A stretch of 64,000 nt of DNA from Methanolobus psychrophilus R15. GTDB lineage: Archaea > Halobacteriota > Methanosarcinia > Methanosarcinales > Methanosarcinaceae. The stretch covers positions 434,001 to 498,000 of the forward strand of contig CP003083.1 in assembly GCA_000306725.1 (NCBI GenBank), written 5' to 3'. The position numbers and the translations under genes are program-made. Below, piece after piece: positions 1 through 64,000 of this stretch (positions are counted from its first letter, which is position 1; the number at the start of each line of letters is the position of its first letter). The notes beneath the pieces are model-generated. The model was not told the origin of the DNA and ran no database searches. It saw only the letters and a list, made by a program, of their open reading frames with translations.

Positions 1-411
1 ATTGAAGGTGCCAGGAAGGAATCAAATAATATCAACATTATGGTTACACAAATGACTTTACATGGAATAGCTACTTTTTACGATAAACGACATGATAGGA
101 ATACATGGCATTCACCATCAAATGCTGTGTTTAAAAGTGAGATTTCAAAAAACTTATATAAAGAATATTTTGTAGATAAAGTTCTAATAGCAAAATTCCT
201 TGAAAATAAAAATGCTAAGTATTTGTTTGTTATGGGAAATGATGCATATACTATGCTTAAGAGAACATTCAAAAATGATAGAAACTTGTCTTCATTGAAT
301 AACAAAAGAGTTCAGTTTATTGATGTAATAGAAGATGACTTTAAAATGGTGAACTTCAGTTTGGATCCTAACATGAAATACATAATTAAGATTAAACATG
401 CAGCGGCATGA
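1..411 (+). CDS. Hypothetical protein, 5'-truncated by the window edge
   Basis: The frame is already open at base 1 and ends with TGA at 409-411, so this may be the C-terminal part of a longer protein; the first internal ATG is at 40. The visible part is basic and rich in Lys, Asn, Phe and Tyr, and the DNA is clearly more AT-rich than the next genes, which hints at transferred or mobile DNA. I see no motif that I recognise. It has no obvious functional link with the acetolactate-synthase-like gene downstream. Confidence 0.5.
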   Translation: MEGARKESNNINIMVTQMTLHGIATFYDKRHDRNTWHSPSNAVFKSEISKNLYKEYFVDKVLIAKFLENKNAKYLFVMGNDAYTMLKRTFKNDRNLSSLNNKRVQFIDVIEDDFKMVNFSLDPNMKYIIKIKHAAA

Positions 412-442
412 AAATGTCTATATTAAAACCAAACAACAACCC

Positions 443-450
443 TTAAATAT
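443..450 (+). promoter_or_regulatory. Probable TATA box for the leader/acetolactate synthase transcript
   Basis: TTAAATAT lies about 25-27 bases before the ATG at 473, the usual archaeal distance from TATA box to transcription start. A transcript beginning there would be leaderless for the short ORF at 473. No Shine-Dalgarno sequence precedes that ATG (the stretch is pyrimidine-rich), which fits leaderless initiation. Confidence 0.5.
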
Positions 451-472
451 CACCTCCCCCAATTCTCCCATA

Positions 473-550
473 ATGTCAATCCCTACCACAACCTACACCG
501 TACCTGACGTACCCGTTGTAGCTGTAGTAGTGGTAGTACTGTCAGCTTGA
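473..550 (+). CDS. Possible valine-rich leader peptide (25 aa) upstream of the acetolactate synthase gene
   Basis: A 26-codon frame from ATG 473 to TGA 548-550 encodes a peptide with nine Val residues, five of them consecutive near the C-terminus (PVVAVVVVVLSA). It sits 100 bases before an acetolactate-synthase-like gene. The ilvB leader peptide of enteric bacteria is likewise Val-rich and controls attenuation; that is established for bacteria, and its extension to this archaeon is inference. Bases 483-489 (CTACCAC) can pair with 530-536 (GTGGTAG), enclosing the Val codons. It could also be a chance ORF; it is too short for composition to settle. Confidence 0.45.
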   Translation: MSIPTTTYTVPDVPVVAVVVVVLSA

Positions 551-593
551 GCAAGATCAAAGGAAACTTTTCGGGCTCAAGTGCACTGTTTTT
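546..593 (+). terminator. Terminator-like hairpin with T run after the leader ORF (possible attenuator)
   Basis: CTTGAGC (546-552) pairs with GCTCAAG (575-581), and inside it CAAAG pairs with CTTTT/CTTT around a GAAA tetraloop. A run of five T's follows at 589-593, then GGTTGTTT. The structure begins inside the last codons of the leader ORF and ends 60 bases before the downstream gene, where an attenuator would sit. Confidence 0.45.
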
Positions 594-652
594 GGTTGTT
601 TACTGATTAGTGTATCCTGTGCCTGGATCGTTTCTTTCACGGAGAATTGAAA

Positions 653-2461
653 ATGGAAGAAATGAACGGAGCAGAAATCCTTGTTAAATGCCTGGAGGAC
701 CTTGGGGTCAGACACGTCTTTGGTTATACGGGAGCGGCAATACTTCCGGTATTTCATGCCCTGAAGGATAGCGGTATAGAGATAATCATCAATTCCAACG
801 AGCAGTCGTCGGCGTTCAGCGCGGCGGGGTACTCGCGGTCTAGCGGACAGGTCGGTGTCGCAATAGTCACATCCGGACCTGCCATCACCAACACCCTCAC
901 AAGCGTTGCGGATGCTTTTGGTGACAGTATTCCGTTGCTGGTATTTGCGGGGCAGGTCCCGGAGCATAAGATAGGCACCGACTCCTTCCAGCACATCAGC
1001 GTCAGGAATGTCTTTGGGGACGCTGCCAAGAAGGTCATCCAGCTCTCCAATGATGACGATGTCGAAACAATAGTCAAGGACGCCTACTACTTTGCAAAGT
1101 CTGGCAAGCCGGGACCTGTTGTCATAGATTTTCCCATGGACAAACAGCAGAAGGTCCACGAGTATCAGGGCATGAACGTCATGAGGTTCGAGGAGAGTTA
1201 TCATGACGACAGGCACCTGTGTGAGGAACAATGCGCAGAGTTCTTCCGGCTGCTGCTCAACTCCAGGAAACCGCTGCTCTACCTGGGCGGTGGCCTGAAC
1301 TCGGAAGCAGGAAGCAAGGCCATCAGGGAGTTCAACGAGCACTTCAATATTCCCTCGGTCAACACCCTCATGGCAAAGGGCGTCGTTGACGAGCGGGACG
1401 AACTCAACCTCGGGATGCTGGGCATGTTCGGCACTCCCTGCGCCAATATGCTCATCCAGGAGAACGACTTCTTCTTCGCCATCGGGGTCCGGTGGGATGA
1501 CAGGGTCGCGGAGAAGGTCGGGTTTGCAATAGGCACCGACATAGCCTACATCGATATCAATCCTGAAAAGATGCACCAGATAAAGATTGAACGCGGCCCG
1601 AAATTTACATTCATCGGTGATGCTGCCACAGCCATCCGGGACCTGCTCAATTATGCTAAAAAGCATAATATCACTCTGGATATACACGAGTGGCAGGAGC
1701 GTGCCAGATTCCTAAAGAGGTCCTGGCCTCTGGATTATAACAGGGAGTCCGAACATATACAATCTGCCGAGGTCATGGCCCTGCTGGCAGGCTATATCGA
1801 CGGGAACACGAAGATAACTACAGGCGTCGGCAACCATCAGATGCTTGCGGCCCAGTACCTGCCCATGCAAAGTGCAAAATCCTTCATGACATCAGGCTCT
1901 TTCGGAACAATGGGTTTTTCCCTGCCCACAGCCATCGGTGTCTGCTATGCCAACCCGGAGGCAAGGGTCATTGCTATCGACGGTGACGGCAGCCTGAAAA
2001 TGAACCTGGGAGAGCTGCACACTATTGCGTCACTAGACCTGCCCGTCAAGATACTAATGCTGAACAACCAGAGTGATGGCATGGTCCAGAACCTGCAGGA
2101 TGCAGCTTACGGGGGAGCCAGGACAGGAACACAGAGGCAAAAGGATGTTCGTTTTGCCGATATCGCAAGGTCTTTTGGCTTCAGTTACACAGCAAGGATA
2201 AAAGATAGAAAAGATCTCAAAGAAGGTTTAAAAGCCTTCCTGAATTCAGAAGGACCCTGCTTCCTGGAAGTCTGCACTGACAGCGAGGAGATCCTTTACC
2301 CTAAGGTTCCTGCCGGAGGAGCTTACAAGGACATGATCCTTGGGCCTTACATAAAGCAGGTAGCTTTCACTTCGGCTTGTGATCGGTCAAACCTGTCCGA
2401 AAGGCCTGATTTGTCAAAAGAAGCAGAGGGTATCTCTGTTAATATATCAAACATTGAGTAG
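653..2461 (+). CDS. Acetolactate synthase large-subunit-like ThDP enzyme
   Basis: About 602 residues with the three-domain layout of ThDP-dependent decarboxylases/synthases. The N-terminal pyrimidine-binding domain has the catalytic Glu in SNEQSSAFSAAGYSR (near residue 50) and the ALS-like segments TSGPAITN and GTDSFQH. The C-terminal domain has the ThDP/Mg motif GDGSLKMNLGEL...LNN. Such enzymes condense two pyruvates to acetolactate, the first step of valine/leucine synthesis. The frame also has a TTG at 647, but GGAG at 641-644 is better spaced for ATG 653. No small regulatory subunit (ilvN) is next to it, and several substrate-pocket positions differ from textbook ALS, so another alpha-keto acid substrate is possible. 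The Val-rich leader argues for a branched-chain role. Confidence 0.8.
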   Translation: MEEMNGAEILVKCLEDLGVRHVFGYTGAAILPVFHALKDSGIEIIINSNEQSSAFSAAGYSRSSGQVGVAIVTSGPAITNTLTSVADAFGDSIPLLVFAGQVPEHKIGTDSFQHISVRNVFGDAAKKVIQLSNDDDVETIVKDAYYFAKSGKPGPVVIDFPMDKQQKVHEYQGMNVMRFEESYHDDRHLCEEQCAEFFRLLLNSRKPLLYLGGGLNSEAGSKAIREFNEHFNIPSVNTLMAKGVVDERDELNLGMLGMFGTPCANMLIQENDFFFAIGVRWDDRVAEKVGFAIGTDIAYIDINPEKMHQIKIERGPKFTFIGDAATAIRDLLNYAKKHNITLDIHEWQERARFLKRSWPLDYNRESEHIQSAEVMALLAGYIDGNTKITTGVGNHQMLAAQYLPMQSAKSFMTSGSFGTMGFSLPTAIGVCYANPEARVIAIDGDGSLKMNLGELHTIASLDLPVKILMLNNQSDGMVQNLQDAAYGGARTGTQRQKDVRFADIARSFGFSYTARIKDRKDLKEGLKAFLNSEGPCFLEVCTDSEEILYPKVPAGGAYKDMILGPYIKQVAFTSACDRSNLSERPDLSKEAEGISVNISNIE

Positions 2462-2475
2462 TCTCAAGAAACTGG

Positions 2476-2504
2476 CTCTGCAGACTATATCTGAGTCTGT
2501 AGAG
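2476..2504. terminator. Hairpin between convergent genes
   Basis: CTCTGCAGACT (2476-2486) and AGTCTGTAGAG (2494-2504) form an 11-bp stem with one G-U pair and a 7-base loop. It lies between the 3' ends of the acetolactate-synthase-like gene and paaK. A transcript-end function is inferred from position; no long T run follows. Confidence 0.4.
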
Positions 2505-2575
2505 ACATGTTCCCTGCTTAAACGACCACCTCATGCAGTCAAGCAGGAACGGAACAACAGTTCATTGTCAATGGT

Positions 2576-3862
2576 TCACATCTCCCTGTTATCGATGACC
2601 CTCTTGCTCTTCTTCTCACTGCGCGGCAGCGCCCCCATGGAAACACATTCCACGTCGACGCTGACGCCTATGAAATCCTGGAAGGCCTTGTCGAGTTTCT
2701 TTGCCTTTACCATGCAGTTCTCGAGGTCATCTGCATTCTCGATCTCGACCCTGAAAAGCATGGTGTCCCTGCCGGCATCCCTTTCAAGGATTATCTGGTA
2801 CTCGCTGCTCACGCCTTCAACCCTGTGAATGACATCCTCTATCTGTCCGGGGTAGACGTTCACACCTTTTATCTTGATGCGGTCATCGGTACGCCCAAGA
2901 AGGCGGTCTATGCGCGGAAAAGGAAATCCGCATTTGCACGGCTCAGGTAATATGCGTGTGAGGTCCCTTGTCCTGTAGCGGATCAGCGGGGCGCCTTCCT
3001 TGGTCAGCGTGGTTATGACCAGCTCACCAAGGGTGCCATCGGGCAGGCTCTCCCCCGTGACCGGGTCAATTATCTCAAAGAGTAGGTGGTCGGACCAGTA
3101 ATGAAGACCATCGTGCAGCGAGCAATCCAGGGCAATACCCGGTCCGTATATCTCGGTCAGGCCGAAGATATCATAGGTATCGATCCCAAGTTCATCCTCG
3201 ATGCGAGCACGCATTTTTGGACTCCAGCGTTCGGAGCCTATAATACCGACCTTCAGGTTTATTTTGTCCTTCAGGCCTCTTTTGCTGATCTCCTCTGCAA
3301 GCAGGAGGGCATAGGAAGAGGTACTTGCAAGTGCCGTGGACTTGAGATCAAGCATCATCTGCAACTGTTTCTCGGTATTGCCCGGACCCATGGGAACAGC
3401 CATGGCCCCCAGAAGCTCAGCACCTGCCTGAAACCCGATGCCTGCAGTCCACAACCCGTATCCGGGTGTTATCTGTATCCTGTCCTTACTGGTAAGCCCC
3501 GCCAGCCTGTAGCACCGCATCATCATATCCGCCCATACATCCACATCCTTTTTGGTATATGGGATGATGACCGGACTTCCGGTGGTGCCCGAGGACGAAT
3601 GTATCCTCACTATCTCCTCATCCGGCACGGCCTGCAGTCCCAGAGGGTAGGCATCCCTCAGTTCTTCCTTTGTGGTAAGCGGGAGCTTTGTTATATCTTG
3701 CAGGGTGTTTATCTGGCCGACATCAATTCCTTCCCTCCGGAACTTCTCCTGATAGAAGGGACTCCCCTGCACAACTCTTTGAAGAAGATGCTTTAGCTTG
3801 ACAGTTCTTTCTTCCACTGATATACCCAGGTCCCGACCATCAATTTCATGACAATTACACAT
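2576..3862 (-). CDS. paaK: Phenylacetate-CoA ligase family protein (aryl-acetate CoA ligase)
   Basis: 428 residues of the acyl-adenylate-forming superfamily. It has the P-loop HSSSGTTGSPV, the aromatic motif DIFGLTEIYGPG, the hinge region YRTRDLTR and a C-terminal GVNVYPGQIEDV segment. The reaction is ATP-dependent conversion of an aryl acetate to aryl-acetyl-CoA. Its ATG directly abuts the stop of iorB, so it is the third gene of an iorA-iorB-paaK operon. In methanogens this pairing suggests that exogenous aryl acetates are activated and reductively carboxylated to aryl pyruvates for Phe, Tyr or Trp synthesis. The exact aryl substrate cannot be read from the sequence. Confidence 0.88.
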   Translation of the reverse strand: MCNCHEIDGRDLGISVEERTVKLKHLLQRVVQGSPFYQEKFRREGIDVGQINTLQDITKLPLTTKEELRDAYPLGLQAVPDEEIVRIHSSSGTTGSPVIIPYTKKDVDVWADMMMRCYRLAGLTSKDRIQITPGYGLWTAGIGFQAGAELLGAMAVPMGPGNTEKQLQMMLDLKSTALASTSSYALLLAEEISKRGLKDKINLKVGIIGSERWSPKMRARIEDELGIDTYDIFGLTEIYGPGIALDCSLHDGLHYWSDHLLFEIIDPVTGESLPDGTLGELVITTLTKEGAPLIRYRTRDLTRILPEPCKCGFPFPRIDRLLGRTDDRIKIKGVNVYPGQIEDVIHRVEGVSSEYQIILERDAGRDTMLFRVEIENADDLENCMVKAKKLDKAFQDFIGVSVDVECVSMGALPRSEKKSKRVIDNREM

Positions 3863-4533
3863 TCATCTCACCCTGCCATCATTGAACGCTCTGGATTCCA
3901 TTCCCTTTCCCTTTGTGTCCGAGACACTTTCAATGGCCCTGTCAAATACCCTGCGATTAACGTCCCTGTACTTTTCCGGTATCATTTTCTCAAGCACATC
4001 CCACAGGTATTCCTGTGAGAAAGGAAGTAGACCCGCACCGGCTGCAGCTGCTATCATGGCAACGTTCGCCGCCTTGTAGGTCCCTGCATCTTTTGCAAGG
4101 CGGGTGAAATCGGCAGATATGATGTCCGGACAGTTGTCATTCAGGAATCCGATGAGCCTGTCAGGATCGTATTCCTCACTTCCTTTGCCCTGAGTCGATG
4201 GCATTATAGCGTGTCCGTTCACAACGACACTGCCGCCCTTGCGCAGATAACGAAGGTTCCTGGCAGCTTCTGCGGGTTCAAGTCCTATGATGAGGTCGGC
4301 AGTTCCCTGCGGTATGAGTGAGCCGTATACATCATCCCCTATCCTCACATGACTTGTAACGGAACCCTCCCTCTGGGCCATGCCTATGGTCTCGGCTGTA
4401 GCCACATGGAAACCTGCATCCATGGCCGCAGTGGCAAGCAGGCGGGGAGCCAATACAACACCCTTGCCCCCAGGCGGGAAGCCAATACAACACCCTGGCC
4501 ACCCACGCCTGCAATAAGAATATCGAATTTCAT
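3863..4533 (-). pseudogene. iorB: Indolepyruvate ferredoxin oxidoreductase beta subunit, frameshifted by a tandem duplication
   Basis: The gene starts at ATG 4533, overlapping the iorA stop (TAATG), and opens with MKFDILIAGVGGQGVVLAS, the standard start of the pyruvate:ferredoxin oxidoreductase gamma-type domain. After about 21 residues the frame is lost; it resumes in another frame as RLLATAAMDAGFHVATAET and runs to TGA 3863. The cause is an imperfect 32-bp tandem duplication (4441-4495). If the C5 tract at 4467-4471 had one more base, the duplication would be 33 bp and in frame, giving an 11-residue insertion (GGKGVVLAPRL). It may be a real pseudogene, an assembly or homopolymer error, or a gene rescued by -1 slippage. 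Otherwise it is full length and lies between intact iorA and paaK. Confidence 0.8.
4441..4495. repeat. 32-bp imperfect tandem duplication inside iorB
   Basis: GGCGGGGAGCCAATACAACA at 4441 recurs as GGCGGGAAGCCAATACAACA at 4473, offset by 32 bases, and both copies continue with CCC. One internal base differs and the tails diverge (TTGCCCCC against TGGCCACC). Because 32 is not a multiple of three, the duplication shifts the iorB reading frame. Confidence 0.9.
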
Positions 4534-6419
4534 TACAAGACCTCCTTCAGAACAATGGCTTCTGAGGGACATGTCTGGGCACACAGGCCACAGCCACTGC
4601 ATGTATCCTGAATCACAGGCAGGCCCGAAGATATTGAGAATATGGCGGGGCATCCCAGCTGTGAGATGCAAAGCTTGCAGCCTGTGCATTTATCTTCATC
4701 AACAATATACTGCCCTTCTCCCTTGCTTATAGCAACACATTTCCCCCGGAACACAACAGCAGACGGACCTTCGAATTGCATAGCTTCTGTGGCTGCATCT
4801 ATGCATCCATCAAGGCCATCCGCCTCTATTGTCCTGACCAGGCCGACACCGCAGCTTTTGAGGACTTCTGCTATGTCGATTATCTTTGCAGGCGAGCCCA
4901 CGGCCGTTATGCCGATACCCGGATGCGGCTGGTGTCCTGTCATGGCGGTGGTGCGGTTGTCGAGAACCGCAATAGTGATGTCAGCACTGTTGTATACCGC
5001 ACTGACGACCGCAGCTATCCCTGAGTGGAAAAAGGTCGAATCACCGATAAAGGCGATCTGCTTTGCTTTCCCATTGTTGCTGTACTCCTGTGTGTGGGAC
5101 AGGCCGGCGGCGATGCTGATACCAGCGCCCATGCAAAGGCAGGTGTCGACCATATTCAGCGGCCTGGCATTCCCAAGTGTGTAACACCCGATATCCCCGG
5201 AGAACACGGAGTCGATACCCTTCTGTGACCTCAGTTTGCCGGCAGCTTTCTTGAATGCATAAAACACCGTCCTGTGCATGCAGCCTGCACACAGGGTGGG
5301 AGCCCTTATCAGGAGAGAAGGGACTTCTTTTAAGTTGATGGCAGGCGGTGAATGGGAAAGGCCGGGAACATCCGTATTGCCTCTTTCCAGTGAGCTGTTG
5401 ATGCCGTCAATGACAACATCGACATCGTACTCCCCGCTTACCGGGAAGCAGCCGTTCTTCTTTCCATATATGTTTACATTGAGGTGGTGTTTGCCTGCCA
5501 GTTGCAGGAACTGCTCTTCCATATACGGGTCCAGCTCCTCGACAACTATCAGGTCAGTGATTCCCTTCAGGAAGTCAAGGGCTGCCTTTTCAGGGAAGGG
5601 GTAAACAGTTGCTGTTTTGAAGACCGAGAACACACCGGGTAACTTCCTTACAGCTTCCATTGCATAGAGATAAGAGACACCCGAAGCAGCAATGCCTATC
5701 CTGCTGCTCCCTTTTGACAATGAATTGAACGAGTTGTCCTCGAAGTATTCGGAGAAACAGTCCGATAATCTCAACTGAAGGTCCTCCAGCAGAGGGTGCC
5801 TCTGGGCTGTCAGCTTGGGAAATATGGTCCATCTTGTGTCCTTTACAAACCCCTCGATATCTCTGGGAATCGGAGCTATGTCCCCAATGACTACGTCCGC
5901 ACATCCATGGGAAACGCGTGTGGTCGTCCTGAGTATCACGGGGGTTTCCATCTCATGCGATAATCTGAAAGCCAGCAGGGTCATATTGTAGGCCTCCTGC
6001 GGCGTGGAAGGGTCCAGGACAGGTATATTTGCAAAATGGCCAAAGGCCCTTGTGTCCTGCTCGGTCTGGGAGGAGTGCGGGCCCGGGTCATCGGAAACGA
6101 GAATGACAAGAGAGCCCTTCACCCCTATGTACGAGAGGCTCATGAGAGGGTCGGAAGCTACGTTGAGACCGACCTGTTTCATTGTAACGATGGCATTAGC
6201 ACCTGAATATGCGGCTCCCACGGCTGTTTCGAGCGCCACCTTCTCATTGGTCGCCCATTCGGCATAGATGCCGTATTCTTTCGCATGGGAGGCTATGGTC
6301 TCCATAACCTCGCTGGAAGGTGTGCCGGGGTACCCGCTGGCTATCTGTACACCGGCTTTCATCGCGCCAAAAGCAATAGCTTCGTTACCCATTAATATAC
6401 GTTTACTGGACAATGGCAT
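4533..6419 (-). CDS. iorA: Indolepyruvate ferredoxin oxidoreductase alpha subunit
   Basis: 628 residues matching IorA in length and order. The N-terminal PFOR alpha-like domain has GNEAIAFGAMKAGV and GYPGTPSSE. The central ThDP-binding domain has GDIGCYTLG and IGDSTFFHSG. The C-terminal bacterial-type ferredoxin domain holds two Cys clusters (CTGCKLC...C and CSGCGLCAQTC) for [4Fe-4S] centres. With IorB it interconverts aryl pyruvates (indole-, phenyl-, hydroxyphenylpyruvate) and aryl-acetyl-CoA with ferredoxin as electron carrier. It is first in the operon with iorB and paaK; its promoter must lie in 6420-6560. In this setting the reductive carboxylating direction is plausible. Confidence 0.92.
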   Translation of the reverse strand: MPLSSKRILMGNEAIAFGAMKAGVQIASGYPGTPSSEVMETIASHAKEYGIYAEWATNEKVALETAVGAAYSGANAIVTMKQVGLNVASDPLMSLSYIGVKGSLVILVSDDPGPHSSQTEQDTRAFGHFANIPVLDPSTPQEAYNMTLLAFRLSHEMETPVILRTTTRVSHGCADVVIGDIAPIPRDIEGFVKDTRWTIFPKLTAQRHPLLEDLQLRLSDCFSEYFEDNSFNSLSKGSSRIGIAASGVSYLYAMEAVRKLPGVFSVFKTATVYPFPEKAALDFLKGITDLIVVEELDPYMEEQFLQLAGKHHLNVNIYGKKNGCFPVSGEYDVDVVIDGINSSLERGNTDVPGLSHSPPAINLKEVPSLLIRAPTLCAGCMHRTVFYAFKKAAGKLRSQKGIDSVFSGDIGCYTLGNARPLNMVDTCLCMGAGISIAAGLSHTQEYSNNGKAKQIAFIGDSTFFHSGIAAVVSAVYNSADITIAVLDNRTTAMTGHQPHPGIGITAVGSPAKIIDIAEVLKSCGVGLVRTIEADGLDGCIDAATEAMQFEGPSAVVFRGKCVAISKGEGQYIVDEDKCTGCKLCISQLGCPAIFSISSGLPVIQDTCSGCGLCAQTCPSEAIVLKEVL

Positions 6420-6568
6420 TCCTCTTGAATGGAGATAATATGAGAAAATGATACGAAAGATTCATATCCGGAACATGAAGCATTGCATGTATTTATACAT
6501 TGATGCTGACGTATGAACTCATTGTATGAAATATAAATGTTTTGTCACCGCTCTTTTGTCGCTGGAAG

Positions 6569-6616
6569 AGGTTATCTAATTAGCTTCGAAAACTTCATTT
6601 TCTAATTAGATAACCT
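6569..6616. repeat. Perfect 15-bp inverted repeat between divergent iorA and the transporter
   Basis: AGGTTATCTAATTAG (6569-6583) is repeated in inverse as CTAATTAGATAACCT (6602-6616) with an 18-base spacer. It is too perfect to ignore and lies in the shared upstream region of iorA and the symporter unit. It could be an operator for a dimeric regulator or an RNA hairpin of either transcript; I cannot tell which. Confidence 0.6.
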
Positions 6617-6669
6617 TCAGGAACTATCAGAAATAAATAAAAACACTTTTAAACTTGAATGTCTTTTCC

Positions 6670-6686
6670 TGTACATTCTAGTACAT
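6670..6686. promoter_or_regulatory. TRP-box-like operator GTAC-N6-GTAC
   Basis: TGTACATTCTAGTACAT carries two GTAC cores exactly 10 bases apart. The same spacing occurs before trpC at 47747/47757. TGTACA is the reported TRP-box consensus for the tryptophan-sensing repressor TrpY of Methanothermobacter. A TATA-like TTTTAAAC at 6647-6654 would place the transcription start inside this site, so a bound repressor would block the transporter unit. The regulator identity is inference. Confidence 0.45.
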
Positions 6687-6715
6687 ATTAAATCATCAAA
6701 AAAGGAGAATATCAT

Positions 6716-6790
6716 TTGATATTAATAGACAGCCACAAAAAGGGAGTTATTAAAACATCTAAAAGCAGCGAAAAGGAGAGGGATTCCTGA
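6716..6790 (+). CDS. Possible 24-aa upstream ORF
   Basis: TTG at 6716 follows GGAGAA at 6705-6710 and opens 24 codons, basic and hydrophilic, whose TGA (6788-6790) overlaps the ATG of the next small ORF as TGATG. The ribosome site and stop-start overlap hint at translational coupling, but a TTG start and such a short length make chance likely. No tryptophan codons are present. Confidence 0.25.
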   Translation: MILIDSHKKGVIKTSKSSEKERDS

Positions 6791-6879
6791 TGCCTCTTCC
6801 ATATATCTATCTGCTAATTTCTATCGTACTCATGCTGGTCACCACGTTCTATTTCATATTGAGGCGCGAACATGCTTAA
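6790..6879 (+). CDS. Tiny membrane protein preceding an SSS symporter (29 aa)
   Basis: ATG 6790 to TAA 6877-6879 encodes MPLPYIYLLISIVLMLVTTF plus YFILRREHA: one hydrophobic helix with a basic tail. A strong ribosome site (AAGGAGAGG) precedes it, and its last 8 bases overlap the symporter start. It parallels the small accessory ORFs before the three symporters at 15.7-22 kb, though the sequence differs. Its likely role is as an accessory subunit of the symporter or a coupling ORF that sets its translation. Confidence 0.6.
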   Translation: MPLPYIYLLISIVLMLVTTFYFILRREHA

Positions 6880-8302
6880 TCATATCCTCCTGGTATTGTA
6901 TGTGGCCGGAATCCTTTTGCTCTCCCTGAAACTCAGGCAGGGAACCTTTTCAGGATTTGTAGTATCGGACCGCAATGTGATACATCCCGCAGTCATAGGT
7001 ATAGCCTACATGGCTGCCTATTTCAGCGCTGCCTCTTTCCTGGGCGGGGGAGGCTACGGGCTTATCGCCGGCCTCCCATGGGTCATCTGGGCAGTTTTCT
7101 TCCACGTTGCCTTTGCCTGCCTGGCATTCCTCATTGCACCAAAGATATGGACAGCATCCCAGAAGTACGATGCCAAAACAGTACCCCAGCTACTGGAACG
7201 CAGATATAATTCCCAGAGAGGCAAGGTCCTGCTTGCAGGGATTATGCTACTGATGTACACAGTATATCTGGTCGCTATCTTCAAGGGCTGTGCCAATCTT
7301 TTCCAGGGCCTCCTCGGAGTTACATATGTCCAGGGCCTGCTGATAGCAGTGGTTATTGTGGCTCTATATTACGTGATAGGCGGATTGCCTGCCATCCTGT
7401 GGATAAGCTTCCTGCAGGGACTTATTATGCTGGTAGGTGCCGTATTCCTTTACGGAGGACTCATCTCAAGCGGCGGAGGCCTGGGCATTTGGGACATGAT
7501 CCCTGAGAATATACTGAGCATGAGCGGAGCCGCAGTCCCGTGGCAAAAAACATTCGGGAATGCCTTCGCAATAAGTCTCGGCCTCCTGGCACTGCCTGAC
7601 CTGCTGATCATGCTCTTCTCTGCCAAGGATAAGAGAGTAGTGCGCTTTGCAGGTATCTATGGCCCTATATCCATCACCATCTACGCATTATGTATCTTCT
7701 CTCTGGGCGTGCTGGCCTACGGAGTGTTCAGCTCGGAACAACTGGCCCCCTTCATGGCGAACCCCGACGGGCTGGTACCGTTCTTGGCAACATCATTGCT
7801 GCCGCCTGGATTCGATAGCATCGTGCTGCTGGCTGCTATCTCTGCTGCCATGTCCACAATGAGCGCCATTGTGCTGGTAACCACAACCGCCCTTACTTCA
7901 GATATCCTGAAGTACGTGCGTCCTGCCACTCCTGATGATAAGGTGCTCCTTATGACAAGGATAGTGGGTGTAATCATTATTCTCGTGTCGGCATTCTTCG
8001 CACTGGACGTACCCCAGATGATAGTGCCACTGGTTTCCGCAAGCATGGGAGTGATTGCCTGCTGCGTCTTTATCCCGCTCATTTTCGGGCTTTACTGGGA
8101 GCGCGGCACTTCAACAGGATTTACTGCAAGCCTTATAGCAAGCTTTGGCTCGATAGTGCTCTGGCAGCTCTTTGGTAATCCCCTGATCCACCCCGTGTTC
8201 ATAGGTCTGGTCTGCGGCACTATAGCCTATCTGGGAGGAAGCCTTGCAAGCGCCCGCCAAATCCCGACCACGGTTGGCGATATTGAGGTAACAATTGATT
8301 GA
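6872..8302 (+). CDS. Sodium:solute symporter (SSS) family transporter
   Basis: 476 residues, almost entirely hydrophobic, with about 13 predicted membrane helices and the SSS signatures AYFSAASFLGGGGYGLIAG near the N-terminus and AAISAAMSTMSAIVLVTTTALTSD around the Na+ site in the C-terminal half. It couples Na+ influx to solute uptake in the cytoplasmic membrane. It overlaps the 29-aa ORF by 8 bases and ends before a clear hairpin terminator. Substrate is not visible. Its position beside iorAB-paaK and the TRP-box-like site upstream make an aryl acid or aromatic amino acid a reasonable guess (phenylacetate permeases of this family are known). It is only distantly similar to the three tandem symporters further on. 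Confidence 0.85.
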   Translation: MLNHILLVLYVAGILLLSLKLRQGTFSGFVVSDRNVIHPAVIGIAYMAAYFSAASFLGGGGYGLIAGLPWVIWAVFFHVAFACLAFLIAPKIWTASQKYDAKTVPQLLERRYNSQRGKVLLAGIMLLMYTVYLVAIFKGCANLFQGLLGVTYVQGLLIAVVIVALYYVIGGLPAILWISFLQGLIMLVGAVFLYGGLISSGGGLGIWDMIPENILSMSGAAVPWQKTFGNAFAISLGLLALPDLLIMLFSAKDKRVVRFAGIYGPISITIYALCIFSLGVLAYGVFSSEQLAPFMANPDGLVPFLATSLLPPGFDSIVLLAAISAAMSTMSAIVLVTTTALTSDILKYVRPATPDDKVLLMTRIVGVIIILVSAFFALDVPQMIVPLVSASMGVIACCVFIPLIFGLYWERGTSTGFTASLIASFGSIVLWQLFGNPLIHPVFIGLVCGTIAYLGGSLASARQIPTTVGDIEVTID

Positions 8303-8329
8303 TGAAGTGGACACATAAAATCCTAAAAG

Positions 8330-8361
8330 GGTGCTGAAAGCTGTCCGTCAGCACCTTTTTT
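8330..8361 (+). terminator. Hairpin terminator after the symporter
   Basis: GGTGCTGA (8330-8337) pairs perfectly with TCAGCACC (8348-8355), followed by TTTTTTATT. It lies 28 bases after the symporter stop and is preceded by an A-rich stretch, so it could also act on the opposite strand. Confidence 0.75.
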
Positions 8362-8468
8362 ATTAGGACTTTTTATCAAGTGCTTTTCTCCGTTAGATCC
8401 TTAATCAGGGCCAGCCCATGAAAACAGATTTAACTCATCAAAATGAATAAAAATAAAAGGTGTTCCGA

Positions 8469-8825
8469 TTGAAGAATGTGATAAACAAGAGTTTCGAGAT
8501 ACAGGATTACATGCTTGATGGCGCACTTGTCAACGGTTTCTGGATGACGCTTGAAGACAGGGAGAATCTGACGGCAGAAATTATTTACACACCTGTCGGC
8601 AGTAATGCCTTTGAACCGGCCGGAATAGAAAGGATGGTCAATGAGATCACAGCAAAATGCGACAAGTTCAAATCACTGCTCCCGGAGAATGTAAATTGTG
8701 AGGTCACCTTCAAGGATTTCAATGACCTGACATATACTGCAAATGGAAATTCTCCGGAGATCGAGGCTGTAAAACTGGCTGAGATCAGAGTTGTTTACAG
8801 GTTCTACGTTGAATATTATATTTGA
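8469..8825 (+). CDS. Hypothetical protein (118-121 aa)
   Basis: A soluble, acidic small protein; I do not recognise the family. The predicted pattern is mixed alpha/beta with no Cys cluster or nucleotide motif. It begins KNVINKSFEIQDYMLDGALV and ends with a strand-like IRVVYRFYVEYYI. The frame allows GTG 8460 or TTG 8469; the AAAGGTG stretch just upstream is better spaced for TTG 8469. It stands alone between a terminator and a convergent gene. Confidence 0.55.
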   Translation: MKNVINKSFEIQDYMLDGALVNGFWMTLEDRENLTAEIIYTPVGSNAFEPAGIERMVNEITAKCDKFKSLLPENVNCEVTFKDFNDLTYTANGNSPEIEAVKLAEIRVVYRFYVEYYI

Positions 8826-8900
8826 CCTTGATATTGATATTTGTGGAGACTACCTGAAGACAATGCACAAGAGGAACATATTCTTTCACCAGGGGACGGA

Positions 8901-9890
8901 CTAATCCTGATCGCTCCAGTAATCTTTATCCCTCTTTTCGTCGCAGGGCATCCTAAGGCTCTCAGGATATGGATACAGGATAGTATGATCGATTTCCTTC
9001 CCTCCATAATGCACTACTGACAGCCTGAGAACTTCCGTCAGGGCATCATCATCGACCCTGCCATCCCTGTAATTTGCAAAGAGGTTTTCATAGTAATCCT
9101 TTTCACCGGAGGACATCGATCCTTCGAAACGGGACAAGATGCTTTTTGCAACAGCAATTCTGGACTCTATGTCGCCTGGCTTCTTCATGAGGCTTTTCAG
9201 CAAAGTCTCATAGGAATCGACAATCCTTATGAAGACTTCATCTCCGGCATTGTCGCTGTCTGCAAGAAGTTCGGACATCTTTATATATGTCACACTATCG
9301 TAGAACGAGAACAGGAACATATTATTTCTATTGAACTTTGCGAGCCTTTCCGGGGAGCCTGAAGCTTTGACATGCCTGAAGTCCGCAAAAGTGTACAGCT
9401 GGGTGAGAAAGTGGTGCCTTATCCTGTAATTGCGTAACCTGTCATCCTCTTCCATCGGGTACCCGGAATATTTAGCCAATATTTTCCTTGCAAAGAAGCC
9501 TGTGCCTTTTTCCACAACAGGGGCCATTTCATTACCTGCGTAGACCTTTATGTTGCGTATCCCGATCGTGGGAGAGCCGGACTTGAATATGAAGCCGTCC
9601 ACATCGCCTAGGGATGCCAGGAACTCATCGGTGAAAGCATCCATCCTGTCAGTCAGGTCTTCTCCGGTGGCCGGCTGGACCAGCCTGTAATCCTGTCCCC
9701 TTTTCACAATCCTTATGGGGTCTCTTGGTACACCCATTCCGATATCATATTCTGGACAAACTTTTATGAAATCCACCATCGGAATAAGGTCCTTTACCAG
9801 CCGTGACCGCACAAGCTGCCCGTTGTACCTGACATTCTCAAACTCCAGGCACTTGCTTACAAGCACTATTGGCCTTGGGAATTCTCTCAT
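8901..9890 (-). CDS. DUF523-DUF1722 fusion protein (YbgA-type)
   Basis: 329 residues in two parts. Residues 1-150 resemble DUF523: an early Cys in SKCLEFENVRYNG, then VCPEYDIGMGVPRDPIRIV and GFIFKSGSPTIG. Residues 170-310 resemble DUF1722 (RIRHHFLTQLYTFADFRHVK, YPYPESLRMP). DUF523 proteins include an Fe-S thiouracil desulfidase, so a Cys-bound cluster is possible, but the second Cys of the short single-domain form is absent here, as usual for fused members. Function is unknown. It is separated by only 25 bases from the dipeptidase upstream on the same strand. Confidence 0.75.
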   Translation of the reverse strand: MREFPRPIVLVSKCLEFENVRYNGQLVRSRLVKDLIPMVDFIKVCPEYDIGMGVPRDPIRIVKRGQDYRLVQPATGEDLTDRMDAFTDEFLASLGDVDGFIFKSGSPTIGIRNIKVYAGNEMAPVVEKGTGFFARKILAKYSGYPMEEDDRLRNYRIRHHFLTQLYTFADFRHVKASGSPERLAKFNRNNMFLFSFYDSVTYIKMSELLADSDNAGDEVFIRIVDSYETLLKSLMKKPGDIESRIAVAKSILSRFEGSMSSGEKDYYENLFANYRDGRVDDDALTEVLRLSVVHYGGKEIDHTILYPYPESLRMPCDEKRDKDYWSDQD

Positions 9891-9915
9891 ACATTAATAC
9901 TAGTTCAGATAACTC

Positions 9916-11406
9916 TTATTGTTTGCGGGAATCAGCCTTGAATGAGGCCAGAAGTGCAACAAGGAGTTTCCATACCCTGGAAACAGAAGGGATGCAGAGC
10001 TTTTCATCAGGAGAATGCGGGTTTCTTATGGTGGGACCAAAAGATATCATGTCCATCCCGGGGAATTTCGAGCCTATGACCGCGCACTCAAGTCCTGCGT
10101 GTATCACTTCAATTTCCGGCTCCTTCCCGAATGTTTTGGAATAAACATCCTTACAGCGCTTCATAAGGAGGGAGGACACATCAGGCTGCCAGGACGGATA
10201 GCCGCTGCTGTGTTCAACATCCGCCCCCACGGATTCTGCAGTTATTGCCACATTATTTGTGATTTCGTGTAGCTCGGAATTGACGCAGCTGCGCTGGCTT
10301 GTGACTATCAAAAGCCTGTCACCTGTCTTGCCGTCTTCGGCTCTGCCTGTCTCGGTCCTGATAATTGCCAGGTTACTTGATGTCTTTATAATCCCGGGCA
10401 TGTCTTCCGACATCCTGATAACGCCATGAGGTAATTTTTCTAAGAGGGATACTATCTTTCGCCCCATATCCTGAGACACCGGCAGCAATCTCTCATCTGC
10501 GACCTGCGTTGAAAGAGTTATGGACAAGGAAGGATCATTTTCACTATATTCACTCAGGGCTTCCTCTTCGATACGCCGGACAATTGTCAAGGCGCTCTCA
10601 TACTGCTCAGGAGGCAATGTCATAAGAGCTTCAGCGTGGCGGGAGATGGCGTTGTGAGCAGAGCCTCCACTGATACTCAGAAGAAGCAGGCCGGTCTTCT
10701 CCATAAGGCTGCTGAGGGCTGATGCCAGCAGTTTATTGGCATTGGCTCTTTTTTCATGTATGTCCACACCGGAATGGCCTCCAGCCAGACCAGTGACCAA
10801 AAGACGGCAAGATCGGTGATCCGCCGGGAGTGCTGTACGTTCCAGGAGCAGGCTTATGGTAGTATTCATACCGCCGGCACAGCCGGTTATGAATACGCCT
10901 TCTTCCTCTGAGTCAAGGTTAAGCAGTATCTTCCCGGAAATGAAATCGGGCATCAGTTCATTTGCACCTGTCAGCCCTGTTTCCTCATCTACAGTAAAGA
11001 GCAGTTCAAGTGGAGGGTGGGGAATCTCCCTGTGACGTGCAAGCACAAGAACTATCGCAAGCGCAATACCGTTATCAGCGCCAAGGGTCGTGCCGTCCGC
11101 CCTTAACCAGTCGCCTTCGATGACATGCCTTATGGGATCTTTACTGAAGTCATGGAACGAGCCTTGCGTTTTCTCGCATACCATGTCCATATGCCCCTGG
11201 ATCACCACCACGGGTGAGGTCTCATAGCCTTTTGAGGCAGGCACACTGATAAGGACATTGTTCACGCTGTCGAACTTGAAGCTGAGGCCTGCTGAGAGGG
11301 CCTGTTCCTTAAGCCAGTTGGCTATGTTTTCCTCGTGCCCGGAACACCGTGGAATGGTGTTGATATCCTCAAACACTTCAAGTATTTCCTTTGTGATTAA
11401 GTCCAT
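9916..11406 (-). CDS. pepD: Aminoacyl-histidine (cytosol non-specific) dipeptidase, M20 family
   Basis: 496 residues, the usual PepD length. Zinc-site motifs are in order: GHMDMVCEK, GTTLGADNGIALA (bridging Asp), TVDEETGLTGA (catalytic Glu-Glu) and LLNLDSEEEG. A C-terminal lid/dimerisation segment contains AGLECAVIG. It hydrolyses a range of dipeptides in the cytoplasm and probably serves peptide turnover. It is divergent from the macro-domain gene and may be cotranscribed with the DUF523 gene 25 bases downstream. Confidence 0.9.
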   Translation of the reverse strand: MDLITKEILEVFEDINTIPRCSGHEENIANWLKEQALSAGLSFKFDSVNNVLISVPASKGYETSPVVVIQGHMDMVCEKTQGSFHDFSKDPIRHVIEGDWLRADGTTLGADNGIALAIVLVLARHREIPHPPLELLFTVDEETGLTGANELMPDFISGKILLNLDSEEEGVFITGCAGGMNTTISLLLERTALPADHRSCRLLVTGLAGGHSGVDIHEKRANANKLLASALSSLMEKTGLLLLSISGGSAHNAISRHAEALMTLPPEQYESALTIVRRIEEEALSEYSENDPSLSITLSTQVADERLLPVSQDMGRKIVSLLEKLPHGVIRMSEDMPGIIKTSSNLAIIRTETGRAEDGKTGDRLLIVTSQRSCVNSELHEITNNVAITAESVGADVEHSSGYPSWQPDVSSLLMKRCKDVYSKTFGKEPEIEVIHAGLECAVIGSKFPGMDMISFGPTIRNPHSPDEKLCIPSVSRVWKLLVALLASFKADSRKQ

Positions 11407-11495
11407 ATTCTATTCTCCTGCTTACTTTTATTAGTACTTACCGTTAATCATGATTATATCCTAAAACCATGACCTCAAAATAATAGAGAACGGGA

Positions 11496-12068
11496 GTGAC
11501 CATAAGAATGTCCGGCAAAGACCAGTGTACAATAAGTGTTATCATGGGCGACATAGTGGAACAGGAAGTGGATGCGATAGTTAATACAGCCAATAACTCG
11601 CTCCTGGGAGGCGGCGGAGTTGATGGGGCCATACACAAGGCTGCTGGCCCGCAACTCCTTGAGGAGTGCAAGACCCTGGGAGGCTGTCCTACAGGCGAGG
11701 CAAAGATAACAAGAGGTTACAGGCTGCCTGCGAAGTGGGTGATACACACAGTTGGCCCTGTCTGGGAGGGAGGGAATTCCGGAGAGAACATAATGCTGGA
11801 AAATGCCTACATGAACTCTCTTATTCTTGCTGCTGAATATGACTTCAAGAGCATAGCCTTTCCGGGGATCAGCACTGGAGCATATGGTTTTCCGGTTGAG
11901 AGAGCTGCTGTGATAGCTGCCGGGACTATACAGAACTTCCTTGGGTCATGGAGCACTCTTAAAGACATCCGGATGGTCTTTTTCAGTGACAGGGCATATG
12001 TGAGCTACTCTCTGGCAGTGGATGCGCTATTCCATAAATGTGGGCAGGCAAAACCCATGTCATTATGA
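11496..12068 (+). CDS. Macro domain ADP-ribose-binding protein
   Basis: About 190 residues forming one macro domain: [21 protein letters not shown] with the Asn-rich loop, [38 protein letters not shown] and [12 protein letters not shown]. Close relatives bind or hydrolyse O-acetyl-ADP-ribose and remove ADP-ribose from proteins. The frame permits GTG 11496 or ATG 11508; spacing to GGGAG does not clearly decide. O-acetyl-ADP-ribose is made by sirtuins rather than the HDAC-type enzymes found elsewhere in this window, so no direct link is implied. Confidence 0.9.
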
Positions 12069-12127
12069 TGAGTATAATTATATATCCCCATAGAGATATT
12101 ATTATATAGAAGAAAGATTAAGCAATC

Positions 12128-12292
12128 GTCAGGCATACCTCAAAAGTGTGCATTCACACAAAAAAACGTGGCAGGTATGGCTCTGGTGGTACGGGTTACC
12201 CGAACCCGTCAAAAAAAAGCCCCGAAGAATAATTACAATTCATACTGGTGGAGTATGAGCTTAACGCTGTGGTGGTGGCATTCTTCGGGGCT
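12128..12292 (+). ncRNA. Candidate structured small RNA
   Basis: This gap holds four consistent stems: CATACCT/AGGTATG (12134-12140/12173-12179) enclosing GTGTG/CACAC; ACGGGTT/AACCCGT (12191-12197/12203-12209); and a perfect 13-bp stem AGCCCCGAAGAAT/ATTCTTCGGGGCT (12218-12230/12280-12292) enclosing TCATACT-GGTGG-AGTATGA. TGGTGG recurs three times (12184, 12246, 12269), mostly in unpaired positions. An AT-rich, TATA-like stretch near 12095-12112 could start transcription at about 12125-12135. The next gene has its own TATA-like box near 12317. I could not match it to a known RNA, and the strand is inferred from the promoter. Confidence 0.5.
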
Positions 12293-12346
12293 AACTTACA
12301 CTTTCTCTCAGCAGGCATTTATCTTAAAAGTGCATCACATCTAGCC

Positions 12347-13072
12347 ATGAAAACCCTTATAGTCAAGAATATCCCGCATGAAGGACCGGGAATCCTTAAG
12401 CCTCTCCTGGAAAGGAATGGCATACCTTACGATATCATCGATCTGGATCTGCTTGATCTTGAAGCAGGAACTGCTCTTCCTGATACCACTCATTATAATG
12501 CAATCTTTGTTTTCGGAGGCCCAGACAGCGCCAATGACAGGAACAGCAAAATGCTCTCTGAACTGAAAATGATAAAGCAGGCAGTTGAGAATGGAACACC
12601 ATACCTTGGCATCTGCCTTGGGATGCAGGTTCTTGTAAAGGCATGCGGCGGGAGTGTGGAAAAGAACCATGTCAAAGAGGTGGGAGTTAAAGGGCCTGAT
12701 GACAACTATTTTACGGCAGACATATGCAAGGGAAAAGAAGATGATCCCCTCTTCAGAGGGCTGGCCGGTCCACTGAAGATATTCCACCTACATGGTGAGA
12801 CTGTCAGCCTGCCCGCCCACCTGGAATTACTTGCCACGGGGAAATTCTGCAGGAACCAGATAGTAAAAGCCGGTAACAATGCCTATGGTATACAGGGGCA
12901 TTTTGAACTGACCCCTGAGATGTTCAATGAGTGGATGGTTACGGACCCTGACTTGAAATCAGGAGATGGCGATGGAATTGCACGCGATTTTTTTGATATT
13001 TACGAAGAATACAGAAGCAACGGGGAAAGACTGTTCGTGAACTTCCTCCATATTGCAGGACTGATTAAGTAA
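12347..13072 (+). CDS. Class I glutamine amidotransferase (GMP synthase GATase-like)
   Basis: About 241 residues starting at MKTLIVKNIPHEGPG. The frame is open further upstream to 12248, but that part lies in the structured RNA block. It has the nucleophile-elbow GICLGMQ (Cys), VFGGPDSAND, and the catalytic His-Glu in GIQGHFELTPE. This class releases ammonia from glutamine for a partner synthetase, and no partner is adjacent. Similar stand-alone proteins act on small amino compounds or glutamyl conjugates, so the function is open. A TATA-like TTTATCTTA about 25 bases upstream suggests a leaderless message. Confidence 0.78.
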   Translation: MKTLIVKNIPHEGPGILKPLLERNGIPYDIIDLDLLDLEAGTALPDTTHYNAIFVFGGPDSANDRNSKMLSELKMIKQAVENGTPYLGICLGMQVLVKACGGSVEKNHVKEVGVKGPDDNYFTADICKGKEDDPLFRGLAGPLKIFHLHGETVSLPAHLELLATGKFCRNQIVKAGNNAYGIQGHFELTPEMFNEWMVTDPDLKSGDGDGIARDFFDIYEEYRSNGERLFVNFLHIAGLIK

Positions 13073-13162
13073 GTGAGTAAATAAGGAAATTAGACGCGAT
13101 TAAATACGTGATAATAAATATATTTATCTGCATATACGCCTTATACACTTTAAGGTGTACTC

Positions 13163-14461
13163 ATGCCAAGGATAGATAATCATTCATATTTAGGGCGAAT
13201 ACCGGAGAAAGTATCTTTAGTATTTACTCTTGCACTAATTGCGCTGATAAGTCTTACATTTGTAATGCCTGCATCTACCCAGGCAACTGTGACCATTTAC
13301 CCATCCACCCAGAATGTGTACGCAAACAGTAATTTCAGCATTTATGTAGATATTGAGCCCATAACTCCTTTTGCAGGTGCGCAGCTGGACATACTATTCG
13401 ACAAGGATTTCATCATTGCAAACAAAGTGGAAGAAGGAAGCCTGTTTGGTAGGGACAGCATTCCGCATTTGTTCAACAAGGGACTTATTGATAATGCTGC
13501 AGGTTCCATGACCGGCTCATATGCAGTGGCTCTTGGCGGTGTCTCCATCAGCACTCCGGGAACTTTTATCCAGGTCGACTGTACAGCACGCGAGAAAATA
13601 GGCTACTGCTCCCTTGATCTCATAAATGTCATACTAAGCGACTCACAGGGCAGATCAGTTCCTGTAACCGTGAATAGTGGAGGAGTTCTTATCCTTGGTG
13701 AAAAAGGCGATCAGTCTGATACTATTGGAAACAGTTCAGGCGGCGATACGGGCTCTGGGAGTGGAGGCGGGGGAGGAGGTTCCGGCACAGCTGAAGATGC
13801 AGAAAATATCTACATCAGAGAAGTGAAAAGCATTAACATCTTAAGTAATACCAATGTCACTTATCAGTTCAGTGAACAGGAAAACCCTATTGACTATATT
13901 GCTTATCACTCGCTGAAGAACGCTGGACAGATAACAAGCAGCATAGAAGTGCTGAAAAACGTCTCAGTTACCGCGACAAATGTTCCGCCTGGAACAGTTT
14001 ACAAACATGCGAATATATGGGTTGGAAAACACGGATATGCAACAGAGGAAAATATAAAGGGAGCTGTCATTGGTTTTAAGGTGCCAAAGGAATGGATGGA
14101 AATAAATGGGTTTGATGCCAGTTCTATCCGCATGTGCCGTTTTAATGAGGGAGAATGGAGAGAACTTCAGACCAATATTGCAGGCGAGGATCAAGAGTTC
14201 GTTTTCTTCAAGGCAGAGACACCCGGCTTTTCTCCTTTTGCGATTACAGCTTTTGCACTGGCTACAAGCAGTATGGAAAACAATTACCAGGTTTTCATGG
14301 ATATGAAGACAGACACTTATGAGATAACAGACGACTCCGGCCTGCAAGTTGAAGCATCTGCAACCGGACAAGATAGTGATAATGAACATACACTTGGTCA
14401 GAACTCAGCATTGTTCCTGATTCTAATACTGATGGCGGCCACTATCCGGAGGAAAGACTGA
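13163..14461 (+). CDS. Cohesin-domain, PGF-pre-PGF-domain surface protein
   Basis: 432 residues. A signal/anchor helix lies at about 18-40. A cohesin-like domain (about 40-175) starts VTIYPSTQNVYANSNFSIYVDIEP and ends VTVNSGGVLIL. A Gly/Ser linker with seven Gly in a row leads into a PGF-pre-PGF-type domain with NIYIREVKSI, VYKHANIWVG and ETPGFSPFAITA. A C-terminal hydrophobic helix followed by RRKD gives a second anchor. Cohesins bind dockerins, so this may be a surface scaffold or adhesin; the secreted EF-hand protein at 41052-41783 has one dockerin-like Ca-binding loop, but a link is speculative. It appears monocistronic. Confidence 0.8.
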   Translation: MPRIDNHSYLGRIPEKVSLVFTLALIALISLTFVMPASTQATVTIYPSTQNVYANSNFSIYVDIEPITPFAGAQLDILFDKDFIIANKVEEGSLFGRDSIPHLFNKGLIDNAAGSMTGSYAVALGGVSISTPGTFIQVDCTAREKIGYCSLDLINVILSDSQGRSVPVTVNSGGVLILGEKGDQSDTIGNSSGGDTGSGSGGGGGGSGTAEDAENIYIREVKSINILSNTNVTYQFSEQENPIDYIAYHSLKNAGQITSSIEVLKNVSVTATNVPPGTVYKHANIWVGKHGYATEENIKGAVIGFKVPKEWMEINGFDASSIRMCRFNEGEWRELQTNIAGEDQEFVFFKAETPGFSPFAITAFALATSSMENNYQVFMDMKTDTYEITDDSGLQVEASATGQDSDNEHTLGQNSALFLILILMAATIRRKD

Positions 14462-14556
14462 TTCGGTCCCGGAATTCACCTTATTTTTAATTATATCTTT
14501 CCGTTTTTAAGCTTATACATACAAATAGTTTTATCCTTGTAAAAAAATCAGGTAGT

Positions 14557-15426
14557 ATGTCATTCAAATCAATAGGTAAAGTAGTTAATTTTGCTGATGA
14601 GGAAACCATGGAACTGCTTGCGCTGTGGAGAGACGCAGTTAGTGAGGTCGAGCTAAACAAACATGTTCATGCATCATCATATGTATTCGATGAATATTCA
14701 CATTATATTGTTGTCCATGACCCTCTGAAGATGGAGTTCCCAAAGGGCAGGGACGAATGGAACAAGCGGTTCTGCAGGGAAACCGGAGTTTCGGTTGTAA
14801 AGCTTATCAAGCACGATGGTGACAGGCTTTACTTTAAAGGTCTGCTTGCTTTGAATAATTCATCAGTATACGGCATTGTTCCCTACACGGCATTTGACCA
14901 GCAGGAAGCTGCACACCCAAAGCTGGGAATGGAGAAACTGAAGAAAGAGGTTTTTACTGAGGTAATACCGCTTGTCAAAGGTAAAGACATCCTGGATGTC
15001 GGTTGCGGGCTTGGAGCTGCGACGATGGAAATAGCACAGCACAATAAGTCATCAAAGGTACTCGGGATCGACCTGCTGGAAGGGACGATAAGGCAATGCC
15101 GCATCAATGCCGAGGTATATGGGATAGAGAATGCAATGTTCGAGGCCGCAAGCATATATGATCTGCCCTATGAGAATGAGAGATTCGATACTGTAACGTG
15201 CTTCTTTATGTTACATCACCTTGACGATATACCCAAAGCCCTGACAGAGACAAAAAGGGTACTGGCAGATGGAGGTAAAGTCTTCGCAGCTGAACCACTG
15301 GATCATCACCATGGCACTGAAAGAGAAGGAAAGGACTGGATACGGCTTTTTGAAGATGCGGGTTTTTCAGCCATATCGAAGAACATAAGCAAAGCAGTGT
15401 TCATTCAGGCAACAGAAGAGAAATAG
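14557..15426 (+). CDS. Class I SAM-dependent methyltransferase
   Basis: 289 residues. Residues 1-125 form an uncharacterised N-terminal domain. Residues 130-280 form a Rossmann methyltransferase domain: ILDVGCGLGAATMEIA (motif I), VLGIDLLEGTI (acidic end of strand 2), FDTVTCFFMLHHLDDI (motif IV/post) and RVLADGGKVFAAEP. The substrate is not visible; small molecules (quinones, lipids, arsenic) and proteins are all possible for this fold. It stands alone, with AT-rich promoter sequence at 14500-14530. Confidence 0.82.
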   Translation: MSFKSIGKVVNFADEETMELLALWRDAVSEVELNKHVHASSYVFDEYSHYIVVHDPLKMEFPKGRDEWNKRFCRETGVSVVKLIKHDGDRLYFKGLLALNNSSVYGIVPYTAFDQQEAAHPKLGMEKLKKEVFTEVIPLVKGKDILDVGCGLGAATMEIAQHNKSSKVLGIDLLEGTIRQCRINAEVYGIENAMFEAASIYDLPYENERFDTVTCFFMLHHLDDIPKALTETKRVLADGGKVFAAEPLDHHHGTEREGKDWIRLFEDAGFSAISKNISKAVFIQATEEK

Positions 15427-15440
15427 ATCCAAATGGAGGA

Positions 15441-15462
15441 AGCAGGCGCACAAGCACCTGCT
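15441..15462 (+). terminator. Weak hairpin after the methyltransferase gene
   Basis: AGCAGG (15441-15446) pairs with CCTGCT (15457-15462) 15 bases after the stop, followed by only three T's. It may mark the transcript end. Confidence 0.35.
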
Positions 15463-15531
15463 TTCGAGTCTGTGTGCAACTTCACTTTTAAAGGTAAATT
15501 GCTACTTATGGTTAGCAAATCTATTGCACCT

Positions 15532-15559
15532 GGTTGTTACAAATACAACCCTTTGTAAC
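15532..15559. promoter_or_regulatory. Overlapping inverted repeats upstream of the first symporter cassette
   Basis: GTTACAAA (15536-15543) and TTTGTAAC (15552-15559) are perfect inverses; GGTTGT (15532-15537) and ACAACC (15545-15550) form a second, overlapping pair. A TATA-like TAATATATATAG follows near 15590. This gap (15427-15743) holds no gene; the repeats look like an operator for the symporter unit. Confidence 0.4.
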
Positions 15560-15624
15560 ACAATTTCTACTATGGCCCTATCTAATATATATAGATTGTG
15601 CGGCCGGTGACAATGCTAACTATC

Positions 15625-15640
15625 CACGGCTAAAGTCGTG
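15625..15640. other. CACGGC-TAAA-GTCGTG hairpin, possible IS200/IS605 end relic
   Basis: The stretch CTATCCACGGCTAAAGTCGT resembles the subterminal hairpin at the ends of many IS200/IS605 elements in archaea and bacteria. No tnpA or tnpB frame is nearby, so if the resemblance is real this is only a leftover end. Confidence 0.3.
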
Positions 15641-15743
15641 TGCATCCCTCCTTAAACTGCCGTGAAAGCGCAAGATCAGAAATGGAAAAGTTAAAGTATG
15701 TCCTGTGCTAACAAATAACATTCTAATTTTAAGGAGACAAAAA

Positions 15744-15869
15744 ATGTTAGGCATAGACGACCCACAGATATGGATTGCATATTTGTTATGCTTCCTGAGT
15801 TCAATTGGATGTATTATCTACGGAATGATACACTGGAATGAGGGCGAAGAAAATGAGGGGGCCTGCTGA
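15744..15869 (+). CDS. Symporter small accessory protein (41 aa), cassette 1
   Basis: ATG 15744 after AAGGAGAC; it starts MLGIDDPQIWIAYLLCFLSS, has one hydrophobic helix with two Cys, and ends in an acidic tail WNEGEENEGAC. Its TGA overlaps the symporter ATG (TGATG), so the two are translationally coupled. Near-identical proteins precede the two following symporters. Families named symporter small accessory protein are known next to SSS transporters; the mechanism is not established. It probably assembles with, or stabilises, its own symporter. Confidence 0.8.
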   Translation: MLGIDDPQIWIAYLLCFLSSIGCIIYGMIHWNEGEENEGAC

Positions 15870-17494
15870 TGGCAGTCAGTACACCAATTCTCGGTATTGC
15901 AGTACTTATTTATCTACTGGTCATTTTCTATCTGGGATGGCTGGGTTATAAGCAAACAAAAAGTACCGAAGATTTCATGGTGGCTGGTAGAAAGGTTAAT
16001 CCATTAGTACTGGCCGTATCATATGGAGCTACTTTTATCAGTACCTCAGCAATAGTAGGATTCGGAGGATATGCCGGGGCTTTCGGCATGGGTGTGCTCT
16101 GGCTTGTATTCATGAACATCTTTGTAGGTATCTTCCTGGCTTTTGTCCTGTTTGGAAAAAGGACCAGGCGCCTGGGTGCGAACCTTGGTGCTGTGACTTT
16201 TCCTGAATTAATAGGAAGACGTTTCCAGTCCCGTTTCATCCAGGGTTTTTCAGGTATCCTGATTACACTATTCATGCCCCTTTATGCCGGAAGTGTACTC
16301 ATAGGCGGGGCCCGCTTCATGGAAACCGCATTAAATATCGATTATAACAGTGCGGTCCTTATACTTGCTGTAATTGTCGCCGCATACGTAATTACCGGAG
16401 GACTCATTGCAGTCATGTATACCGACGCCCTGCAGGGAGCGCTAATGTTTACCGGCATGGGGATCCTGCTTGTGCTTACTTATGCCAAGCTGGGCGGTGT
16501 GGTGGAATCTCACCAGGCACTCACCAACATGGCCCATCTTGTACCCGCGAACCTGGCTGCTGTGGGACACACCGGCTGGACATCCATGCCCTTGTTCGGT
16601 TCACCTACCTGGTGGACACTTGTTTCCACCATCGTGCTTGGGGTAGGAATTGGTGTCCTTGCCCAGCCACAGCTTGCGGTCAGGTTCATGACAGTAAAGA
16701 ATAACAGATCACTCAACAGAGCAGTGCTTTCAGGCGGACCCTTCATCCTCATGATGGCGGGTGTGGCATATGTTGTCGGAGCTCTCTCAAATGTATATTT
16801 CCTGGAAACCAGAGGTATAATATCACTTGATGCTGCCGGAGGGAACATTGATAAGATAATCCCGGAGTACATCAACAGCGCAATGCCTGATTATTTTGTC
16901 ATCTTCTTCCTGCTCACATTGCTTGCAGCTGCTATGTCCACTCTAAGCTCCCAGTTCCATACCATGGGTACTGCAATAGGGCATGACCTCTACCGGGAAT
17001 TCCTTATGAAAGGTAAGATCGGAAAAACCGTTACCGTCACCAAACTCGGAATTGCAGTAACAATCGTGATAAGCGTGATACTTGCATACATCCTTCCGTT
17101 TGGGATAATAGCAAGGGCAACTGCTATTTTCTTCGGGCTGTGCGCCGCAGCTTTCCTGCCTATGTATACAGGAGCCTTGTTCTGGAAGCGCATGACAAAG
17201 GAAGGAGCCATAGCAAGTCTTCTTGTAGGAACATTCACCAGCCTGTTCTGGCTTACATTCGTGCATGCAAAAGAGGCAAGTGCACTGGGTATAAGCAAAA
17301 TGCTCTTTGGTGTGGACACCATCCTGACAGGCACCTGGACTGTAGTTGACCCGATCCTCATAGCTACTCCGCTGGCCTTCCTGACAGCAATAGTTGTCAG
17401 CCTGATGACTGTTCCCAGTCCGCAGGAACATATTGACCTCTGCTTCAAGAGTTCAGTCACAAGCGAAATGCATAGCAATCCTGTGGAACTTTAA
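15869..17494 (+). CDS. SSS-family sodium:solute symporter, cassette 1
   Basis: 541 residues, about 13 membrane helices. SSS landmarks: GWLGYKQTKSTEDFMVAGRKV at the first loop, SYGATFISTSAIVGFGGYAG, and LLAAAMSTLSSQFHTMGTAIGHDLYREF around the Na+-binding helix 8. It closely resembles the symporters at 17840-20058 and 20431-22017, so this is the first of three tandem copies. The substrate is not deducible; methylated compounds, organic acids or osmolytes all fit this family and a methylotroph. A GNRA-loop hairpin follows the stop. Confidence 0.88.
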   Translation: MAVSTPILGIAVLIYLLVIFYLGWLGYKQTKSTEDFMVAGRKVNPLVLAVSYGATFISTSAIVGFGGYAGAFGMGVLWLVFMNIFVGIFLAFVLFGKRTRRLGANLGAVTFPELIGRRFQSRFIQGFSGILITLFMPLYAGSVLIGGARFMETALNIDYNSAVLILAVIVAAYVITGGLIAVMYTDALQGALMFTGMGILLVLTYAKLGGVVESHQALTNMAHLVPANLAAVGHTGWTSMPLFGSPTWWTLVSTIVLGVGIGVLAQPQLAVRFMTVKNNRSLNRAVLSGGPFILMMAGVAYVVGALSNVYFLETRGIISLDAAGGNIDKIIPEYINSAMPDYFVIFFLLTLLAAAMSTLSSQFHTMGTAIGHDLYREFLMKGKIGKTVTVTKLGIAVTIVISVILAYILPFGIIARATAIFFGLCAAAFLPMYTGALFWKRMTKEGAIASLLVGTFTSLFWLTFVHAKEASALGISKMLFGVDTILTGTWTVVDPILIATPLAFLTAIVVSLMTVPSPQEHIDLCFKSSVTSEMHSNPVEL

Positions 17495-17512
17495 TCCGAC
17501 CGTATGGTTTTT

Positions 17513-17530
17513 CTGGCAGGAGACTGCCAG
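17513..17530 (+). terminator. CTGGCAG-GAGA-CTGCCAG hairpin after cassette 1
   Basis: A 7-bp stem closed by a GAGA (GNRA) tetraloop, 18 bases after the stop. The same stem with a GAAA loop follows cassette 2 at the same relative place. It has little T-rich tail, so it may be an RNA stability or processing hairpin rather than a terminator. Confidence 0.5.
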
Positions 17531-17717
17531 ATGAATATTTTAGGGTTTATATTAGAGCCTCCCTGATAGAAACGGATTAGTCAACGCTATCTTCCCGGAA
17601 AACTACCGGCTTCTGCATGAGTAGTATTTGAATTCCAGGATAGGTTTAAATATTGATACATAGGAACACATAGCGCGATAACTATCATGATTGATTATTA
17701 ACAGAAGGAGAAGAAAA

Positions 17718-17840
17718 ATGCTTGGAATTGACGATCCGCAAATATGGCTTGCTTATGTTCTTTGTTTTTTAAGTGCTGTAGGTTGTATCATTTATGGTGC
17801 ACTGAAATGGAATGAGGGCGAAGGAGAGGAGGAGTGCTGA
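17718..17840 (+). CDS. Symporter small accessory protein (40 aa), cassette 2
   Basis: ATG 17718 after GAAGGAGAAG; starts MLGIDDPQIWLAYVLCFLSA and ends WNEGEGEEEC. One membrane helix and an acidic, Cys-ended tail. The stop overlaps the next ATG (TGATG). The DNA is almost identical to cassette 3's copy, pointing to recent duplication. Confidence 0.8.
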   Translation: MLGIDDPQIWLAYVLCFLSAVGCIIYGALKWNEGEGEEEC

Positions 17841-18586
17841 TGGCCGTCAGCACACCGGTGCTCGGTATTGTTGTCCTCGTCTACATGATGATCATTTTCT
17901 ATCTTGGATGGCTGGGCTATAAGAAAACGCAGCAGACTGAAGATTATATGGTGGGCGGCAGGAAAATGAACCCTTACATCCTGGCAGTCTCATACGGTGC
18001 CACCTTTATCAGCACATCTGCGATCGTCGGATTTGGCGGAGCTGCCGGTGCGCTTGGCATGGGTCTTGTCTGGCTTGCTTTTATGACGATCTTTGTAGGT
18101 GTATTCCTGGCTTTTGTTGTATTTGGAAAAAGAACCCGCCGCATAGGATTAAAACTCGGCGCTGTCACGTTTCCCGAACTTCTTGGAAGAAGATATCAGT
18201 CCCGTTTCATCCAGGGGTTCTCGGGAGCCCTTATTGGTATTTTCATGCCGCTCTATGCCGGAATAGTACTTATCGGAGGGGCAAGGTTCGTCGAAACCAC
18301 CCTCAATATAAATTATGATGTTGCGGTTCTCATCCTCACGGTGATAGTTGCTGCCTATGTAATAACGGGAGGCATCATCGCGGTCATGTACACAGACGCA
18401 TTCCAGGGTGCTCTCATGTTCCTTGGGATGGCGCTTCTTCTCACCCTTACTTATATTAAACTGGGCGGTGTTGTGGAAGCTCACCAGGCACTCACCAATA
18501 TGGCTTACTTGGTACCTGAAAGCCTGCGGGCAGGAGGGCATCTTGGATGGACAGTGAAGATTATATGGTGGGCGGCAGGAAAATGA
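17840..18586 (+). pseudogene. SSS symporter cassette 2, N-terminal fragment
   Basis: From ATG 17840 (a GTG at 17834 is in frame but lies inside the accessory gene) the frame encodes residues 1-238 of an SSS symporter nearly identical to cassette 3. Then, at base 18555, the sequence jumps back to the start of a 617-bp duplicated block and the frame ends in VKIIWWAAGK. With the duplication removed the gene would be one 533-residue protein ending at 20058. As written, only about the first six helices are made, and a symporter needs both inverted halves. Confidence 0.85.
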
Positions 18587-19171
18587 ACCCTTACATCCTG
18601 GCAGTCTCATACGGTGCCACCTTTATCAGCACATCTGCGATCGTCGGATTTGGCGGAGCTGCCGGTGCGCTTGGCATGGGTCTTGTCTGGCTTGCTTTTA
18701 TGACGATCTTTGTAGGTGTATTCCTGGCTTTTGTTGTATTTGGAAAAAGAACCCGCCGCATAGGATTAAAACTCGGCGCTGTCACGTTTCCCGAACTTCT
18801 TGGAAGAAGATATCAGTCCCGTTTCATCCAGGGGTTCTCGGGAGCCCTTATTGGTATTTTCATGCCGCTCTATGCCGGAATAGTACTTATCGGAGGGGCA
18901 AGGTTCGTCGAAACCACCCTCAATATAAATTATGATGTTGCGGTTCTCATCCTCACGGTGATAGTTGCTGCCTATGTAATAACGGGAGGCATCATCGCGG
19001 TCATGTACACAGACGCATTCCAGGGTGCTCTCATGTTCCTTGGGATGGCGCTTCTTCTCACCCTTACTTATATTAAACTGGGCGGTGTTGTGGAAGCTCA
19101 CCAGGCACTCACCAATATGGCTTACTTGGTACCTGAAAGCCTGCGGGCAGGAGGGCATCTTGGATGGACAG
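17938..19171. repeat. 617-bp perfect tandem duplication inside symporter cassette 2
   Basis: Bases 17938-18554 recur at 18555-19171. I compared the two blocks line by line and found no difference. The length is 2 modulo 3, so the gene is frameshifted. Identity means the event is recent, or an assembly artefact caused by the neighbouring near-identical cassettes. Homologous recombination between the two copies would restore the intact gene exactly. Confidence 0.9.
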
Positions 19172-20058
19172 CCATGCCAGAGTTAGGATCACCCATATGG
19201 TGGAACCTTGTATCCACATTGATCCTGGGTGTGGGCATCGGCGTCCTTGCCCAGCCCCAGCTTGCGGTCAGGTTCATGACAGTGAAAGATGACAAAGCCC
19301 TGAACAGGGCAGTAATGGTCGGAGGACCGTTCATCCTCATGATGACAGGAGTTGCCTTCACGGTGGGGGCACTCTCGAATGTATATTTCTTTGATAAGCT
19401 TGGGATGATATCTGTGGTAGCGGCCGGGGGAAACACAGACCTTATCATACCCCAATATATCAACAGCGCAATGCCTGATGTTTTCGTTGTCCTTTTCATG
19501 CTGACTCTGCTGGCTGCAGCAATGTCAACATTGAGCGCCCAGTTCCATACAATGGGAACTGCTATAGGACATGACTTCTACCGCGAGTTCCTTAAAAAGG
19601 GAGAACTTGGACAAACGGTCAATATCACCAGAATGTCAATAGCATTTACGATCCTGGTCAGCGTTGTGCTCGCATACATCCTGCCGATAAGTATTATTGC
19701 AACTGCTACAGCTGTTTTCTTCGGTCTTTGCGCATCCTCCTTCCTGCCCATGTACATAGGAGCCCTCTTCTGGAAACGCATGACAAGGAAAGGAGCGATA
19801 GCAAGCATGCTTGTAGGAGCTTTCACCAGCCTTTTCTGGCTTATATTCGTGCATGCAAAAGAGGCAAGTGCACTGGGTATAAGCAAAATGCTCTTTGGTG
19901 TGGACACCATCCTGACAGGTACCTGGACGGTCATTGACCCGATCATCGTAGCCACCCCACTGGCCTTCCTGACTGCGATAGTTGTCAGCCTGATGACAAA
20001 GCCGGATTCTCAGGAACACATTGATCGCTGTTTTGGGATCTCAACTGCAACCGATTAA
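18547..20058 (+). pseudogene. SSS symporter cassette 2, C-terminal fragment including the second repeat copy
   Basis: The frame opens at ATG 18547 as MDSEDYMVGGRKMNP, lacks the true first helix, and runs to TAA 20058. It covers residues 34-533 of the normal protein, including the Na+-site helix (LLAAAMSTLSAQFHTMGTAIGHD). No ribosome site suits this start. Without the first helix and the coupling to the accessory ORF it is unlikely to give a normal transporter. The fragment at 17840-18586 is the other half. Confidence 0.8.
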
Positions 20059-20105
20059 GATTGCAGCCTTTTAACGTGCCTTTTTTGGCTCGATTGTCAA
20101 TCCTT

Positions 20106-20123
20106 CTGGCAGGAAACTGCCAG
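20106..20123 (+). terminator. CTGGCAG-GAAA-CTGCCAG hairpin after cassette 2
   Basis: The same 7-bp stem as after cassette 1, with the tetraloop changed from GAGA to GAAA, both GNRA. The stem is retained while flanking sequence differs. Confidence 0.5.
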
Positions 20124-20252
20124 AGGGGAATTTCCAGCCCATACATTATGACCTGTTCCCTGCAGTCAAATTCATCTTTGCTTCTACTGTTTATTCTCCT
20201 CATATCCTGCAAGTGATACCTGAATATTTTGGATAGATTTATATAGTGACAC

Positions 20253-20269
20253 GTGCTAACATTTAGCAC
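20253..20269. promoter_or_regulatory. Inverted repeat GTGCTAA-CAT-TTAGCAC before cassette 3
   Basis: A perfect 7-bp inverted repeat with 3-base spacer just downstream of a TATA-like TTATATAG (20239-20246) and 40 bases before the accessory gene. The half-site GTGCTAACA also occurs before cassette 1 near 15706. It fits an operator at the transcription start. Confidence 0.4.
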
Positions 20270-20308
20270 TGTCATATCATAATTTATTATTAAAAAAGGA
20301 GAAGAAAA

Positions 20309-20431
20309 ATGCTTGGAATCGACGATCCGCAAATATGGCTTGCTTATGTTCTTTGTTTTTTAAGTGCTATAGGTTGTATCATTTATGGTGCACTGAACTG
20401 GAATGAGGGCGAAGAAGAGGAGGCCTGCTGA
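20309..20431 (+). CDS. Symporter small accessory protein (40 aa), cassette 3
   Basis: ATG 20309 after AAAGGAGAAG; MLGIDDPQIWLAYVLCFLSA, then IGCIIYGALNWNEGEEEEAC. Same single helix, two Cys and acidic tail as the other two copies. TGATG overlap with the symporter. Confidence 0.8.
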   Translation: MLGIDDPQIWLAYVLCFLSAIGCIIYGALNWNEGEEEEAC

Positions 20432-22017
20432 TGGCTGTCAGTACACCAATTCTCGGTATTGCAGTACTTATTTATCTAATGGTCATTTTCTATCTTGGAT
20501 GGCTGGGCTATAAGAAAACGCAGCAGACTGAAGATTATATGGTGGGCGGCAGGAAGATGCATCCATATGTCCTGGCCATCTCATATGGAGCCACCTTTAT
20601 CAGCACATCTGCGATCGTCGGATTCGGTGGAGCTGCCGGTGCACTTGGCATGGGTCTTCTCTGGCTTGCTGTCATGAATATCATTGTCGGCATCTTCCTG
20701 GCTTTTGTCATATTTGGGAAAAAGACCCGCCGCATAGGATTAAAACTCGGCGCAGTCACGTTTCCTGAACTTCTTGGAAGAAGATATCAGTCCCGTTTCA
20801 TCCAGGGGTTCTCGGGAGCCCTTATTGGTATTTTCATGCCGCTCTATGCCGGAATAGTACTTATCGGAGGAGCAAGGTTCGTCGAAACCACCCTCAATGT
20901 AAATTATGATGTTGCTGTTCTCATCCTCACAGTGATAGTTGCTGCCTATGTCATCACGGGAGGCATCATCGCTGTCATGTACACAGACGCACTTCAGGGC
21001 GCTCTCATGTTCCTTGGGATGGCATTCCTGCTAGCTTTCACTTATATTAAACTGGGAGGTGTTGTGGAAGCTCACCAGGCACTCACCAATATGGCTTACC
21101 TGGTACCTGAAAGCCTGCGGGCAGGAGGGCATCTTGGATGGACAGCTATGCCTGAATTCGGATCACCCATATGGTGGAATCTTGTGTCGACACTTGTACT
21201 TGGTGTAGGTATTGGAGTGCTTGCCCAGCCTCAGCTTGCGGTCAGGTTCATGACAGTGAAAGACGACAAAGCCCTGAACAGGGCAGTACTGGTCGGCGGA
21301 CCCTTTATCCTTATGATGACAGGTGTGGCCTTCACGGTGGGGGCACTCTCGAATGTATATTTCTTCGATAAACTTGGGGTGATATCGGTGGTAGCCGCCA
21401 GTGGGAACACAGACCTCATAATACCCCAGTATATCAACAGCGCAATGCCCAATATTTTCGTTGTCCTTTTCATGCTGACTCTGCTGGCTGCAGCCATGTC
21501 TACGATGAGTTCACAGTTCCATACAATGGGAACTGCGATAGGACATGATTTTTACAGGGAGTACGTCAAGAAAGGGGAACTGGGACAAGCCATCAACGTC
21601 ACCAAAATAGCAATACCGGTTACTATCCTTATCAGTGTTGTGCTCGCGTACATCCTGCCGATAAGCATTATTGCAACTGCAACGGCTATTTTCTTTGGCC
21701 TTTGTGCAGCCTCCTTCCTGCCGATGTATACAGGCGCCCTCTTCTGGAAACGCATGACCAGAGAAGGGGCGATAGCAAGCATGCTGGTGGGAGCTTTCAG
21801 CAGCCTTTTCTGGCTTTTGTTCGTACATGCCAAAGAGGCTGTGCCCTTTGGCCTCAGCCAGGCCATCTTTGGAAAGGCAACACTCCTGAGCGGAACATGG
21901 ACAGTCGTCGATCCGATAATAATTGCCACACCTCTGGCCTTCCTGACAGCTATCATTGTCAGCCTGCTGACAAAACCAATTTCTCAGGAACATCTGGAAA
22001 AATGCTTTGATAAATAA
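20431..22017 (+). CDS. SSS-family sodium:solute symporter, cassette 3
   Basis: 528 residues, intact, about 13 helices. It has GWLGYKKTQQTEDYMVGGRKM, SYGATFISTSAIVGFGGAAG and LLAAAMSTMSSQFHTMGTAIGHDF. Between residues 60 and 250 it is nearly identical at the DNA level to cassette 2, then diverges more in the last 100 residues, as after gene conversion. It ends with a strong terminator. With cassette 2 broken, this and cassette 1 would be the working copies. The substrate is unknown. Confidence 0.88.
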   Translation: MAVSTPILGIAVLIYLMVIFYLGWLGYKKTQQTEDYMVGGRKMHPYVLAISYGATFISTSAIVGFGGAAGALGMGLLWLAVMNIIVGIFLAFVIFGKKTRRIGLKLGAVTFPELLGRRYQSRFIQGFSGALIGIFMPLYAGIVLIGGARFVETTLNVNYDVAVLILTVIVAAYVITGGIIAVMYTDALQGALMFLGMAFLLAFTYIKLGGVVEAHQALTNMAYLVPESLRAGGHLGWTAMPEFGSPIWWNLVSTLVLGVGIGVLAQPQLAVRFMTVKDDKALNRAVLVGGPFILMMTGVAFTVGALSNVYFFDKLGVISVVAASGNTDLIIPQYINSAMPNIFVVLFMLTLLAAAMSTMSSQFHTMGTAIGHDFYREYVKKGELGQAINVTKIAIPVTILISVVLAYILPISIIATATAIFFGLCAASFLPMYTGALFWKRMTREGAIASMLVGAFSSLFWLLFVHAKEAVPFGLSQAIFGKATLLSGTWTVVDPIIIATPLAFLTAIIVSLLTKPISQEHLEKCFDK

Positions 22018-22059
22018 GAAAAAGATAAAAAGTCAGAAGCTCAGATGCAGCCAAAAAAC

Positions 22060-22092
22060 GTGGACAAATAGTAATGTCCACATTTCTTTTTT
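22060..22092 (+). terminator. Hairpin terminator after cassette 3
   Basis: GTGGAC (22060-22065) pairs with GTCCAC (22076-22081), then ATTTCTTTTTT. The A run just before the stem would make it work in both directions. Confidence 0.7.
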
Positions 22093-22211
22093 AGAATGAC
22101 TGTCACTTGTGTGTTTCCTGAAGTTTCTTCACAAGGTTAAAAATGTTTCTCAGCATCTTCTGCAGGTTTGCTTTTTCCATATGGCAGTCCGGAAAAGCGA
22201 ATAATCAGAGA

Positions 22212-22279
22212 AAGGCAAAAGTCGTATGACGAGAACTAGAGGGGATATGTATTTTATAATTATAATCGACTTTTGCCTT
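22212..22279. repeat. Perfect 13-bp inverted repeat with 42-base spacer
   Basis: AAGGCAAAAGTCG (22212-22224) and CGACTTTTGCCTT (22267-22279). The spacer contains an AT-rich TATTTTATAATTATAAT box. It lies in the convergent gap 22018-22356, which holds no gene. It might be a small RNA, a MITE-like relic or a bidirectional transcript end. Confidence 0.55.
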
Positions 22280-22356
22280 AACTCTCTTCGACATACAGAA
22301 ATATAAACCTAACCATAGTAAAGGCGAAAATGCAGCCAAAGCATGCAATTCATAGC

Positions 22357-23049
22357 CTACATTTCTATATAGTCATTTACCTCAAGAATGACGACATTGG
22401 TACCTGATGCCTTTTTTACATGGAATGCAAAAATATAGGGATCCTGGGAGATACGCTCGTAGGTGTTATAATGCATGGGTATTGCAATTTTCGGGCGCAA
22501 CATACCAACTGCAAGAGCAGCAGCATAAGCATCCATTGTATATCGGCCTCCAATTGGGATTATTGCAACATCGGGTTTATACACATCCCCTATCATCTCC
22601 ATGTCCCTGAACAGCCCAGTGTCACCGGCATGGTAAATACAGACATCTCCTGCATGAATGATAAAGCCTGCAGCCCTTCCACCATCAAAGGAATGACCAG
22701 ACTCATCTATAGAAGAGGAATGGCAGGCATCGGTCATTGTAAGTGCAATATCCCCCAGTGTTATAGAGCCACCGATGTTCATTCCTTCTGTGAGGACACC
22801 CCTGGACCGGAGATACTGTGAAAGTTCATGGATACAGGCCACCCTGCATCCTGTTCGTCGTGCTATCCCGACAGTATCACCCAGATGATCGAAATGTCCG
22901 TGGGTGACTGCGATGAAGTCTGGCTCCACTTCTGTGGAACGGACAGTTGCCGCAGGATTACTGTCAAGGAAAGGATCTATCAGCAGCCTGTATTTTGAGC
23001 GTACCTCAAAACAGGAATGACCAAGCCATGTCAGTCTGACATTATTCAT
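22357..23049 (-). CDS. UPF0173-type metal-dependent hydrolase (metallo-beta-lactamase fold)
   Basis: 230 residues. Starts RLTWLGHSCFEV, typical of this family, and carries the metal motif THGHFDHLGD, HAGDTGLF for the bridging Asp, and PIGGRYTMD and PMHYNTY further on. Cytoplasmic hydrolase of unknown substrate. Its promoter side now borders an insertion sequence (left end at 23093), so its start region may have been altered. Confidence 0.88.
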   Translation of the reverse strand: MNNVRLTWLGHSCFEVRSKYRLLIDPFLDSNPAATVRSTEVEPDFIAVTHGHFDHLGDTVGIARRTGCRVACIHELSQYLRSRGVLTEGMNIGGSITLGDIALTMTDACHSSSIDESGHSFDGGRAAGFIIHAGDVCIYHAGDTGLFRDMEMIGDVYKPDVAIIPIGGRYTMDAYAAALAVGMLRPKIAIPMHYNTYERISQDPYIFAFHVKKASGTNVVILEVNDYIEM

Positions 23050-23092
23050 GAGCAGATTGTGGCTTTCATCCGACTAATAATTTGTCATATAA

Positions 23093-24697
23093 CCCAACTT
23101 TGACAGTCAAAAGTAATAATAGTGTTCTTAGTCTTGATGTATTCGACCAAAAATGCAACAAAAACTAAGAACATACGAGATTATTCCTAATGAGAATATA
23201 TGCTTTCCTATCGGAACTATCCTGGCTGTAGAACAACTTTATGATGTACTTGACTTTTCCACTGTTTTTGGCAAACACAAAAAGAATGGATTTGACATCA
23301 ACTACCTGCTGAAAGCTCTTGTAAGCTACAAGCTTACAGATAATTTCAGCATAAGTAAAGCTCATGATTGGATCAACCGTGATGAGGTACTTGAGATCTT
23401 CAATCTTGAAGAATTCAGTGAACGAACACTTTACAGGATTCTTGAAACCCTGGGAAATAATCGTGAAACGATTATTTCCGATATCCAGGACAGATTGTTT
23501 GGCAGATACGATTTCGAACATACTAACATCAACATGGACTGGACAAGTATTGTCCTGCACGGTGATAAATCGCCATTGGGTAAATATGGTTATAGTCGTG
23601 ACCATAGGCCGGATAAGAAACAGATAACTTTAGGCATAGCAGAACTTGCTGATCCTATCAATGTGCCAATTGGCATCACAGTAGAACAAGGAAATCTACA
23701 TGATCAAAAGCACTTCAGGAAAACGTATCAACAGGTTAACAAGAGGTTGAAGCAGGGATCACTTGTTGTTTTCGATAAAGGAGCTCATAGTACAGAGAAC
23801 ACTGCCATGATAAGGGCAGATGATATGCAGTATCTGACTGCAAGAAAGCTCAATAAGAGCGATGACAAGATAATTGCAAACTTCGGGAACTATTCTCTTG
23901 AGATCGTTGATTCAGAAGATGGTATCTATGGCCTGAAAATCGTTAAACCAAGTAGTGTCAACTACTTCTACTTCTCTGAAAAGCTCAAGAAGGAGCAACT
24001 TGAATCAAGAGCCAGGAAGATCATGAGGCAGATCCAGGAAGCAAAAGAGATACAAGAATCTATTGACAAAAACAAAAAGCTGCCTAAAAAGTTCAGGATT
24101 AACAATGTCCTTGTTGATGTCGTTTATTCTCTGCAGACAAAACTGACGGATATTGATGAAGAAGAAGCTATCAAACTTCTTGAGGAACATTTGATAACAG
24201 GCAGAGAAGGATTTTTCTGTCTGAAATCGAGTAAGAATTTGACACTAAAACAGGCTCTTCAAACATACAGGAAAAAGGATTCTATCGAGAAGATCATCAA
24301 TTCTCTCAAGAATGAGATTGAGATAAAACCGTTGAGAGTGTGGTCCGATGCTAGTGTTTATGGAGCTATTATTATTGGGTTCATTGCACAGTTGTTCATA
24401 TCGCTGATGCGATATGAGTTCAATGAACTCAAGCATAAGTCCACAAAGTTCATCAAAAAAAGCTTATTGAATTTGACAGTTACCGTAGATTTCCTGAAAG
24501 ATCGGTCGAAAAAGTACATTTACGCCAATTTTGATGCCATAAATACACTGATTTTAAGGCAAAAATGGGCAAAATCGTAGAATTTTGCATGAAATTGTTT
24601 AAACTGTCAAATAGGTTTTCCTGACAAAAAAAAGAAAATTCTAGGTCCGAAGAGAAGACATTCTCTTCATCAAGGAGTGAAAACTGTCAAACTTGGG
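23093..24697. mobile_element. Complete IS1634-type insertion sequence, 1605 bp
   Basis: Terminal inverted repeats CCCAACTTTGACAGT (23093-23107) and ACTGTCAAACTTGGG (24683-24697) match at 14 of 15 positions. A direct repeat ATATAA flanks both ends (23087-23092 and 24698-24703), a 6-bp target duplication, so the element arrived by transposition and is intact. A second partial copy of the end, ACTGTCAAA, sits at 24603-24611. It carries one transposase and lies between the divergent genes at 22357 and 24744, in what was their shared promoter region. Confidence 0.9.
23153..24580 (+). CDS. DDE transposase, IS1634/IS4 superfamily
   Basis: 475 residues. N-terminal region with FDINYLLKALVSYKLTDNFSISKA, a central RNase H-like domain with the first Asp in NMDWTSIVLHG, Y-rich GKYGYSRDHRPDKKQITLG, the second Asp in VVFDKGAHS, an insertion rich in Lys/Glu, and a C-terminal REGFFCLKSS that may hold the catalytic Glu. 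No frame disruption, so it is probably active. The next part, ALIIGFIAQLF-like (AIIIGFIAQLFISLMRYE), is usual near the family's C-terminus. Confidence 0.9.
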   Translation: MQQKLRTYEIIPNENICFPIGTILAVEQLYDVLDFSTVFGKHKKNGFDINYLLKALVSYKLTDNFSISKAHDWINRDEVLEIFNLEEFSERTLYRILETLGNNRETIISDIQDRLFGRYDFEHTNINMDWTSIVLHGDKSPLGKYGYSRDHRPDKKQITLGIAELADPINVPIGITVEQGNLHDQKHFRKTYQQVNKRLKQGSLVVFDKGAHSTENTAMIRADDMQYLTARKLNKSDDKIIANFGNYSLEIVDSEDGIYGLKIVKPSSVNYFYFSEKLKKEQLESRARKIMRQIQEAKEIQESIDKNKKLPKKFRINNVLVDVVYSLQTKLTDIDEEEAIKLLEEHLITGREGFFCLKSSKNLTLKQALQTYRKKDSIEKIINSLKNEIEIKPLRVWSDASVYGAIIIGFIAQLFISLMRYEFNELKHKSTKFIKKSLLNLTVTVDFLKDRSKKYIYANFDAINTLILRQKWAKS

Positions 24698-24743
24698 ATA
24701 TAAGAATGGTTATATCCATATAAGAAAATACATAAACAGACCT

Positions 24744-25919
24744 ATGAAAAGCAATATGGAGATAGGCATAGTCATCCATGGCCCGGATATCATTGATTCG
24801 GGAATGGCACTGAAGATAATAAAAACACTTGAAGGGTTCGGGAGTACCAGCGCAATCATGGCAGGCACTATAGGTAAGACTGCCGTACTCGATGCCCATC
24901 TTGAGGAACTGATAGATATACAGGCATCTCTCAGGCCAAGCGCATGCATTGAGGAATTCTTCCTGACAAAAGATGCAGTCGTTCTCCTGAACCATGGCAA
25001 GACCATAGAGAATGGGCGTGTTTTTGCCAACCTGGTAGTAGCAAACCTTGGTGATCGTCATCTTAAACCACTTATCCATGTAGAGAGGCCTTCCTGCAAG
25101 GATGGGGAAGTTATCCCGTGGAACGGGGCCGCAATAACCTTTGCTTCATATCTTGCCAGCTCACTGGGACTCAGGTTATCGGCAGTCCCGGATGTGATTA
25201 TACCCATAAGCATTGAGAACAACGGGCACCGGATAGTGAGAAAGGTTTTCGGGGTGCATCCCGGAGAGAACATACTCATCAATGGAGTAGTTGTCGCCTA
25301 TGCACTCTCCGAGGATGTCAGTATTACCACAGAGAACGGGTTCATTACCGAGATAGCCGGAGCCAGAGTTAAGGAGCACGGCCTTGAGAAGCTTCACAGG
25401 TATGAACAAAGGGAGACAATTGACATTACACGGTGCTGGATAAAAAGCGGCCCTTTGCGAGGCAACAACTTCTCTGCGCGCCTGTACACGGAAAAAGCAG
25501 GTGTTCTCAAATCCGGCAATGTAGCCTTACCTGAAGTGGCAGGTCCTCCGGACAGCATCAAAGCGGTCATTATTGACCATGAAGCAGAAAGGTCTTTTGA
25601 ACTGGCGGCCGGCGCGCAGGTAGCTGTCACTATAGGTGATGATACCACCGAGATTGCCGGGGATATACTCTACAGGCTTGGCATACCCATCATAGGGATC
25701 ACTGACGGGGATAGTGACGGCTTTGCGCACAGAAAACACATATTCCCAGGCTCTTTTGTGCTCAGGCTCCGGCCCGGATATGATGATATTGTAGGTAAAA
25801 AGATAAGAGCCGAGATATTTGGCGGCAACGGAAATGCGTATTTTACATCTTTAACAGAGTTGCAGAATAAAATTACATCTTTATCTAAAAGCTGCCTGAA
25901 CTTTACTCGAAATTATTAG
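24744..25919 (+). CDS. DUF2117-type protein of methanogens
   Basis: About 391 residues from ATG 24744 (another Met at 24756 gives MEIGIVIHGPDIIDSG). The frame continues back to 24693, but that part lies in the insertion sequence end. N-terminal segment looks like a small Rossmann-type unit (IHGPDIIDSG, GTIGKTAVLD); the centre has HPGENILINGVVVAYA; the last 120 residues contain DHEAERSFELAAGAQVAV, GDDTTEIAGDILYRLGIP and GITDGDSDGF with several acidic residues. No known activity; the assignment to DUF2117 is from memory of methanogen proteins. The insertion sequence sits 40 bases upstream, and the duplicated ATATAA might serve as TATA box. Confidence 0.7.
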   Translation: MKSNMEIGIVIHGPDIIDSGMALKIIKTLEGFGSTSAIMAGTIGKTAVLDAHLEELIDIQASLRPSACIEEFFLTKDAVVLLNHGKTIENGRVFANLVVANLGDRHLKPLIHVERPSCKDGEVIPWNGAAITFASYLASSLGLRLSAVPDVIIPISIENNGHRIVRKVFGVHPGENILINGVVVAYALSEDVSITTENGFITEIAGARVKEHGLEKLHRYEQRETIDITRCWIKSGPLRGNNFSARLYTEKAGVLKSGNVALPEVAGPPDSIKAVIIDHEAERSFELAAGAQVAVTIGDDTTEIAGDILYRLGIPIIGITDGDSDGFAHRKHIFPGSFVLRLRPGYDDIVGKKIRAEIFGGNGNAYFTSLTELQNKITSLSKSCLNFTRNY

Positions 25920-26019
25920 TTTTTCAGGACTTTAATTATAACCATATATAACTTTAAATATAATAATTGCATACTATGTATTAGAGCTCCTAGTGAGCAC
26001 AATTAAATAAGGGGTTATT

Positions 26020-26400
26020 ATGAAAGAATATGAAGTAAAAATACTGGATGACACAGACTATAGATTCATTGACGCATTGAAAAGTCTGGGAATGTCTAGG
26101 AACGTCGCCACAACGCTTACGTATCTCTCTAATGTGCAGGAAGCATCCTCACAGGAAATAGAGATGAGCACCGGACTAAGACAGCCGGAAGTAAGTGTTG
26201 CCATGAGGCAGATGCGCGAAAGAAGCTGGATCGATATCCACAACAAAAAAGCTATTGGAAAGGGCAGGCCTACAAAGATCTACAAACTTTCCGCTCCTGT
26301 TGAAGATATTATCAAGCATTATGAGCGCAAGATAATAGAAGACACAAGAACAACGATGGATGCTATTACCAAACTCAAGAACATCACACGTAAAATGTGA
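26020..26400 (+). CDS. Winged-helix transcriptional regulator
   Basis: 126 residues. N-terminal FIDALKSLGMSRNVATTLTYL, then a helix-turn-helix QEASSQEIEMSTGLRQPEVSVAMRQMRERSW, wing with GKGRPTKIYKL, and a C-terminal helix that may dimerise (DIIKHYERKIIEDTRTTMD). The layout matches small archaeal TrmB/MarR-like regulators. No ligand domain. RBS-like AAGGGG precedes the ATG. The target is not evident; it stands alone between DUF2117 and a convergent sulfur-carrier-like gene. Confidence 0.78.
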   Translation: MKEYEVKILDDTDYRFIDALKSLGMSRNVATTLTYLSNVQEASSQEIEMSTGLRQPEVSVAMRQMRERSWIDIHNKKAIGKGRPTKIYKLSAPVEDIIKHYERKIIEDTRTTMDAITKLKNITRKM

Positions 26401-26602
26401 TGTCACCAGTTTACCGGTTAGTTTATCTATCGACAGGTGGAGTCCCCTTCCCTGACAGCTGCGGGCTGGCAGGCAGGGGATGAAAACCACATGTGCCATA
26501 GAACAAATATCTCAATTCTTTTTTCCAGAATCTAACCTGTCCTTGAACAGGAGCTACAGTCAACTCAGCCATCTGTGATTTTAAAAACCATCCAGGAGCT
26601 GT

Positions 26603-26815
26603 TCATCCCTGTGATGCAATGCATATGATCTTTAAGCTGCCGGACAGAGCCATCCCGTCTACAGGAACGGCTTGTCCGTCTTTTAAAATGAGGACGGTCT
26701 CTTGATTGAGACCGAGTGTTTCAAGGATCTTTTCATAAGTGGTTCCTTGCGAAACCTCTAGTTCCGTATTGGAAATGTCGCTATTTAACACCTCAATGTG
26801 CATTTGTATGTTCAA
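26603..26815 (-). CDS. MoaD/ThiS-like ubiquitin-fold protein
   Basis: 70 residues, beta-grasp pattern: IEVLNSDISNTELEVSQGTT, LETLGLNQETVLILKDGQAVPVDG and LKIICIASQG at the end. Sulfur carriers and SAMPs normally end in Gly-Gly; here the end is Ser-Gln-Gly, so activation as a thiocarboxylate is uncertain. TTG start at 26815 overlaps the stop of the 41-aa ORF upstream (TTGA) and has GGTGGTG 10 bases before it; the alternative ATG at 26803 is poorly spaced. The two small genes form an operon. Confidence 0.7.
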   Translation of the reverse strand: MNIQMHIEVLNSDISNTELEVSQGTTYEKILETLGLNQETVLILKDGQAVPVDGMALSGSLKIICIASQG

Positions 26816-26937
26816 TCTGTTATTTCACCACCTTCTTTTACAAGGTCGTTGAGGTTTTCCTGAAGCAGTTTTTCATCGAGTTCTTCGTGTTTCTTTTCAC
26901 CCTTACGTTCATAACCTCTTTTCTGGAACTTTGACAT
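26812..26937 (-). CDS. Small charged protein (41 aa) coupled to the MoaD-like gene
   Basis: ATG 26937 with GAGGTG 7 bases upstream encodes a very hydrophilic, lysine- and glutamate-rich peptide: MSKFQKRGYERKGEKKHEEL at the start, ending VKEGGEITD. The stop overlaps the next start by 4 bases. No family recognised. Its charge suggests it binds nucleic acid or a protein partner; association with the beta-grasp protein is inferred from coupling only. Confidence 0.6.
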   Translation of the reverse strand: MSKFQKRGYERKGEKKHEELDEKLLQENLNDLVKEGGEITD

Positions 26938-27146
26938 ACTAAAGCACCTCGATTAACATCTGTTGCTATAGGTTTTAATCTTTTCGGGCTCAGAACCACA
27001 AAAGGATGCACTTGCAAGAAAAACAGGAAGGAATTTTAAATTAGAGGTAATATTGCATTTGAAAATAAATTTGTACCATTATATTAATACATGATTATAT
27101 CATTATTATCACAACGAAATTCACTTAAAACTGCGGCCCAGGCAAT

Positions 27147-27824
27147 ATGAGCAAAAATGGATCGATCCGGGTATCAACTGATTTTCTGAAACTTCTTGAA
27201 GGAAAGTGTTCACTTTTCTTCTATTCTGAGGACTCGAAGCATATTGAGCCGTTGGCAGACATGATTACCTCCCTTGAATTCTGTTCTGAATTGCCTGTCA
27301 TCTGCATGCATTGGGGTAAATCACCCGCATACACAAACCTTAATCTACAGGCAGACATTTTGCTCCTCCCAATTTCAAGGAACTTCACGAATACTTTGAT
27401 CGGTCTGGGAAAACTGCTTGCTGATAAGCAGTTCATAATACTTATCCAGAATTTCGATGATATGGCGTCCGCAGTAGACAGGAAACCATTTTTCAGGTTC
27501 CTTGCGATACTCCTGAACAAATGCAGTGAAAAAAACTCAACTCTGCTGGCTGCTTCCGGTACAAGGCCTAAAGATACTGAATATGAGACCGACATAAAAC
27601 GTCTTTTTGATAACATTTTCAGGATGGATGGTAACATGATGCAAAAAATAGGGCGGAGCGGCCAGGCAGAGAACAGCTACAATCTCTTTGGCGAAGAACT
27701 GACCACACAAATTGTAGACACTGATATGGAAAAAATAAGGGAGATATTCAGGCTGACACCTGAAGAGCAACAGGAACTGGACGGGATTGCAAGCAAGAAG
27801 ATAAATGACTTTAATATAACCTGA
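27147..27824 (+). CDS. Hypothetical protein, possible degenerate RecA/RAD55-like domain
   Basis: 225 residues, soluble, mixed alpha/beta. The order (LFFYSEDSKHIEPLADMI, ADILLLPISRNFTNTL, FIILIQNFDDMAS, STLLAASGTRP) recalls the strands of a RecA-type core, but I see no Walker A. The last 40 residues (IREIFRLTPEEQQELDGIA) resemble a helical tail. Neighbours are a ParA-like ATPase and a KaiC-like ATPase, so a regulatory partner of these is a possible role. Low certainty. Confidence 0.5.
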   Translation: MSKNGSIRVSTDFLKLLEGKCSLFFYSEDSKHIEPLADMITSLEFCSELPVICMHWGKSPAYTNLNLQADILLLPISRNFTNTLIGLGKLLADKQFIILIQNFDDMASAVDRKPFFRFLAILLNKCSEKNSTLLAASGTRPKDTEYETDIKRLFDNIFRMDGNMMQKIGRSGQAENSYNLFGEELTTQIVDTDMEKIREIFRLTPEEQQELDGIASKKINDFNIT

Positions 27825-27859
27825 GTATAAGTTCCATCTCAAACTGCTTGCAGAGACAT

Positions 27860-28591
27860 TCAAATCAGCTTATCTGCAATTTCTTTTAATTGCAGGCAGT
27901 AGTCACAATCCGGCTCATCCTCCATCACAAGTTTGCGTGACCAGGCACGTGCCACCGAATTATCATAACTTATCGATCCCATGAGCCTGGTGCCAAGCTT
28001 TTTGCTGAAATCCTTTACTACTTCATCGATCTCCTTGCGCTTATCGTGGGGAGTCCTGTTAAAGAGCAGATATGCGCGGGTTCCCAGCTTATCCGCCATA
28101 CTGGAAAGAAGATAAGTCCCCCTTATATCCTGAACATCGATTGTCGAGATAATGGTTGCCCTGTCAGCAATATTCATTGCAAGCAGACTGGACCTGTTAA
28201 TGCCCGGACTGCAGTCGAAAAGGAAATGATCGATAGAAAGGTCCTTATGGATGCTGTTTATAAGCCCAAGCATTTTATCCCTGGCTTCCCGGGGAGTATC
28301 GAACATTGTTATAATATCTTCCTCACATGCCTTTGAAGGGACTATGTAAAGCTCGTTATTGCCATACCTGTAGACCACATCAGATGGCCTGCATGTCCCC
28401 TGCAGGAAATCAACAAGTGTCAGTTCATACTTGATATTAAACAATGAGTGGATACCGGGGCCATTAACATCCGTGTCGATAATGCAAATCCTTTTCCCGC
28501 GCATCGATAGCAGAACAGCGAGATTTCCAACAAACGTTGTTTTACCCGTGCCCCCCTTATATGAATGAAAACTTAGCAGCACTTGTCTCAC
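27860..28591 (-). CDS. ParA/MinD-family ATPase
   Basis: 243 residues with the deviant Walker A SYKGGTGKTTFVGNLA (signature Lys), the Walker A' IIDTDVNGPGIHSLF and the Walker B FLFDCSPGIN. A C-terminal CDYC pair is unusual. Such ATPases position cargo or form gradients on membranes or DNA. It overlaps its upstream wHTH gene by 4 bases (ATGA), so the ATPase and the DNA-binding protein are made together, like a partition or position pair. No centromere-like repeats are seen nearby. Confidence 0.85.
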   Translation of the reverse strand: MRQVLLSFHSYKGGTGKTTFVGNLAVLLSMRGKRICIIDTDVNGPGIHSLFNIKYELTLVDFLQGTCRPSDVVYRYGNNELYIVPSKACEEDIITMFDTPREARDKMLGLINSIHKDLSIDHFLFDCSPGINRSSLLAMNIADRATIISTIDVQDIRGTYLLSSMADKLGTRAYLLFNRTPHDKRKEIDEVVKDFSKKLGTRLMGSISYDNSVARAWSRKLVMEDEPDCDYCLQLKEIADKLI

Positions 28592-28995
28592 CCCAGCAAC
28601 CGGTCAAGCTTGTCTTCCACTTCCTCGACTGCAGACCAGTGGCCACCCTTGTCAGGCTCATCTTTTTTCTTCATCGAGTAGTATATCTTTTTGCCTTTCC
28701 TTTCCCTCACAAGCCATCCACCCCTGTAGAGCTCATTAAGGTATTTGTTCTCAATGGACCTGTGCCTGCCTGTAATAACACTGACCTCATCCGCAGTGCA
28801 CGACTTAAGATCGGAGACAGCAAAAAGGGATTTCCGGATAGAATCGGGAACTGTGAGAAAAACAGCCATTTTGTCATCGATCTGTGGAGGGGAGCATGTT
28901 TCAATTTTCGATAGGCGCAACTCAAGATACTGTAAACGCCTATTTATATTATTCAGGTACTCCAGAATATCGGGGTCATTGTGCAGGTCAGACAT
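28588..28995 (-). CDS. Winged-helix DNA-binding protein paired with the ParA-like ATPase
   Basis: About 135 residues. A coiled stretch LEYLNNINRRLQYLELRLSK comes first, then a winged helix: DSIRKSLFAVSDLKSCTADEV, SVITGRHRSIENKYLNELYR, GGWLVRERKGKKIYYSMKK. ATG 28995 is preferred; GTG 29007 is also in frame. Stop overlaps the ATPase start. A role as a DNA-binding adaptor or regulator for the ATPase is inferred from the operon. Confidence 0.72.
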   Translation of the reverse strand: MSDLHNDPDILEYLNNINRRLQYLELRLSKIETCSPPQIDDKMAVFLTVPDSIRKSLFAVSDLKSCTADEVSVITGRHRSIENKYLNELYRGGWLVRERKGKKIYYSMKKKDEPDKGGHWSAVEEVEDKLDRLLG

Positions 28996-29178
28996 AATTA
29001 TCAGCACGTGTTATTTTCATACTACTATGTGCGAAATTTAATAGATGTGATAATATATAAGTTTGACCAATTGGATATAAGAGAAACATCTGACTATTTG
29101 AAAAGAAGAAAAATTACATGTGCTCAGCAGACTTCATTAGATATATAGATAAATGCAGCATGAAAAACGGAGAAAAAA

Positions 29179-29874
29179 ATGAGAAGCTCATCTTTCATAA
29201 AAGGACTTGATGATATCCTGTGCGGAGGATTTATCTCACCTTCAACTGTCCTGATTGCAGGGACCGCCGGCTCAGGTAAGACCAATCTTTGCCTGCAGTC
29301 ATTGTTCCATGCTTCCGTGAGAGGGGAGAAATGTGCCTACATATCTCTGCTTTCAGGTTCAAGGAACAAGGTGATCTCGACCACCCGCCAGCTTGGTTTT
29401 TTCGATGACCAGGTGCTTACTTCCAGAATGCTTGCCATCCACTCCATCGGCACAGATATCATAGCTAAAGGAGATTTCTCCATATTCGAACATATTACTG
29501 ATACCGTCCTGAGCACTTCCCCGACCAGGGTTGTCATTGACACCATAACGATCCTGGAAGCGATAGGCAGCACTTTTGAGGAGAGGGAGTTCAGGGGCTG
29601 TGAACTAAGAGCCTTCACGCAAAACCTGTTCATGGAATTTGAGGAGAGAGGCATATTGCTCATGGTTACCGGAGAGATAAAACCGGAGTCCATTGCTGTC
29701 AATCACTGGTCATACATGGCAGACACCATCCTGTCCCTGGAAAGAAAGACAACTGAGAGCGGACTTGAAAGGCACCTGGAAGTGATCAAGATGCGTGGAA
29801 GCGACTTTATTCCAGGAAAGCATCCCTTCGTTATCGGTCCGGAAGGGATTGATATGCTGAAAAAAGGAACCTGA
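29179..29874 (+). CDS. KaiC/RAD55-like RecA-superfamily ATPase
   Basis: 231 residues, one RecA domain: FIKGLDDILCGGF, Walker A AGTAGSGKTNLCLQ, TRVVIDTITILEA as Walker B, and a C-terminal HLEVIKMRGSDFIPGKHPFVIG typical of KaiC-type proteins. Such archaeal ATPases are often signalling modules. It faces two minus-strand groups and has its own promoter region at 29040-29150 (TATA-like GATAATATATAAG). Partner unknown. Confidence 0.82.
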   Translation: MRSSSFIKGLDDILCGGFISPSTVLIAGTAGSGKTNLCLQSLFHASVRGEKCAYISLLSGSRNKVISTTRQLGFFDDQVLTSRMLAIHSIGTDIIAKGDFSIFEHITDTVLSTSPTRVVIDTITILEAIGSTFEEREFRGCELRAFTQNLFMEFEERGILLMVTGEIKPESIAVNHWSYMADTILSLERKTTESGLERHLEVIKMRGSDFIPGKHPFVIGPEGIDMLKKGT

Positions 29875-29883
29875 TTTTCGCCC

Positions 29884-30645
29884 TCAGGTGCAGAGGCTTT
29901 CCAGAAGCGTGTCCATCTCCGTTGAGAGCTTCCTGTCCAGCAGGTGCCTGGAGTTGGCCAGGTAATGCTCAAATGCAAGTATGTCATCCTTTGGGATATG
30001 TTTACCCATATTTGACTTGAACTTGAGGGCCTCATATGAATCGACAAGTTCAGGCATGACCATCCGTGGATAATTTCCTGCAAGCTGCCTGAGAAGGAGC
30101 CTGGCTTTAGGATACGGAAGCAGTAGGCAATCCCTGTAGCGTGGCAATACAATGCAATCAGTGCCACATATAGGATCAAACATCAGCCTTTCCTTAAAGA
30201 AGCGGGCAGCATCAGGATTGTCAGGCTTTGTTATCACATTTGATCTCAGGTTTTTAGCAGCGATCGCAAATAGCAATCTACCAATACCCATATTCCTGCA
30301 GGATGGATGAACCTCGATACTGCGGAGCAGGTGAACAGAGTGGCGGACAACATTCTTCTTTCCCCTGTGTATCTTTTCGATATTATCTGATACCTTTTCA
30401 AACCTGGCAAATCCAAGAAGCCGATTGCAGGCATCAATGGAAACGAACAGTGCATGTCCTGAAGAAACAGAGGTCTTCATCAGGAAATCATAAGGCATTC
30501 CGAAGTTGTTGTGAAAGTAATTGAAACCAGGTGTACCTGAATGGCCTACCTCGATCCTGAGACTGTCAACTACATCCTCCGATTCAAGCAGGCAGTAAGA
30601 GACATTGCCGGCCTTATGCAACAAGCACATACCATTAACAGACAT
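29884..30645 (-). CDS. GNAT-family N-acetyltransferase (copy 1)
   Basis: 253 residues. GNAT core at about 70-160: LFVSIDACNRLLGFARFEKV, LRSIEVHPSCRNMGIGRLLF (acetyl-CoA loop R-x-x-G-I-G) and VITKPDNPDAARFFKERLMF. It is a paralogue of the protein at 36138-37040: both share a GM(P/S)..-type N-terminal helix, the LR(S/A)IE block and (V/H)I(V/T)TKP.N.DA..FF. Last 80 residues are helical and specific to this copy. It is the last gene of the long minus-strand signalling run that also holds two deacetylases, which suggests protein acetylation; the target is unknown. Confidence 0.75.
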   Translation of the reverse strand: MSVNGMCLLHKAGNVSYCLLESEDVVDSLRIEVGHSGTPGFNYFHNNFGMPYDFLMKTSVSSGHALFVSIDACNRLLGFARFEKVSDNIEKIHRGKKNVVRHSVHLLRSIEVHPSCRNMGIGRLLFAIAAKNLRSNVITKPDNPDAARFFKERLMFDPICGTDCIVLPRYRDCLLLPYPKARLLLRQLAGNYPRMVMPELVDSYEALKFKSNMGKHIPKDDILAFEHYLANSRHLLDRKLSTEMDTLLESLCT

Positions 30646-30663
30646 TTTCCCATACCGCTCTTT

Positions 30664-32220
30664 TCACACGTTAGCCAGTTCCCTCAAAGTAAAATAGGTA
30701 TACCTGCCCTTCTTGAAAGATATCAGCAACTGTACCTGCTCCATATGACCCACAACAGATGAGAGTTCATCAAAACCTAAGCTGCACCTCAAGCTCATCT
30801 GATTCTCCAGTTGTTTCAGGGTCACAGGCCCGGACTCCCTGAGCTCTTCAAGGATCATCTGCTCAATATGTCCGGGGGAAAACTCAGCTATAGATGTAAT
30901 AGACGTATTGCAGGAACTCTCCTTTACATACCTGAGATTTCCAAGTTCCTCACGCACCTGTAAAATATCAGAATGGATCCCCTGAATCTTCTCTGTATCC
31001 TGTATTGACTGCAGCATCTGCTGTTGCATCTGTGCAAGATTACTGTTGACTTCATCCCGGAAAGAAGCAACAGCTTCAGAGATAACGAGCATTTCATCCC
31101 GGTTTGCTTTTAAGGCCATGCTCTCTTCAAATGCTGTTATGTCGGGTTGAGGAGCTTGTAAAGAACTCACAGCAGAAGTGTTATCCAAAGTGCGGATCTC
31201 CTCAAGTGTTTTGTTTAGTTTCCGGAGTGCCTTTGTATGAAGGTTTACCGCTTTTGTAATGTTCTTCATCTGGGCCCTGATATCTTCAATACCCGCTGCA
31301 TGTAACCTTGTATCTTCGAGCTGGTTGTTCTGGAGCTCGGCCATGAATTGCATGTTCTCTGTCAGGTTTGTAAGTTCTTCAGTGATAACCGGCAACCTGG
31401 AAGAGATCTTTTCAATTGACCTGTCATGGGAAACAACTTTTTGTACTGTGTATTCCCTGCTTCCCGTTTCGACAAAGGACCTGAAGTCCTGTGAACTGTA
31501 ATTGGGAACTGCCTGGGATAAGATCTTGAAAAGCTCAATATAGGTTGCATGTATCTGTTTTATTGAGACGAGTTTTGAGGATACTGCATCTGAGAGTCCC
31601 CTGACAAGGAATACTCCATTCTCAAACCTGAAAAAATCCACCCCTGCACTGAACTGGCGGACCTTATCCCTGGTATCCTCGACAATCTCTGATGATTCCC
31701 GGTCACCAAATATATTCAGCATGGCAGCATAGAGATCGTTCAGGGTTTTGGCATAGGTTATCTCAAGCACATCAGGCGGGACCTTTGCAGCGTCAAGTGT
31801 TTCAGCGCTGAGTGAATCCTCTGACTTTACGATCCTTCTGAGACGTTTTGAGAAGATATCGAAATCCCTTCTTAACTGCCTGAACTCACCCTGAGGTGAC
31901 ATTTTGGATAACTCGGTATGGATATAAGAGATAGAAGTGTCACGCTCACTGAATCCCTCGCTAACCTTCACCTGGAGCTCCTCAAATTTCCTCTCAAAGA
32001 GTGCCAGCTTCTCTTCCATTTCCCGATATCGGGAATCATCCACAAGTGCAGCTTGCGTGCCTGATAAATTATCACTTTCTTCATAGTTTTCTGCAGAGCA
32101 CTCCTTATCGCTAACCTTAACCTTAAGAAGCCCTGAAGATCCATTATCCGCACAGCTAGAAACCGGGGATGGCATCTGACTATCTTCTGCTTGTGCCTCA
32201 GCACATATCTCACTACCCAT
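30664..32220 (-). CDS. Long coiled-coil protein with C-terminal winged helix
   Basis: 518 residues. Residues 1-60 are acidic and low complexity. Residues 65-130 and about 280-430 are coiled coil (REMEEKLALFERKFEELQVK; EELTNLTENMQFMAELQNNQ). A globular part lies at about 150-270 (TYAKTLNDLYAAMLNIFGDRE; GVDFFRFENGVFLVRGLSDA). The end, HIEQMILEELRESGPVTLKQ through LISFKKGRYTYFTLREL, looks like a winged helix. No known family. It lies between the GNAT and roadblock genes with 15-18 base gaps, so it belongs to their operon; a scaffold that links signalling proteins to DNA is one possibility. Confidence 0.65.
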   Translation of the reverse strand: MGSEICAEAQAEDSQMPSPVSSCADNGSSGLLKVKVSDKECSAENYEESDNLSGTQAALVDDSRYREMEEKLALFERKFEELQVKVSEGFSERDTSISYIHTELSKMSPQGEFRQLRRDFDIFSKRLRRIVKSEDSLSAETLDAAKVPPDVLEITYAKTLNDLYAAMLNIFGDRESSEIVEDTRDKVRQFSAGVDFFRFENGVFLVRGLSDAVSSKLVSIKQIHATYIELFKILSQAVPNYSSQDFRSFVETGSREYTVQKVVSHDRSIEKISSRLPVITEELTNLTENMQFMAELQNNQLEDTRLHAAGIEDIRAQMKNITKAVNLHTKALRKLNKTLEEIRTLDNTSAVSSLQAPQPDITAFEESMALKANRDEMLVISEAVASFRDEVNSNLAQMQQQMLQSIQDTEKIQGIHSDILQVREELGNLRYVKESSCNTSITSIAEFSPGHIEQMILEELRESGPVTLKQLENQMSLRCSLGFDELSSVVGHMEQVQLLISFKKGRYTYFTLRELANV

Positions 32221-32235
32221 TCTGGCACCACCGCT

Positions 32236-33015
32236 TCATACAAACGACTCCAGTTTGCGCTTTATGTCAGGTATCCACTCTGCTTCACACATATCAGCAA
32301 CATAATCCCCATGCAAAGGACGTATCTGGTCCCTGATGATCATCTCGACAAGCAAAGGCCAGAGGTCCTCTGTCATCCACTTGGGAGAAGAAGCGATCTC
32401 ATTGAAAGCCATTGCAAGTGCAGGCTCCACCTCGCCCCTGCCCATCACACCAGTGATCTTTTTCTTGATGTCAGCAAGTATCTCCATGTTCTTTTTATAC
32501 TCCGATGACTGGGTATACATCTCATTGAACACTATCTTGGCAAGGATACGCAGCTCTGAAGCTACCTCCTCCGAATAGTTCGACAGCTGGTCAGCTGTCA
32601 TTGGGCGCTGCTCAAAGATGTGCTGTATGACCTCTCTTGCGACCTGTATCTTATGCATGTCATCGGAAAGGTCGGCCTTGCCCGCGAAAAGAGATATCAG
32701 GAGTGCACCTCTTCCTACGGAGGAGAAGATGACAGTTCCAAAGTCATATTCTATCACCGACTGCTTAAGCCCCATGGCAAGCTGCTGGCTTACATGCAGC
32801 AGGTTGTGACTTATGAGATTTGTCAGTTCAAATATCTTGGGACCTATACTGTCAGGGATATACGAAGCGTATATCCTGCCATCTGCACCTGCAAACAGCA
32901 GTACATCGGCATCACTGGATTCATAGGTCCTTTTTAATTGTGAGACCAGGGCAAACTTAAGAAGAGATACATCTTCCAGGTCATCTTTTGTCTTTTTAAC
33001 CGCCAAGTTCACCAC
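32236..33015 (-). CDS. Roadblock/LC7-like domain protein
   Basis: 259 residues. Residues 15-130 have the roadblock-like pattern: KRTYESSDADVLLFAGADGR, IYASYIPDSIGPKIFELTNL, IEYDFGTVIFSSVGRGALLI. The C-terminal half is helical (EEVASELRILAKIVFNEMYT; EIASSPKWMTEDLWPLLVEM). Roadblock proteins usually regulate small GTPases or act in motility complexes; no GTPase is adjacent, but a KaiC-like ATPase is 12 bases upstream in the same operon. Assignment rests on pattern only. Confidence 0.6.
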   Translation of the reverse strand: MVNLAVKKTKDDLEDVSLLKFALVSQLKRTYESSDADVLLFAGADGRIYASYIPDSIGPKIFELTNLISHNLLHVSQQLAMGLKQSVIEYDFGTVIFSSVGRGALLISLFAGKADLSDDMHKIQVAREVIQHIFEQRPMTADQLSNYSEEVASELRILAKIVFNEMYTQSSEYKKNMEILADIKKKITGVMGRGEVEPALAMAFNEIASSPKWMTEDLWPLLVEMIIRDQIRPLHGDYVADMCEAEWIPDIKRKLESFV

Positions 33016-33027
33016 TTCTGTACTTAA

Positions 33028-34083
33028 TTACTGTAGCATCTCTTCCAGATCACGAAGATTATCTATCTCTATCAGACCTTCTTCTTCAGGCTCCGCGACA
33101 ACGGATTTAAGGGAAGCTTTTGTTGAAAGCTCCTTCAGGTCAAGCTGTATGTCAGAAGGCATGCTCTCCTCTTTCCTCCGGGCGATCTCGTCTTTGGTAA
33201 GCGCATCAGTAAGCCCCTGGGATTCGAAGAATATCTGCAGCGTTTCCTTGGGTGAGAAGGGATATGACCAGTTCTCCTTAACGTAGGCAAGACGCTCAAG
33301 TACGGTTTCGTTGGCTCCAAGGTCTGCAGCTGTCCTTATGGCCTTGTTGAACAGATCATCATACTTACGCATGTCTTCGGCTGACACCAGCGGAGTAGTA
33401 CGCACTACAACTCCTATACCCCGCACGAAAATATAGGGGTAGACTTCCTCACCATGCCTTGTGGCTCGCATTTTTATGATCTCCAAAGCCCTGTTGAAAG
33501 CACCGCCTATAGGGCGATAGGTAAGGTGGACTGCACCGTCGGACATATATATGGGTATAAGCACATCCTCGCCTATGGTCTCACCCGGAGCTGCATGCTC
33601 CTCAGTTGTTATCAGGACCGGACCCAGCTGCTTTAGAGTATAGAACAGCTTGGTTATCACCTCACGCTGCTCCTGCTTGTCCTGGATAGCCCATGTAAGA
33701 GGCGTCAGGGGATCTATAACAACGCGTGTCTTCACAGAGAAGTTCTTGTTCATCTCCACCAGTGCAGGCAGCTGCTCATCCACAAGCTTTACGAAATCCT
33801 TGCCCTTTGAATGGAAGAAGAATAACTCTTTTTCATAATACTTATCCAGATTGAAACCAAGCATCTTGGCTTCACGCATTATCTGCTCAGGTGGCTCTTC
33901 CATGCTGATATAAAGGCCATTCTCACCATGTTCCAGCCCGTAATTGAGATACTGCATGGCAAAAGTGGATTTACCCGTACCACTTGAGCCGACAACAAGC
34001 AAGGTAGTATTATCCCTGACACCGCCTTCAATGACCCTGTCAAGACCTGCTATCCCGGTCGGGATTCGTCTCTCTCTGCTCAT
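33028..34083 (-). CDS. KaiC-like RecA ATPase (351 aa)
   Basis: N-terminal KaiC domain: RRIPTGIAGLDRVIEGGVRD, Walker A VGSSGTGKSTFAMQYL, catalytic Glu pair in ISMEEPPEQIMREAKMLG, Walker B RVVIDPLTPL, and LEIIKMRATRHGEEVYPY. The last 110 residues are a specific helical tail ending in an acidic EEMLQ. It overlaps the LSm-like gene upstream by 4 bases (ATGA). It is not the archaellum ATPase-like ArlH by length or tail. Likely an ATP-driven switch that signals through the roadblock and V4R neighbours (inference). Confidence 0.85.
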   Translation of the reverse strand: MSRERRIPTGIAGLDRVIEGGVRDNTTLLVVGSSGTGKSTFAMQYLNYGLEHGENGLYISMEEPPEQIMREAKMLGFNLDKYYEKELFFFHSKGKDFVKLVDEQLPALVEMNKNFSVKTRVVIDPLTPLTWAIQDKQEQREVITKLFYTLKQLGPVLITTEEHAAPGETIGEDVLIPIYMSDGAVHLTYRPIGGAFNRALEIIKMRATRHGEEVYPYIFVRGIGVVVRTTPLVSAEDMRKYDDLFNKAIRTAADLGANETVLERLAYVKENWSYPFSPKETLQIFFESQGLTDALTKDEIARRKEESMPSDIQLDLKELSTKASLKSVVAEPEEEGLIEIDNLRDLEEMLQ

Positions 34084-34415
34084 TCACACACCTCAAAGTC
34101 AATCGATTCAGATTCAATTGCCTTCAATTCTCCCATTTCCACGGAGAGGATCAATGACTCATTACTATCAAAGGGAAAACTCTTCTCGACATATATAGCC
34201 TCGATCGAGGAGCCCATCACCAGCATATGATCACTTATGTTCACCCAGCCCGCATCGCTTTTCTTAACAACCTTCTTCAGCAACACGTTACTGGTTTTTG
34301 CATCCATACCTGCACATTCTCCTCTGTAATGTGATGATGAAGTAATAACACGAACCATTTTACCGATGAAACCTGAAAGATAATCATCCATAGAATCCAT
34401 TTTTGAACCAGACAT
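34080..34415 (-). CDS. LSm-like small protein
   Basis: 111 residues. FIGKMVRVITSSSHYRGECA GMDAKTSNVLLKKV resembles the Sm1 motif (YRG-x-C-x-G-x-D and N-V-L-L), and HMLVMGSSIEAIYVEK resembles Sm2, where canonical proteins have IRG-x-x-I. A C-terminal strand follows. If correct it is an RNA-binding or ring-forming LSm-fold protein inside a signalling operon, which is unusual. It is translationally coupled to the KaiC-like gene. The similarity is by pattern and needs a profile search. Confidence 0.5.
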   Translation of the reverse strand: MSGSKMDSMDDYLSGFIGKMVRVITSSSHYRGECAGMDAKTSNVLLKKVVKKSDAGWVNISDHMLVMGSSIEAIYVEKSFPFDSNESLILSVEMGELKAIESESIDFEVCE

Positions 34416-34428
34416 CGTATGACCTCTT

Positions 34429-35346
34429 CTAACCTTTTTTCATCTTAGCCATAAGTTCGGCAAAACTGTCTGCTTTTTTAGCTTCTTCCGGGATCTCTAC
34501 GCTCCCTTGAGGTGCTGCCTGTCGGACAAGCTGTGGTGGTACGGGAGCACTGGCCTGTACCTTTTGTGTCATTGCACCAAAGGCCGATCCGAACGTATTA
34601 TGAGCTGCAGCTATCGATGCAAGCTCTTCCTGCACTTTCCATGGAGGATCAAACACTTTCTCCGGTTTTTTCATGTTAGCTGCAAACTGCATGTAAGCAG
34701 TGCCGATCTCAGAAAGCCGTCCACTGTCCAGTAGTTTATATATTGTAAGGGCCCTGACCCTCTCCACAAGTTCATTTTCGTCTACCTGCGGCCTGATACC
34801 TGAAAGTATCATCTTGTCATTTTCATCAAGCAGGACCTGATAGGCTGATATTGGCTGCAGGGCTATCTTGAACTTACAGACCTGATTACCGTTCTTGATG
34901 CATTCGATCTCCTCAACCGAGCATTCCAGTTCAAGCTCCTCGGTAAAGAACCTGTAAAGAGCATCAGTGGTTGCAACACACACTTTCTGGTTATTCAGGG
35001 CAGGGTAACAGTTACATACAGGATTGTTCGGAACTGCAAAAACGTAATTCATCGGAGCATATGATATCAGCTGCATCGAACCCAGGCCGGATTCAGCAAA
35101 GAGCTTTACCTGGAAATTATATAGTGCAGTTGACTTAATAGCATCGATCGTGAAAGACTTCAGGAACTTCCGTGTCTCCTTCCAGGGAACTTTTGCCAGG
35201 GGGAATCTCTCGCTGATATTCTGCTGTATCTTGAGCAGCGCACCAAAAGCACCCATAGATTGTGCAAAGCTACCTTCGTTCATCGAGGGCATTCCACCGG
35301 GCGAAGCGGTCATGAAGGGGGGCAGGCCGGGAGGAACATCACTCAT
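34429..35346 (-). CDS. V4R-like sensory domain protein
   Basis: 305 residues. The first 40 are Pro/Gly/Met-rich and flexible. Residues 50-165 resemble a 4-vinyl-reductase (V4R) ligand-binding domain, with VCNCYPALNNQKVCVATTDA, LELECSVEEIECIKNGNQVC and KFKIAL: the Glu-Cys and Cys-x-F spacing is typical. A helical C-terminal part ends in a Pro-rich linker and KMKKG. V4R domains bind small hydrophobic ligands or metals. With CheF-like and KaiC-like neighbours it may be the input of the signalling system; the ligand is unknown. Confidence 0.6.
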   Translation of the reverse strand: MSDVPPGLPPFMTASPGGMPSMNEGSFAQSMGAFGALLKIQQNISERFPLAKVPWKETRKFLKSFTIDAIKSTALYNFQVKLFAESGLGSMQLISYAPMNYVFAVPNNPVCNCYPALNNQKVCVATTDALYRFFTEELELECSVEEIECIKNGNQVCKFKIALQPISAYQVLLDENDKMILSGIRPQVDENELVERVRALTIYKLLDSGRLSEIGTAYMQFAANMKKPEKVFDPPWKVQEELASIAAAHNTFGSAFGAMTQKVQASAPVPPQLVRQAAPQGSVEIPEEAKKADSFAELMAKMKKG

Positions 35347-35387
35347 AACGCCACCTCCGCGGCAGGAAAGTCCTAGAACGGCACATC

Positions 35388-35975
35388 TTACATCATCTCC
35401 ATAATCTGTTTCTTGCCTTCTTCTGTCAGGGTGCCGGAGTTGTCACACAACTTCTGGTCCCTGAGGCTCTTGAAACTGTCAGACAGGGTCTGGCTGTCAG
35501 CTCCGGTGAAGAATGCAAGTTTTTGCAGGTCGTTTACACCCGTGTACAACATATACAATAACTTTTTATCGATATCAGAAAGAGACTGCTTCTTTGTAGG
35601 AGTGCCGCATATTGGCTGAAGATAAGTCTTCAAAGTATTGATAACAGCCTCGTTACCCGCCAGCAAGGCAACTGCCGGCGAGGTTGCACCCTGGATGACA
35701 CTGGATGCCTGTACATAATCTATTATGAGTACGTGGGATGTACCTATGGACCTTTGAGCCTTCATTTTGATAGAGTCAGTGACTTCCCTGCCAATCATAG
35801 TGATATTCTGGAGAGGTATCGTTGACCAACCCCCGCCTTCAGAGAACCACAGATTAAGGTTGGTCAGGTAAAGGACACCTTTTTCCCAGTTGTCTGAGTA
35901 CAGGGAGTTGCCCATCATCACAGCCTTGAAAATATATGTTAGATCTACTTTTGCTATACCCTGCTCTTGAGCCAT
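35388..35975 (-). CDS. CheF-like taxis protein
   Basis: 195 residues. Residues 10-115 look like the PH-like CheF domain: WEKGVLYLTNLNLWFSEGGG, IPLQNITMIGREV, HVLIIDYVQASS. Residues 130-195 are a winged helix: DIDKKLLYMLYTGVNDLQKL, LTEEGKKQI. CheF couples the Che system to the archaellum switch in archaea. This copy is shorter than haloarchaeal CheF, and no cheY or cheA is in the window. It is the first gene of the downstream signalling run, with an AT-rich promoter at 35990-36070. Close archaellin genes support a motility role. Confidence 0.6.
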   Translation of the reverse strand: MAQEQGIAKVDLTYIFKAVMMGNSLYSDNWEKGVLYLTNLNLWFSEGGGWSTIPLQNITMIGREVTDSIKMKAQRSIGTSHVLIIDYVQASSVIQGATSPAVALLAGNEAVINTLKTYLQPICGTPTKKQSLSDIDKKLLYMLYTGVNDLQKLAFFTGADSQTLSDSFKSLRDQKLCDNSGTLTEEGKKQIMEMM

Positions 35976-36137
35976 GTGTCTACACCTGATATTTAATCGT
36001 TTGTAGTAATATATTAAGATAATTATAATTAAACTATGTATGCACTACGCCTATTAATAATCTTCTATTTAGAAAATAATATAAAATTGGCTTGTGGCAA
36101 AAAGACCTGATGAGGAATAGTATAAAGGATTTTTAGA

Positions 36138-37040
36138 TCAGGCGCTCTTTCTCAACGGAAGGAAATAACGCTCTTTTTTGCAGGAAGCGCATACAAAAGC
36201 AGTTCCGGGCTTTTTACCAACCTGGAGGAACTTACCAGCCATATTCTCACCACACTCACACGACGAGAGCATTTTTTGGTTCCCGATGAATCCTTCCCTT
36301 ACATTCTCTGTTATGGATGAAAGAGGATCGCTCAGTGGAGCTTCCTCGACAGCGTCGCTTTTTTCAGTTTCTGCACTGCCTTTAATTCCATTTTGGGTTT
36401 GGTCAGTACCCTTTTGCCTGTTTTCGACATAACTGCTTGCAGAAAGAGGTATTCTGGACTCTTTATGGGCAGAAGGTTTTTCCGTGGGGAACAATTTCAT
36501 CATACAGGTCGTCGTCCTGTCATGAACCATGCTCATATTATCAAGGGGCAGGCTAAGCTTAGTACCTTCATCCAGCACCAAATAACCCGGATAATCCGCC
36601 AGGTCGACAGGGTAGTTCTTTAGAGGGAGACTGAAATTCAATGAACTGAAGAACTTTTTAGCATCCATGTTCACGGGTTTTGTGACGATGTGACCTGGAA
36701 GTATCCTGGAGATAAGGATGAAAAGGGCGCGCCCAAGGCCCTTGCGGGCGAGGAGAGGAGATATCTCGATCGCACGGAGTACAAATACGGGCCTCCCGTC
36801 ACCTGAAGGCTTGCTCCAGCTCTCATTCATTGACCAGCCTACGATATGATTATCCTGCACTGCCACAATAAGATACACTGTCGGCCTTTTAAGCCAGCTT
36901 TTGAAGTTTGCCATATAGTCCGACATGCCCAGATGCTTTTTGAAGTACGTGAAGTCCCCTATTTCCAACTTATCAAGCTCAAAGGGATGTTCAAGGACAT
37001 AGAAACGTATTCCATCAGCGTTTTTTGCAATTTCGATCAT
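36138..37040 (-). CDS. GNAT-family N-acetyltransferase with C-terminal zinc ribbon (copy 2)
   Basis: 300 residues. GNAT core at 25-160: VYLIVAVQDNHIVGWSMNES, LRAIEISPLLARKGLGRALF, HIVTKPVNMDAKKFFSSLNF. A Ser/Glu-rich linker (about 185-250) follows, then a Cys-rich tail CECGENM...CASCKK that could bind zinc. Paralogue of the gene at 29884-30645. It lies 10 bases downstream of the first HDAC-family gene, so acetylase and deacetylase are cotranscribed. The zinc ribbon may give target specificity. Confidence 0.78.
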   Translation of the reverse strand: MIEIAKNADGIRFYVLEHPFELDKLEIGDFTYFKKHLGMSDYMANFKSWLKRPTVYLIVAVQDNHIVGWSMNESWSKPSGDGRPVFVLRAIEISPLLARKGLGRALFILISRILPGHIVTKPVNMDAKKFFSSLNFSLPLKNYPVDLADYPGYLVLDEGTKLSLPLDNMSMVHDRTTTCMMKLFPTEKPSAHKESRIPLSASSYVENRQKGTDQTQNGIKGSAETEKSDAVEEAPLSDPLSSITENVREGFIGNQKMLSSCECGENMAGKFLQVGKKPGTAFVCASCKKERYFLPLRKSA

Positions 37041-37050
37041 ATAGCCACAC

Positions 37051-38103
37051 TCACCTTACCTGACAGGAGACAGGTTTATCCAGGTCCCAGTAGGGACTCA
37101 GTATTAACTTCAATCGTGACAGTTTCTCCTGAAATTCCTTTCTCGTGTTCACATGCCGGGATGCAAGCAGATCTATCTGATCGATCTCATCTTTAATGGT
37201 CCTTCTACCCATAAGCCCTTCAAGGACAACTGCTGCCAGCAAACCGATGTCCTCATGATAACCCCCCTCCAGCAGACAAACAACTTTCCACCGACTGGCA
37301 AGAAAATCGATAATGCTATAATAGCCATCGATAGTTAGGTCCAACTGTGACAGGGACTCTTTATGATAAGCATCAAATCCACATTCTAAAATGACAATTT
37401 CAGGGTCAAACTTTATCATTACTTTTTCTATGATATCCTCAAAAAGTATTCCATACTCTTTGTTCCCGGACCTGAGAGGCATTTCCATGTTAATAGAAAG
37501 ACCAAGCGCAGGACGGACACCTATGTCTTTTATGAAGCCTGTATGCGGATAAACTTTTGAAGGGTCCTGATGGACGGATATGCATAGCACATCCGGGTCA
37601 GCTGAAAATATGCCGTATGTGCCATCGGAAGCATGAGCGTCTATATTCAGTATTGCCACCTTTTTGATCCTGAAGATATCCCTCAGGAAATGAACCAGTA
37701 TAGCCGAATTGTTAAAAACACAGAATCCGCCGGAAGTGCTTTTGCCGGCATGATGCCCCGGAGGACGCACTAAGGCAAAAGAATGATCACATGCACCATT
37801 TGCCACTACTTCGCCTGCACGTAGCACAGCGCCTATTGACTGGAGAAGGACATCAAAGGAACCTTCACACAGGTAAGTGTCCTTTCCAAGATTCTTCCGG
37901 GATTGCTGGATACTTGCTGTTACACTGGCAACGTATTCTTCCGTATGCACCCTCAGTATATCTTCGATCGTGGCAGGCTCAGATCGGAACAAATAGCACC
38001 TCCCGTCATCCAGGTACCTTTTCTCAGACAGGTAGCTAAGTATCCGGTCCAGCCGAGTGGGATTCTCAGGGCTGGGATATCCGTTAAGCAGAGGATCATG
38101 CAT
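37051..38103 (-). CDS. HDAC-family deacetylase (arginase/deacetylase fold), short form
   Basis: 350 residues. Catalytic His pair at 117-118 (RPPGHHAG), zinc ligands Asp155 and His157 (NIDAHASDGT) and Asp244 (ECGFDAYH), and the transition-state Tyr282 (LEGGYH). All are present, so it should be active. This fold removes acetyl or related acyl groups from lysines or polyamines. It sits between the GNAT gene and a second, longer HDAC-family gene. In Archaea the known targets include Alba; here the operon suggests a signalling or motility protein (inference). Confidence 0.88.
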   Translation of the reverse strand: MHDPLLNGYPSPENPTRLDRILSYLSEKRYLDDGRCYLFRSEPATIEDILRVHTEEYVASVTASIQQSRKNLGKDTYLCEGSFDVLLQSIGAVLRAGEVVANGACDHSFALVRPPGHHAGKSTSGGFCVFNNSAILVHFLRDIFRIKKVAILNIDAHASDGTYGIFSADPDVLCISVHQDPSKVYPHTGFIKDIGVRPALGLSINMEMPLRSGNKEYGILFEDIIEKVMIKFDPEIVILECGFDAYHKESLSQLDLTIDGYYSIIDFLASRWKVVCLLEGGYHEDIGLLAAVVLEGLMGRRTIKDEIDQIDLLASRHVNTRKEFQEKLSRLKLILSPYWDLDKPVSCQVR

Positions 38104-38138
38104 ATGGTGATTCTCATTGCAAGTAAGGCCGACGCGAA

Positions 38139-40031
38139 CTATACTAACACCTCATGAAGCATCGGAATTACTTTTTTCACTTCTGACACCTTGCTCATGG
38201 TCTCTGCGAATATTTGCTTCTGCTGATTCTGCTTGAAACTTGAGACTTCAAGTGCATCGTGCACAGGATTAGGCTTTCCTTCAAGAGCGTTTAACACACT
38301 GTGGCATAGCTGCCCGTTAAAATCATGATATCCCCCTTCCATCAGGAGCACAAAATTACCATTATGCACAGACCTTACTTTGGAGGTCATTTCATGGAAA
38401 CCTTCTGATGTCAGGCTCAACCCGACGTTCTTCTCCTTATAGTACGCATCAAATCCGCAAGAACATATTATAAATCCCGGCGAGAAGCTTTCTATAAGAG
38501 GTACCACGACTTCGTCAAAGGCAAACATATATTCCGCATCCCCTGAACCCGGCGGCATCTCAACGTTGACAGAATACCCTTTGCCAGCCTGGACTCCGGC
38601 TTCCTTTGTGAAACCTCGCCGGGGATAGAATCCATGAGGATCACGGTGCAGGGATACTGTAAGCACTGTCGGGTCGTCGTAGAATATCTCCATGGTGCCA
38701 TCCCCTGCATGTGCATCCCAGTCAAGGATCATTATTTTCTCAATACCCTTTACTTCTTGCAGGTACCGGGCAAGGACAGCTGCATTGTTGAAAAGACAGA
38801 AACCACCATACCTGTTCCTGCCTGCATGATGACCGGGGGGCCTTGTCATGACAAAAGAGAAGGAGTACTTGCCACCGGCCACCAGATCACCGGCTTTTAT
38901 TGCAGCTCCTGCTGCCAGCTTTGCTATATCATAGGTCTGGGGAGTGATATAGGTGCTATCACCAAGGAAACCGCCACCGTTTAAGGCATAGTTGCTTACA
39001 AAGCGTATGTAGGACTCATCATGGACCCGCAGGAGATCCTTCTCTGTCGCCATCGAGAAATCATCTACCAGATCATATTGGCTGCTTTGGAATATGTTGC
39101 TTTTTTCAAGATACCACATTGCTTTTGTTATCCGGTCAGGAACTTCAAATGTCTTGATAGATAGCACAGAAGGATTATGTGCAGTGTGCTTCCTATTATA
39201 AAGAAAAGCTATCCTGTCTGAAGAAATTGTTTTCACTGCTGCATCAGGCACAGTGACAGGAACATCCCCTTTAGCATCTTTCTTTTTATTAAAGAGGTTT
39301 TTCTGTTTTCCTTCCACCACAGATTTTACATTTAAATGGGACTCCTGCACTGTTGCCACATTCGTCGAACGGAAGAGCTGACCGGCCGGCAGGATGGCCT
39401 TATCCACTGAGGCAGGCAAAGAGCTCACACTGGCATTAACAATTTCTACCGGACTATCACCAATATCTACGATTTTCCCGGAAGGCACGGGGCCAACTGA
39501 CTTTTTGACAGGGTTTTCCACAATAGGGTCGAGAACTGTTGCAACTACCTGCTTTGGGACAGCCTTCAATGCTTCAGATACGATCTTTGAATAGATCTGA
39601 TCATCTTCATCCCTGACAGATACATCCTCTTTCTCAATAGCAACTTCAACTGATTGGAATTCAACTTCCCTGAAAGCATCAGAAAAAAGAGCGTTTTCCG
39701 CAATGACGGCAGGCATCCCTTCAGTTGCTGCTGCATCGTCAGGAATATTCCCAGTGATCTTTGGAGAAGACTGCTTTACTTCCTCCTGAGTACCGGAGGG
39801 ATTGTCGGGAGTATTATCAGAGGTATTATCAGGAGTATTATGAGGAGTATCACGGGCGATATCTTCTTTTATCTCTTCCAGCAGCTTTGCAACTTCATGA
39901 GAGGCAGCAGAGAGACTGGTGTCTTGAAGCTGATCGTTAAAGTATGAAGACATTACGTCATTGAGCATTTTCCTGACATCGATATGCTCATTATCCGGCT
40001 TACCGGTCTTTTCTTTTTGAGTTGCAGACAC
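38139..40031 (-). CDS. HDAC-family deacetylase with long disordered N-terminal extension
   Basis: 630 residues. Residues 1-275 are low complexity and acidic, with a short tandem TPDNTSDNTPDNP stretch near 65-75. The catalytic domain covers about 280-600: RPPGHHAGRNRYGGFCLFNN, LDWDAHAGDGTMEIF, CSCGFDAYYKE and LMEGGYH, so all metal and catalytic residues are kept. About 350 residues match the short form upstream of GNAT copy 2, from which it is separated by 35 bases. The extension may tether it to a partner or membrane complex. A two-enzyme arrangement suggests different substrates. Confidence 0.87.
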   Translation of the reverse strand: MSATQKEKTGKPDNEHIDVRKMLNDVMSSYFNDQLQDTSLSAASHEVAKLLEEIKEDIARDTPHNTPDNTSDNTPDNPSGTQEEVKQSSPKITGNIPDDAAATEGMPAVIAENALFSDAFREVEFQSVEVAIEKEDVSVRDEDDQIYSKIVSEALKAVPKQVVATVLDPIVENPVKKSVGPVPSGKIVDIGDSPVEIVNASVSSLPASVDKAILPAGQLFRSTNVATVQESHLNVKSVVEGKQKNLFNKKKDAKGDVPVTVPDAAVKTISSDRIAFLYNRKHTAHNPSVLSIKTFEVPDRITKAMWYLEKSNIFQSSQYDLVDDFSMATEKDLLRVHDESYIRFVSNYALNGGGFLGDSTYITPQTYDIAKLAAGAAIKAGDLVAGGKYSFSFVMTRPPGHHAGRNRYGGFCLFNNAAVLARYLQEVKGIEKIMILDWDAHAGDGTMEIFYDDPTVLTVSLHRDPHGFYPRRGFTKEAGVQAGKGYSVNVEMPPGSGDAEYMFAFDEVVVPLIESFSPGFIICSCGFDAYYKEKNVGLSLTSEGFHEMTSKVRSVHNGNFVLLMEGGYHDFNGQLCHSVLNALEGKPNPVHDALEVSSFKQNQQKQIFAETMSKVSEVKKVIPMLHEVLV

Positions 40032-40052
40032 ATCATCACCTAAAAAGCAAGG

Positions 40053-41000
40053 TTATTGGACCTGGATCCATACAGGATCAAGCACACCCGTGTACCTGTT
40101 ACCCATATATTCAAAGACCACGGTAGGTTCTTCCACAGCCACCCAGCCAGCAATTTTTGGCTTCATGACCCATGTCCTCTTTGCTGTCTCACCCGGAGCT
40201 ATATTATCAAAGAAAAGGTTTGCATTCTCAATATCAACGGTGTTCCCAAACTTCGCCTTGATTGCAAGATTCACATATGGTTGCTGTGCAAAGTTCTTCA
40301 CCCATACATCAACGGTCGTCTTATTGCCAACAGTGACCTGCTGGGCAGGCACCAGTCTGATATACTGGGCAAGGGTCTCTTTGGGCAGTACTGTAGCATT
40401 GGATGTATCCACGTTCCGGTTCTGGCCTTTCATCTTATTCTTGTCTTTCTTATTCAGGTAAACACCTGAACCCAGCATCATGACCGATGCTACGAATATT
40501 ATTGCGGAATTATCAGCTATATCGTCAATAATCGTTCTTTGAACTTCTATATTCAGTGCTGTCGCTTCGCCCATTTCAAGAGGCAGGAAAGATACGCGGG
40601 TGATTATCCAGCCGACCTCGGAATTCTGAAGTTTGAAATAGATAGGAATGGAAAATGAATTTTTTTCTTTTCCTGAAAGGTCCAGGCTCGCAACAAGACA
40701 CTCAACTTCAACAAGAGCAAGGGAATCGGATATCTCCATAGAAGTTATGTTAATCTCCTTGATACCTCCTGCCTGAATGTCCTTGTTCTTGAATATCATC
40801 ATGATGCTTGCAGGTGCAAGGAAATCCTTGCCGCTATACATGGCAAAAGCTGAACCAGGGTCACCTTCATTGACAGCATTCAAAAAACCCACAACAGTAG
40901 ATTCGACTGACTCCTCCGGGGATTGGCCAATGCAACCGCTGTTGAAAATAGCGGATGCAAGGACAAGGATCAAAATGATATTAGATGACCTGTGTTTCAT
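40053..41000 (-). CDS. Lipoprotein-like membrane protein with Ig-like C-terminal domain
   Basis: 315 residues. Signal peptide with lipobox-like NSGC at about 20-23. Residues 30-150 recall the small NTF2-like DUF4878 fold (STVVGFLNAVNEGDPGSAFA). One membrane helix follows near 165-180 (NSAIIFVASVMMLGSGVYL), and the C-terminal 110 residues look like an Ig-like CARDB domain (QVTVGNKTTVDVWVKNFAQQ; NIAPGETAKRTWVMKPKIAG). Function unknown; surface or envelope sensor is possible. It lies 21 bases upstream of the long HDAC gene on the same strand. Confidence 0.65.
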   Translation of the reverse strand: MKHRSSNIILILVLASAIFNSGCIGQSPEESVESTVVGFLNAVNEGDPGSAFAMYSGKDFLAPASIMMIFKNKDIQAGGIKEINITSMEISDSLALVEVECLVASLDLSGKEKNSFSIPIYFKLQNSEVGWIITRVSFLPLEMGEATALNIEVQRTIIDDIADNSAIIFVASVMMLGSGVYLNKKDKNKMKGQNRNVDTSNATVLPKETLAQYIRLVPAQQVTVGNKTTVDVWVKNFAQQPYVNLAIKAKFGNTVDIENANLFFDNIAPGETAKRTWVMKPKIAGWVAVEEPTVVFEYMGNRYTGVLDPVWIQVQ

Positions 41001-41051
41001 GTGAGCACCAGATAGATTGATAAAAGATTATAGGAGTATTTATATTGGATA

Positions 41052-41783
41052 TTATTTATTTTTATTCTTTTTAATTATATATAACGCTATTGATGCGAGT
41101 ATGATCTCAATCACTACAAGGAGAGGAAGAAAGAAGCTGTTCTTATAGAATGGTTCTTTCTGAAAAGTTACATGAGCTGCATATTCGAACGCAGGATTGT
41201 CCTCTATCACAAAGGACCGTAGACCACTGATACCCTCCAGCACAACACGGCCATCATACACTGACTGGGATGCTTCATCAAGTCCGTCATAAGAGATCAC
41301 TTCCATGCCTTTGGGAAGAACGAATTTCATGTTGTCTATAAGAGGGTGACCGAGTACCCATATACTATGCTCTCCTGCAGAGAGAACAGAGCTCATACTG
41401 TACTGTATTGTTGTTGTCACGCTCAATGTGGAATTATCAACCGGGCCCTGTGCATTTTCGAACCGGATATCGATAGAATCTATTGCCAGTTGAAGGGCAC
41501 CATCATCGACCAGAATATATTCAAGGAACTGTGCCCCGCCGTTTGACATGTAGCGTTCCCGGAAATACTCGATCTCTAAGGCGTCAAGGATGCCATCATC
41601 ATCTGTGTCGAGATCGTCCCTGAAAGCCAGGGCATCCGCATCGGTGTATATCTCATTCACCGTGAATGTAATAGAACTCTCAAGCAGTTCAATGTGGTTT
41701 GTAAACGAAGCTCCTGCTGAAGCATTTGGAACCAGACAGCAGAAAAATATGATTAGGAGTAAACAGGTAGTGTTTTTGCTCAT
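41052..41783 (-). CDS. Secreted/membrane protein with EF-hand-like calcium loop
   Basis: 243 residues. Signal peptide (LLLIIFFCCLVPNASA), then one calcium loop DLDTDDDGILDALEIE at about 56-72, a beta-rich body, and a C-terminal membrane helix (FLPLLVVIEIILASIALYII) with a KKNKNK tail. Cell-surface facing. It lies between the archaellin pair and the lipoprotein gene, so it may be cotranscribed with archaellins. A single EF-hand loop recalls dockerins, but a second repeat is missing. Confidence 0.65.
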   Translation of the reverse strand: MSKNTTCLLLIIFFCCLVPNASAGASFTNHIELLESSITFTVNEIYTDADALAFRDDLDTDDDGILDALEIEYFRERYMSNGGAQFLEYILVDDGALQLAIDSIDIRFENAQGPVDNSTLSVTTTIQYSMSSVLSAGEHSIWVLGHPLIDNMKFVLPKGMEVISYDGLDEASQSVYDGRVVLEGISGLRSFVIEDNPAFEYAAHVTFQKEPFYKNSFFLPLLVVIEIILASIALYIIKKNKNK

Positions 41784-41816
41784 ATCATCCCTCTAAAAAG
41801 TTAAGGACAGCCCGGC

Positions 41817-42602
41817 TCACGGATAGAGCTGGACTGATTCCCTTGTACCATAAGACGACGGAGTTAAAAAGGTAGCCATCGTCGTTGCACCCGATTCAGG
41901 CGTCAGTACTATCGTAACTGTTGTTCGCGGCCCAATGTCAAGATTAGAATCCCTCTGACCGCCGGCAGTGGACACATCGCCAATGGTCGTATACGAAAGA
42001 TCACTACCTGAGACCGTGGACACATATATAGTTGCAAGGTCTCCGGTGTTCATGATAGGATTTCCCTGAGTGAACGACGTATCATCGTCCCGGATCTTCT
42101 GCGCTGTAAAGAAATACCTTGCATTGTGACCAGGTGTTGCCTGCGTCTCCGTAAGCAGCTTTCCCAGATTCACAGATGCAGTAGCTGAGGCGGAGAAATC
42201 TGCCATCGCATTACCATGAGTCTTCTCATTGTTCGCATAGAGCAGATCGTTGGTGTTAGACCCATCTGAGATCGTAACTATCAGTTGGTTAAGGTCCACC
42301 GGGGCACTCCCCACATTCAGGCCTACCCGTATCCGCAGGAGAGAGACATTGCCCGCCATGTCAGTAGCATTGTTCTTTGCACGGACGCCTTCGATATTCT
42401 TAACTACCAGATTAGAGGAAACCTCCTGTGTTGCCTGCTTGCCGGTAGACTGGGCCTGCTGCTGGAGAATGCCGGATGTCTGTATAAGCACAGAAGCAGC
42501 GACCGCAGCAATAAGCACCATGGCAATGAAGATAATAAGTGTGCCAATACCAACCTGAGCTTGATTATCAGCGAATATTCCGGTCTTATTTTTTGCTTTC
42601 AT
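41817..42602 (-). CDS. flaB: Archaellin (long form, locus A)
   Basis: About 261 residues. The hydrophobic N-terminus [20 protein letters not shown] is that of archaellins (class III signal peptide, filament core helix). The start at 42602 gives the best ribosome-site spacing; ATG 42611 also is in frame. The residues before the usual cleavage point are Asp-Asn-Gln-Ala, without the basic residue found in the other three archaellins here (Thr-Arg-Ala), so processing by the prepilin peptidase may differ. The C-terminus ESGATTMATFLTPSSYGTRE matches the others. Second gene of the archaellin pair, 49 bases after the short one. Confidence 0.88.
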   Translation of the reverse strand: MKAKNKTGIFADNQAQVGIGTLIIFIAMVLIAAVAASVLIQTSGILQQQAQSTGKQATQEVSSNLVVKNIEGVRAKNNATDMAGNVSLLRIRVGLNVGSAPVDLNQLIVTISDGSNTNDLLYANNEKTHGNAMADFSASATASVNLGKLLTETQATPGHNARYFFTAQKIRDDDTSFTQGNPIMNTGDLATIYVSTVSGSDLSYTTIGDVSTAGGQRDSNLDIGPRTTVTIVLTPESGATTMATFLTPSSYGTRESVQLYP

Positions 42603-42660
42603 GAAAACCATCTCCGGAAAATTGAGTGATGTGTAGATTGACTACACATCATGAGCTGCA

Positions 42661-43350
42661 TTACGGATACAGCTGTACATTTTCCTTGACGCCGTATGAT
42701 GAGGGCGTTACAAACTCTGCAGTGGTCGCCGCACCGGATTCAGGAGTCATTACAATGTTTACCGTGGTCCTTGGAACCAGTTGCAACTCTGTGGTTGCAA
42801 TGTATAGCATTATGAGATCACCAGTGTTCATTACAGGATTAGCCTGCGAGAAGGAGCCATCTGAATCACGGATTCTATCAACAGTAAAGTACAGGCCAGG
42901 ATTGGAACCACTTTTTAAGGTAACAAGATTAGCTGAGGCGTTGGTGTCATTAAAAGAAGGCATTTCAGCAATTACTCTGCCATTGCCTGCATAAACAAGA
43001 TTATGGGTTGTAGCTCCATCGGTTATTGAGATAACCACCTGATTCACGTCTACAGGTGAGCTACCAACATTCAGAGAAACCTGAAGTTTGAGCAAATCAA
43101 TTGTATTAGATAAAGTTCCACTATTTGAACGCACGCCTTCGATGTTCTTGACCATCAGGTTGGATGATACTTCCTGGGTTGACTGCTTACCGGTTTGCTG
43201 GGCTTTCTGCTGCAGTATGCCGGATGTCTGGATCAGCACGGCTGCCGCAACAGCCGCAACGAGCACCATGGCAATGAAGATAATAAGTGTGCCAATACCA
43301 ACCTGGGCCCTCGTGTTGGTTTTCATTAAATGTGTTCTGTTTGCTTTCAT
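42661..43350 (-). CDS. flaB: Archaellin (short form, locus A)
   Basis: 229 residues from ATG 43350 (AGGAGG 8 bases upstream; a TTG at 43356 also in frame). Signal [15 protein letters not shown] then [20 protein letters not shown]. The D0/D1 core is followed by a short variable part and [20 protein letters not shown]. Over 90% identical to the short archaellin at 45976-46665. First gene of the locus A pair. The major filament subunit in one of the two loci; the archaellum motor genes are outside the window. Confidence 0.93.
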
Positions 43351-43422
43351 GTACAATCCTCCTATAAATACACAAATATGTATTTGATAAAATATAAAAC
43401 ATTAATATATAAATACCTATTG

Positions 43423-43446
43423 TTGGCAATGTCAAACAGCAAACAT
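43423..43446. promoter_or_regulatory. Conserved element upstream of archaellin locus A
   Basis: TTGGCAATGTCAAACAGCAA continues with ACAT. The same sequence with three or four substitutions (TTGGAAATGTCAAACTGCAA, ACGA) is before locus B at 46741. In both it lies 67-75 bases from the short archaellin start, just upstream of the TATA-like box. A regulator site is likely. Confidence 0.6.
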
Positions 43447-43512
43447 CATCTTTTTGTACTATTAGATTATTAATATATAATACCATATAAAAATAGAGTA
43501 TGAGGTTAATAG

Positions 43513-44316
43513 ATGAGTGCCGGACTCCTGCTGAATGCAAGTATCTGTTTTGCGATAACTATATCTTCATTGGCCTTTGCATGGGTACTTGCCCGTGGAG
43601 GAACGGAGCATAACGCTAAAAGTAAACCCGCGCTCTGGTCCCTTATAGCTTTATGGTTACTTGTAGGCTTTACATACCTGCCTACGACATTGAGGATGAT
43701 TTCCGCATACATTGGCAGCCAGCAGCTTGATCTGTATATGTACTACATTGCTGCATTACCATTCTCTTTCGTTGCGGTGCCACTGGTATTTTTCATACTA
43801 TATGTGATCATAGGGGATCAGAAGATCAGCAGCTATGTATCACTCCTTTTTGTGCTGTTTGGTGCCGCCTACCTTGCACTGCTCTATTCAAGCGGTGTCA
43901 TCGGACCCACGATCACACCCCTGACCTCCATGTTCACAATCAATAGCGATATTGCAATAAACATCTACCTTATAGGCCTCTTTGTGATACCCACTGCAAT
44001 GATAATAGGACTGCTGTTCCTAATTTTCCTCCAGAGGATGCCAAAGAGACTGCGCTACAGGACAGCTCTGCCCCTTGTGGCCATTTCTTTTGTGTTTGAC
44101 TTCATGCTCACAGACATGATCACCCCTGACGATGCAATGCAACTTGCAGCAAGGATATTCGTACTTATTGGTACAGTACTGGCATTCCTTGCCTACTTCC
44201 CTCCCATGAACCTGCAGGAAAAACTGGGAATCCAGAAATATGAGTATAACCTGTACAAAAGAAAAGATGAAATAGACTTCGATGAAGATGACGAGGAGTC
44301 TGATATCAATGTTTGA
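43513..44316 (+). CDS. 7-TM membrane protein, divergent from archaellins (locus A)
   Basis: 267 residues, seven hydrophobic segments at about 8-28, 42-64, 76-99, 107-127, 146-170, 182-198 and 213-230, then an acidic cytoplasmic tail (DEDDEESDINV). No lysine in the last helix, so not a rhodopsin. Paralogue of 46825-47625. It shares an intergenic promoter region with the archaellins and overlaps the small wHTH gene by 8 bases. A membrane receptor or regulator linked to the archaellum is possible; no catalytic motif seen. Confidence 0.7.
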   Translation: MSAGLLLNASICFAITISSLAFAWVLARGGTEHNAKSKPALWSLIALWLLVGFTYLPTTLRMISAYIGSQQLDLYMYYIAALPFSFVAVPLVFFILYVIIGDQKISSYVSLLFVLFGAAYLALLYSSGVIGPTITPLTSMFTINSDIAINIYLIGLFVIPTAMIIGLLFLIFLQRMPKRLRYRTALPLVAISFVFDFMLTDMITPDDAMQLAARIFVLIGTVLAFLAYFPPMNLQEKLGIQKYEYNLYKRKDEIDFDEDDEESDINV

Positions 44317-44671
44317 TGATATAGATGTCAAGCTCGAACAGGAAGTAGCGGAGTTCTACCAGTCCCTGGGCATTCATCAGGGACCCGGAGACATACAGTA
44401 CAGGCTGATACTCAAGGTTCTGGGCAGGAACGAGGGAAAAATCACTGAGTTCTCAGAGATACGCGAATACACCGACATGTTCGCAGACAAGGGAAGCATT
44501 GGAAGCAAGATGAAAACGGTCTTCCAACTTGAAGGCCTGGCCGAGAAGGTAAAAAGAGGCGGATATATAATTACTGACAAGGGCCTCACAGCATCAAACT
44601 TCCTAAAGGACACAACAGCCTTCTATAAGAAGAACAAGAGAATGGGCGAGATCATCGAGAGGATGCCCTGA
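44309..44671 (+). CDS. Small winged-helix-like protein coupled to the 7-TM gene
   Basis: 120 residues from ATG 44309 (GAGGAG 9 bases upstream), overlapping the 7-TM gene by 8 bases. Helical with a winged-helix-like end: YRLILKVLGRNEGKITEFSE, IGSKMKTVFQLEGLAEKVKR, GGYIITDKGLTAS. Possibly the cytoplasmic DNA-binding partner of the 7-TM protein; locus B lacks this gene. Confidence 0.6.
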   Translation: MFDDIDVKLEQEVAEFYQSLGIHQGPGDIQYRLILKVLGRNEGKITEFSEIREYTDMFADKGSIGSKMKTVFQLEGLAEKVKRGGYIITDKGLTASNFLKDTTAFYKKNKRMGEIIERMP

Positions 44672-45147
44672 TACTCTTCAGCATTATGCTGCCATACTAA
44701 AATACATCAGGGAGAACTAACTATTCCCTGAGAGCAATCAGGGATAAACGAGTATCACCCAAGCAACTTCATTTTTAAATGTTTTTTCTGAATATTCATT
44801 CCTAGGACATAAAGCATGGAGAATCGGCCTGTAGAAAAACCGTATCTTTATATGACTCACTGGATACCATAAAGAGCATAGAGTATGGAAGTGAATCAAA
44901 TCAATCTCTGAGAACTCCAATGTCCTCCGTGGTTTATTTTAGTGATATATAAACAATCATTTGAAAAAACAGAACTGTGCCGTGTTAATGCATACGGTAG
45001 CGTTCATGAAGTGGAAGCAGTCACTTTTTCCCCTACAGAAGGATTCCATTAGAAGAAATCAGCTAATCTCCCATAGTGAAATGAAATATAAAACTAATCT
45101 GGCATTAGACTAATTATAAAAAAGAAAGGATAAGGTGATTTATCACC
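44672..45147. other. Gene-free stretch between archaellin loci A and B
   Basis: No supported gene in 476 bases. TCCCTGA (44725-44731) and TCAGGGA (44738-44744) form a 7-bp hairpin 54 bases after the wHTH stop, perhaps a transcript end. The AT-rich remainder contains several short ORFs on both strands without ribosome sites. This is also where the duplication boundary of the archaellin/7-TM locus lies. Confidence 0.5.
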
Positions 45148-45924
45148 TTACGGGTAAAGCTGCACGGTTTCCCTGATACCATATGAGGATGGAGTTACAA
45201 ACTCTGCAACTGTAGTGGCACCAGATTCCGGTGTGAACACAATGTTCACGGTAGTCCTGGGCCCAATTACCAGACCGCTGTCCTTCAGCCCGGAAGTAGC
45301 TTCGCTACCCACCGTTTCAAATCCCGTGTCACTGGATGCAACTGTGGATATGTAAATAGTTACTAAGTCACCAGTGTTCATAATCGGTTTCTCCTGAGAG
45401 AAAGAACCATCTTCATCACGTATCTTTTCCGCAGTGAAGAAGTACTTCGCATTCATTCCAACAGTAGCATTGCCTGTCAACATCTCCACCATATTCTGAA
45501 TGCCGGTGTTTGAGGTTAAAAAACCGTCCATTGTTTCACTATGGGTCTTGTCATTATTGGCATATACCAGGTTATTAGTTGTGGTGCCGTCAGTAATGGA
45601 AACAACGACCTGATTCACGTCCACTGGAGAACTTCCGACATTCAGGCCCACATTGAGTTTCAGCAGGGAAATGCTGCCTGCCACAGAACTATTATCCTTT
45701 GCACGGACACCCTCAATGCCCTTGATCATCAGGTTAGATGATACTTCCTGGGTTGATTGCTTACCAGTAGATTGGGCTTTTTGCTGCAGGATACCGGATG
45801 TCTGTATAAGCACAGCAGCAGCAACTGCAGCAACCAGGACCATGGCAATGAAGATAATAAGTGTACCAATTCCTACCTGGGCACGCGTATCTGTTTTAAG
45901 GAACACTTTATTGTTCGCTTTCAT
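45148..45924 (-). CDS. flaB: Archaellin (long form, locus B)
   Basis: 258 residues. [20 protein letters not shown] starts a class III signal peptide; the core helix is the same as the others. The variable middle is longer than in the short forms, and the end [20 protein letters not shown] is archaellin-like. 51 bases downstream of the short form of locus B. Counterpart of the long form of locus A by position and length, but with the usual Arg before the cleavage point. Confidence 0.92.
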
Positions 45925-45975
45925 TCTACCTTCTCCTTAAAAAACATGTACAGATTGACTGTACATGTTTTCATC

Positions 45976-46665
45976 TTATGGATACAGCTGTACGGATTCC
46001 CTGACACCATATGAAGAAGGCGTTACAAACTCTGCAGTGGTCGCTGCACCGGATTCAGGGGTCATTACAATGTTTACCGTGGTCCTTGGAACCAGAGTCA
46101 ACTCTGTGGTCGCAATGTATAGCATCATGAGATCACCTGTGTTCATTACAGGATTAGACTGCGAGAAGGAGCCATCTGCATCACGAATCCTATCAACAGT
46201 AAAGTACAGGCCAGGATTGGAACCACTTTTTAAGGTAACAAGATTAGCTGCGGCGTTGGTGTCATTAAAAGAAGGCATTTCAGCAATTACTCTGCCATTG
46301 CCTGCATAAACAAGATTATGGGTTGTAGCTCCATCAGTTATTGTGACAACTACCTGATTAACATCTACAGGTGAACTGCCTACATTCAGAGCAACCTGAA
46401 GTTTGAGCAAATCAATTGTATTAGATAAAGTTCCACTATTTGAACGTATGCCTTCGATGTTCTTGACCATCAGGTTGGATGATACTTCCTGGGTTGACTG
46501 CTTACCGGTCTGCTGGGCTTTCTGCTGCAGTATGCCGGATGTCTGGATCAGCACGGCTGCCGCAACAGCCGCAACGAGTACCATGGCGATGAATATGATA
46601 AGAGTACCAATACCCACCTGGGCTCGCGTGTTGGTTTTCATTAAATGTGTTCTGTTTGCTTTCAT
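45976..46665 (-). CDS. flaB: Archaellin (short form, locus B)
   Basis: 229 residues from ATG 46665 with AGGAGG before it. Nearly the same as the locus A short form: differences are conservative and scattered (e.g. EGV/EGI, LQVSL/LQVAL). Signal [15 protein letters not shown]. First gene of the locus B pair. The near identity against divergent long forms suggests recent duplication or gene conversion. Confidence 0.93.
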
Positions 46666-46740
46666 GTACAATCCTCCTATTATCCAGATATTATTGGATA
46701 TGTAAATTATATATAATTAATTAATATATATAATATTTGG

Positions 46741-46764
46741 TTGGAAATGTCAAACTGCAAACGA
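46741..46764. promoter_or_regulatory. Conserved element upstream of archaellin locus B
   Basis: Counterpart of the element at 43423-43446; TTGGAAATGTCAAACTGCAA followed by ACGA. The sequence around it in the two intergenic regions is otherwise different, which suggests it is kept by selection. Confidence 0.6.
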
Positions 46765-46824
46765 TGCACAATTACACAAAGCAAATATATAAATATATAT
46801 AATTAAATCTCATAGTGAGATCAA

Positions 46825-47625
46825 ATGAATACTGGACTGCTCTTAAACAGCACTATATGTTTTGCGATCGGCCTATCATCCCTTGCATTTGCATGGGTCC
46901 TTTTAGCAAAAAATGAACAGAACAGGGAAACCAGCAGGCCAGCCCTTTTTTCACTTGTGGTGTTCTGGACACTGGTAGGCCTGACATACCTGCCTACATC
47001 CGTGAGGATGATGGCTGCGTATATGGGAAATATGGAAATGGACGCCATATTGTATTTCATAGCTGCAGTCCCCTTTGCGTTTGTTTCAGTGCCCATGGCC
47101 TTTTTTATAATTTACATAATAACAGGAAGTAAAAAGACCGGTGAATATCTCGCACTGGTGTTCACCCTCCTTGGAGCCGCTTACCTTGCATTCCTGTACG
47201 AGAGCGGGATCATAGGCCCTGAAGTAAGTGAATGGGCATCCCTGTTCAGTGTAAACAGCCACCTTGCCATTCACATATACCTTATGGGACTTTTCGTTAT
47301 ACCAACAGCAATGATACTCGGACTTTTGCTGCTTATCCTGCTGCAAAGGGTACCAAAGAGGATACGCTACAGAACAGTCCTACCTCTTGTGGCTATATCT
47401 TTTGTGTTTGACTTCATGCTGACAGATGTCATTGCAATTGTCGATGTCATGCAGGTCTTCTCCAGGCTTTTCGTCCTGATAGGGACAGTTCTTGCGTATC
47501 TCGCCTATTTCCCGCCCATGACAATACAGGAAAAGCTCGGGATCCAGGAATCTAACATAGAAACATACATTTTTGATGGGATTGAAAATGAGCATGAGAC
47601 TCTTGCGTGGGAGAATGGCGCCTGA
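46825..47625 (+). CDS. 7-TM membrane protein, divergent from archaellins (locus B)
   Basis: 266 residues with seven hydrophobic segments and a short acidic tail. Same pattern as 43513-44316 (MNTGLLLNSTICFAIGLSSLAFAWVL; LTYLPTSVRMMAAYMGNMEM as first loop), roughly half identical. No wHTH gene follows here. Likely a membrane component or sensor that evolved with each archaellin pair. Confidence 0.7.
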   Translation: MNTGLLLNSTICFAIGLSSLAFAWVLLAKNEQNRETSRPALFSLVVFWTLVGLTYLPTSVRMMAAYMGNMEMDAILYFIAAVPFAFVSVPMAFFIIYIITGSKKTGEYLALVFTLLGAAYLAFLYESGIIGPEVSEWASLFSVNSHLAIHIYLMGLFVIPTAMILGLLLLILLQRVPKRIRYRTVLPLVAISFVFDFMLTDVIAIVDVMQVFSRLFVLIGTVLAYLAYFPPMTIQEKLGIQESNIETYIFDGIENEHETLAWENGA

Positions 47626-47744
47626 CCAAGTCCCATGCTAAGTGCTAATCCAGTAAACGTGTGTAATCGATGGATCCGCACGGCTTACCAGGTGGTTAAT
47701 TTTTCAGTATACTTTCATCAATACTATTAAATAGTATAAATTCT

Positions 47745-47762
47745 ATGTACTTTTTTGTACAT
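47745..47762 (+). promoter_or_regulatory. TRP-box-like operator of trpCBA
   Basis: ATGTAC-TTTTTT-GTACAT is a perfect 6-bp inverted repeat that contains TGTACA. A TATA-like AGTATAAAT (47733-47741) would place the start near 47762, so a bound repressor would cover it. The spacing of the GTAC cores (10 bases) equals that at 6671/6681. Confidence 0.55.
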
Positions 47763-47785
47763 TATAGGACAAAAGTGAGTATTCC

Positions 47786-48577
47786 ATGCATTCTGTTATC
47801 CATGAAATAATCAGATCGACTGAAGAAAGAGTAAAACTTATCAGCTACCATCATTGCAATAAATACTCATCTTCAGAGAAAAGAGGTATTGTGGCATCAA
47901 TCCAAAAAAAGATAGATGAAGGGAAAGTAGCTGTGATATCTGAGGTGAAGCCGGCATCACCCCGCAGGAAACTGAAAGATATACCCCCCGGGGACGCAGC
48001 TGCAATAGCCAGGTTGATGGAAGAGGCTGGTGCTGTGGCAATATCCGTGCTGACAGAGCCGCAATTTTTCAGGGGGTCCCTGGATAACCTGCTGGCTGTC
48101 AGAGAGAGTGTCAGCATTCCGGTGCTGCGCAAGGATTTCATCATTAATGAGATACAGGTTGAAGAAGTAGGATCTGATATGATATTACTCATCGTGAGCG
48201 TCCTTGGGGAATCGGTTAGGGAAATGGTCACGCTGGTCCGGAGTAAAGGAATGGAGCCGCTGGTCGAGGTCCATGATCTGGAAGAGCTTGATATAGCCCT
48301 GTCAACAGATACCCGCCTGATAGGGATCAATAACAGGGACCTGAGCACACTTGAAACTGACCTTGAAGTTACCTCACGCCTGGCACCGCTTATCCGTAAG
48401 TACGATGCCAAGAACGGGACCAGACACATCATTATTAGTGAGAGCGGGATCAGCAATGCAGCCGATGTATGTAAAGTGATTGAGGCCGGCGCCGACGGGA
48501 TACTTGTCGGCACGTCCATTATCGAAAGTGACGATGTTTATGCAAAAACGAAAGAGCTTGTTGAAGCACTCAGATGA
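47786..48577 (+). CDS. trpC: Indole-3-glycerol phosphate synthase
   Basis: 263 residues, TIM barrel. VISEVKPASPRRKL contains the catalytic Lys, then AISVLTEPQFFRGS, VLRKDFIINE, GINNRDLSTLE, ISESGIS and GADGILVGTS: the standard order. It forms the indole ring from CdRP. First of trpC-trpB-trpA; the TRP-box-like site is 24 bases before the ATG. Confidence 0.95.
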   Translation: MHSVIHEIIRSTEERVKLISYHHCNKYSSSEKRGIVASIQKKIDEGKVAVISEVKPASPRRKLKDIPPGDAAAIARLMEEAGAVAISVLTEPQFFRGSLDNLLAVRESVSIPVLRKDFIINEIQVEEVGSDMILLIVSVLGESVREMVTLVRSKGMEPLVEVHDLEELDIALSTDTRLIGINNRDLSTLETDLEVTSRLAPLIRKYDAKNGTRHIIISESGISNAADVCKVIEAGADGILVGTSIIESDDVYAKTKELVEALR

Positions 48578-48614
48578 TATTTTATGAAATAAGCGATATG
48601 GCAGAGGTTTTGAA

Positions 48615-49817
48615 ATGAAAAGATCGATGTATGGACGATATGGAGGACAGTTCGTCCCTGAAGTGTTGATGCCGGCACTTGGTGAGCTGGAAGAAGCTTA
48701 TGATACGTACAGAGAAGATCCCCGTTTCCTTGAAGAGCTTGCCTATTACATGAAGGAGTTTGCCGGGAGGGAGACTCCACTATACTTTGCCAGGAACCTC
48801 AGTAAGAAATATGGGACCAAAATATACCTGAAGAGGGAGGACCTTGTGCATGGAGGAGCGCATAAACTTAATAATACTATCGGGCAGGCCCTCCTGGCAA
48901 AATACATGGGCAAAAAGCGCCTGATCGCAGAGACAGGAGCCGGACAGCACGGGACTGCAACTGCCATGGTAGGGGCAAACATGGGTTTTGAGACGGAGGT
49001 CTACATGGGGGCAAAAGATGTGCAGAGACAGCACATGAACGTTTACCGCATGCAACTTATGGGAACTACCGTGCATTCTGTACAATCAGGTTCAAAGACA
49101 CTCAAGGATGCTATCAACGAAGCTCTGCGTGACTGGGTGGCCAATGTGAAGAATACTCACTACCTTATAGGCTCTGTTGTGGGACCCCATCCATACCCGA
49201 TGATCGTCCGGGATTTCCAGAGCGTTATCGGAAATGAGGTCAAAAGGCAGATAATGGAAAAAGAGGGACGCTACCCTGATTCCATAGTTGCATGTGCCGG
49301 CGGCGGAAGCAATGCAATGGGTATATTCCACCCCTTCATTGAGGACAGGGAAGTCCGGTTGTTCCCGGTGGAAGCAGGAGGATGCGGCCTGAAAAGCACC
49401 GACAGGGAAGCGCTGCACTCAGCATCATTATGCGCTGGCGAGGATGGGATATTGCAGGGAGCACATACCCGGGTATTGCAGGACAGGTACGGCCAGATAC
49501 TTGAATCAAGTTCCGTTTCAGCGGGGCTGGACTACTCAGGAGTCGGACCGGAACTTGCTCACCTCGCAGATATTGGAAGAATCAATCCCTGCAATGTTAA
49601 CGATGAGGAAGCGCTGGAAGCGTTCTACGAGCTGAGCAGGACCGAAGGGATCATACCCGCGCTCGAATCGTCACATGCCATATCTTATGTAATGAAAATG
49701 GCGCAGAGCGGGGAGCTGGGTGACCTTGTAGTTGTCAGTCTCTCCGGAAGAGGGGACAAGGACCTTGAAACGGTTTTCAGCTTAAAGGAGATGGAGAAAA
49801 GAGAGGGTTGCCTATGA
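48615..49817 (+). CDS. trpB: Tryptophan synthase beta chain
   Basis: 400 residues. PLP lysine in HKLNN (Lys84), [10 protein letters not shown], phosphate loop [10 protein letters not shown], and HPFIEDREV. Canonical TrpB1 type with the complete COMM domain, matching an adjacent TrpA. It condenses serine with indole from TrpA. It starts 37 bases after trpC and overlaps trpA by 4 bases (ATGA). Confidence 0.96.
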
Positions 49818-50596
49818 ATATACATGATAAGTTTGCACAACTGAATGAAGTGAACGAGAAAGCCCTTATAGCATATGTATGTGCAGGTGACCCGGGCACT
49901 GAAGCTACAAAGGATATTGTAGGCGCACTTGTACGGGGCGGCGCCGATATCGTTGAACTGGGCCTGCCTTTTTCAGACCCGGTTGCCGACGGGCCTACCA
50001 TACAAGCTGCCTCCCAGCGTGCCCTGGATGCAGGGATGAACCCCGACAGGTATTTCAAGCTCATTGCATCGATCGATGCAGGTGTACCGCTGGTATGCAT
50101 GACCTATTACAACCTCATCTACAAGAGGGGACTGGAGAAATTCTCCAGTGATTGTGCCAGGTCCGGGATATCAGGTATCATTGTGCCGGACCTGCCTGCA
50201 GAGGAGTCCGATGACCTACACACAGCCTGCAGGAAGCATGGCGTTGACCTCATATTCCTGGTCACACCCGTGACCAATGAAGCAAGGATGGAAAAGATAC
50301 TTGGCAAAACATCCGGGTTCGTATACATTGTTTCCAGGCTGGGGGTTACAGGAGCAAGGGCAGATGTCGCGCATTCCACAAAAGAGATACTTTCCAGAGT
50401 ACACACGGATGTGCCAAAGGCTGTAGGCTTTGGGATATCTGACAAGGAACAGGCCTGTGAAGTAATAGCAGCTGGCGCCGATGCTGTGATAGTAGGCTCT
50501 GCTTTTGTGAACATCATCGCTTCGGGAGAGAATGTGAACGAAAGGGTCGAAGCACTTGCAAGCGAACTGAAACAGGGATGTAGAAGCAGGAACTAA
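49814..50596 (+). CDS. trpA: Tryptophan synthase alpha chain
   Basis: 260 residues. [15 protein letters not shown] contains the two catalytic acids (Glu, Asp), followed by [32 protein letters not shown] and [15 protein letters not shown] barrel that releases indole to TrpB. ATG 49814 is preferred over the TTG at 49808. Last gene of the operon; trpD/E/F/G are not in the window. It is convergent with ftsY. Confidence 0.95.
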
Positions 50597-50644
50597 AACC
50601 GATGGAAAATAGGTTCAAGAGCTGGATGAGGGATATGTCACCCT

Positions 50645-51976
50645 TCATTCAGCGAATAACTGATCCACGAACCATTGCGGATCGAACTTCTGAAGATCGT
50701 CGTACCCCTGGCCCATACCCAAGAAAAGAATGGGTTTGCCTGTTATGTAGGCGATCGAAATGGCTGCACCGCCTTTTGCATCAGCATCCGTCTTGGTGAG
50801 TATGGAACCACTGAGAGGCACGGCGTCATTGAACTGCGAAGCCCTCTCAACAGCGTCATTACCTGCCACAGCCTCATCAACGAAGATGAGCAGGTCCGGC
50901 GAGCTGACACGACATACTTTCTTAAGCTGTGCCATGAGATTGATGTTAGTGTGCATACGTCCTGCAGTATCGGAAAGCACAACGTCGACCTTATTTGCCT
51001 TAGCGTGCTGCAGGGCATCATAGACAACAGCGGCCGGGTCACCCTGTTCCTGATGCTTGATGACCTTTACGCCCAGGTTCTTTCCATGGATGGCTATCTG
51101 GTCAATAGCTCCTGCCCTGAAAGTATCGCCTGCAGCTATAACTACCGAATAACCCTGATCTGTGAGGCGCTTTGCGAGCTTTGCTATTGAGGTAGTCTTA
51201 CCTGTGCCGTTAATCCCTACAAAGACTATATGTACCGGCTTTTTAGCATCCCTGACGTAGTCATCGAAATCGAAGACATTGGCGCTCATCACGTCATAGA
51301 TAGCTTTCTTGAGCGCGATCTCAACAATCTCACCGGTATCCTTACCTATGCGGCGGCGTGTTCCGACAAGCTGCTCCTTGACGGAATTAACGATGGCCTC
51401 GGAGACCGACAGGGCGATATCACTTTCAAGGAGCGCCATCTGAAGATCCCATAACGGTTCCTCCAGGTCATCCTCTTCGAGAATGAACTCCCTTTCCATG
51501 ACAAAAGCCTTTGCTTTCTGGGCAAAGCCTATCTTTTTCGCCTTCTCTTTCTCAGCTCCGGCCTTTTCCCTGTCAACCTCAGACTGTACAGGTGCTGGCT
51601 CCGGCTTTGGCTCTTCCTTTAATTCCTGCCCTTTCTTTGAGCCCGGCCATCCAAAAGAGAATTTCTTTTTCTCAGACACTTTGATTTCAGGCTCTTCTTT
51701 CCCGGTTTCTTCAGTCTCAAGCTCTTCTTCCTGAGGCAATACCTGTTCGGGCTCAGTTTCAACGGTGGGTGTTGCGGGTTCCTCCTCTGCACCACCAAGG
51801 GCTACATCGGAAGTAACACTTTCACTAATGTCGGTAATTTCCGGCTCTTCGTCAAGATCCACTTCTTCTGACGGCTCAACGGATATCCCGGGTTTTACAT
51901 CAACTGCTTTTTCATCGATCTTATTACCGATCTTATCCTTGAAACTGCTGAGTTTCGACTTTAGCTTATTGAACAC
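50645..51976 (-). CDS. ftsY: Signal recognition particle receptor FtsY
   Basis: 443 residues. N-terminal 130 residues are acidic and low complexity (A domain). NG domain follows: GINGTGKTTSIAKLAKRL (G1), DTFRAGAIDQ, DTAGRMHTN (G3), TKTDADAKGG (G4) and FLGMGQGYDDL. It docks SRP-ribosome complexes at the membrane. Last gene of the translation cluster. Confidence 0.96.
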   Translation of the reverse strand: MFNKLKSKLSSFKDKIGNKIDEKAVDVKPGISVEPSEEVDLDEEPEITDISESVTSDVALGGAEEEPATPTVETEPEQVLPQEEELETEETGKEEPEIKVSEKKKFSFGWPGSKKGQELKEEPKPEPAPVQSEVDREKAGAEKEKAKKIGFAQKAKAFVMEREFILEEDDLEEPLWDLQMALLESDIALSVSEAIVNSVKEQLVGTRRRIGKDTGEIVEIALKKAIYDVMSANVFDFDDYVRDAKKPVHIVFVGINGTGKTTSIAKLAKRLTDQGYSVVIAAGDTFRAGAIDQIAIHGKNLGVKVIKHQEQGDPAAVVYDALQHAKANKVDVVLSDTAGRMHTNINLMAQLKKVCRVSSPDLLIFVDEAVAGNDAVERASQFNDAVPLSGSILTKTDADAKGGAAISIAYITGKPILFLGMGQGYDDLQKFDPQWFVDQLFAE

Positions 51977-52009
51977 TTACTTCAACCCGCAAATAAATAA
52001 AAAAAGAAA

Positions 52010-52450
52010 TTATCGTGGAACCTGTGCCTGTCCCTGAGCTTGCTGCTGTTTAGCAATGAATGCCTCGATAGCCTGCATCTGCTGGGTCATCTTTGACAAG
52101 GAGTTAGCCAAGTTCTCAAAGGCCTTTTCAAGCCTCTCTTTACGGTGCGCCATGATCTCTTTTGCGTCACTGAGCGGGCGCTCAACGCTTATGCCTGCAC
52201 CGAGGTCAACTACGATATTATCAACACGCGCAATGTTCGCATACACAAATGAACCGGAACCTATCGGGAACATCATCTCAGTGCCTTCTCTGACATTGGA
52301 GAGCTCTTCGATAGTAGTCAGGGCTTTAGTACAGTCTTCAGCAGACATCTTTATCATGGTCATCTGCTGCTGCAGGAGCTCTGCGCGTTTCTGGAGCTCA
52401 CGATGCTGCATTACGAGTGCCCGGGGATCCTGCTCATTCTCACCAGACAT
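52010..52450 (-). CDS. pfdA: Prefoldin alpha subunit
   Basis: 146 residues with two coiled-coil arms (residues 10-50 and 95-135) joined by the beta hairpin region MMFPIGSGSFVYANIARVDN and VDLGAGISVERP. Hexameric chaperone that hands unfolded proteins to the thermosome. Starts 3 bases after the L18a stop; 33 bases upstream of ftsY. Confidence 0.93.
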   Translation of the reverse strand: MSGENEQDPRALVMQHRELQKRAELLQQQMTMIKMSAEDCTKALTTIEELSNVREGTEMMFPIGSGSFVYANIARVDNIVVDLGAGISVERPLSDAKEIMAHRKERLEKAFENLANSLSKMTQQMQAIEAFIAKQQQAQGQAQVPR

Positions 52451-52453
52451 GGC

Positions 52454-52630
52454 TTATGCCTCTGCTATACTCTCAATCTTGATAAAGTTTCTTTTAATGC
52501 CGTGTTTACTTCCAAAAACAGAATAAACCTTGTCCAAGGCGTTCTTCTCATTCTGGCTTTCGACCTTCTTTGTGAATCTCTCCCATTCAACACCTGCTTT
52601 GAAACTACCTTTGATCTGGAAATTCTTCAT
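52454..52630 (-). CDS. rpl18a: 50S ribosomal protein L18a/LX
   Basis: 58 residues: [20 protein letters not shown], then [20 protein letters not shown] and ending IKIESIAEA. The length and the order G-x-F...W..FTK...A..K.YS..GSKH..KR match archaeal L18a (LX). ATG 52630 is between eIF6 and prefoldin in the conserved archaeal order. Confidence 0.93.
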
Positions 52631-52668
52631 ATGAAATCACCTTTATAATCCTTTATAGAATAATCTGT

Positions 52669-53319
52669 TTAGATACCCAGTGCATCTTCTATTCTTCCAA
52701 GTTCATGGCCCGATGTCTGTGAACCTGCCACATAACCCCTGGAATTTGCAATAAGGCCGGAACCTACCATCTGTGTACCGAAGTTACTGGTGCCTATATC
52801 CACAGGAAGCCCGAAGAGTTCCTCAAGCACTGCCAGTTCTTCAGCGCTGGCCCTTGGATGCACCAATAGACCTCTGTTGGTCACAACGCCTGCCATCCCC
52901 ACGGTCTTGATACCGCCTATAGTGCCTCTGCGAACATCGACCTTGAGGGTCTCTGCTATTATCTCCAGTGCCCTGTCGGTCATTTCGGGATGCACCATTG
53001 CTGCCGTATCATTGGCGAGCACGATGTTGCCTATTGCATTCAGCTTGCTGGGTACGTAATGCACCGGAACCCCGATCTCATCAGAGTCTCTTACGGTAGC
53101 ATGGCTGGCAACAAGAAGGCCATTGGAATTACCTCTGCACAGGGAGCCTACCACAATGCTGCCGTTGATAAGTGTCTGGAAAGTGCGGACACCCAGGAGA
53201 TCCTCAAGTGCGCCACATGTGTCCTCTCTTGTACCTGAAGGTACGAGTGCGATATCCTCGGTGCAGGTTGAAAAAGCCCCGATTATGGGGCTCTCATTGA
53301 TGCTCAATGTACGTATCAT
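52669..53319 (-). CDS. eif6: Translation initiation factor 6
   Basis: 216 residues with the five-fold repeat of the pentein fold: [58 protein letters not shown] (NAIGNI), [15 protein letters not shown] and [19 protein letters not shown]. Binds the large subunit and blocks joining. In the classical cluster rpl39e-rpl31e-eif6-rpl18a-pfdA-ftsY. Confidence 0.95.
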
Positions 53320-53358
53320 TATCTACCGTATATGTTATGGATGAGACGGGCCTTGCAT

Positions 53359-53625
53359 TTATGCAAGTTCTGCCTGGACCTCTCCATCCTCGAACTTTGC
53401 AGCTCTTACACGGATGGACAGGGGTGGCTTCTCTGTGCCGCGTTCCCATACCTTCTCATTGATGGTCTTGTCAAGTTTTACCATTCCAGGCTCTACCTTC
53501 ATGTGTTTTGTAAGGTACGCCCTTATGGCTATCATAGCCTTGCTGGCCCTCTTCCATCTTGGTACTTGTTTTATGGAACGGAGAGGGATAGTATAAATCT
53601 GTTCTTTTACTGCGTCATCTGCCAT
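53359..53625 (-). CDS. rpl31e: 50S ribosomal protein L31e
   Basis: 88 residues from ATG 53625 ([15 protein letters not shown]), with GGTGAT 6 bases upstream; the frame also starts at 53634 (GTG) and 53631. It has [40 protein letters not shown] and [13 protein letters not shown], the usual L31e blocks. Follows L39e by 13 bases. Confidence 0.95.
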
Positions 53626-53638
53626 GATCATCACCTGT

Positions 53639-53794
53639 TTACTTCACATCAAGACTGCTTCTTCTCCAACTTCTTCTCTTGGGGTGGCCCACGACCTTCC
53701 TGTTGGTCTTGATTATAGCCCACACGGGAACCCTGTGGTTCTGCCTGTGTGCTTTTGCCAGCCTCATTTTCTGTCCTTTGGTTTTGTGGCTCAC
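53639..53794 (-). CDS. rpl39e: 50S ribosomal protein L39e
   Basis: 51 residues, highly basic: [50 protein letters not shown]. The start is GTG 53794, with AAGGTGA 6 bases upstream. Length and motifs (VPVW; KRRSWRR) match L39e. It precedes L31e. Confidence 0.95.
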
Positions 53795-53872
53795 TTGTCT
53801 CACCTTATGAATTGTATTATATATGAAATACCGATCGAGTTTCAGTCTATAACATGATTATTGTATAAATCT

Positions 53873-54511
53873 TTAATCATATGTACAGATAATTTGAAGC
53901 TCTTTGCCTGATACCTTTTTTCGTTCAATTACATGCGATTGGATATGCGACGGGAACAGTTCACTGATCCTCTGTGCACCAGCCCTTGCCCTGATAAGCT
54001 CCCGGAGTTCCGTTTCGTAATCAGCCTTGACCACGTTTTCACTCTGGCCTTCCTCGATCACAAGATGCTGTTTTACCAGCTCATTGACCGCAACACGCCC
54101 AAAGCCTTTCAGAGGAGACATATAACTGACCCCATACCTGTCCTCGATGCTCCTTATCTGGGACATCTCCGGCTTCGGTACGCGGTCATCACGCCTTATT
54201 CCGTCAGCAATGAACATGACATCCTTATCCAACGCCAGACTTTTGATCGCCGTCAGATGGATGTGATCTATCGCCCTCTTTGGGAATCCGTCCTGAATAA
54301 GCAGTTCATACGCTTGTTCAAGCGCCTGCATATCAAGCCGGACGACCCTGTGAGGGAATCCCAGTCTTTTTGCAGCCTCCCTGGCAACATCCCCGACGGG
54401 AAGCACCGAGAAACTGCAGGTCACAAGTTCAACCTCAAAGAACCGCTCCAGCAGGATAGCTGCAATGGAACTGTCCTTTCCTCCGCTGAACAGTACTGAG
54501 ACCCGCATCAA
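53873..54511 (-). CDS. PP-loop ATP pyrophosphatase family protein
   Basis: 212 residues. The PP-loop SVLFSGGKDSSIAAILL is complete. Then TCSFSVLPVGDVAREAAKRL, MFIADGIRRDDRVPKPEM and a winged end. Such enzymes adenylate a carbonyl or thiolate target (diphthamide ligase, tRNA thiolases, QueC-like). No zinc or Fe-S Cys pairs are visible, and there is only one other Cys near the end, so the substrate stays open. It sits in the ribosomal-protein cluster, which favours a translation-related modification. Confidence 0.75.
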   Translation of the reverse strand: MMRVSVLFSGGKDSSIAAILLERFFEVELVTCSFSVLPVGDVAREAAKRLGFPHRVVRLDMQALEQAYELLIQDGFPKRAIDHIHLTAIKSLALDKDVMFIADGIRRDDRVPKPEMSQIRSIEDRYGVSYMSPLKGFGRVAVNELVKQHLVIEEGQSENVVKADYETELRELIRARAGAQRISELFPSHIQSHVIERKKVSGKELQIICTYD

Positions 54512-54518
54512 GATCTGC

Positions 54519-54890
54519 TCACATGCGTTTTATCGTTGGCTCACGCTTTGGGGGCTGTAACTGGACCAATAGCTGTTTGAGTTTTTCATCATCTATCTTT
54601 GACTGAATCCTGCCATTCTGTGCAAGTGTAATCAATTGGGACTCGAGCTGCTCTACCATCTCTTTACGCGACATCTTTAATGTATTCAGGCGCTCACGTG
54701 CCTCAGGCGTAAGTATCTGGCGAAGCAGAGCCTGTTTCTTTGCATCCATCTCAGCGCGTGCCTGCTCCTGCTGCATTGCCGCCTGCATGTCACCAGGGGC
54801 CATCTGCTGCTGAGCAGCCTGCTGCTGCTGCTGGATTTGTTCAAGCCTTCTCCTTCTTATATTTTCAAGATCATCCGCCATATAACCCAC
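54519..54890 (-). CDS. PDCD5-like DNA-binding protein
   Basis: About 123 residues (113 from the internal MADDLENIRRRRLEQIQQQQ-like start). A Gln-rich, helical N-terminus, ILTPEARERLNTLKMSRKEM and ITLAQNGRIQSKIDDEKLKQLLVQL, ending PPKREPTIKRM. Matches the archaeal PDCD5 family, which lies upstream of ribosomal genes in many archaea. Possibly binds chaperonin or DNA. 62 bases after S19e. Confidence 0.9.
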   Translation of the reverse strand: MGYMADDLENIRRRRLEQIQQQQQAAQQQMAPGDMQAAMQQEQARAEMDAKKQALLRQILTPEARERLNTLKMSRKEMVEQLESQLITLAQNGRIQSKIDDEKLKQLLVQLQPPKREPTIKRM

Positions 54891-54952
54891 CTCCGGTATA
54901 AAGAGATGTTAGCACTATATCCTTATAGCATTATTGAACTAGGTATTCAGAC

Positions 54953-55402
54953 TCAGTATTTTGCAAGGCCCGGGATCTTCTCCACGAGTTCCTTTTTAAC
55001 CTCGTATGCGGAATTGTCCAGAAGGGACTGTCCCCGAGGAGCTACCACACGGCCGCTCTTGAGGGAGCGCACAAAGCCTGCTGCTTCAAGCTGCTGCAGG
55101 GCTTCTCTTGCGATAGAGCCGCTGCCCTTTACCTTATGGTTGGGGCTTACACCCATATTCTTGTTGCCGCCATACACAGAGCGCAGCCTTTCCACACCGA
55201 TCGGGCCCTGGGTATATACTGTTCTCAGGACCGCGGCACAGCGGGTGTACCACCATTCTCTGTCAGTCGGAGGTAATTCCTTGTGTGAGCCTGTCTTCAC
55301 GTATGCGGCCCACTCAGGCGGATTAACCTTGTCATTCTCTTTAAGCTTCTCTGCTACCTTGCCGATCAACGCGGCTGCAGGAACATCATATGCAGTTGTC
55401 AT
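54953..55402 (-). CDS. rps19e: 30S ribosomal protein S19e
   Basis: 149 residues: [71 protein letters not shown] and [13 protein letters not shown]. All blocks of archaeal S19e. First gene of the translation run; a promoter is expected in 55403-55577. Confidence 0.96.
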
Positions 55403-55577
55403 TAATATTCTCCTTATTCTTGATAAATATCTATTTCGGACTCAAGGAAATAGATTCTTTCGTTCGTGCTGGAGTTTGTTGTGTAAACTATTGAGTAGTA
55501 TATACGCTTTTCGGCAGATATTCAGGTATCGGGCAATTAACAGGCCTGATACGAATAATTATCTGCTGATAGCCGTC

Positions 55578-56849
55578 CTATCTCTGAAAGGTCTGCTCCC
55601 TGCCCGGCCCCACAGAAACGTATGTTATCGGCACACCCATCTTATTCTCAAGGTATCGCACATACTGCTGTGCAGCCCCGGGCAGATCATCAAAGCTTTT
55701 GACACCGGTCAGGTCGCTCTCCCATCCCGGAAGATCTTCATAGACAGGCCTGCATCTTGCAAGCTCAGCGGTTCCCTCCGGAGGGTAATCAACGATCCGG
55801 CTGTCAAGCTCATAGGCTACGCACACCCTTACCTGAGCAAGCCCTGAGAGCACGTCAAGCTTTGTAAGTGCCAGCGAAGTGTATCCATTGAGATAGATGG
55901 CTTTTCTGAGCAATGGCAGGTCAAACCATCCGCAGCGTCTTGCCCTGCCGGTAGTAGTGCCAAACTCCCTGCCGACCTGCTGGATCTGCCTGCCGGTCTC
56001 ATCGGTGAGCTCTGTCGGCAGAGGACCCTCCCCTACACGGGTGATATAAGCCTTAACTATTCCAAGCACCTCATCGACCTTAGTGGGGCCAACACCCAGA
56101 TTTGCACAGGCCGAGCCTGCCACAGTGCTGGAGGATGTAACGAACTTCTGCGTGCCATGGATAACATCAAGGTGAGTACCCTGGGCACCCTCTGCAAGCA
56201 CATTCCTGCCATCTTCAAGAGCCTTGTTGATCTCATAGGATACATCTGTCACGTAGGGAGCCAGGCGGCGCCCCAGTTCCACGTACTTATCCATAAGATC
56301 CTTGCTGGTCACAATAGCGGGGTCACCCTCAAGCTCCCTGATAGCCGCCTCTTTTGACGGGGCGAGCTCAAGCAGCCTGCGCCTGAGCTTTTCGGGATCT
56401 GCAAGGTCAGCCATGCGAACCTCATCCCTGGCAACCTTATCAATATAAGCAAAACCAATGCCCCGTTTGGTCGTACCGATCTTCTCGGTCCTCCTGGATT
56501 CCTTCAGACCGTCCAGTTCCACATGGTAGGGCATAATGATGCTGGTCTTGGCGTCCACACCAAGCTTTTCAGGGGTCAGCACGATGCCGCCCTCTGCCAG
56601 CATATCCATCTCCCGTGCAAGCACCTCCGGGTTCAGTACGGTACCCGGACCTATCAACACCCTTGAATCCAGCAGGAAACCGGAAGGTATAAGGTGAAGC
56701 TTGTAAACATCCTCTCCTACCTTCACAGTATGCCCGGCATTGTCCCCTCCCTGAAAGCGGACTACCAGGTCATAGTCCCCGGACATGAGGTCAACTATCT
56801 TTCCTTTACCTTCGTCGCCAAACTGCGCACCTGTGATGATCGTGAACAT
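55578..56849 (-). CDS. purA: Adenylosuccinate synthetase
   Basis: 423 residues. GDEGKGKIVD (P-loop with catalytic Asp), GDNAGHTV (His), GTTKRGIGFAY, EGAQGTHLDVIHGTQKFVTS, TTGRARRCGW and LTKLDVLSGL. It joins IMP and aspartate with GTP, the committed step to AMP. Promoter side is 56850-56895. Not part of the ribosomal operon by gap size (175 bases). Confidence 0.96.
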   Translation of the reverse strand: MFTIITGAQFGDEGKGKIVDLMSGDYDLVVRFQGGDNAGHTVKVGEDVYKLHLIPSGFLLDSRVLIGPGTVLNPEVLAREMDMLAEGGIVLTPEKLGVDAKTSIIMPYHVELDGLKESRRTEKIGTTKRGIGFAYIDKVARDEVRMADLADPEKLRRRLLELAPSKEAAIRELEGDPAIVTSKDLMDKYVELGRRLAPYVTDVSYEINKALEDGRNVLAEGAQGTHLDVIHGTQKFVTSSSTVAGSACANLGVGPTKVDEVLGIVKAYITRVGEGPLPTELTDETGRQIQQVGREFGTTTGRARRCGWFDLPLLRKAIYLNGYTSLALTKLDVLSGLAQVRVCVAYELDSRIVDYPPEGTAELARCRPVYEDLPGWESDLTGVKSFDDLPGAAQQYVRYLENKMGVPITYVSVGPGREQTFQR

Positions 56850-56895
56850 GGATGCAGGATTATGCCTGTTGGCTTAATAAAGTTTTGATTGCAGC

Positions 56896-57255
56896 TTATA
56901 AGTCCTCGTCAAAGACCAACATGCGCGTGCCCTCATCAAAACTGGCCGAACTGCCAGCCTTGTAGCATCTCAGGGTCTTGGCTATCCTCATATCAATAAG
57001 GGTGTCAATGAGCTTCTCAGCAAGGCTCAGGGTCACATTGAACTCGGACTGGAGCATGTATATGGCATCCGGCCTTTTAATTGAAAAATTGCAGAAAGCC
57101 GATCTTTTATCAGATGAGCAGGAGGCATAGCCCTCACATTTAACGACCTTTGAGCTATTCTTGAAGTGGATAGCAAGCCCCTGCCATGAATGGACATTAT
57201 GCATCCCCTTGATCCCGTATATATTGGATTTCGTGCGTTCCCTGGAGCTGATCAT
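56896..57255 (-). CDS. Hypothetical protein (119 aa)
   Basis: Small protein with several Cys (CEGYASCSS; AFCNF) and a C-terminal helix (LAEKLIDTLIDMRIA). No family recognised. A TATA-like AATTATAAAAA lies about 20-25 bases upstream of the ATG, so the message may be leaderless. An overlapping longer frame to 57394 lacks support. Between purA and a repeat region. Confidence 0.5.
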   Translation of the reverse strand: MISSRERTKSNIYGIKGMHNVHSWQGLAIHFKNSSKVVKCEGYASCSSDKRSAFCNFSIKRPDAIYMLQSEFNVTLSLAEKLIDTLIDMRIAKTLRCYKAGSSASFDEGTRMLVFDEDL

Positions 57256-57722
57256 AATAAGAAAAAGGCTCTTTTTTTATAATTATCTTTTGTATTTTAA
57301 TCGTTTCCTGTATTGAGGGTATCGAATCAGCCCCAAGACTCCTTTTCTGATCAGACAGCGCTCCATCAGATTCAAAATAGTTGTTATTCCCCATTTATCT
57401 GTGCCTCATGAAGAGCAATACGAGCAAGAGATGATGAGGCAGACAGAATATCTTAAGACACAGATTTACACAGATCAACACCGATCTATTGTAAAAATGG
57501 AAACTAAACCACGCAAAAGGCCAAATCTGTGTAAATCCGGTGTAATCTGTGTCTGAAAATACCAACAAAACGTAACAAGCACAAGCTGGGGACAATGCTG
57601 TAAACAGAATATTTAAGACACGGATCTTAATTTTTGTGATATGCCGGCTTTAAAGAAAACGGAACAGGATTTTGAGCAGAAAATCTAATGAGGCAGCCCT
57701 GTGTTTTAATCATTCCCGCATA
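57256..57722. repeat. Gene-free stretch with palindromic repeats
   Basis: AAGACACAGATTTACACAGAT (57455-57475, 20 of its bases repeated) is mirrored by AATCTGTGTAAATCC (57524-57538) and TAATCTGTGTCT (57543-57554), with a further partial AAGACACGGATCTTAAT at 57614. Repeats of this kind (CACAGATTTACACAGAT) occur in intergenic DNA of methanogens and form large foldback structures. I see no gene here. Confidence 0.6.
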
Positions 57723-58172
57723 TCATACAAAAAATTGATAGAACACACTAAAGGGTTCGCTGTAGAAAGGATACAGGTAATATATGCTGCCTCCTGCAAG
57801 GTCATCCAGCATCAGGTGAGAGATGAAACCCACAGCTGCGAAGAGTCCCACTGACAGGGCTTTTGTCCATTCCCGGTAGACCAGGTAGACCGTCATCAGG
57901 GCGATCAGGAAGAAGAACAGGCCAAAGAACAGGGAATGAGTGGGCACCGGACCTACCGTCACGTGCTTGAGATTACCATGCAGGAAATAGTTCCACAGAG
58001 CAGGTACATCCGGGAAGAGCGAACCAAGGCCTCCTGCCATCATCAATACCATCAGGTATACAGCGTCGCCCGGACGTTCCCTGGTATTCAAAAACCTGAA
58101 TGCGGCCACAAGTACTCCTGCAAGGAAAACGCAGAACATGAAAAAGAGCACATGGCCTATAGGATATGGCAT
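57723..58172 (-). CDS. Membrane-bound metal-dependent hydrolase (YdjM/DUF457-like)
   Basis: 149 residues, four to five membrane helices. Motif GGLGSLFPDVPALW and later PTHSLFFGLFF and SHLMLDDLAGG follow the DUF457 order (PD..., HS, H..LD). This family is called metal-dependent hydrolase but without a proven substrate. It precedes the CPBP gene on the opposite end of the 57.7-60 kb minus-strand run. Confidence 0.8.
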   Translation of the reverse strand: MPYPIGHVLFFMFCVFLAGVLVAAFRFLNTRERPGDAVYLMVLMMAGGLGSLFPDVPALWNYFLHGNLKHVTVGPVPTHSLFFGLFFFLIALMTVYLVYREWTKALSVGLFAAVGFISHLMLDDLAGGSIYYLYPFYSEPFSVFYQFFV

Positions 58173-58229
58173 TGATGCTCGCCTCCTGTTCCGGGATATA
58201 CGGTAAGATCTTTCATGTGCCCGGCTTCC

Positions 58230-59123
58230 TCAAAGCAGTACAACGGGCAGCAACACGAACAGCACGATGTTGGCAGTACCATGGGCCACAGCAACCAGCG
58301 GCAGGCTACGGGTCCTCTGGAACATATAACCCAGTACAATTCCCATTGCAAATATATAGAGGATCTCTGACATCTCACCATAGACTGAATGCATTATCCC
58401 AAAGAGCAGGCTTGCAGCAAGCAATCCGGGCATCATTCCGAACAGGCCCTCAAGTTTTGTCTGTATCAGGGACCTGAATATAAGCTCCTCCATCAGACCC
58501 ACATAAAAAAGAATGATGCCGGCAAATACAAGGATGAAAGGTTCTGGCAGACCCGGTATAATGTAACCGGAACCCAATAGAATATACTGGCTCGCCCCAA
58601 GCAGAATTCCCATTACAACAGCCAGGGGAATGTAGGTGGCGATACGATCATAAACGACGCCAAGCTCAACATCGGTCAGGCCCTGATGTCTTATCAGCAA
58701 ATAGACAGGCACCAATAAAGGAACATATACTGCTATGAACAGCAATAGGGGGGCTTCTGATGCCGGCATGGAGACATTGACCAGCCTTAGCAGCGGCAGG
58801 AGCATCAGGGCCTGAAGGGCGTATACTGCCGTCCGGTTCCTGATAATGACTACCAGAAGAGGTATGCTGACCAGCGCCAGGAAGTGAAGTGACAGGCCCT
58901 CATTGATACTGCCTGCAAAAAGAAGTAATTCCGCAAATAAAATGGCCATAAAGAAAATGGCAACTATTCGTCCCGGAGATAGCAACTGAAGAGCGAACAG
59001 CTTGTAAAAATTGCTTTGCTGGTAATTTTCTTCATCTGGCTGGCGCTGAATTCTCTCCCATTTCAGATTTTGCTGTTTTCTATGAAATGAATCACTGCGA
59101 TATGTATCTTCCTCAAACTCCAT
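58230..59123 (-). CDS. CPBP-family intramembrane metalloprotease
   Basis: About 297 residues from ATG 59123; a longer frame to 59159 overlaps the next gene more. Eight or so helices. Motif 1 EELIFRSL, motif 2 FGIMHSVYG and motif 3 VAHGTAN give the Glu-Glu, His and His/Asn metal sites of CAAX-type proteases. Overlaps DUF1616 by 11 bases with GGGGAG before the start. May process surface or prenylated proteins, or act in immunity in other lineages. Confidence 0.85.
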   Translation of the reverse strand: MEFEEDTYRSDSFHRKQQNLKWERIQRQPDEENYQQSNFYKLFALQLLSPGRIVAIFFMAILFAELLLFAGSINEGLSLHFLALVSIPLLVVIIRNRTAVYALQALMLLPLLRLVNVSMPASEAPLLLFIAVYVPLLVPVYLLIRHQGLTDVELGVVYDRIATYIPLAVVMGILLGASQYILLGSGYIIPGLPEPFILVFAGIILFYVGLMEELIFRSLIQTKLEGLFGMMPGLLAASLLFGIMHSVYGEMSEILYIFAMGIVLGYMFQRTRSLPLVAVAHGTANIVLFVLLPVVLL

Positions 59124-60036
59124 TTTGACTCCCCGCTGCTTGACTTCCCCTTGTCCCATTTTCTGTTACATCTATCCAGAGGTATAATTCCCTGTAAGGT
59201 TCTGAAAGATCTGCATCCTTGTAAAGCAGGAATTGCAGCTTCATATTATTGCCTGATACTTCAGGCGCAAAGGACACTGTCCTTTCCCAGCGTTCATTAT
59301 TACCAACGCGTATATTTTCCTCTTGCGCCTGCAGGGGAAGGGGGTTGCCATCGAGCAGAACAGCCAGCTGGTAATCGACTGTCCTTTCTTCCTGGTTCAC
59401 CACACCCACTGTTACCTGGCCGCTGTCACCTGCATTCAAACTTGTCGGATATCCACTTGACGTCCCATCAGGCCCCAACAGATAGAACTCAGTGAATCCC
59501 TCCCCCAGCCTTGGGTTAATGATGACGTATGCAACCGTGACTGCAGACACGAGTACAGAGGCCAGCAACAGCAATGTCAGTGCATTTTCCAGCCGGGAAC
59601 GTTTCCCTTGCAAAGAATAATCCACAGGCAACCTGGGAAAAGATCCGTAAGGAACGAAGAAAGCTGCCCCTTCAGGCAGCCTTTGGCGGCGAAAGAGCGC
59701 AACTATACACATCACGAGTGTCACAACCGAAATAGATATCATAAGAGGCCCTGTGCCCATACCCCATGATGTATAGAGCAGACCATAGCCAATGAAAGGC
59801 ACAAGTGCAACGCTGAGGCCTATGCTGAACACAATTCTTTCAGCACCTGAAATATCATCCTTCCCTGGAAACAGAGCAGCTACCATAGCATACCCCGGCA
59901 GGAACAATACTATAAGGATCCCCGGTAAAATGCGCAACTCCAGGGTATTGAGCAGAGGGATGAATACAAACAGATTCGCAAGCAACAAGCCTGCAACTAC
60001 GCCTAAAATATCACCAGGTACCCTGCTTTTGACCAT
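59113..60036 (-). CDS. DUF1616 membrane protein
   Basis: 307 residues. Four N-terminal membrane helices (FVFIPLLNTLELRILPGILI; LPGYAMVAALFPGKDDISGA; ERIVFSIGLSVALVPFIGYG), another at 165-185, then an extracytoplasmic beta domain (NAGDSGQVTVGVVNQEERTV). Matches DUF1616. In archaea such genes are near polysaccharide genes, as here. No catalytic function known. Translationally coupled to the protease gene. Confidence 0.83.
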   Translation of the reverse strand: MVKSRVPGDILGVVAGLLLANLFVFIPLLNTLELRILPGILIVLFLPGYAMVAALFPGKDDISGAERIVFSIGLSVALVPFIGYGLLYTSWGMGTGPLMISISVVTLVMCIVALFRRQRLPEGAAFFVPYGSFPRLPVDYSLQGKRSRLENALTLLLLASVLVSAVTVAYVIINPRLGEGFTEFYLLGPDGTSSGYPTSLNAGDSGQVTVGVVNQEERTVDYQLAVLLDGNPLPLQAQEENIRVGNNERWERTVSFAPEVSGNNMKLQFLLYKDADLSEPYRELYLWIDVTENGTRGSQAAGSQNGV

Positions 60037-60284
60037 AATTAAACACCACTCAATAAGGCAATAGGTATGAAGACTTATAAAAGCGTTTCAGCTAAGAATT
60101 GGAAACTCTCTGAAAATTACCGGGTCAAGATAATATCGCACACAAAATATCCGGACTGTAGTAAGCTTTTAAAGCAAGCTATGCAAGATATTTTCTGACA
60201 GCAAATGTTAAGTCTTTTAACTGAATAGTAGTAGAGGGATTTCAAATTAAGGGTTGAGTGTAAATAATAGGTTGAGTGTATGAT

Positions 60285-60548
60285 ATGCCAATAATTCTTG
60301 CCAATCCGAGCGTACTTATGGATCTGGCTTCGTCAGAGAGTTTAAGTATGTATAACAATGCGGGATTATCAGAGTACAGCATTTTTGGGGTTGCTGCGCT
60401 TGTAATACTGCTCGCATCCAGGAAGATGCTGAAGGAATCGGACAGATGGGACCAGGATATCAGCTCCGTTCTGAAAATGGGTATCCTGCCGCTGATGATA
60501 GCGTTCATTGCAATATTCATTTTCAATGTAATGCGATTTGTCGGGTAA
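60285..60548 (+). CDS. Small two-helix membrane protein (about 87 aa)
   Basis: Starts at ATG 60285 (GTG 60276 also in frame): MPIILANPSVLMDLASSESL. Two hydrophobic helices (EYSIFGVAALVILLASRKM; MGILPLMIAFIAIFIFNVMRF) flank a charged loop. No family recognised. It opens the plus-strand surface-glycan group, with the flippase 75 bases downstream. Confidence 0.6.
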   Translation: MPIILANPSVLMDLASSESLSMYNNAGLSEYSIFGVAALVILLASRKMLKESDRWDQDISSVLKMGILPLMIAFIAIFIFNVMRFVG

Positions 60549-60623
60549 TAGATCGGGCATATCAGGTTAGGAAAGACACAGGTAGGCCTGTGCAAGGGAC
60601 TGGGGGCCTAGAGTGGTACAAGC

Positions 60624-61895
60624 ATGAGTAAATCGTATTTGTTAGAATCCATAAAAACAAAGACTACATGGAATGCCGAGAATCTGTTTCTCAATATGAG
60701 AGAACCACTGTTCAGGAACTCAGCTTTCCTTCTGCTTGGAAGGTTGTTGAATGTAGGGGTAGGGTTCTTTTTCTGGCTGATAGCTGCCAGACTGTATCAA
60801 ACTGCAGAGGTTGGTGTGGCGACGGCCCTCATCTCTTCTGTCACACTGATCATGTTCATTGCGAGTTTTGGCTTTAATTTCTCTATGATACGCTTTATAA
60901 ATATAAGCGGCAAAGAGAGCGTACTGAATACATCAATATGCATTACCACTGTAGCTGCCGTAGTAGTGGGAGTAGCATATCTGCTGGTCCTTGGCGTGTT
61001 TTTCGAGAGCAGTGCCCTTATCCAGAACGCTTCTTACGGGCTCTTCTTCCTGCTTACGGTAGTGATGCATTCTATATTCTTTATAACAGGCGAATCTTTC
61101 AAGGCCTTAAGGGATACAAAAGATTACTTTATGCAGAATACGGTCCTTTCTGCCAGGGTACTGCTACTGTTCCCTCTTGTGTTCCTGGGAAGTTTTGGCA
61201 TATTCGGCGCTATCGGGATAACATACTTCCTGGCCACAGTATATAGCATATTCGTTCTGAGCAGACGGGTCAAGCTCAACTACAAGATAAACAGGGATTT
61301 CTTAAGAAGGTCATTCCGGTTCTCTTCCGGCAATTATGTCTCAAACCTGTTGTATGAAAGCCCTTCATTGCTGATGCCTCCTATAATACTGGCTCTTATA
61401 GGCAAGCAGGAAGCAGCTCTTTATTATATCGCCATGGCCGTGAGCAGCCTGATATGGATAGCTCCCATGTCCCTCAGTGCCTCGCTGTTCATTGAGGGCA
61501 GTTATGGAGAGAACCTCAAAAAGAATGTCCTCAAATCAGGCAAAGCAATAATTATTGTGCTCGTGCCCAGTGTCCTGTTCATATATTACTTCGGTGGTTT
61601 CGTATTGCAGATATTTGGCCAGGACTATGTTGAAGCTTTGCCGCTTTTACATATATTGGTCCTGTCAAGCTTTTTTGTGGCTTTGCACGACCTGTTCATT
61701 CCCATCCTCAACATAAAGATGAGGGTAAGCAGCCTGATAAAACTGAATTTTCTAAGGTTTTGCCTTTTACTGGGACTATCTTACATTTTCATCCTGGATT
61801 ACGGGATTGTTGGATTTGGATATGCATGGCTGCTTACACACATCCTGCTCACGGGAATAACACTGTGGTTTTCCAGAAAAGAGGGATGGATTTAA
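60624..61895 (+). CDS. Polysaccharide flippase (Wzx/MATE-like)
   Basis: 423 residues, twelve or so helices. Starts MREPLFRNSAFLLLGRLLNV, GFFFWLIAARLYQTAEVGVA, typical of polysaccharide biosynthesis export proteins. It flips lipid-linked oligosaccharides across the membrane. Followed 32 bases later by a large membrane protein of the GT-C type; together they suggest assembly of a surface glycan. Confidence 0.85.
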   Translation: MSKSYLLESIKTKTTWNAENLFLNMREPLFRNSAFLLLGRLLNVGVGFFFWLIAARLYQTAEVGVATALISSVTLIMFIASFGFNFSMIRFINISGKESVLNTSICITTVAAVVVGVAYLLVLGVFFESSALIQNASYGLFFLLTVVMHSIFFITGESFKALRDTKDYFMQNTVLSARVLLLFPLVFLGSFGIFGAIGITYFLATVYSIFVLSRRVKLNYKINRDFLRRSFRFSSGNYVSNLLYESPSLLMPPIILALIGKQEAALYYIAMAVSSLIWIAPMSLSASLFIEGSYGENLKKNVLKSGKAIIIVLVPSVLFIYYFGGFVLQIFGQDYVEALPLLHILVLSSFFVALHDLFIPILNIKMRVSSLIKLNFLRFCLLLGLSYIFILDYGIVGFGYAWLLTHILLTGITLWFSRKEGWI

Positions 61896-61927
61896 ATCAT
61901 TTCATGAAAACTTAATGTGGGTTTAAG

Positions 61928-63820
61928 GTGGTAGGTAAATTGGTGAATTTTATCAATCGATATAAGCACACTTATCGTGTCTTACTTTTGGGGAGTTGCG
62001 TAACTGCAATTATTGGAGTAGCGGCCCCGCTGATATTCGGACAGGCAAACCTGGCCATGCTTGGCTCATACTTAGCCATTCCCATGATATTGGCTCCGCT
62101 GATATATATCAGGCAGAAGAACAATGAATATCATTTCAGCGAGATAGATGACAAGTATTATAACCTGTTCCCTGCAGCCTTTTTCATGTTCCTGACAATA
62201 TCGGTCATATTGCTTTATACCAGCTATGTAAGACCGTACAGCTACTATGCGGTCATCACTATCATGGCCACGTTAATACTGGTCCAGATCCTGTTATTCC
62301 GAAGTAACACAAACAGGTCAATGCTAATACTGTTCCAGTCAAGCCTTTTATTGCTAGACCTCATCTGGGGTGTGAGCCTGAACTACTTTTTCTCTATCGA
62401 GAGAACAGATTCCTTCTTCCACTCATGGATGGTCCAGATACTTGTGGAGGAAGGCGCCATTAATGAGCACTTCGACCTCTACAGGACATTTCCCCTGTGG
62501 CATATATTGTGTGCCTCTTTTTACAAGATAGCTGCCCTGGATGTTGCGTTCTACAGGGCGACGTACCTGATAAACGGTATCATCTTTGCAGCCATCCCCC
62601 CTGGAGCATACATTCTTTCAAAAAGGCTGTTCAAGGAGGAAAAAATAGCGCTTATTGCAGCTCTCTTTGTAACATTCTACCCGGACGTGCTCAAATACGG
62701 GATAGCGGCCCTTGCAAGAAGCCCTATCTCCCTTTTAGGCCTGCTGCTTGTAGTTGCGCTGCTGTACCACAGGAGCTTGGCTGCTACACTGGTGGCCATT
62801 GCAATGACGGTCTCTATCATCGTGTTCCACACAGTATCTATTCCTTTTGTGCTGGTGGTGCTGGCAGTACTGTTCGTGCTCCAGAAAATATACGGCGCCA
62901 TGAACGAGCGGGAAATAGTCGACAGAGATTACCTAGTGTTTGCCTTTGTAGCAATGATATCGTATTGGATGTATATATCCCTGGGACTTTTTGTGACCCT
63001 CATAAGGAACATAACAGCTTCCGCACCTGATGAGATCACAGCGACCGGGGTATTCCTGGCGCCCATGAATGAGCTGTTCAACTATTTGCACTACTCGCCG
63101 CTCCTGTTCTTTTTGCTGATAGGAGCATTTGAAGCTTTGAGGAAAGATCACATCTCACAGACTGCAAAGGTCATATGCCTGGCAGGAGTGCTGTTCACCG
63201 TTGTGTCCTTCCCCGGGCCGAGTCTGCTCATTACAAAGCTTGGAGGTAACTTCAATATTGACAGGTTCGGAGAATATGTTTTCTTTATAATCACCATTGG
63301 CGTGTCCCTGGGATTCTACACTATCTATGCCAGGTCCAAAAAACCCCTTAAGAGCGCCCTGATAATCCTTTTCATGGTGCTGGTATTCCTGTCGGTGTCC
63401 AATGATTTTATTGCCTCGGACAATCCGATCGTGAAGCGACCATTCTATACGTTCTATCTTACTGAAGAAGAGGTGAACGGTTTCGATCATGCAGGCAATA
63501 CATCGAAAGGGTTTGTGATGTCAGATTTCGTTACAACCAGGTACATGGATGTCACCACTTACAGGGAGAGAAGCCATATACTGGAAGTGGACTCCCAGAA
63601 TATGAATTTCCTCCGAAGCGGCTCTTCTGATGTGATCCTGATACGCAAAGGAGAGCTTGAGGGAAGGCCACTGCGATTTCTGATCAGTGATGGGGGATTC
63701 GTAAAATGGCCCAGCCTTGGCGGAGCTTTGGAATATTATTATCCGGATAGCGAACTATGGCAATCCCTGGACAGTTACAGCAAGATATACGATTCCAGCA
63801 GTATTGCAACCTACATATGA
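61928..63820 (+). CDS. Multi-pass membrane protein, GT-C glycosyltransferase-like
   Basis: About 630 residues, 12-14 helices. Early loop VSLNYFFSIERTDSFFHSWM has two acidic/basic residues as in GT-C enzymes, then AINEHFDLYRTFPLWHILCA; the C-terminal 130 residues are extracytoplasmic. Initiation: GTG 61928 overlaps the AAGGTGG site; TTG 61940 is better spaced. A lipid-linked sugar donor and surface target are inferred from neighbours. No WWDYG-type AglB motif, so not an oligosaccharyltransferase as such. Confidence 0.68.
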   Translation: MVGKLVNFINRYKHTYRVLLLGSCVTAIIGVAAPLIFGQANLAMLGSYLAIPMILAPLIYIRQKNNEYHFSEIDDKYYNLFPAAFFMFLTISVILLYTSYVRPYSYYAVITIMATLILVQILLFRSNTNRSMLILFQSSLLLLDLIWGVSLNYFFSIERTDSFFHSWMVQILVEEGAINEHFDLYRTFPLWHILCASFYKIAALDVAFYRATYLINGIIFAAIPPGAYILSKRLFKEEKIALIAALFVTFYPDVLKYGIAALARSPISLLGLLLVVALLYHRSLAATLVAIAMTVSIIVFHTVSIPFVLVVLAVLFVLQKIYGAMNEREIVDRDYLVFAFVAMISYWMYISLGLFVTLIRNITASAPDEITATGVFLAPMNELFNYLHYSPLLFFLLIGAFEALRKDHISQTAKVICLAGVLFTVVSFPGPSLLITKLGGNFNIDRFGEYVFFIITIGVSLGFYTIYARSKKPLKSALIILFMVLVFLSVSNDFIASDNPIVKRPFYTFYLTEEEVNGFDHAGNTSKGFVMSDFVTTRYMDVTTYRERSHILEVDSQNMNFLRSGSSDVILIRKGELEGRPLRFLISDGGFVKWPSLGGALEYYYPDSELWQSLDSYSKIYDSSSIATYI

Positions 63821-63929
63821 TAAAAGTTCAGTGGGGAGAAAACGAAAATCAGATCTCATAGAAGCATTTACACTAATGTGGAACTGCAAACTCTTATAAA
63901 TAATCAAAAATAACATAGTGTGTGGTAAA

Positions 63930-64000
63930 ATGTGCGGGGTTACGGGATTTAATTGGGAAGGCAGATCACTGCTTCAGAAAATGTGTAAAGCCATCAAACA
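63930..64000 (+). CDS. asnB: Asparagine synthase (glutamine-hydrolysing), 5' end only
   Basis: ATG 63930 encodes MCGVTGFNWEGRSLLQKMCK before the window ends. The N-terminal nucleophile Cys in MCGV/I-x-G is that of class II glutamine amidotransferases such as AsnB. In surface glycan clusters these often modify sugars or peptides by amidation. Only 23 codons are visible, so the C-terminal domain is unknown. Confidence 0.75.
   Translation, partial: MCGVTGFNWEGRSLLQKMCKAIK

Follow-up and report, generated by a model that had tools for sequence, protein, structure and literature searches.

What is done by a run of genes that continues from the archaellin genes of Methanolobus psychrophilus R15 and that combines predicted acetyltransferases and deacetylases with a KaiC-family ATPase and a CheF-like protein? 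The window, that is, the whole stretch of DNA analysed here, comprises 64,000 nucleotides of the R15 genome. All twelve open reading frames of the run, which a preliminary description had drawn as one minus-strand series next to the archaellins, are present at 29884-41783. The reading favoured here, with a probability of about 0.55, is that this island couples a CheF-less, che2-type phosphorelay to the type-A archaellum and regulates the link.

Organization of the island and its proteins

The genes, the archaellin that precedes them and a promoter-like element are, in order of position:

29884..30645, minus strand: GNAT2, predicted paralogous acetyltransferase (Pfam 8.4e-7)
30664..32220, minus strand: coiled-coil protein with a winged-helix-like C-terminus, KKGRYxYY (sequence, synteny)
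32236..33015, minus strand: roadblock-fold protein with a C-terminal helical domain (profile-to-PDB comparison, fold search)
33028..34083, minus strand: KaiC-family ATPase (Pfam 1.8e-46, alignment)
34080..34415, minus strand: LSm-like small protein (weak Sm-like matches)
34429..35346, minus strand: V4R-domain protein (V4R in orthologues, alignment)
35388..35975, minus strand: short CheF, one PH-like domain and a winged-helix C-terminal domain (hhalign, reciprocal searches)
36052..36069, minus strand: promoter-like sequence AATAGAAGATTATTAATA ahead of the short CheF gene (kept upstream of the cheF-like gene in relatives)
36138..37040, minus strand: GNAT1, predicted acetyltransferase (Pfam PF00583 at its cut-off)
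37051..38103, minus strand: HDAC2, predicted second deacetylase of the HDAC family with an intact set of catalytic residues, dispensable
38139..40031, minus strand: HDAC1, predicted class IIb-like zinc deacetylase (Pfam 286 bits)
40053..41000, minus strand: lipoprotein with lipobox NSGC (sequence)
41052..41783, minus strand: secreted protein held to the membrane by a hydrophobic anchor at its C-terminus, with a single EF-hand-like loop, DTDDDGILDALEIE (sequence)
41817..42611, minus strand: archaellin ArlB3, the gene next upstream of the island (Pfam Arch_flagellin 1.6e-31)

From GNAT2 to the archaellin, the intergenic gaps are 18, 15, 12, -4, 13, 41, 162, 10, 35, 21, 51 and 33 bases. The ATGA overlaps described earlier reduce to a single one, between the LSm and KaiC genes, and there is one clear break, the 162 bases that separate GNAT1 from the short CheF gene. 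The element AATAGAAGATTATTAATA has its only exact match in the window at this site, where 0.05 matches are expected with three mismatches allowed, and it suggests that a second transcription unit may start at the short CheF gene. It is specific to that gene; a promoter motif common to the short CheF and archaellin genes was looked for and not found.

All the domain assignments made earlier from the R15 sequence gained support. Several Pfam scores for the island proteins lie under the curated cut-offs. The KaiC-family protein has intact Walker motifs, with an invariant GSSGTGKST and an invariant RV.ID Walker B stretch in the alignment, a variable linker and a conserved acidic C-terminal motif (LIEIDxLxELEEL-type); its Pfam match confirms the KaiC-like call. 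The V4R domain (PF02830) occurs in 11 of 11 orthologues of the putative sensor (best E 5e-8), the R15 copy scoring 30.6 bits against a 31-bit cut-off, and the protein ends in a conserved motif, SFAELxxKMKK. None of the 13 orthologues of the roadblock-like protein has a Pfam roadblock match. The case for this assignment comes from a profile match to the solved roadblock 9jue in the PDB (E 3.3e-4) and from a fold search in which roadblock/MglB proteins were the top-ranked matches to a low-confidence model (mean pLDDT 62); the secondary structure in that model fits the alpha-beta-beta-alpha-beta-beta-beta-alpha fold. Both structure models made (mean pLDDT 55 and 62, the latter being the roadblock protein) are of low confidence and come from shallow alignments. 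The LSm-like call gains weak support from matches that recur among orthologues: LSM (PF01423) at 1.5e-4, Gemin6 at 5.3e-4 and LSM14 at 0.01.

The two deacetylases had been described as catalytically complete, and the His-His dyad, the Asp/His/Asp zinc ligands and the catalytic Tyr are indeed invariant in all 14 aligned copies. No further HDAC-family gene was found in the R15 genome, and the solved proteins closest to these two are HDAC6-like enzymes of class IIb. HDAC1 carries a long, variable N-terminal extension with a short conserved motif, FDDVxYQSVEI, suggesting that it has protein partners. The acetyltransferases form the paralogous pair proposed, since the GNAT1 profile detects GNAT2. 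GNAT1 has a conserved C-terminal, zinc-ribbon-like CxC...CxxC tail and an acetyl-CoA loop that is only partially conserved.

At the archaellin end, orthologues of the EF-hand protein occupy the equivalent island position with 36-43% identity. The lipoprotein gave no family in the Pfam search and is syntenic in relatives with 34-59% identity. At the other end, the coiled-coil/winged-helix protein varies in length from 481 to 1018 residues in relatives.

Conservation and distribution

The conserved island consists of 12-13 genes and occurs in five genera of the Methanosarcinaceae, including Methanolobus, Methanomethylovorans, Methanosalsum and Methanohalobium. Its order is archaellins, EF-hand protein, lipoprotein, HDAC1, (HDAC2), GNAT1, short CheF, V4R, LSm, KaiC, roadblock, coiled-coil/winged-helix, (GNAT2). 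This order is kept in 17 relatives from the five genera, in which the roadblock protein is 69-88% identical, so that the genes do not scatter, in answer to the synteny check proposed with the preliminary description. An archaellin heads the island in those relatives whose contigs reach that far, with the exception of a rearranged Methanosalsum genome (G020). In relatives a 13th conserved gene, absent from the R15 island, follows GNAT2. The flanking genes vary outside Methanolobus and Methanomethylovorans.

The variable parts of the island are HDAC2, GNAT2 and an extra gene for a protein of 195 aa. HDAC1 is present in all module genomes. The islands of G014, G005 and two Methanosalsum genomes, G006 and G020, lack HDAC2, which lies in three pieces in G051; GNAT2 is absent from the island in the same two Methanosalsum genomes. 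G290 has a deletion of the short cheF, and its V4R and KaiC genes are damaged. In G020 one contig holds the short CheF and LSm genes together with archaellins, ArlC/DE and che genes; HDAC1-GNAT1 remain with V4R-KaiC-roadblock, apart from the archaellins, the lipoprotein, the EF-hand protein and CheF.

The roadblock and GNAT1 families have identical presence, in 19 of the 61 genomes of the family, and the roadblock family was found in 0 of about 250 sampled genomes outside Methanosarcinaceae. Synteny and co-occurrence together support the earlier proposal that the motility, KaiC/roadblock/V4R and acetylation genes are inherited as one unit. A chance neighbourhood is rejected by the synteny in five genera and the identical phyletic patterns. 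A phage origin was also rejected, as a phage search with the roadblock protein gave no match. On the archaellum tree the module carriers are not monophyletic (g13 groups with g3 and g8 at 97/97), suggesting that the genes of the module were lost jointly and on repeated occasions, in different lineages.

The short CheF and the che2-type chemotaxis system

CheF (DUF439, PF04283) is the archaeal chemotaxis adaptor that connects CheY-P to ArlCDE (Schlesner 2009; Altegoer 2022). By profile comparison, the CheF-like protein of the island is a genuine CheF homologue, as had been claimed. It aligns with CheF in hhalign over 162 columns (prob 97, E 9e-11), starting at CheF residue 92; the second PH domain and the winged-helix C-terminal domain are thus kept and the first PH domain is missing. 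Where CheF is recognised by two N-terminal PH domains, this protein has one PH-like domain, and it is 195 aa long compared with about 266 aa for CheF. Reciprocal searches agree: a CheF profile detects the short CheF in the R15 genome at 7e-9, and the short-CheF profile detects the CheFs of about 270 aa of other families at about 1e-10. Its best PDB relatives are, weakly, CheF 7ovp and 7od9. The possibility that the call is spurious, PF04283 scoring below its cut-off, was rejected on the basis of these comparisons. PF04283 missed genuine CheFs in G002, G016 and G037; being too insensitive, it was dropped as a presence/absence marker in favour of a purpose-built CheF profile.

In the solved structure the helical C-terminal domain of CheF is the CheY-P binding domain, the C-terminus of its last helix reaching the phosphosite, and the isolated C-terminal domain binds CheY-P (PMC9126983). 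Homologues of the short CheF terminate at a nearly identical residue, directly after the last helix. Like CheF, the short protein is linked to archaellum and che genes, and it adjoins the archaellins in nearly all carriers; unlike CheF, it lies outside the che operon, within the KaiC/roadblock/V4R/HDAC/GNAT block. CheF-like domains are also found in proteins of 380-440 aa away from the module, one of them near a response-regulator gene in the R15 genome, so that such a domain alone is not specific to taxis.

All 19 module genomes have the type-A ArlH archaellum motor and at least one CheW, and the purpose-built profile found a full-length CheF in none of the 19, R15 included, whose che operon is without CheF. 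CheAs of seven module genomes were typed by tree, and they fall into a che2-type clade separated from the CheF-linked che1 CheAs at 100/100. Close relatives with type-A ArlH and no che2 lack the module; Methanosarcina-like genomes retain the che2 CheA and have neither the module nor the type-A motor. In one Methanosalsum genome (G006) the island is followed downstream, after about 3 kb, by the start of an MCP-CheW-CheY-CheB-CheA operon. The short CheF and V4R genes are present in G053, which is 73% complete and in which no CheW was found.

The che2-type regions of Methanosarcina were noted in 2009 to lack CheF, and how they could control the motor was described as something that 'remains to be elucidated' (PMC2666748). 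The module genomes resemble them in that their CheAs share one clade with Methanosarcina-like CheAs and their che operon is without CheF; they differ in having the island and a type-A archaellum, whereas the sampled Methanosarcina-like genomes have neither. The module genomes, whose chemotaxis system is of a related type without CheF, encode a short CheF within a separate island, so that the question of 2009 can now be tested directly in Methanolobus.

Proposed mechanism and alternative explanations

The presence of a short CheF and the tie to CheF-less chemotaxis with one motor type suggest that taxis coupling is the core function of the island and acetylation an added layer. In the proposed mechanism, CheA would phosphorylate CheY, and the short CheF, in place of canonical CheF, would receive CheY-P at its winged-helix C-terminal domain. 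It would belong to a cytoplasmic complex that also includes the KaiC ATPase and the roadblock, V4R, LSm and coiled-coil proteins, and the nucleotide state of KaiC together with a ligand sensed by V4R would provide a second input. The complex would then act on the ArlC/DE motor switch. The data show the gene order, the co-inheritance, the domain homologies, the intact active sites and the co-occurrence with che2 and a type-A motor; from these we infer the CheY-P binding, the complex formation and the motor contact of the module proteins. GNAT1, aided by GNAT2, might acetylate lysines on at least one member of the pathway and HDAC1, aided by HDAC2, deacetylate them, thereby tuning the response. 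Acetylation as a control step is predicted from co-inheritance and intact active sites only, and an acetyl cycle acting on the module or taxis proteins themselves is the least supported element. The fullest version, a new, self-contained coupling system in which CheY-P acts through the short CheF on a KaiC/roadblock/V4R complex set by the GNAT1/2-HDAC1/2 lysine cycle and the archaellum gains a second input, linked to metabolism through acetyl-CoA, is possible but rather doubtful.

The module might instead govern the expression or assembly of archaellins, with the winged-helix, LSm and V4R proteins acting on archaellin transcription or mRNA and KaiC as the switch, as proposed for CirA of Haloferax. 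Archaellins adjoin the island in nearly all carriers, two island proteins have winged-helix-like domains, and some KaiC-like proteins regulate motility genes or have been proposed to do so (PMC13286277). However, many type-A ArlH genomes are without the module, which is therefore not needed for filament production, and its presence tracks che2, not the motor alone. The binding of CheY-P by the helical C-terminal domain in the solved CheF structure also speaks against it, and control of expression is considered unlikely.

An equally unlikely explanation for the enzymes is that the GNATs and HDACs modify non-signalling targets, for example archaellins, polyamines or the precursor of a glycan, and share the locus solely because of motility. 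Small-molecule enzymes exist within both superfamilies, the PDB matches include acetylpolyamine amidohydrolases, and HDAC1 and GNAT1 lie between the archaellin and KaiC genes in most genomes. Against this, HDAC1 and GNAT1 stayed with V4R-KaiC-roadblock in G020 after the split from the genes for archaellins, lipoprotein and EF-hand protein, the closest proteins of solved structure are HDAC6-type protein deacetylases, and the long HDAC1 extension with its conserved motif suggests protein partners. That the island is merely a loose collection of unrelated motility-linked genes, kept side by side by chance or by recent descent from a common ancestor and sharing no single function, is very improbable: it is confined to five genera of one family, and HDAC2, GNAT2 and the extra gene come and go, but the core stays intact while the flanks turn over, roadblock and GNAT1 have the same pattern of presence and absence across the 61 genomes, and on the archaellum tree the losses fall in at least two lineages.

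KaiC-like ATPases are reportedly signalling hubs in archaea, a view attributed to Makarova in 2017. As in such hubs, the KaiC-family ATPase of the island is surrounded by domains that might serve as inputs and outputs (V4R, roadblock, winged helix); unlike them, it is accompanied by a CheF homologue, HDACs and GNATs, a combination not found in the literature searched. The Haloferax volcanii protein CirA is likewise a KaiC-family protein that affects archaellum-based motility, but the available text discusses it as transcriptional and mentions no CheF, HDAC or GNAT partners for it. In no earlier case known to us do zinc HDACs and GNATs form part of a motility module in archaea, and the island, if the proposed role is true, would be the first. 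Methanogen carbon metabolism passes through acetyl-CoA, which makes acetylation a plausible readout of metabolic state in these organisms. A precedent for acetylation in taxis is the deacetylation of E. coli CheY by CobB (PMC2883070). There, reversible acetylation tunes the chemotaxis output, which for the island is only proposed; CobB is a sirtuin-type enzyme acting on CheY, whereas the island has zinc HDACs and GNATs in a conserved motility block.

Gene order and variation of the island

All of the open reading frames named in the preliminary description are present on the minus strand, between positions 29884 and 41783. They are closely spaced and the described tight packing is correct, but the several ATGA overlaps reduce to a single 4-base overlap between the LSm and KaiC genes. 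A 162-base gap separates GNAT1 from the CheF-like gene, and some 95 bases before the start of the latter lies an element that is kept in relatives and unique within the window. Because of this gap and element, the block is likely to comprise two transcription units, one from the archaellins to GNAT1 and the other from the CheF-like gene to GNAT2.

The order archaellin, EF-hand, lipoprotein, HDAC1, (HDAC2), GNAT1, short CheF, V4R, LSm, KaiC, roadblock, coiled-coil, (GNAT2) is retained, as far as the contigs reach, in 17 relatives belonging to five genera (Methanolobus, Methanomethylovorans, Methanosalsum, Methanohalobium and one unnamed). Among these relatives, scattering of the genes, which would have spoken against a single system, is confined to the split island of Methanosalsum natronophilum. 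Several genomes have no HDAC2 in the island and one has it in pieces, and GNAT2 is missing in Methanosalsum. In 11 relatives the GNAT2 or coiled-coil gene is followed by an extra conserved gene (about 50-68% identity), whose product of about 195 residues matches no Pfam family above cut-off; this gene is not found at the matching place in the window (past 29884). Two examples are:

L170:17693-18277, extra ~195-aa gene in a relative's locus
L034:11493-12080, extra ~195-aa gene in a relative's locus

In one genome of the genus Methanolobus (L170, 11988-14284), the short cheF is deleted, V4R lacks its N-terminal part and a frameshift seems to lie early in KaiC, which represents either a natural loss or an assembly error.

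The flanking ParA, second KaiC and DUF2117 genes are common to Methanolobus and Methanomethylovorans only. In the window, the flank at 27147-29874 encodes a ParA/MinD-like ATPase, a small winged-helix-like protein and the second KaiC-family ATPase (plus strand), all kept beside the island in these two genera and possibly a positioning system. An IS-type transposase gene (DDE_Tnp_1; 23153-24580) lies upstream of a DUF2117 gene.

Domain assignments and the short CheF

KaiC and GNAT2 pass the Pfam cut-offs and GNAT1 lies at its cut-off; the C-terminus of GNAT1 carries a conserved CxC...CxxC tail. The V4R domain is found in all 11 orthologues, and the LSm protein gives weak but recurrent matches to the Sm family. 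The roadblock protein has no Pfam match. Nevertheless, a solved roadblock protein is recovered with its family profile (E 3.3e-4). A structural model of low confidence shows the expected fold, and a fold search ranks roadblock and MglB structures highest, in support of the original assignment. Both HDACs possess every catalytic residue, as previously stated; class IIb enzymes of the HDAC6 type resemble them most. No further HDAC-family genes were found in this genome.

The CheF-like protein scores 18 bits against Pfam, below the cut-off. When a profile of 11 orthologues was compared with five genuine CheFs from the che regions of relatives, hhalign gave a probability of 97 and an E-value of 9e-11; the 162 aligned columns begin at CheF residue 92 and extend almost to its end. 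Most module genomes yield the short protein when searched with the CheF profile, and the short-protein profile recovers CheFs of about 270 residues in other families at about 1e-10. The top PDB match is a CheF structure (E 0.067), and another CheF structure appears among the matches (E 0.75); both are weak. Judged by these profiles, the protein is a short CheF, in agreement with the first assignment. It lacks the first of the two PH domains of CheF and retains the C-terminal domain, which in CheF suffices on its own for CheY-P binding (PMC9126983). The homologues stop within about one residue of each other past the last helix; in CheF, the carboxylate at the C-terminus extends to the phosphosite of CheY.

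A paralogue of 419 residues that includes a CheF-like region is also encoded in this genome, at about 886 kb (L130:6068-7327) and close to a response-regulator gene. Similar proteins of 380-440 residues occur in relatives without the module.

Co-occurrence with motor and chemotaxis type

The roadblock gene is present in 19 of the 61 genomes of the family, and GNAT1 in the identical 19; no member of the roadblock family was found in a sample of about 250 genomes from beyond this family. Each of the 19 carries one or more CheW and an ArlH of the high-scoring kind ('type A'), and full-length CheF is absent from all of them. Full-length CheF occurs in seven genomes, none with the module, and their che genes, where read, have the classic order with CheW, CheY, CheB, CheA, CheC, CheD and CheR. 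Genomes with type-A ArlH and no Che system (in groups g3, g4, g8 and g12) lack the roadblock gene.

In the CheA tree, seven sampled module CheAs group with Methanosarcina-like CheAs (100/100), apart from CheF-linked CheAs; the label 'Methanosarcina-like' (g7, g11) is inferred, partly from che gene order. This clade corresponds to 'che2', and how such systems work without CheF was a question that Schlesner et al. did not resolve (PMC2666748). In the ArlH+ArlI tree the module genera do not form a single clade, and g13, which has the module, groups with g3 and g8, which have neither module nor che2 (97/97). Assuming that the gene tree follows the species, joint loss has therefore occurred more than once. 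By these counts and trees, across the 61 genomes the module is present exactly where a type-A motor and che2 occur together, apart from two fragmentary cases: G053 (73% complete), in which a 5-kb contig carries short CheF and V4R, and G029, with a 49-residue CheW fragment.

Physical linkage and proposed pathway

In the Methanosalsum genome G006, an MCP-CheW-CheY-CheB-CheA-CheC-CheR operon follows the island downstream, starting after about 3 kb with a divergent gene in between. In M. natronophilum, short CheF and LSm accompany the archaellins, EF-hand, lipoprotein and an ArlC/DE protein on a contig shared with CheW, CheY and CheA. HDAC1 and GNAT1 remain with V4R, KaiC, roadblock and coiled-coil in the other part; the acetylation enzymes are therefore parted from the archaellins and tied to the KaiC core. 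In the window genome, a single contig of 3,072,769 bases, the motor operon (with fused ArlC/DE) and the che operon both lie elsewhere than the island. The last genes of the che operon encode two highly conserved proteins of unknown family, and in this genome a PilM/FtsA-like protein of 705 residues is encoded between CheC and CheR (L078:2860-4183 and L078:9373-11490).

A pathway is proposed in which CheY-P would dock on short CheF, itself a putative member of a KaiC/roadblock/V4R/LSm/coiled-coil complex that would act on ArlC/DE. The analysis establishes homology, gene order, joint inheritance and active sites that are intact; binding, complex formation, contact with the motor and the targets of acetylation are predicted. 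The two GNATs and two HDACs may adjust this pathway through reversible acetylation, for which acetylation of CheY provides a bacterial precedent (PMC2883070). Alternatively, the module might control archaellin expression, or the acetylation enzymes might act on some other substrate. CheF-based coupling and KaiC hubs are already known; new here are their joining and the addition of acetylation enzymes. A full-text literature search of incomplete coverage found no description of this combination, in line with the novelty originally proposed.

Genes for hydrophobic proteins, one with a small partner gene, diverge from duplicated archaellin pairs (43513-44671 and 46825-47625). Their products match no Pfam family, and such genes also lie beside archaellins in Methanohalobium and Methanosalsum. 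Closely similar symporter-like genes stand in tandem at 15869-22017, of which 17834-20058 looks frameshifted.
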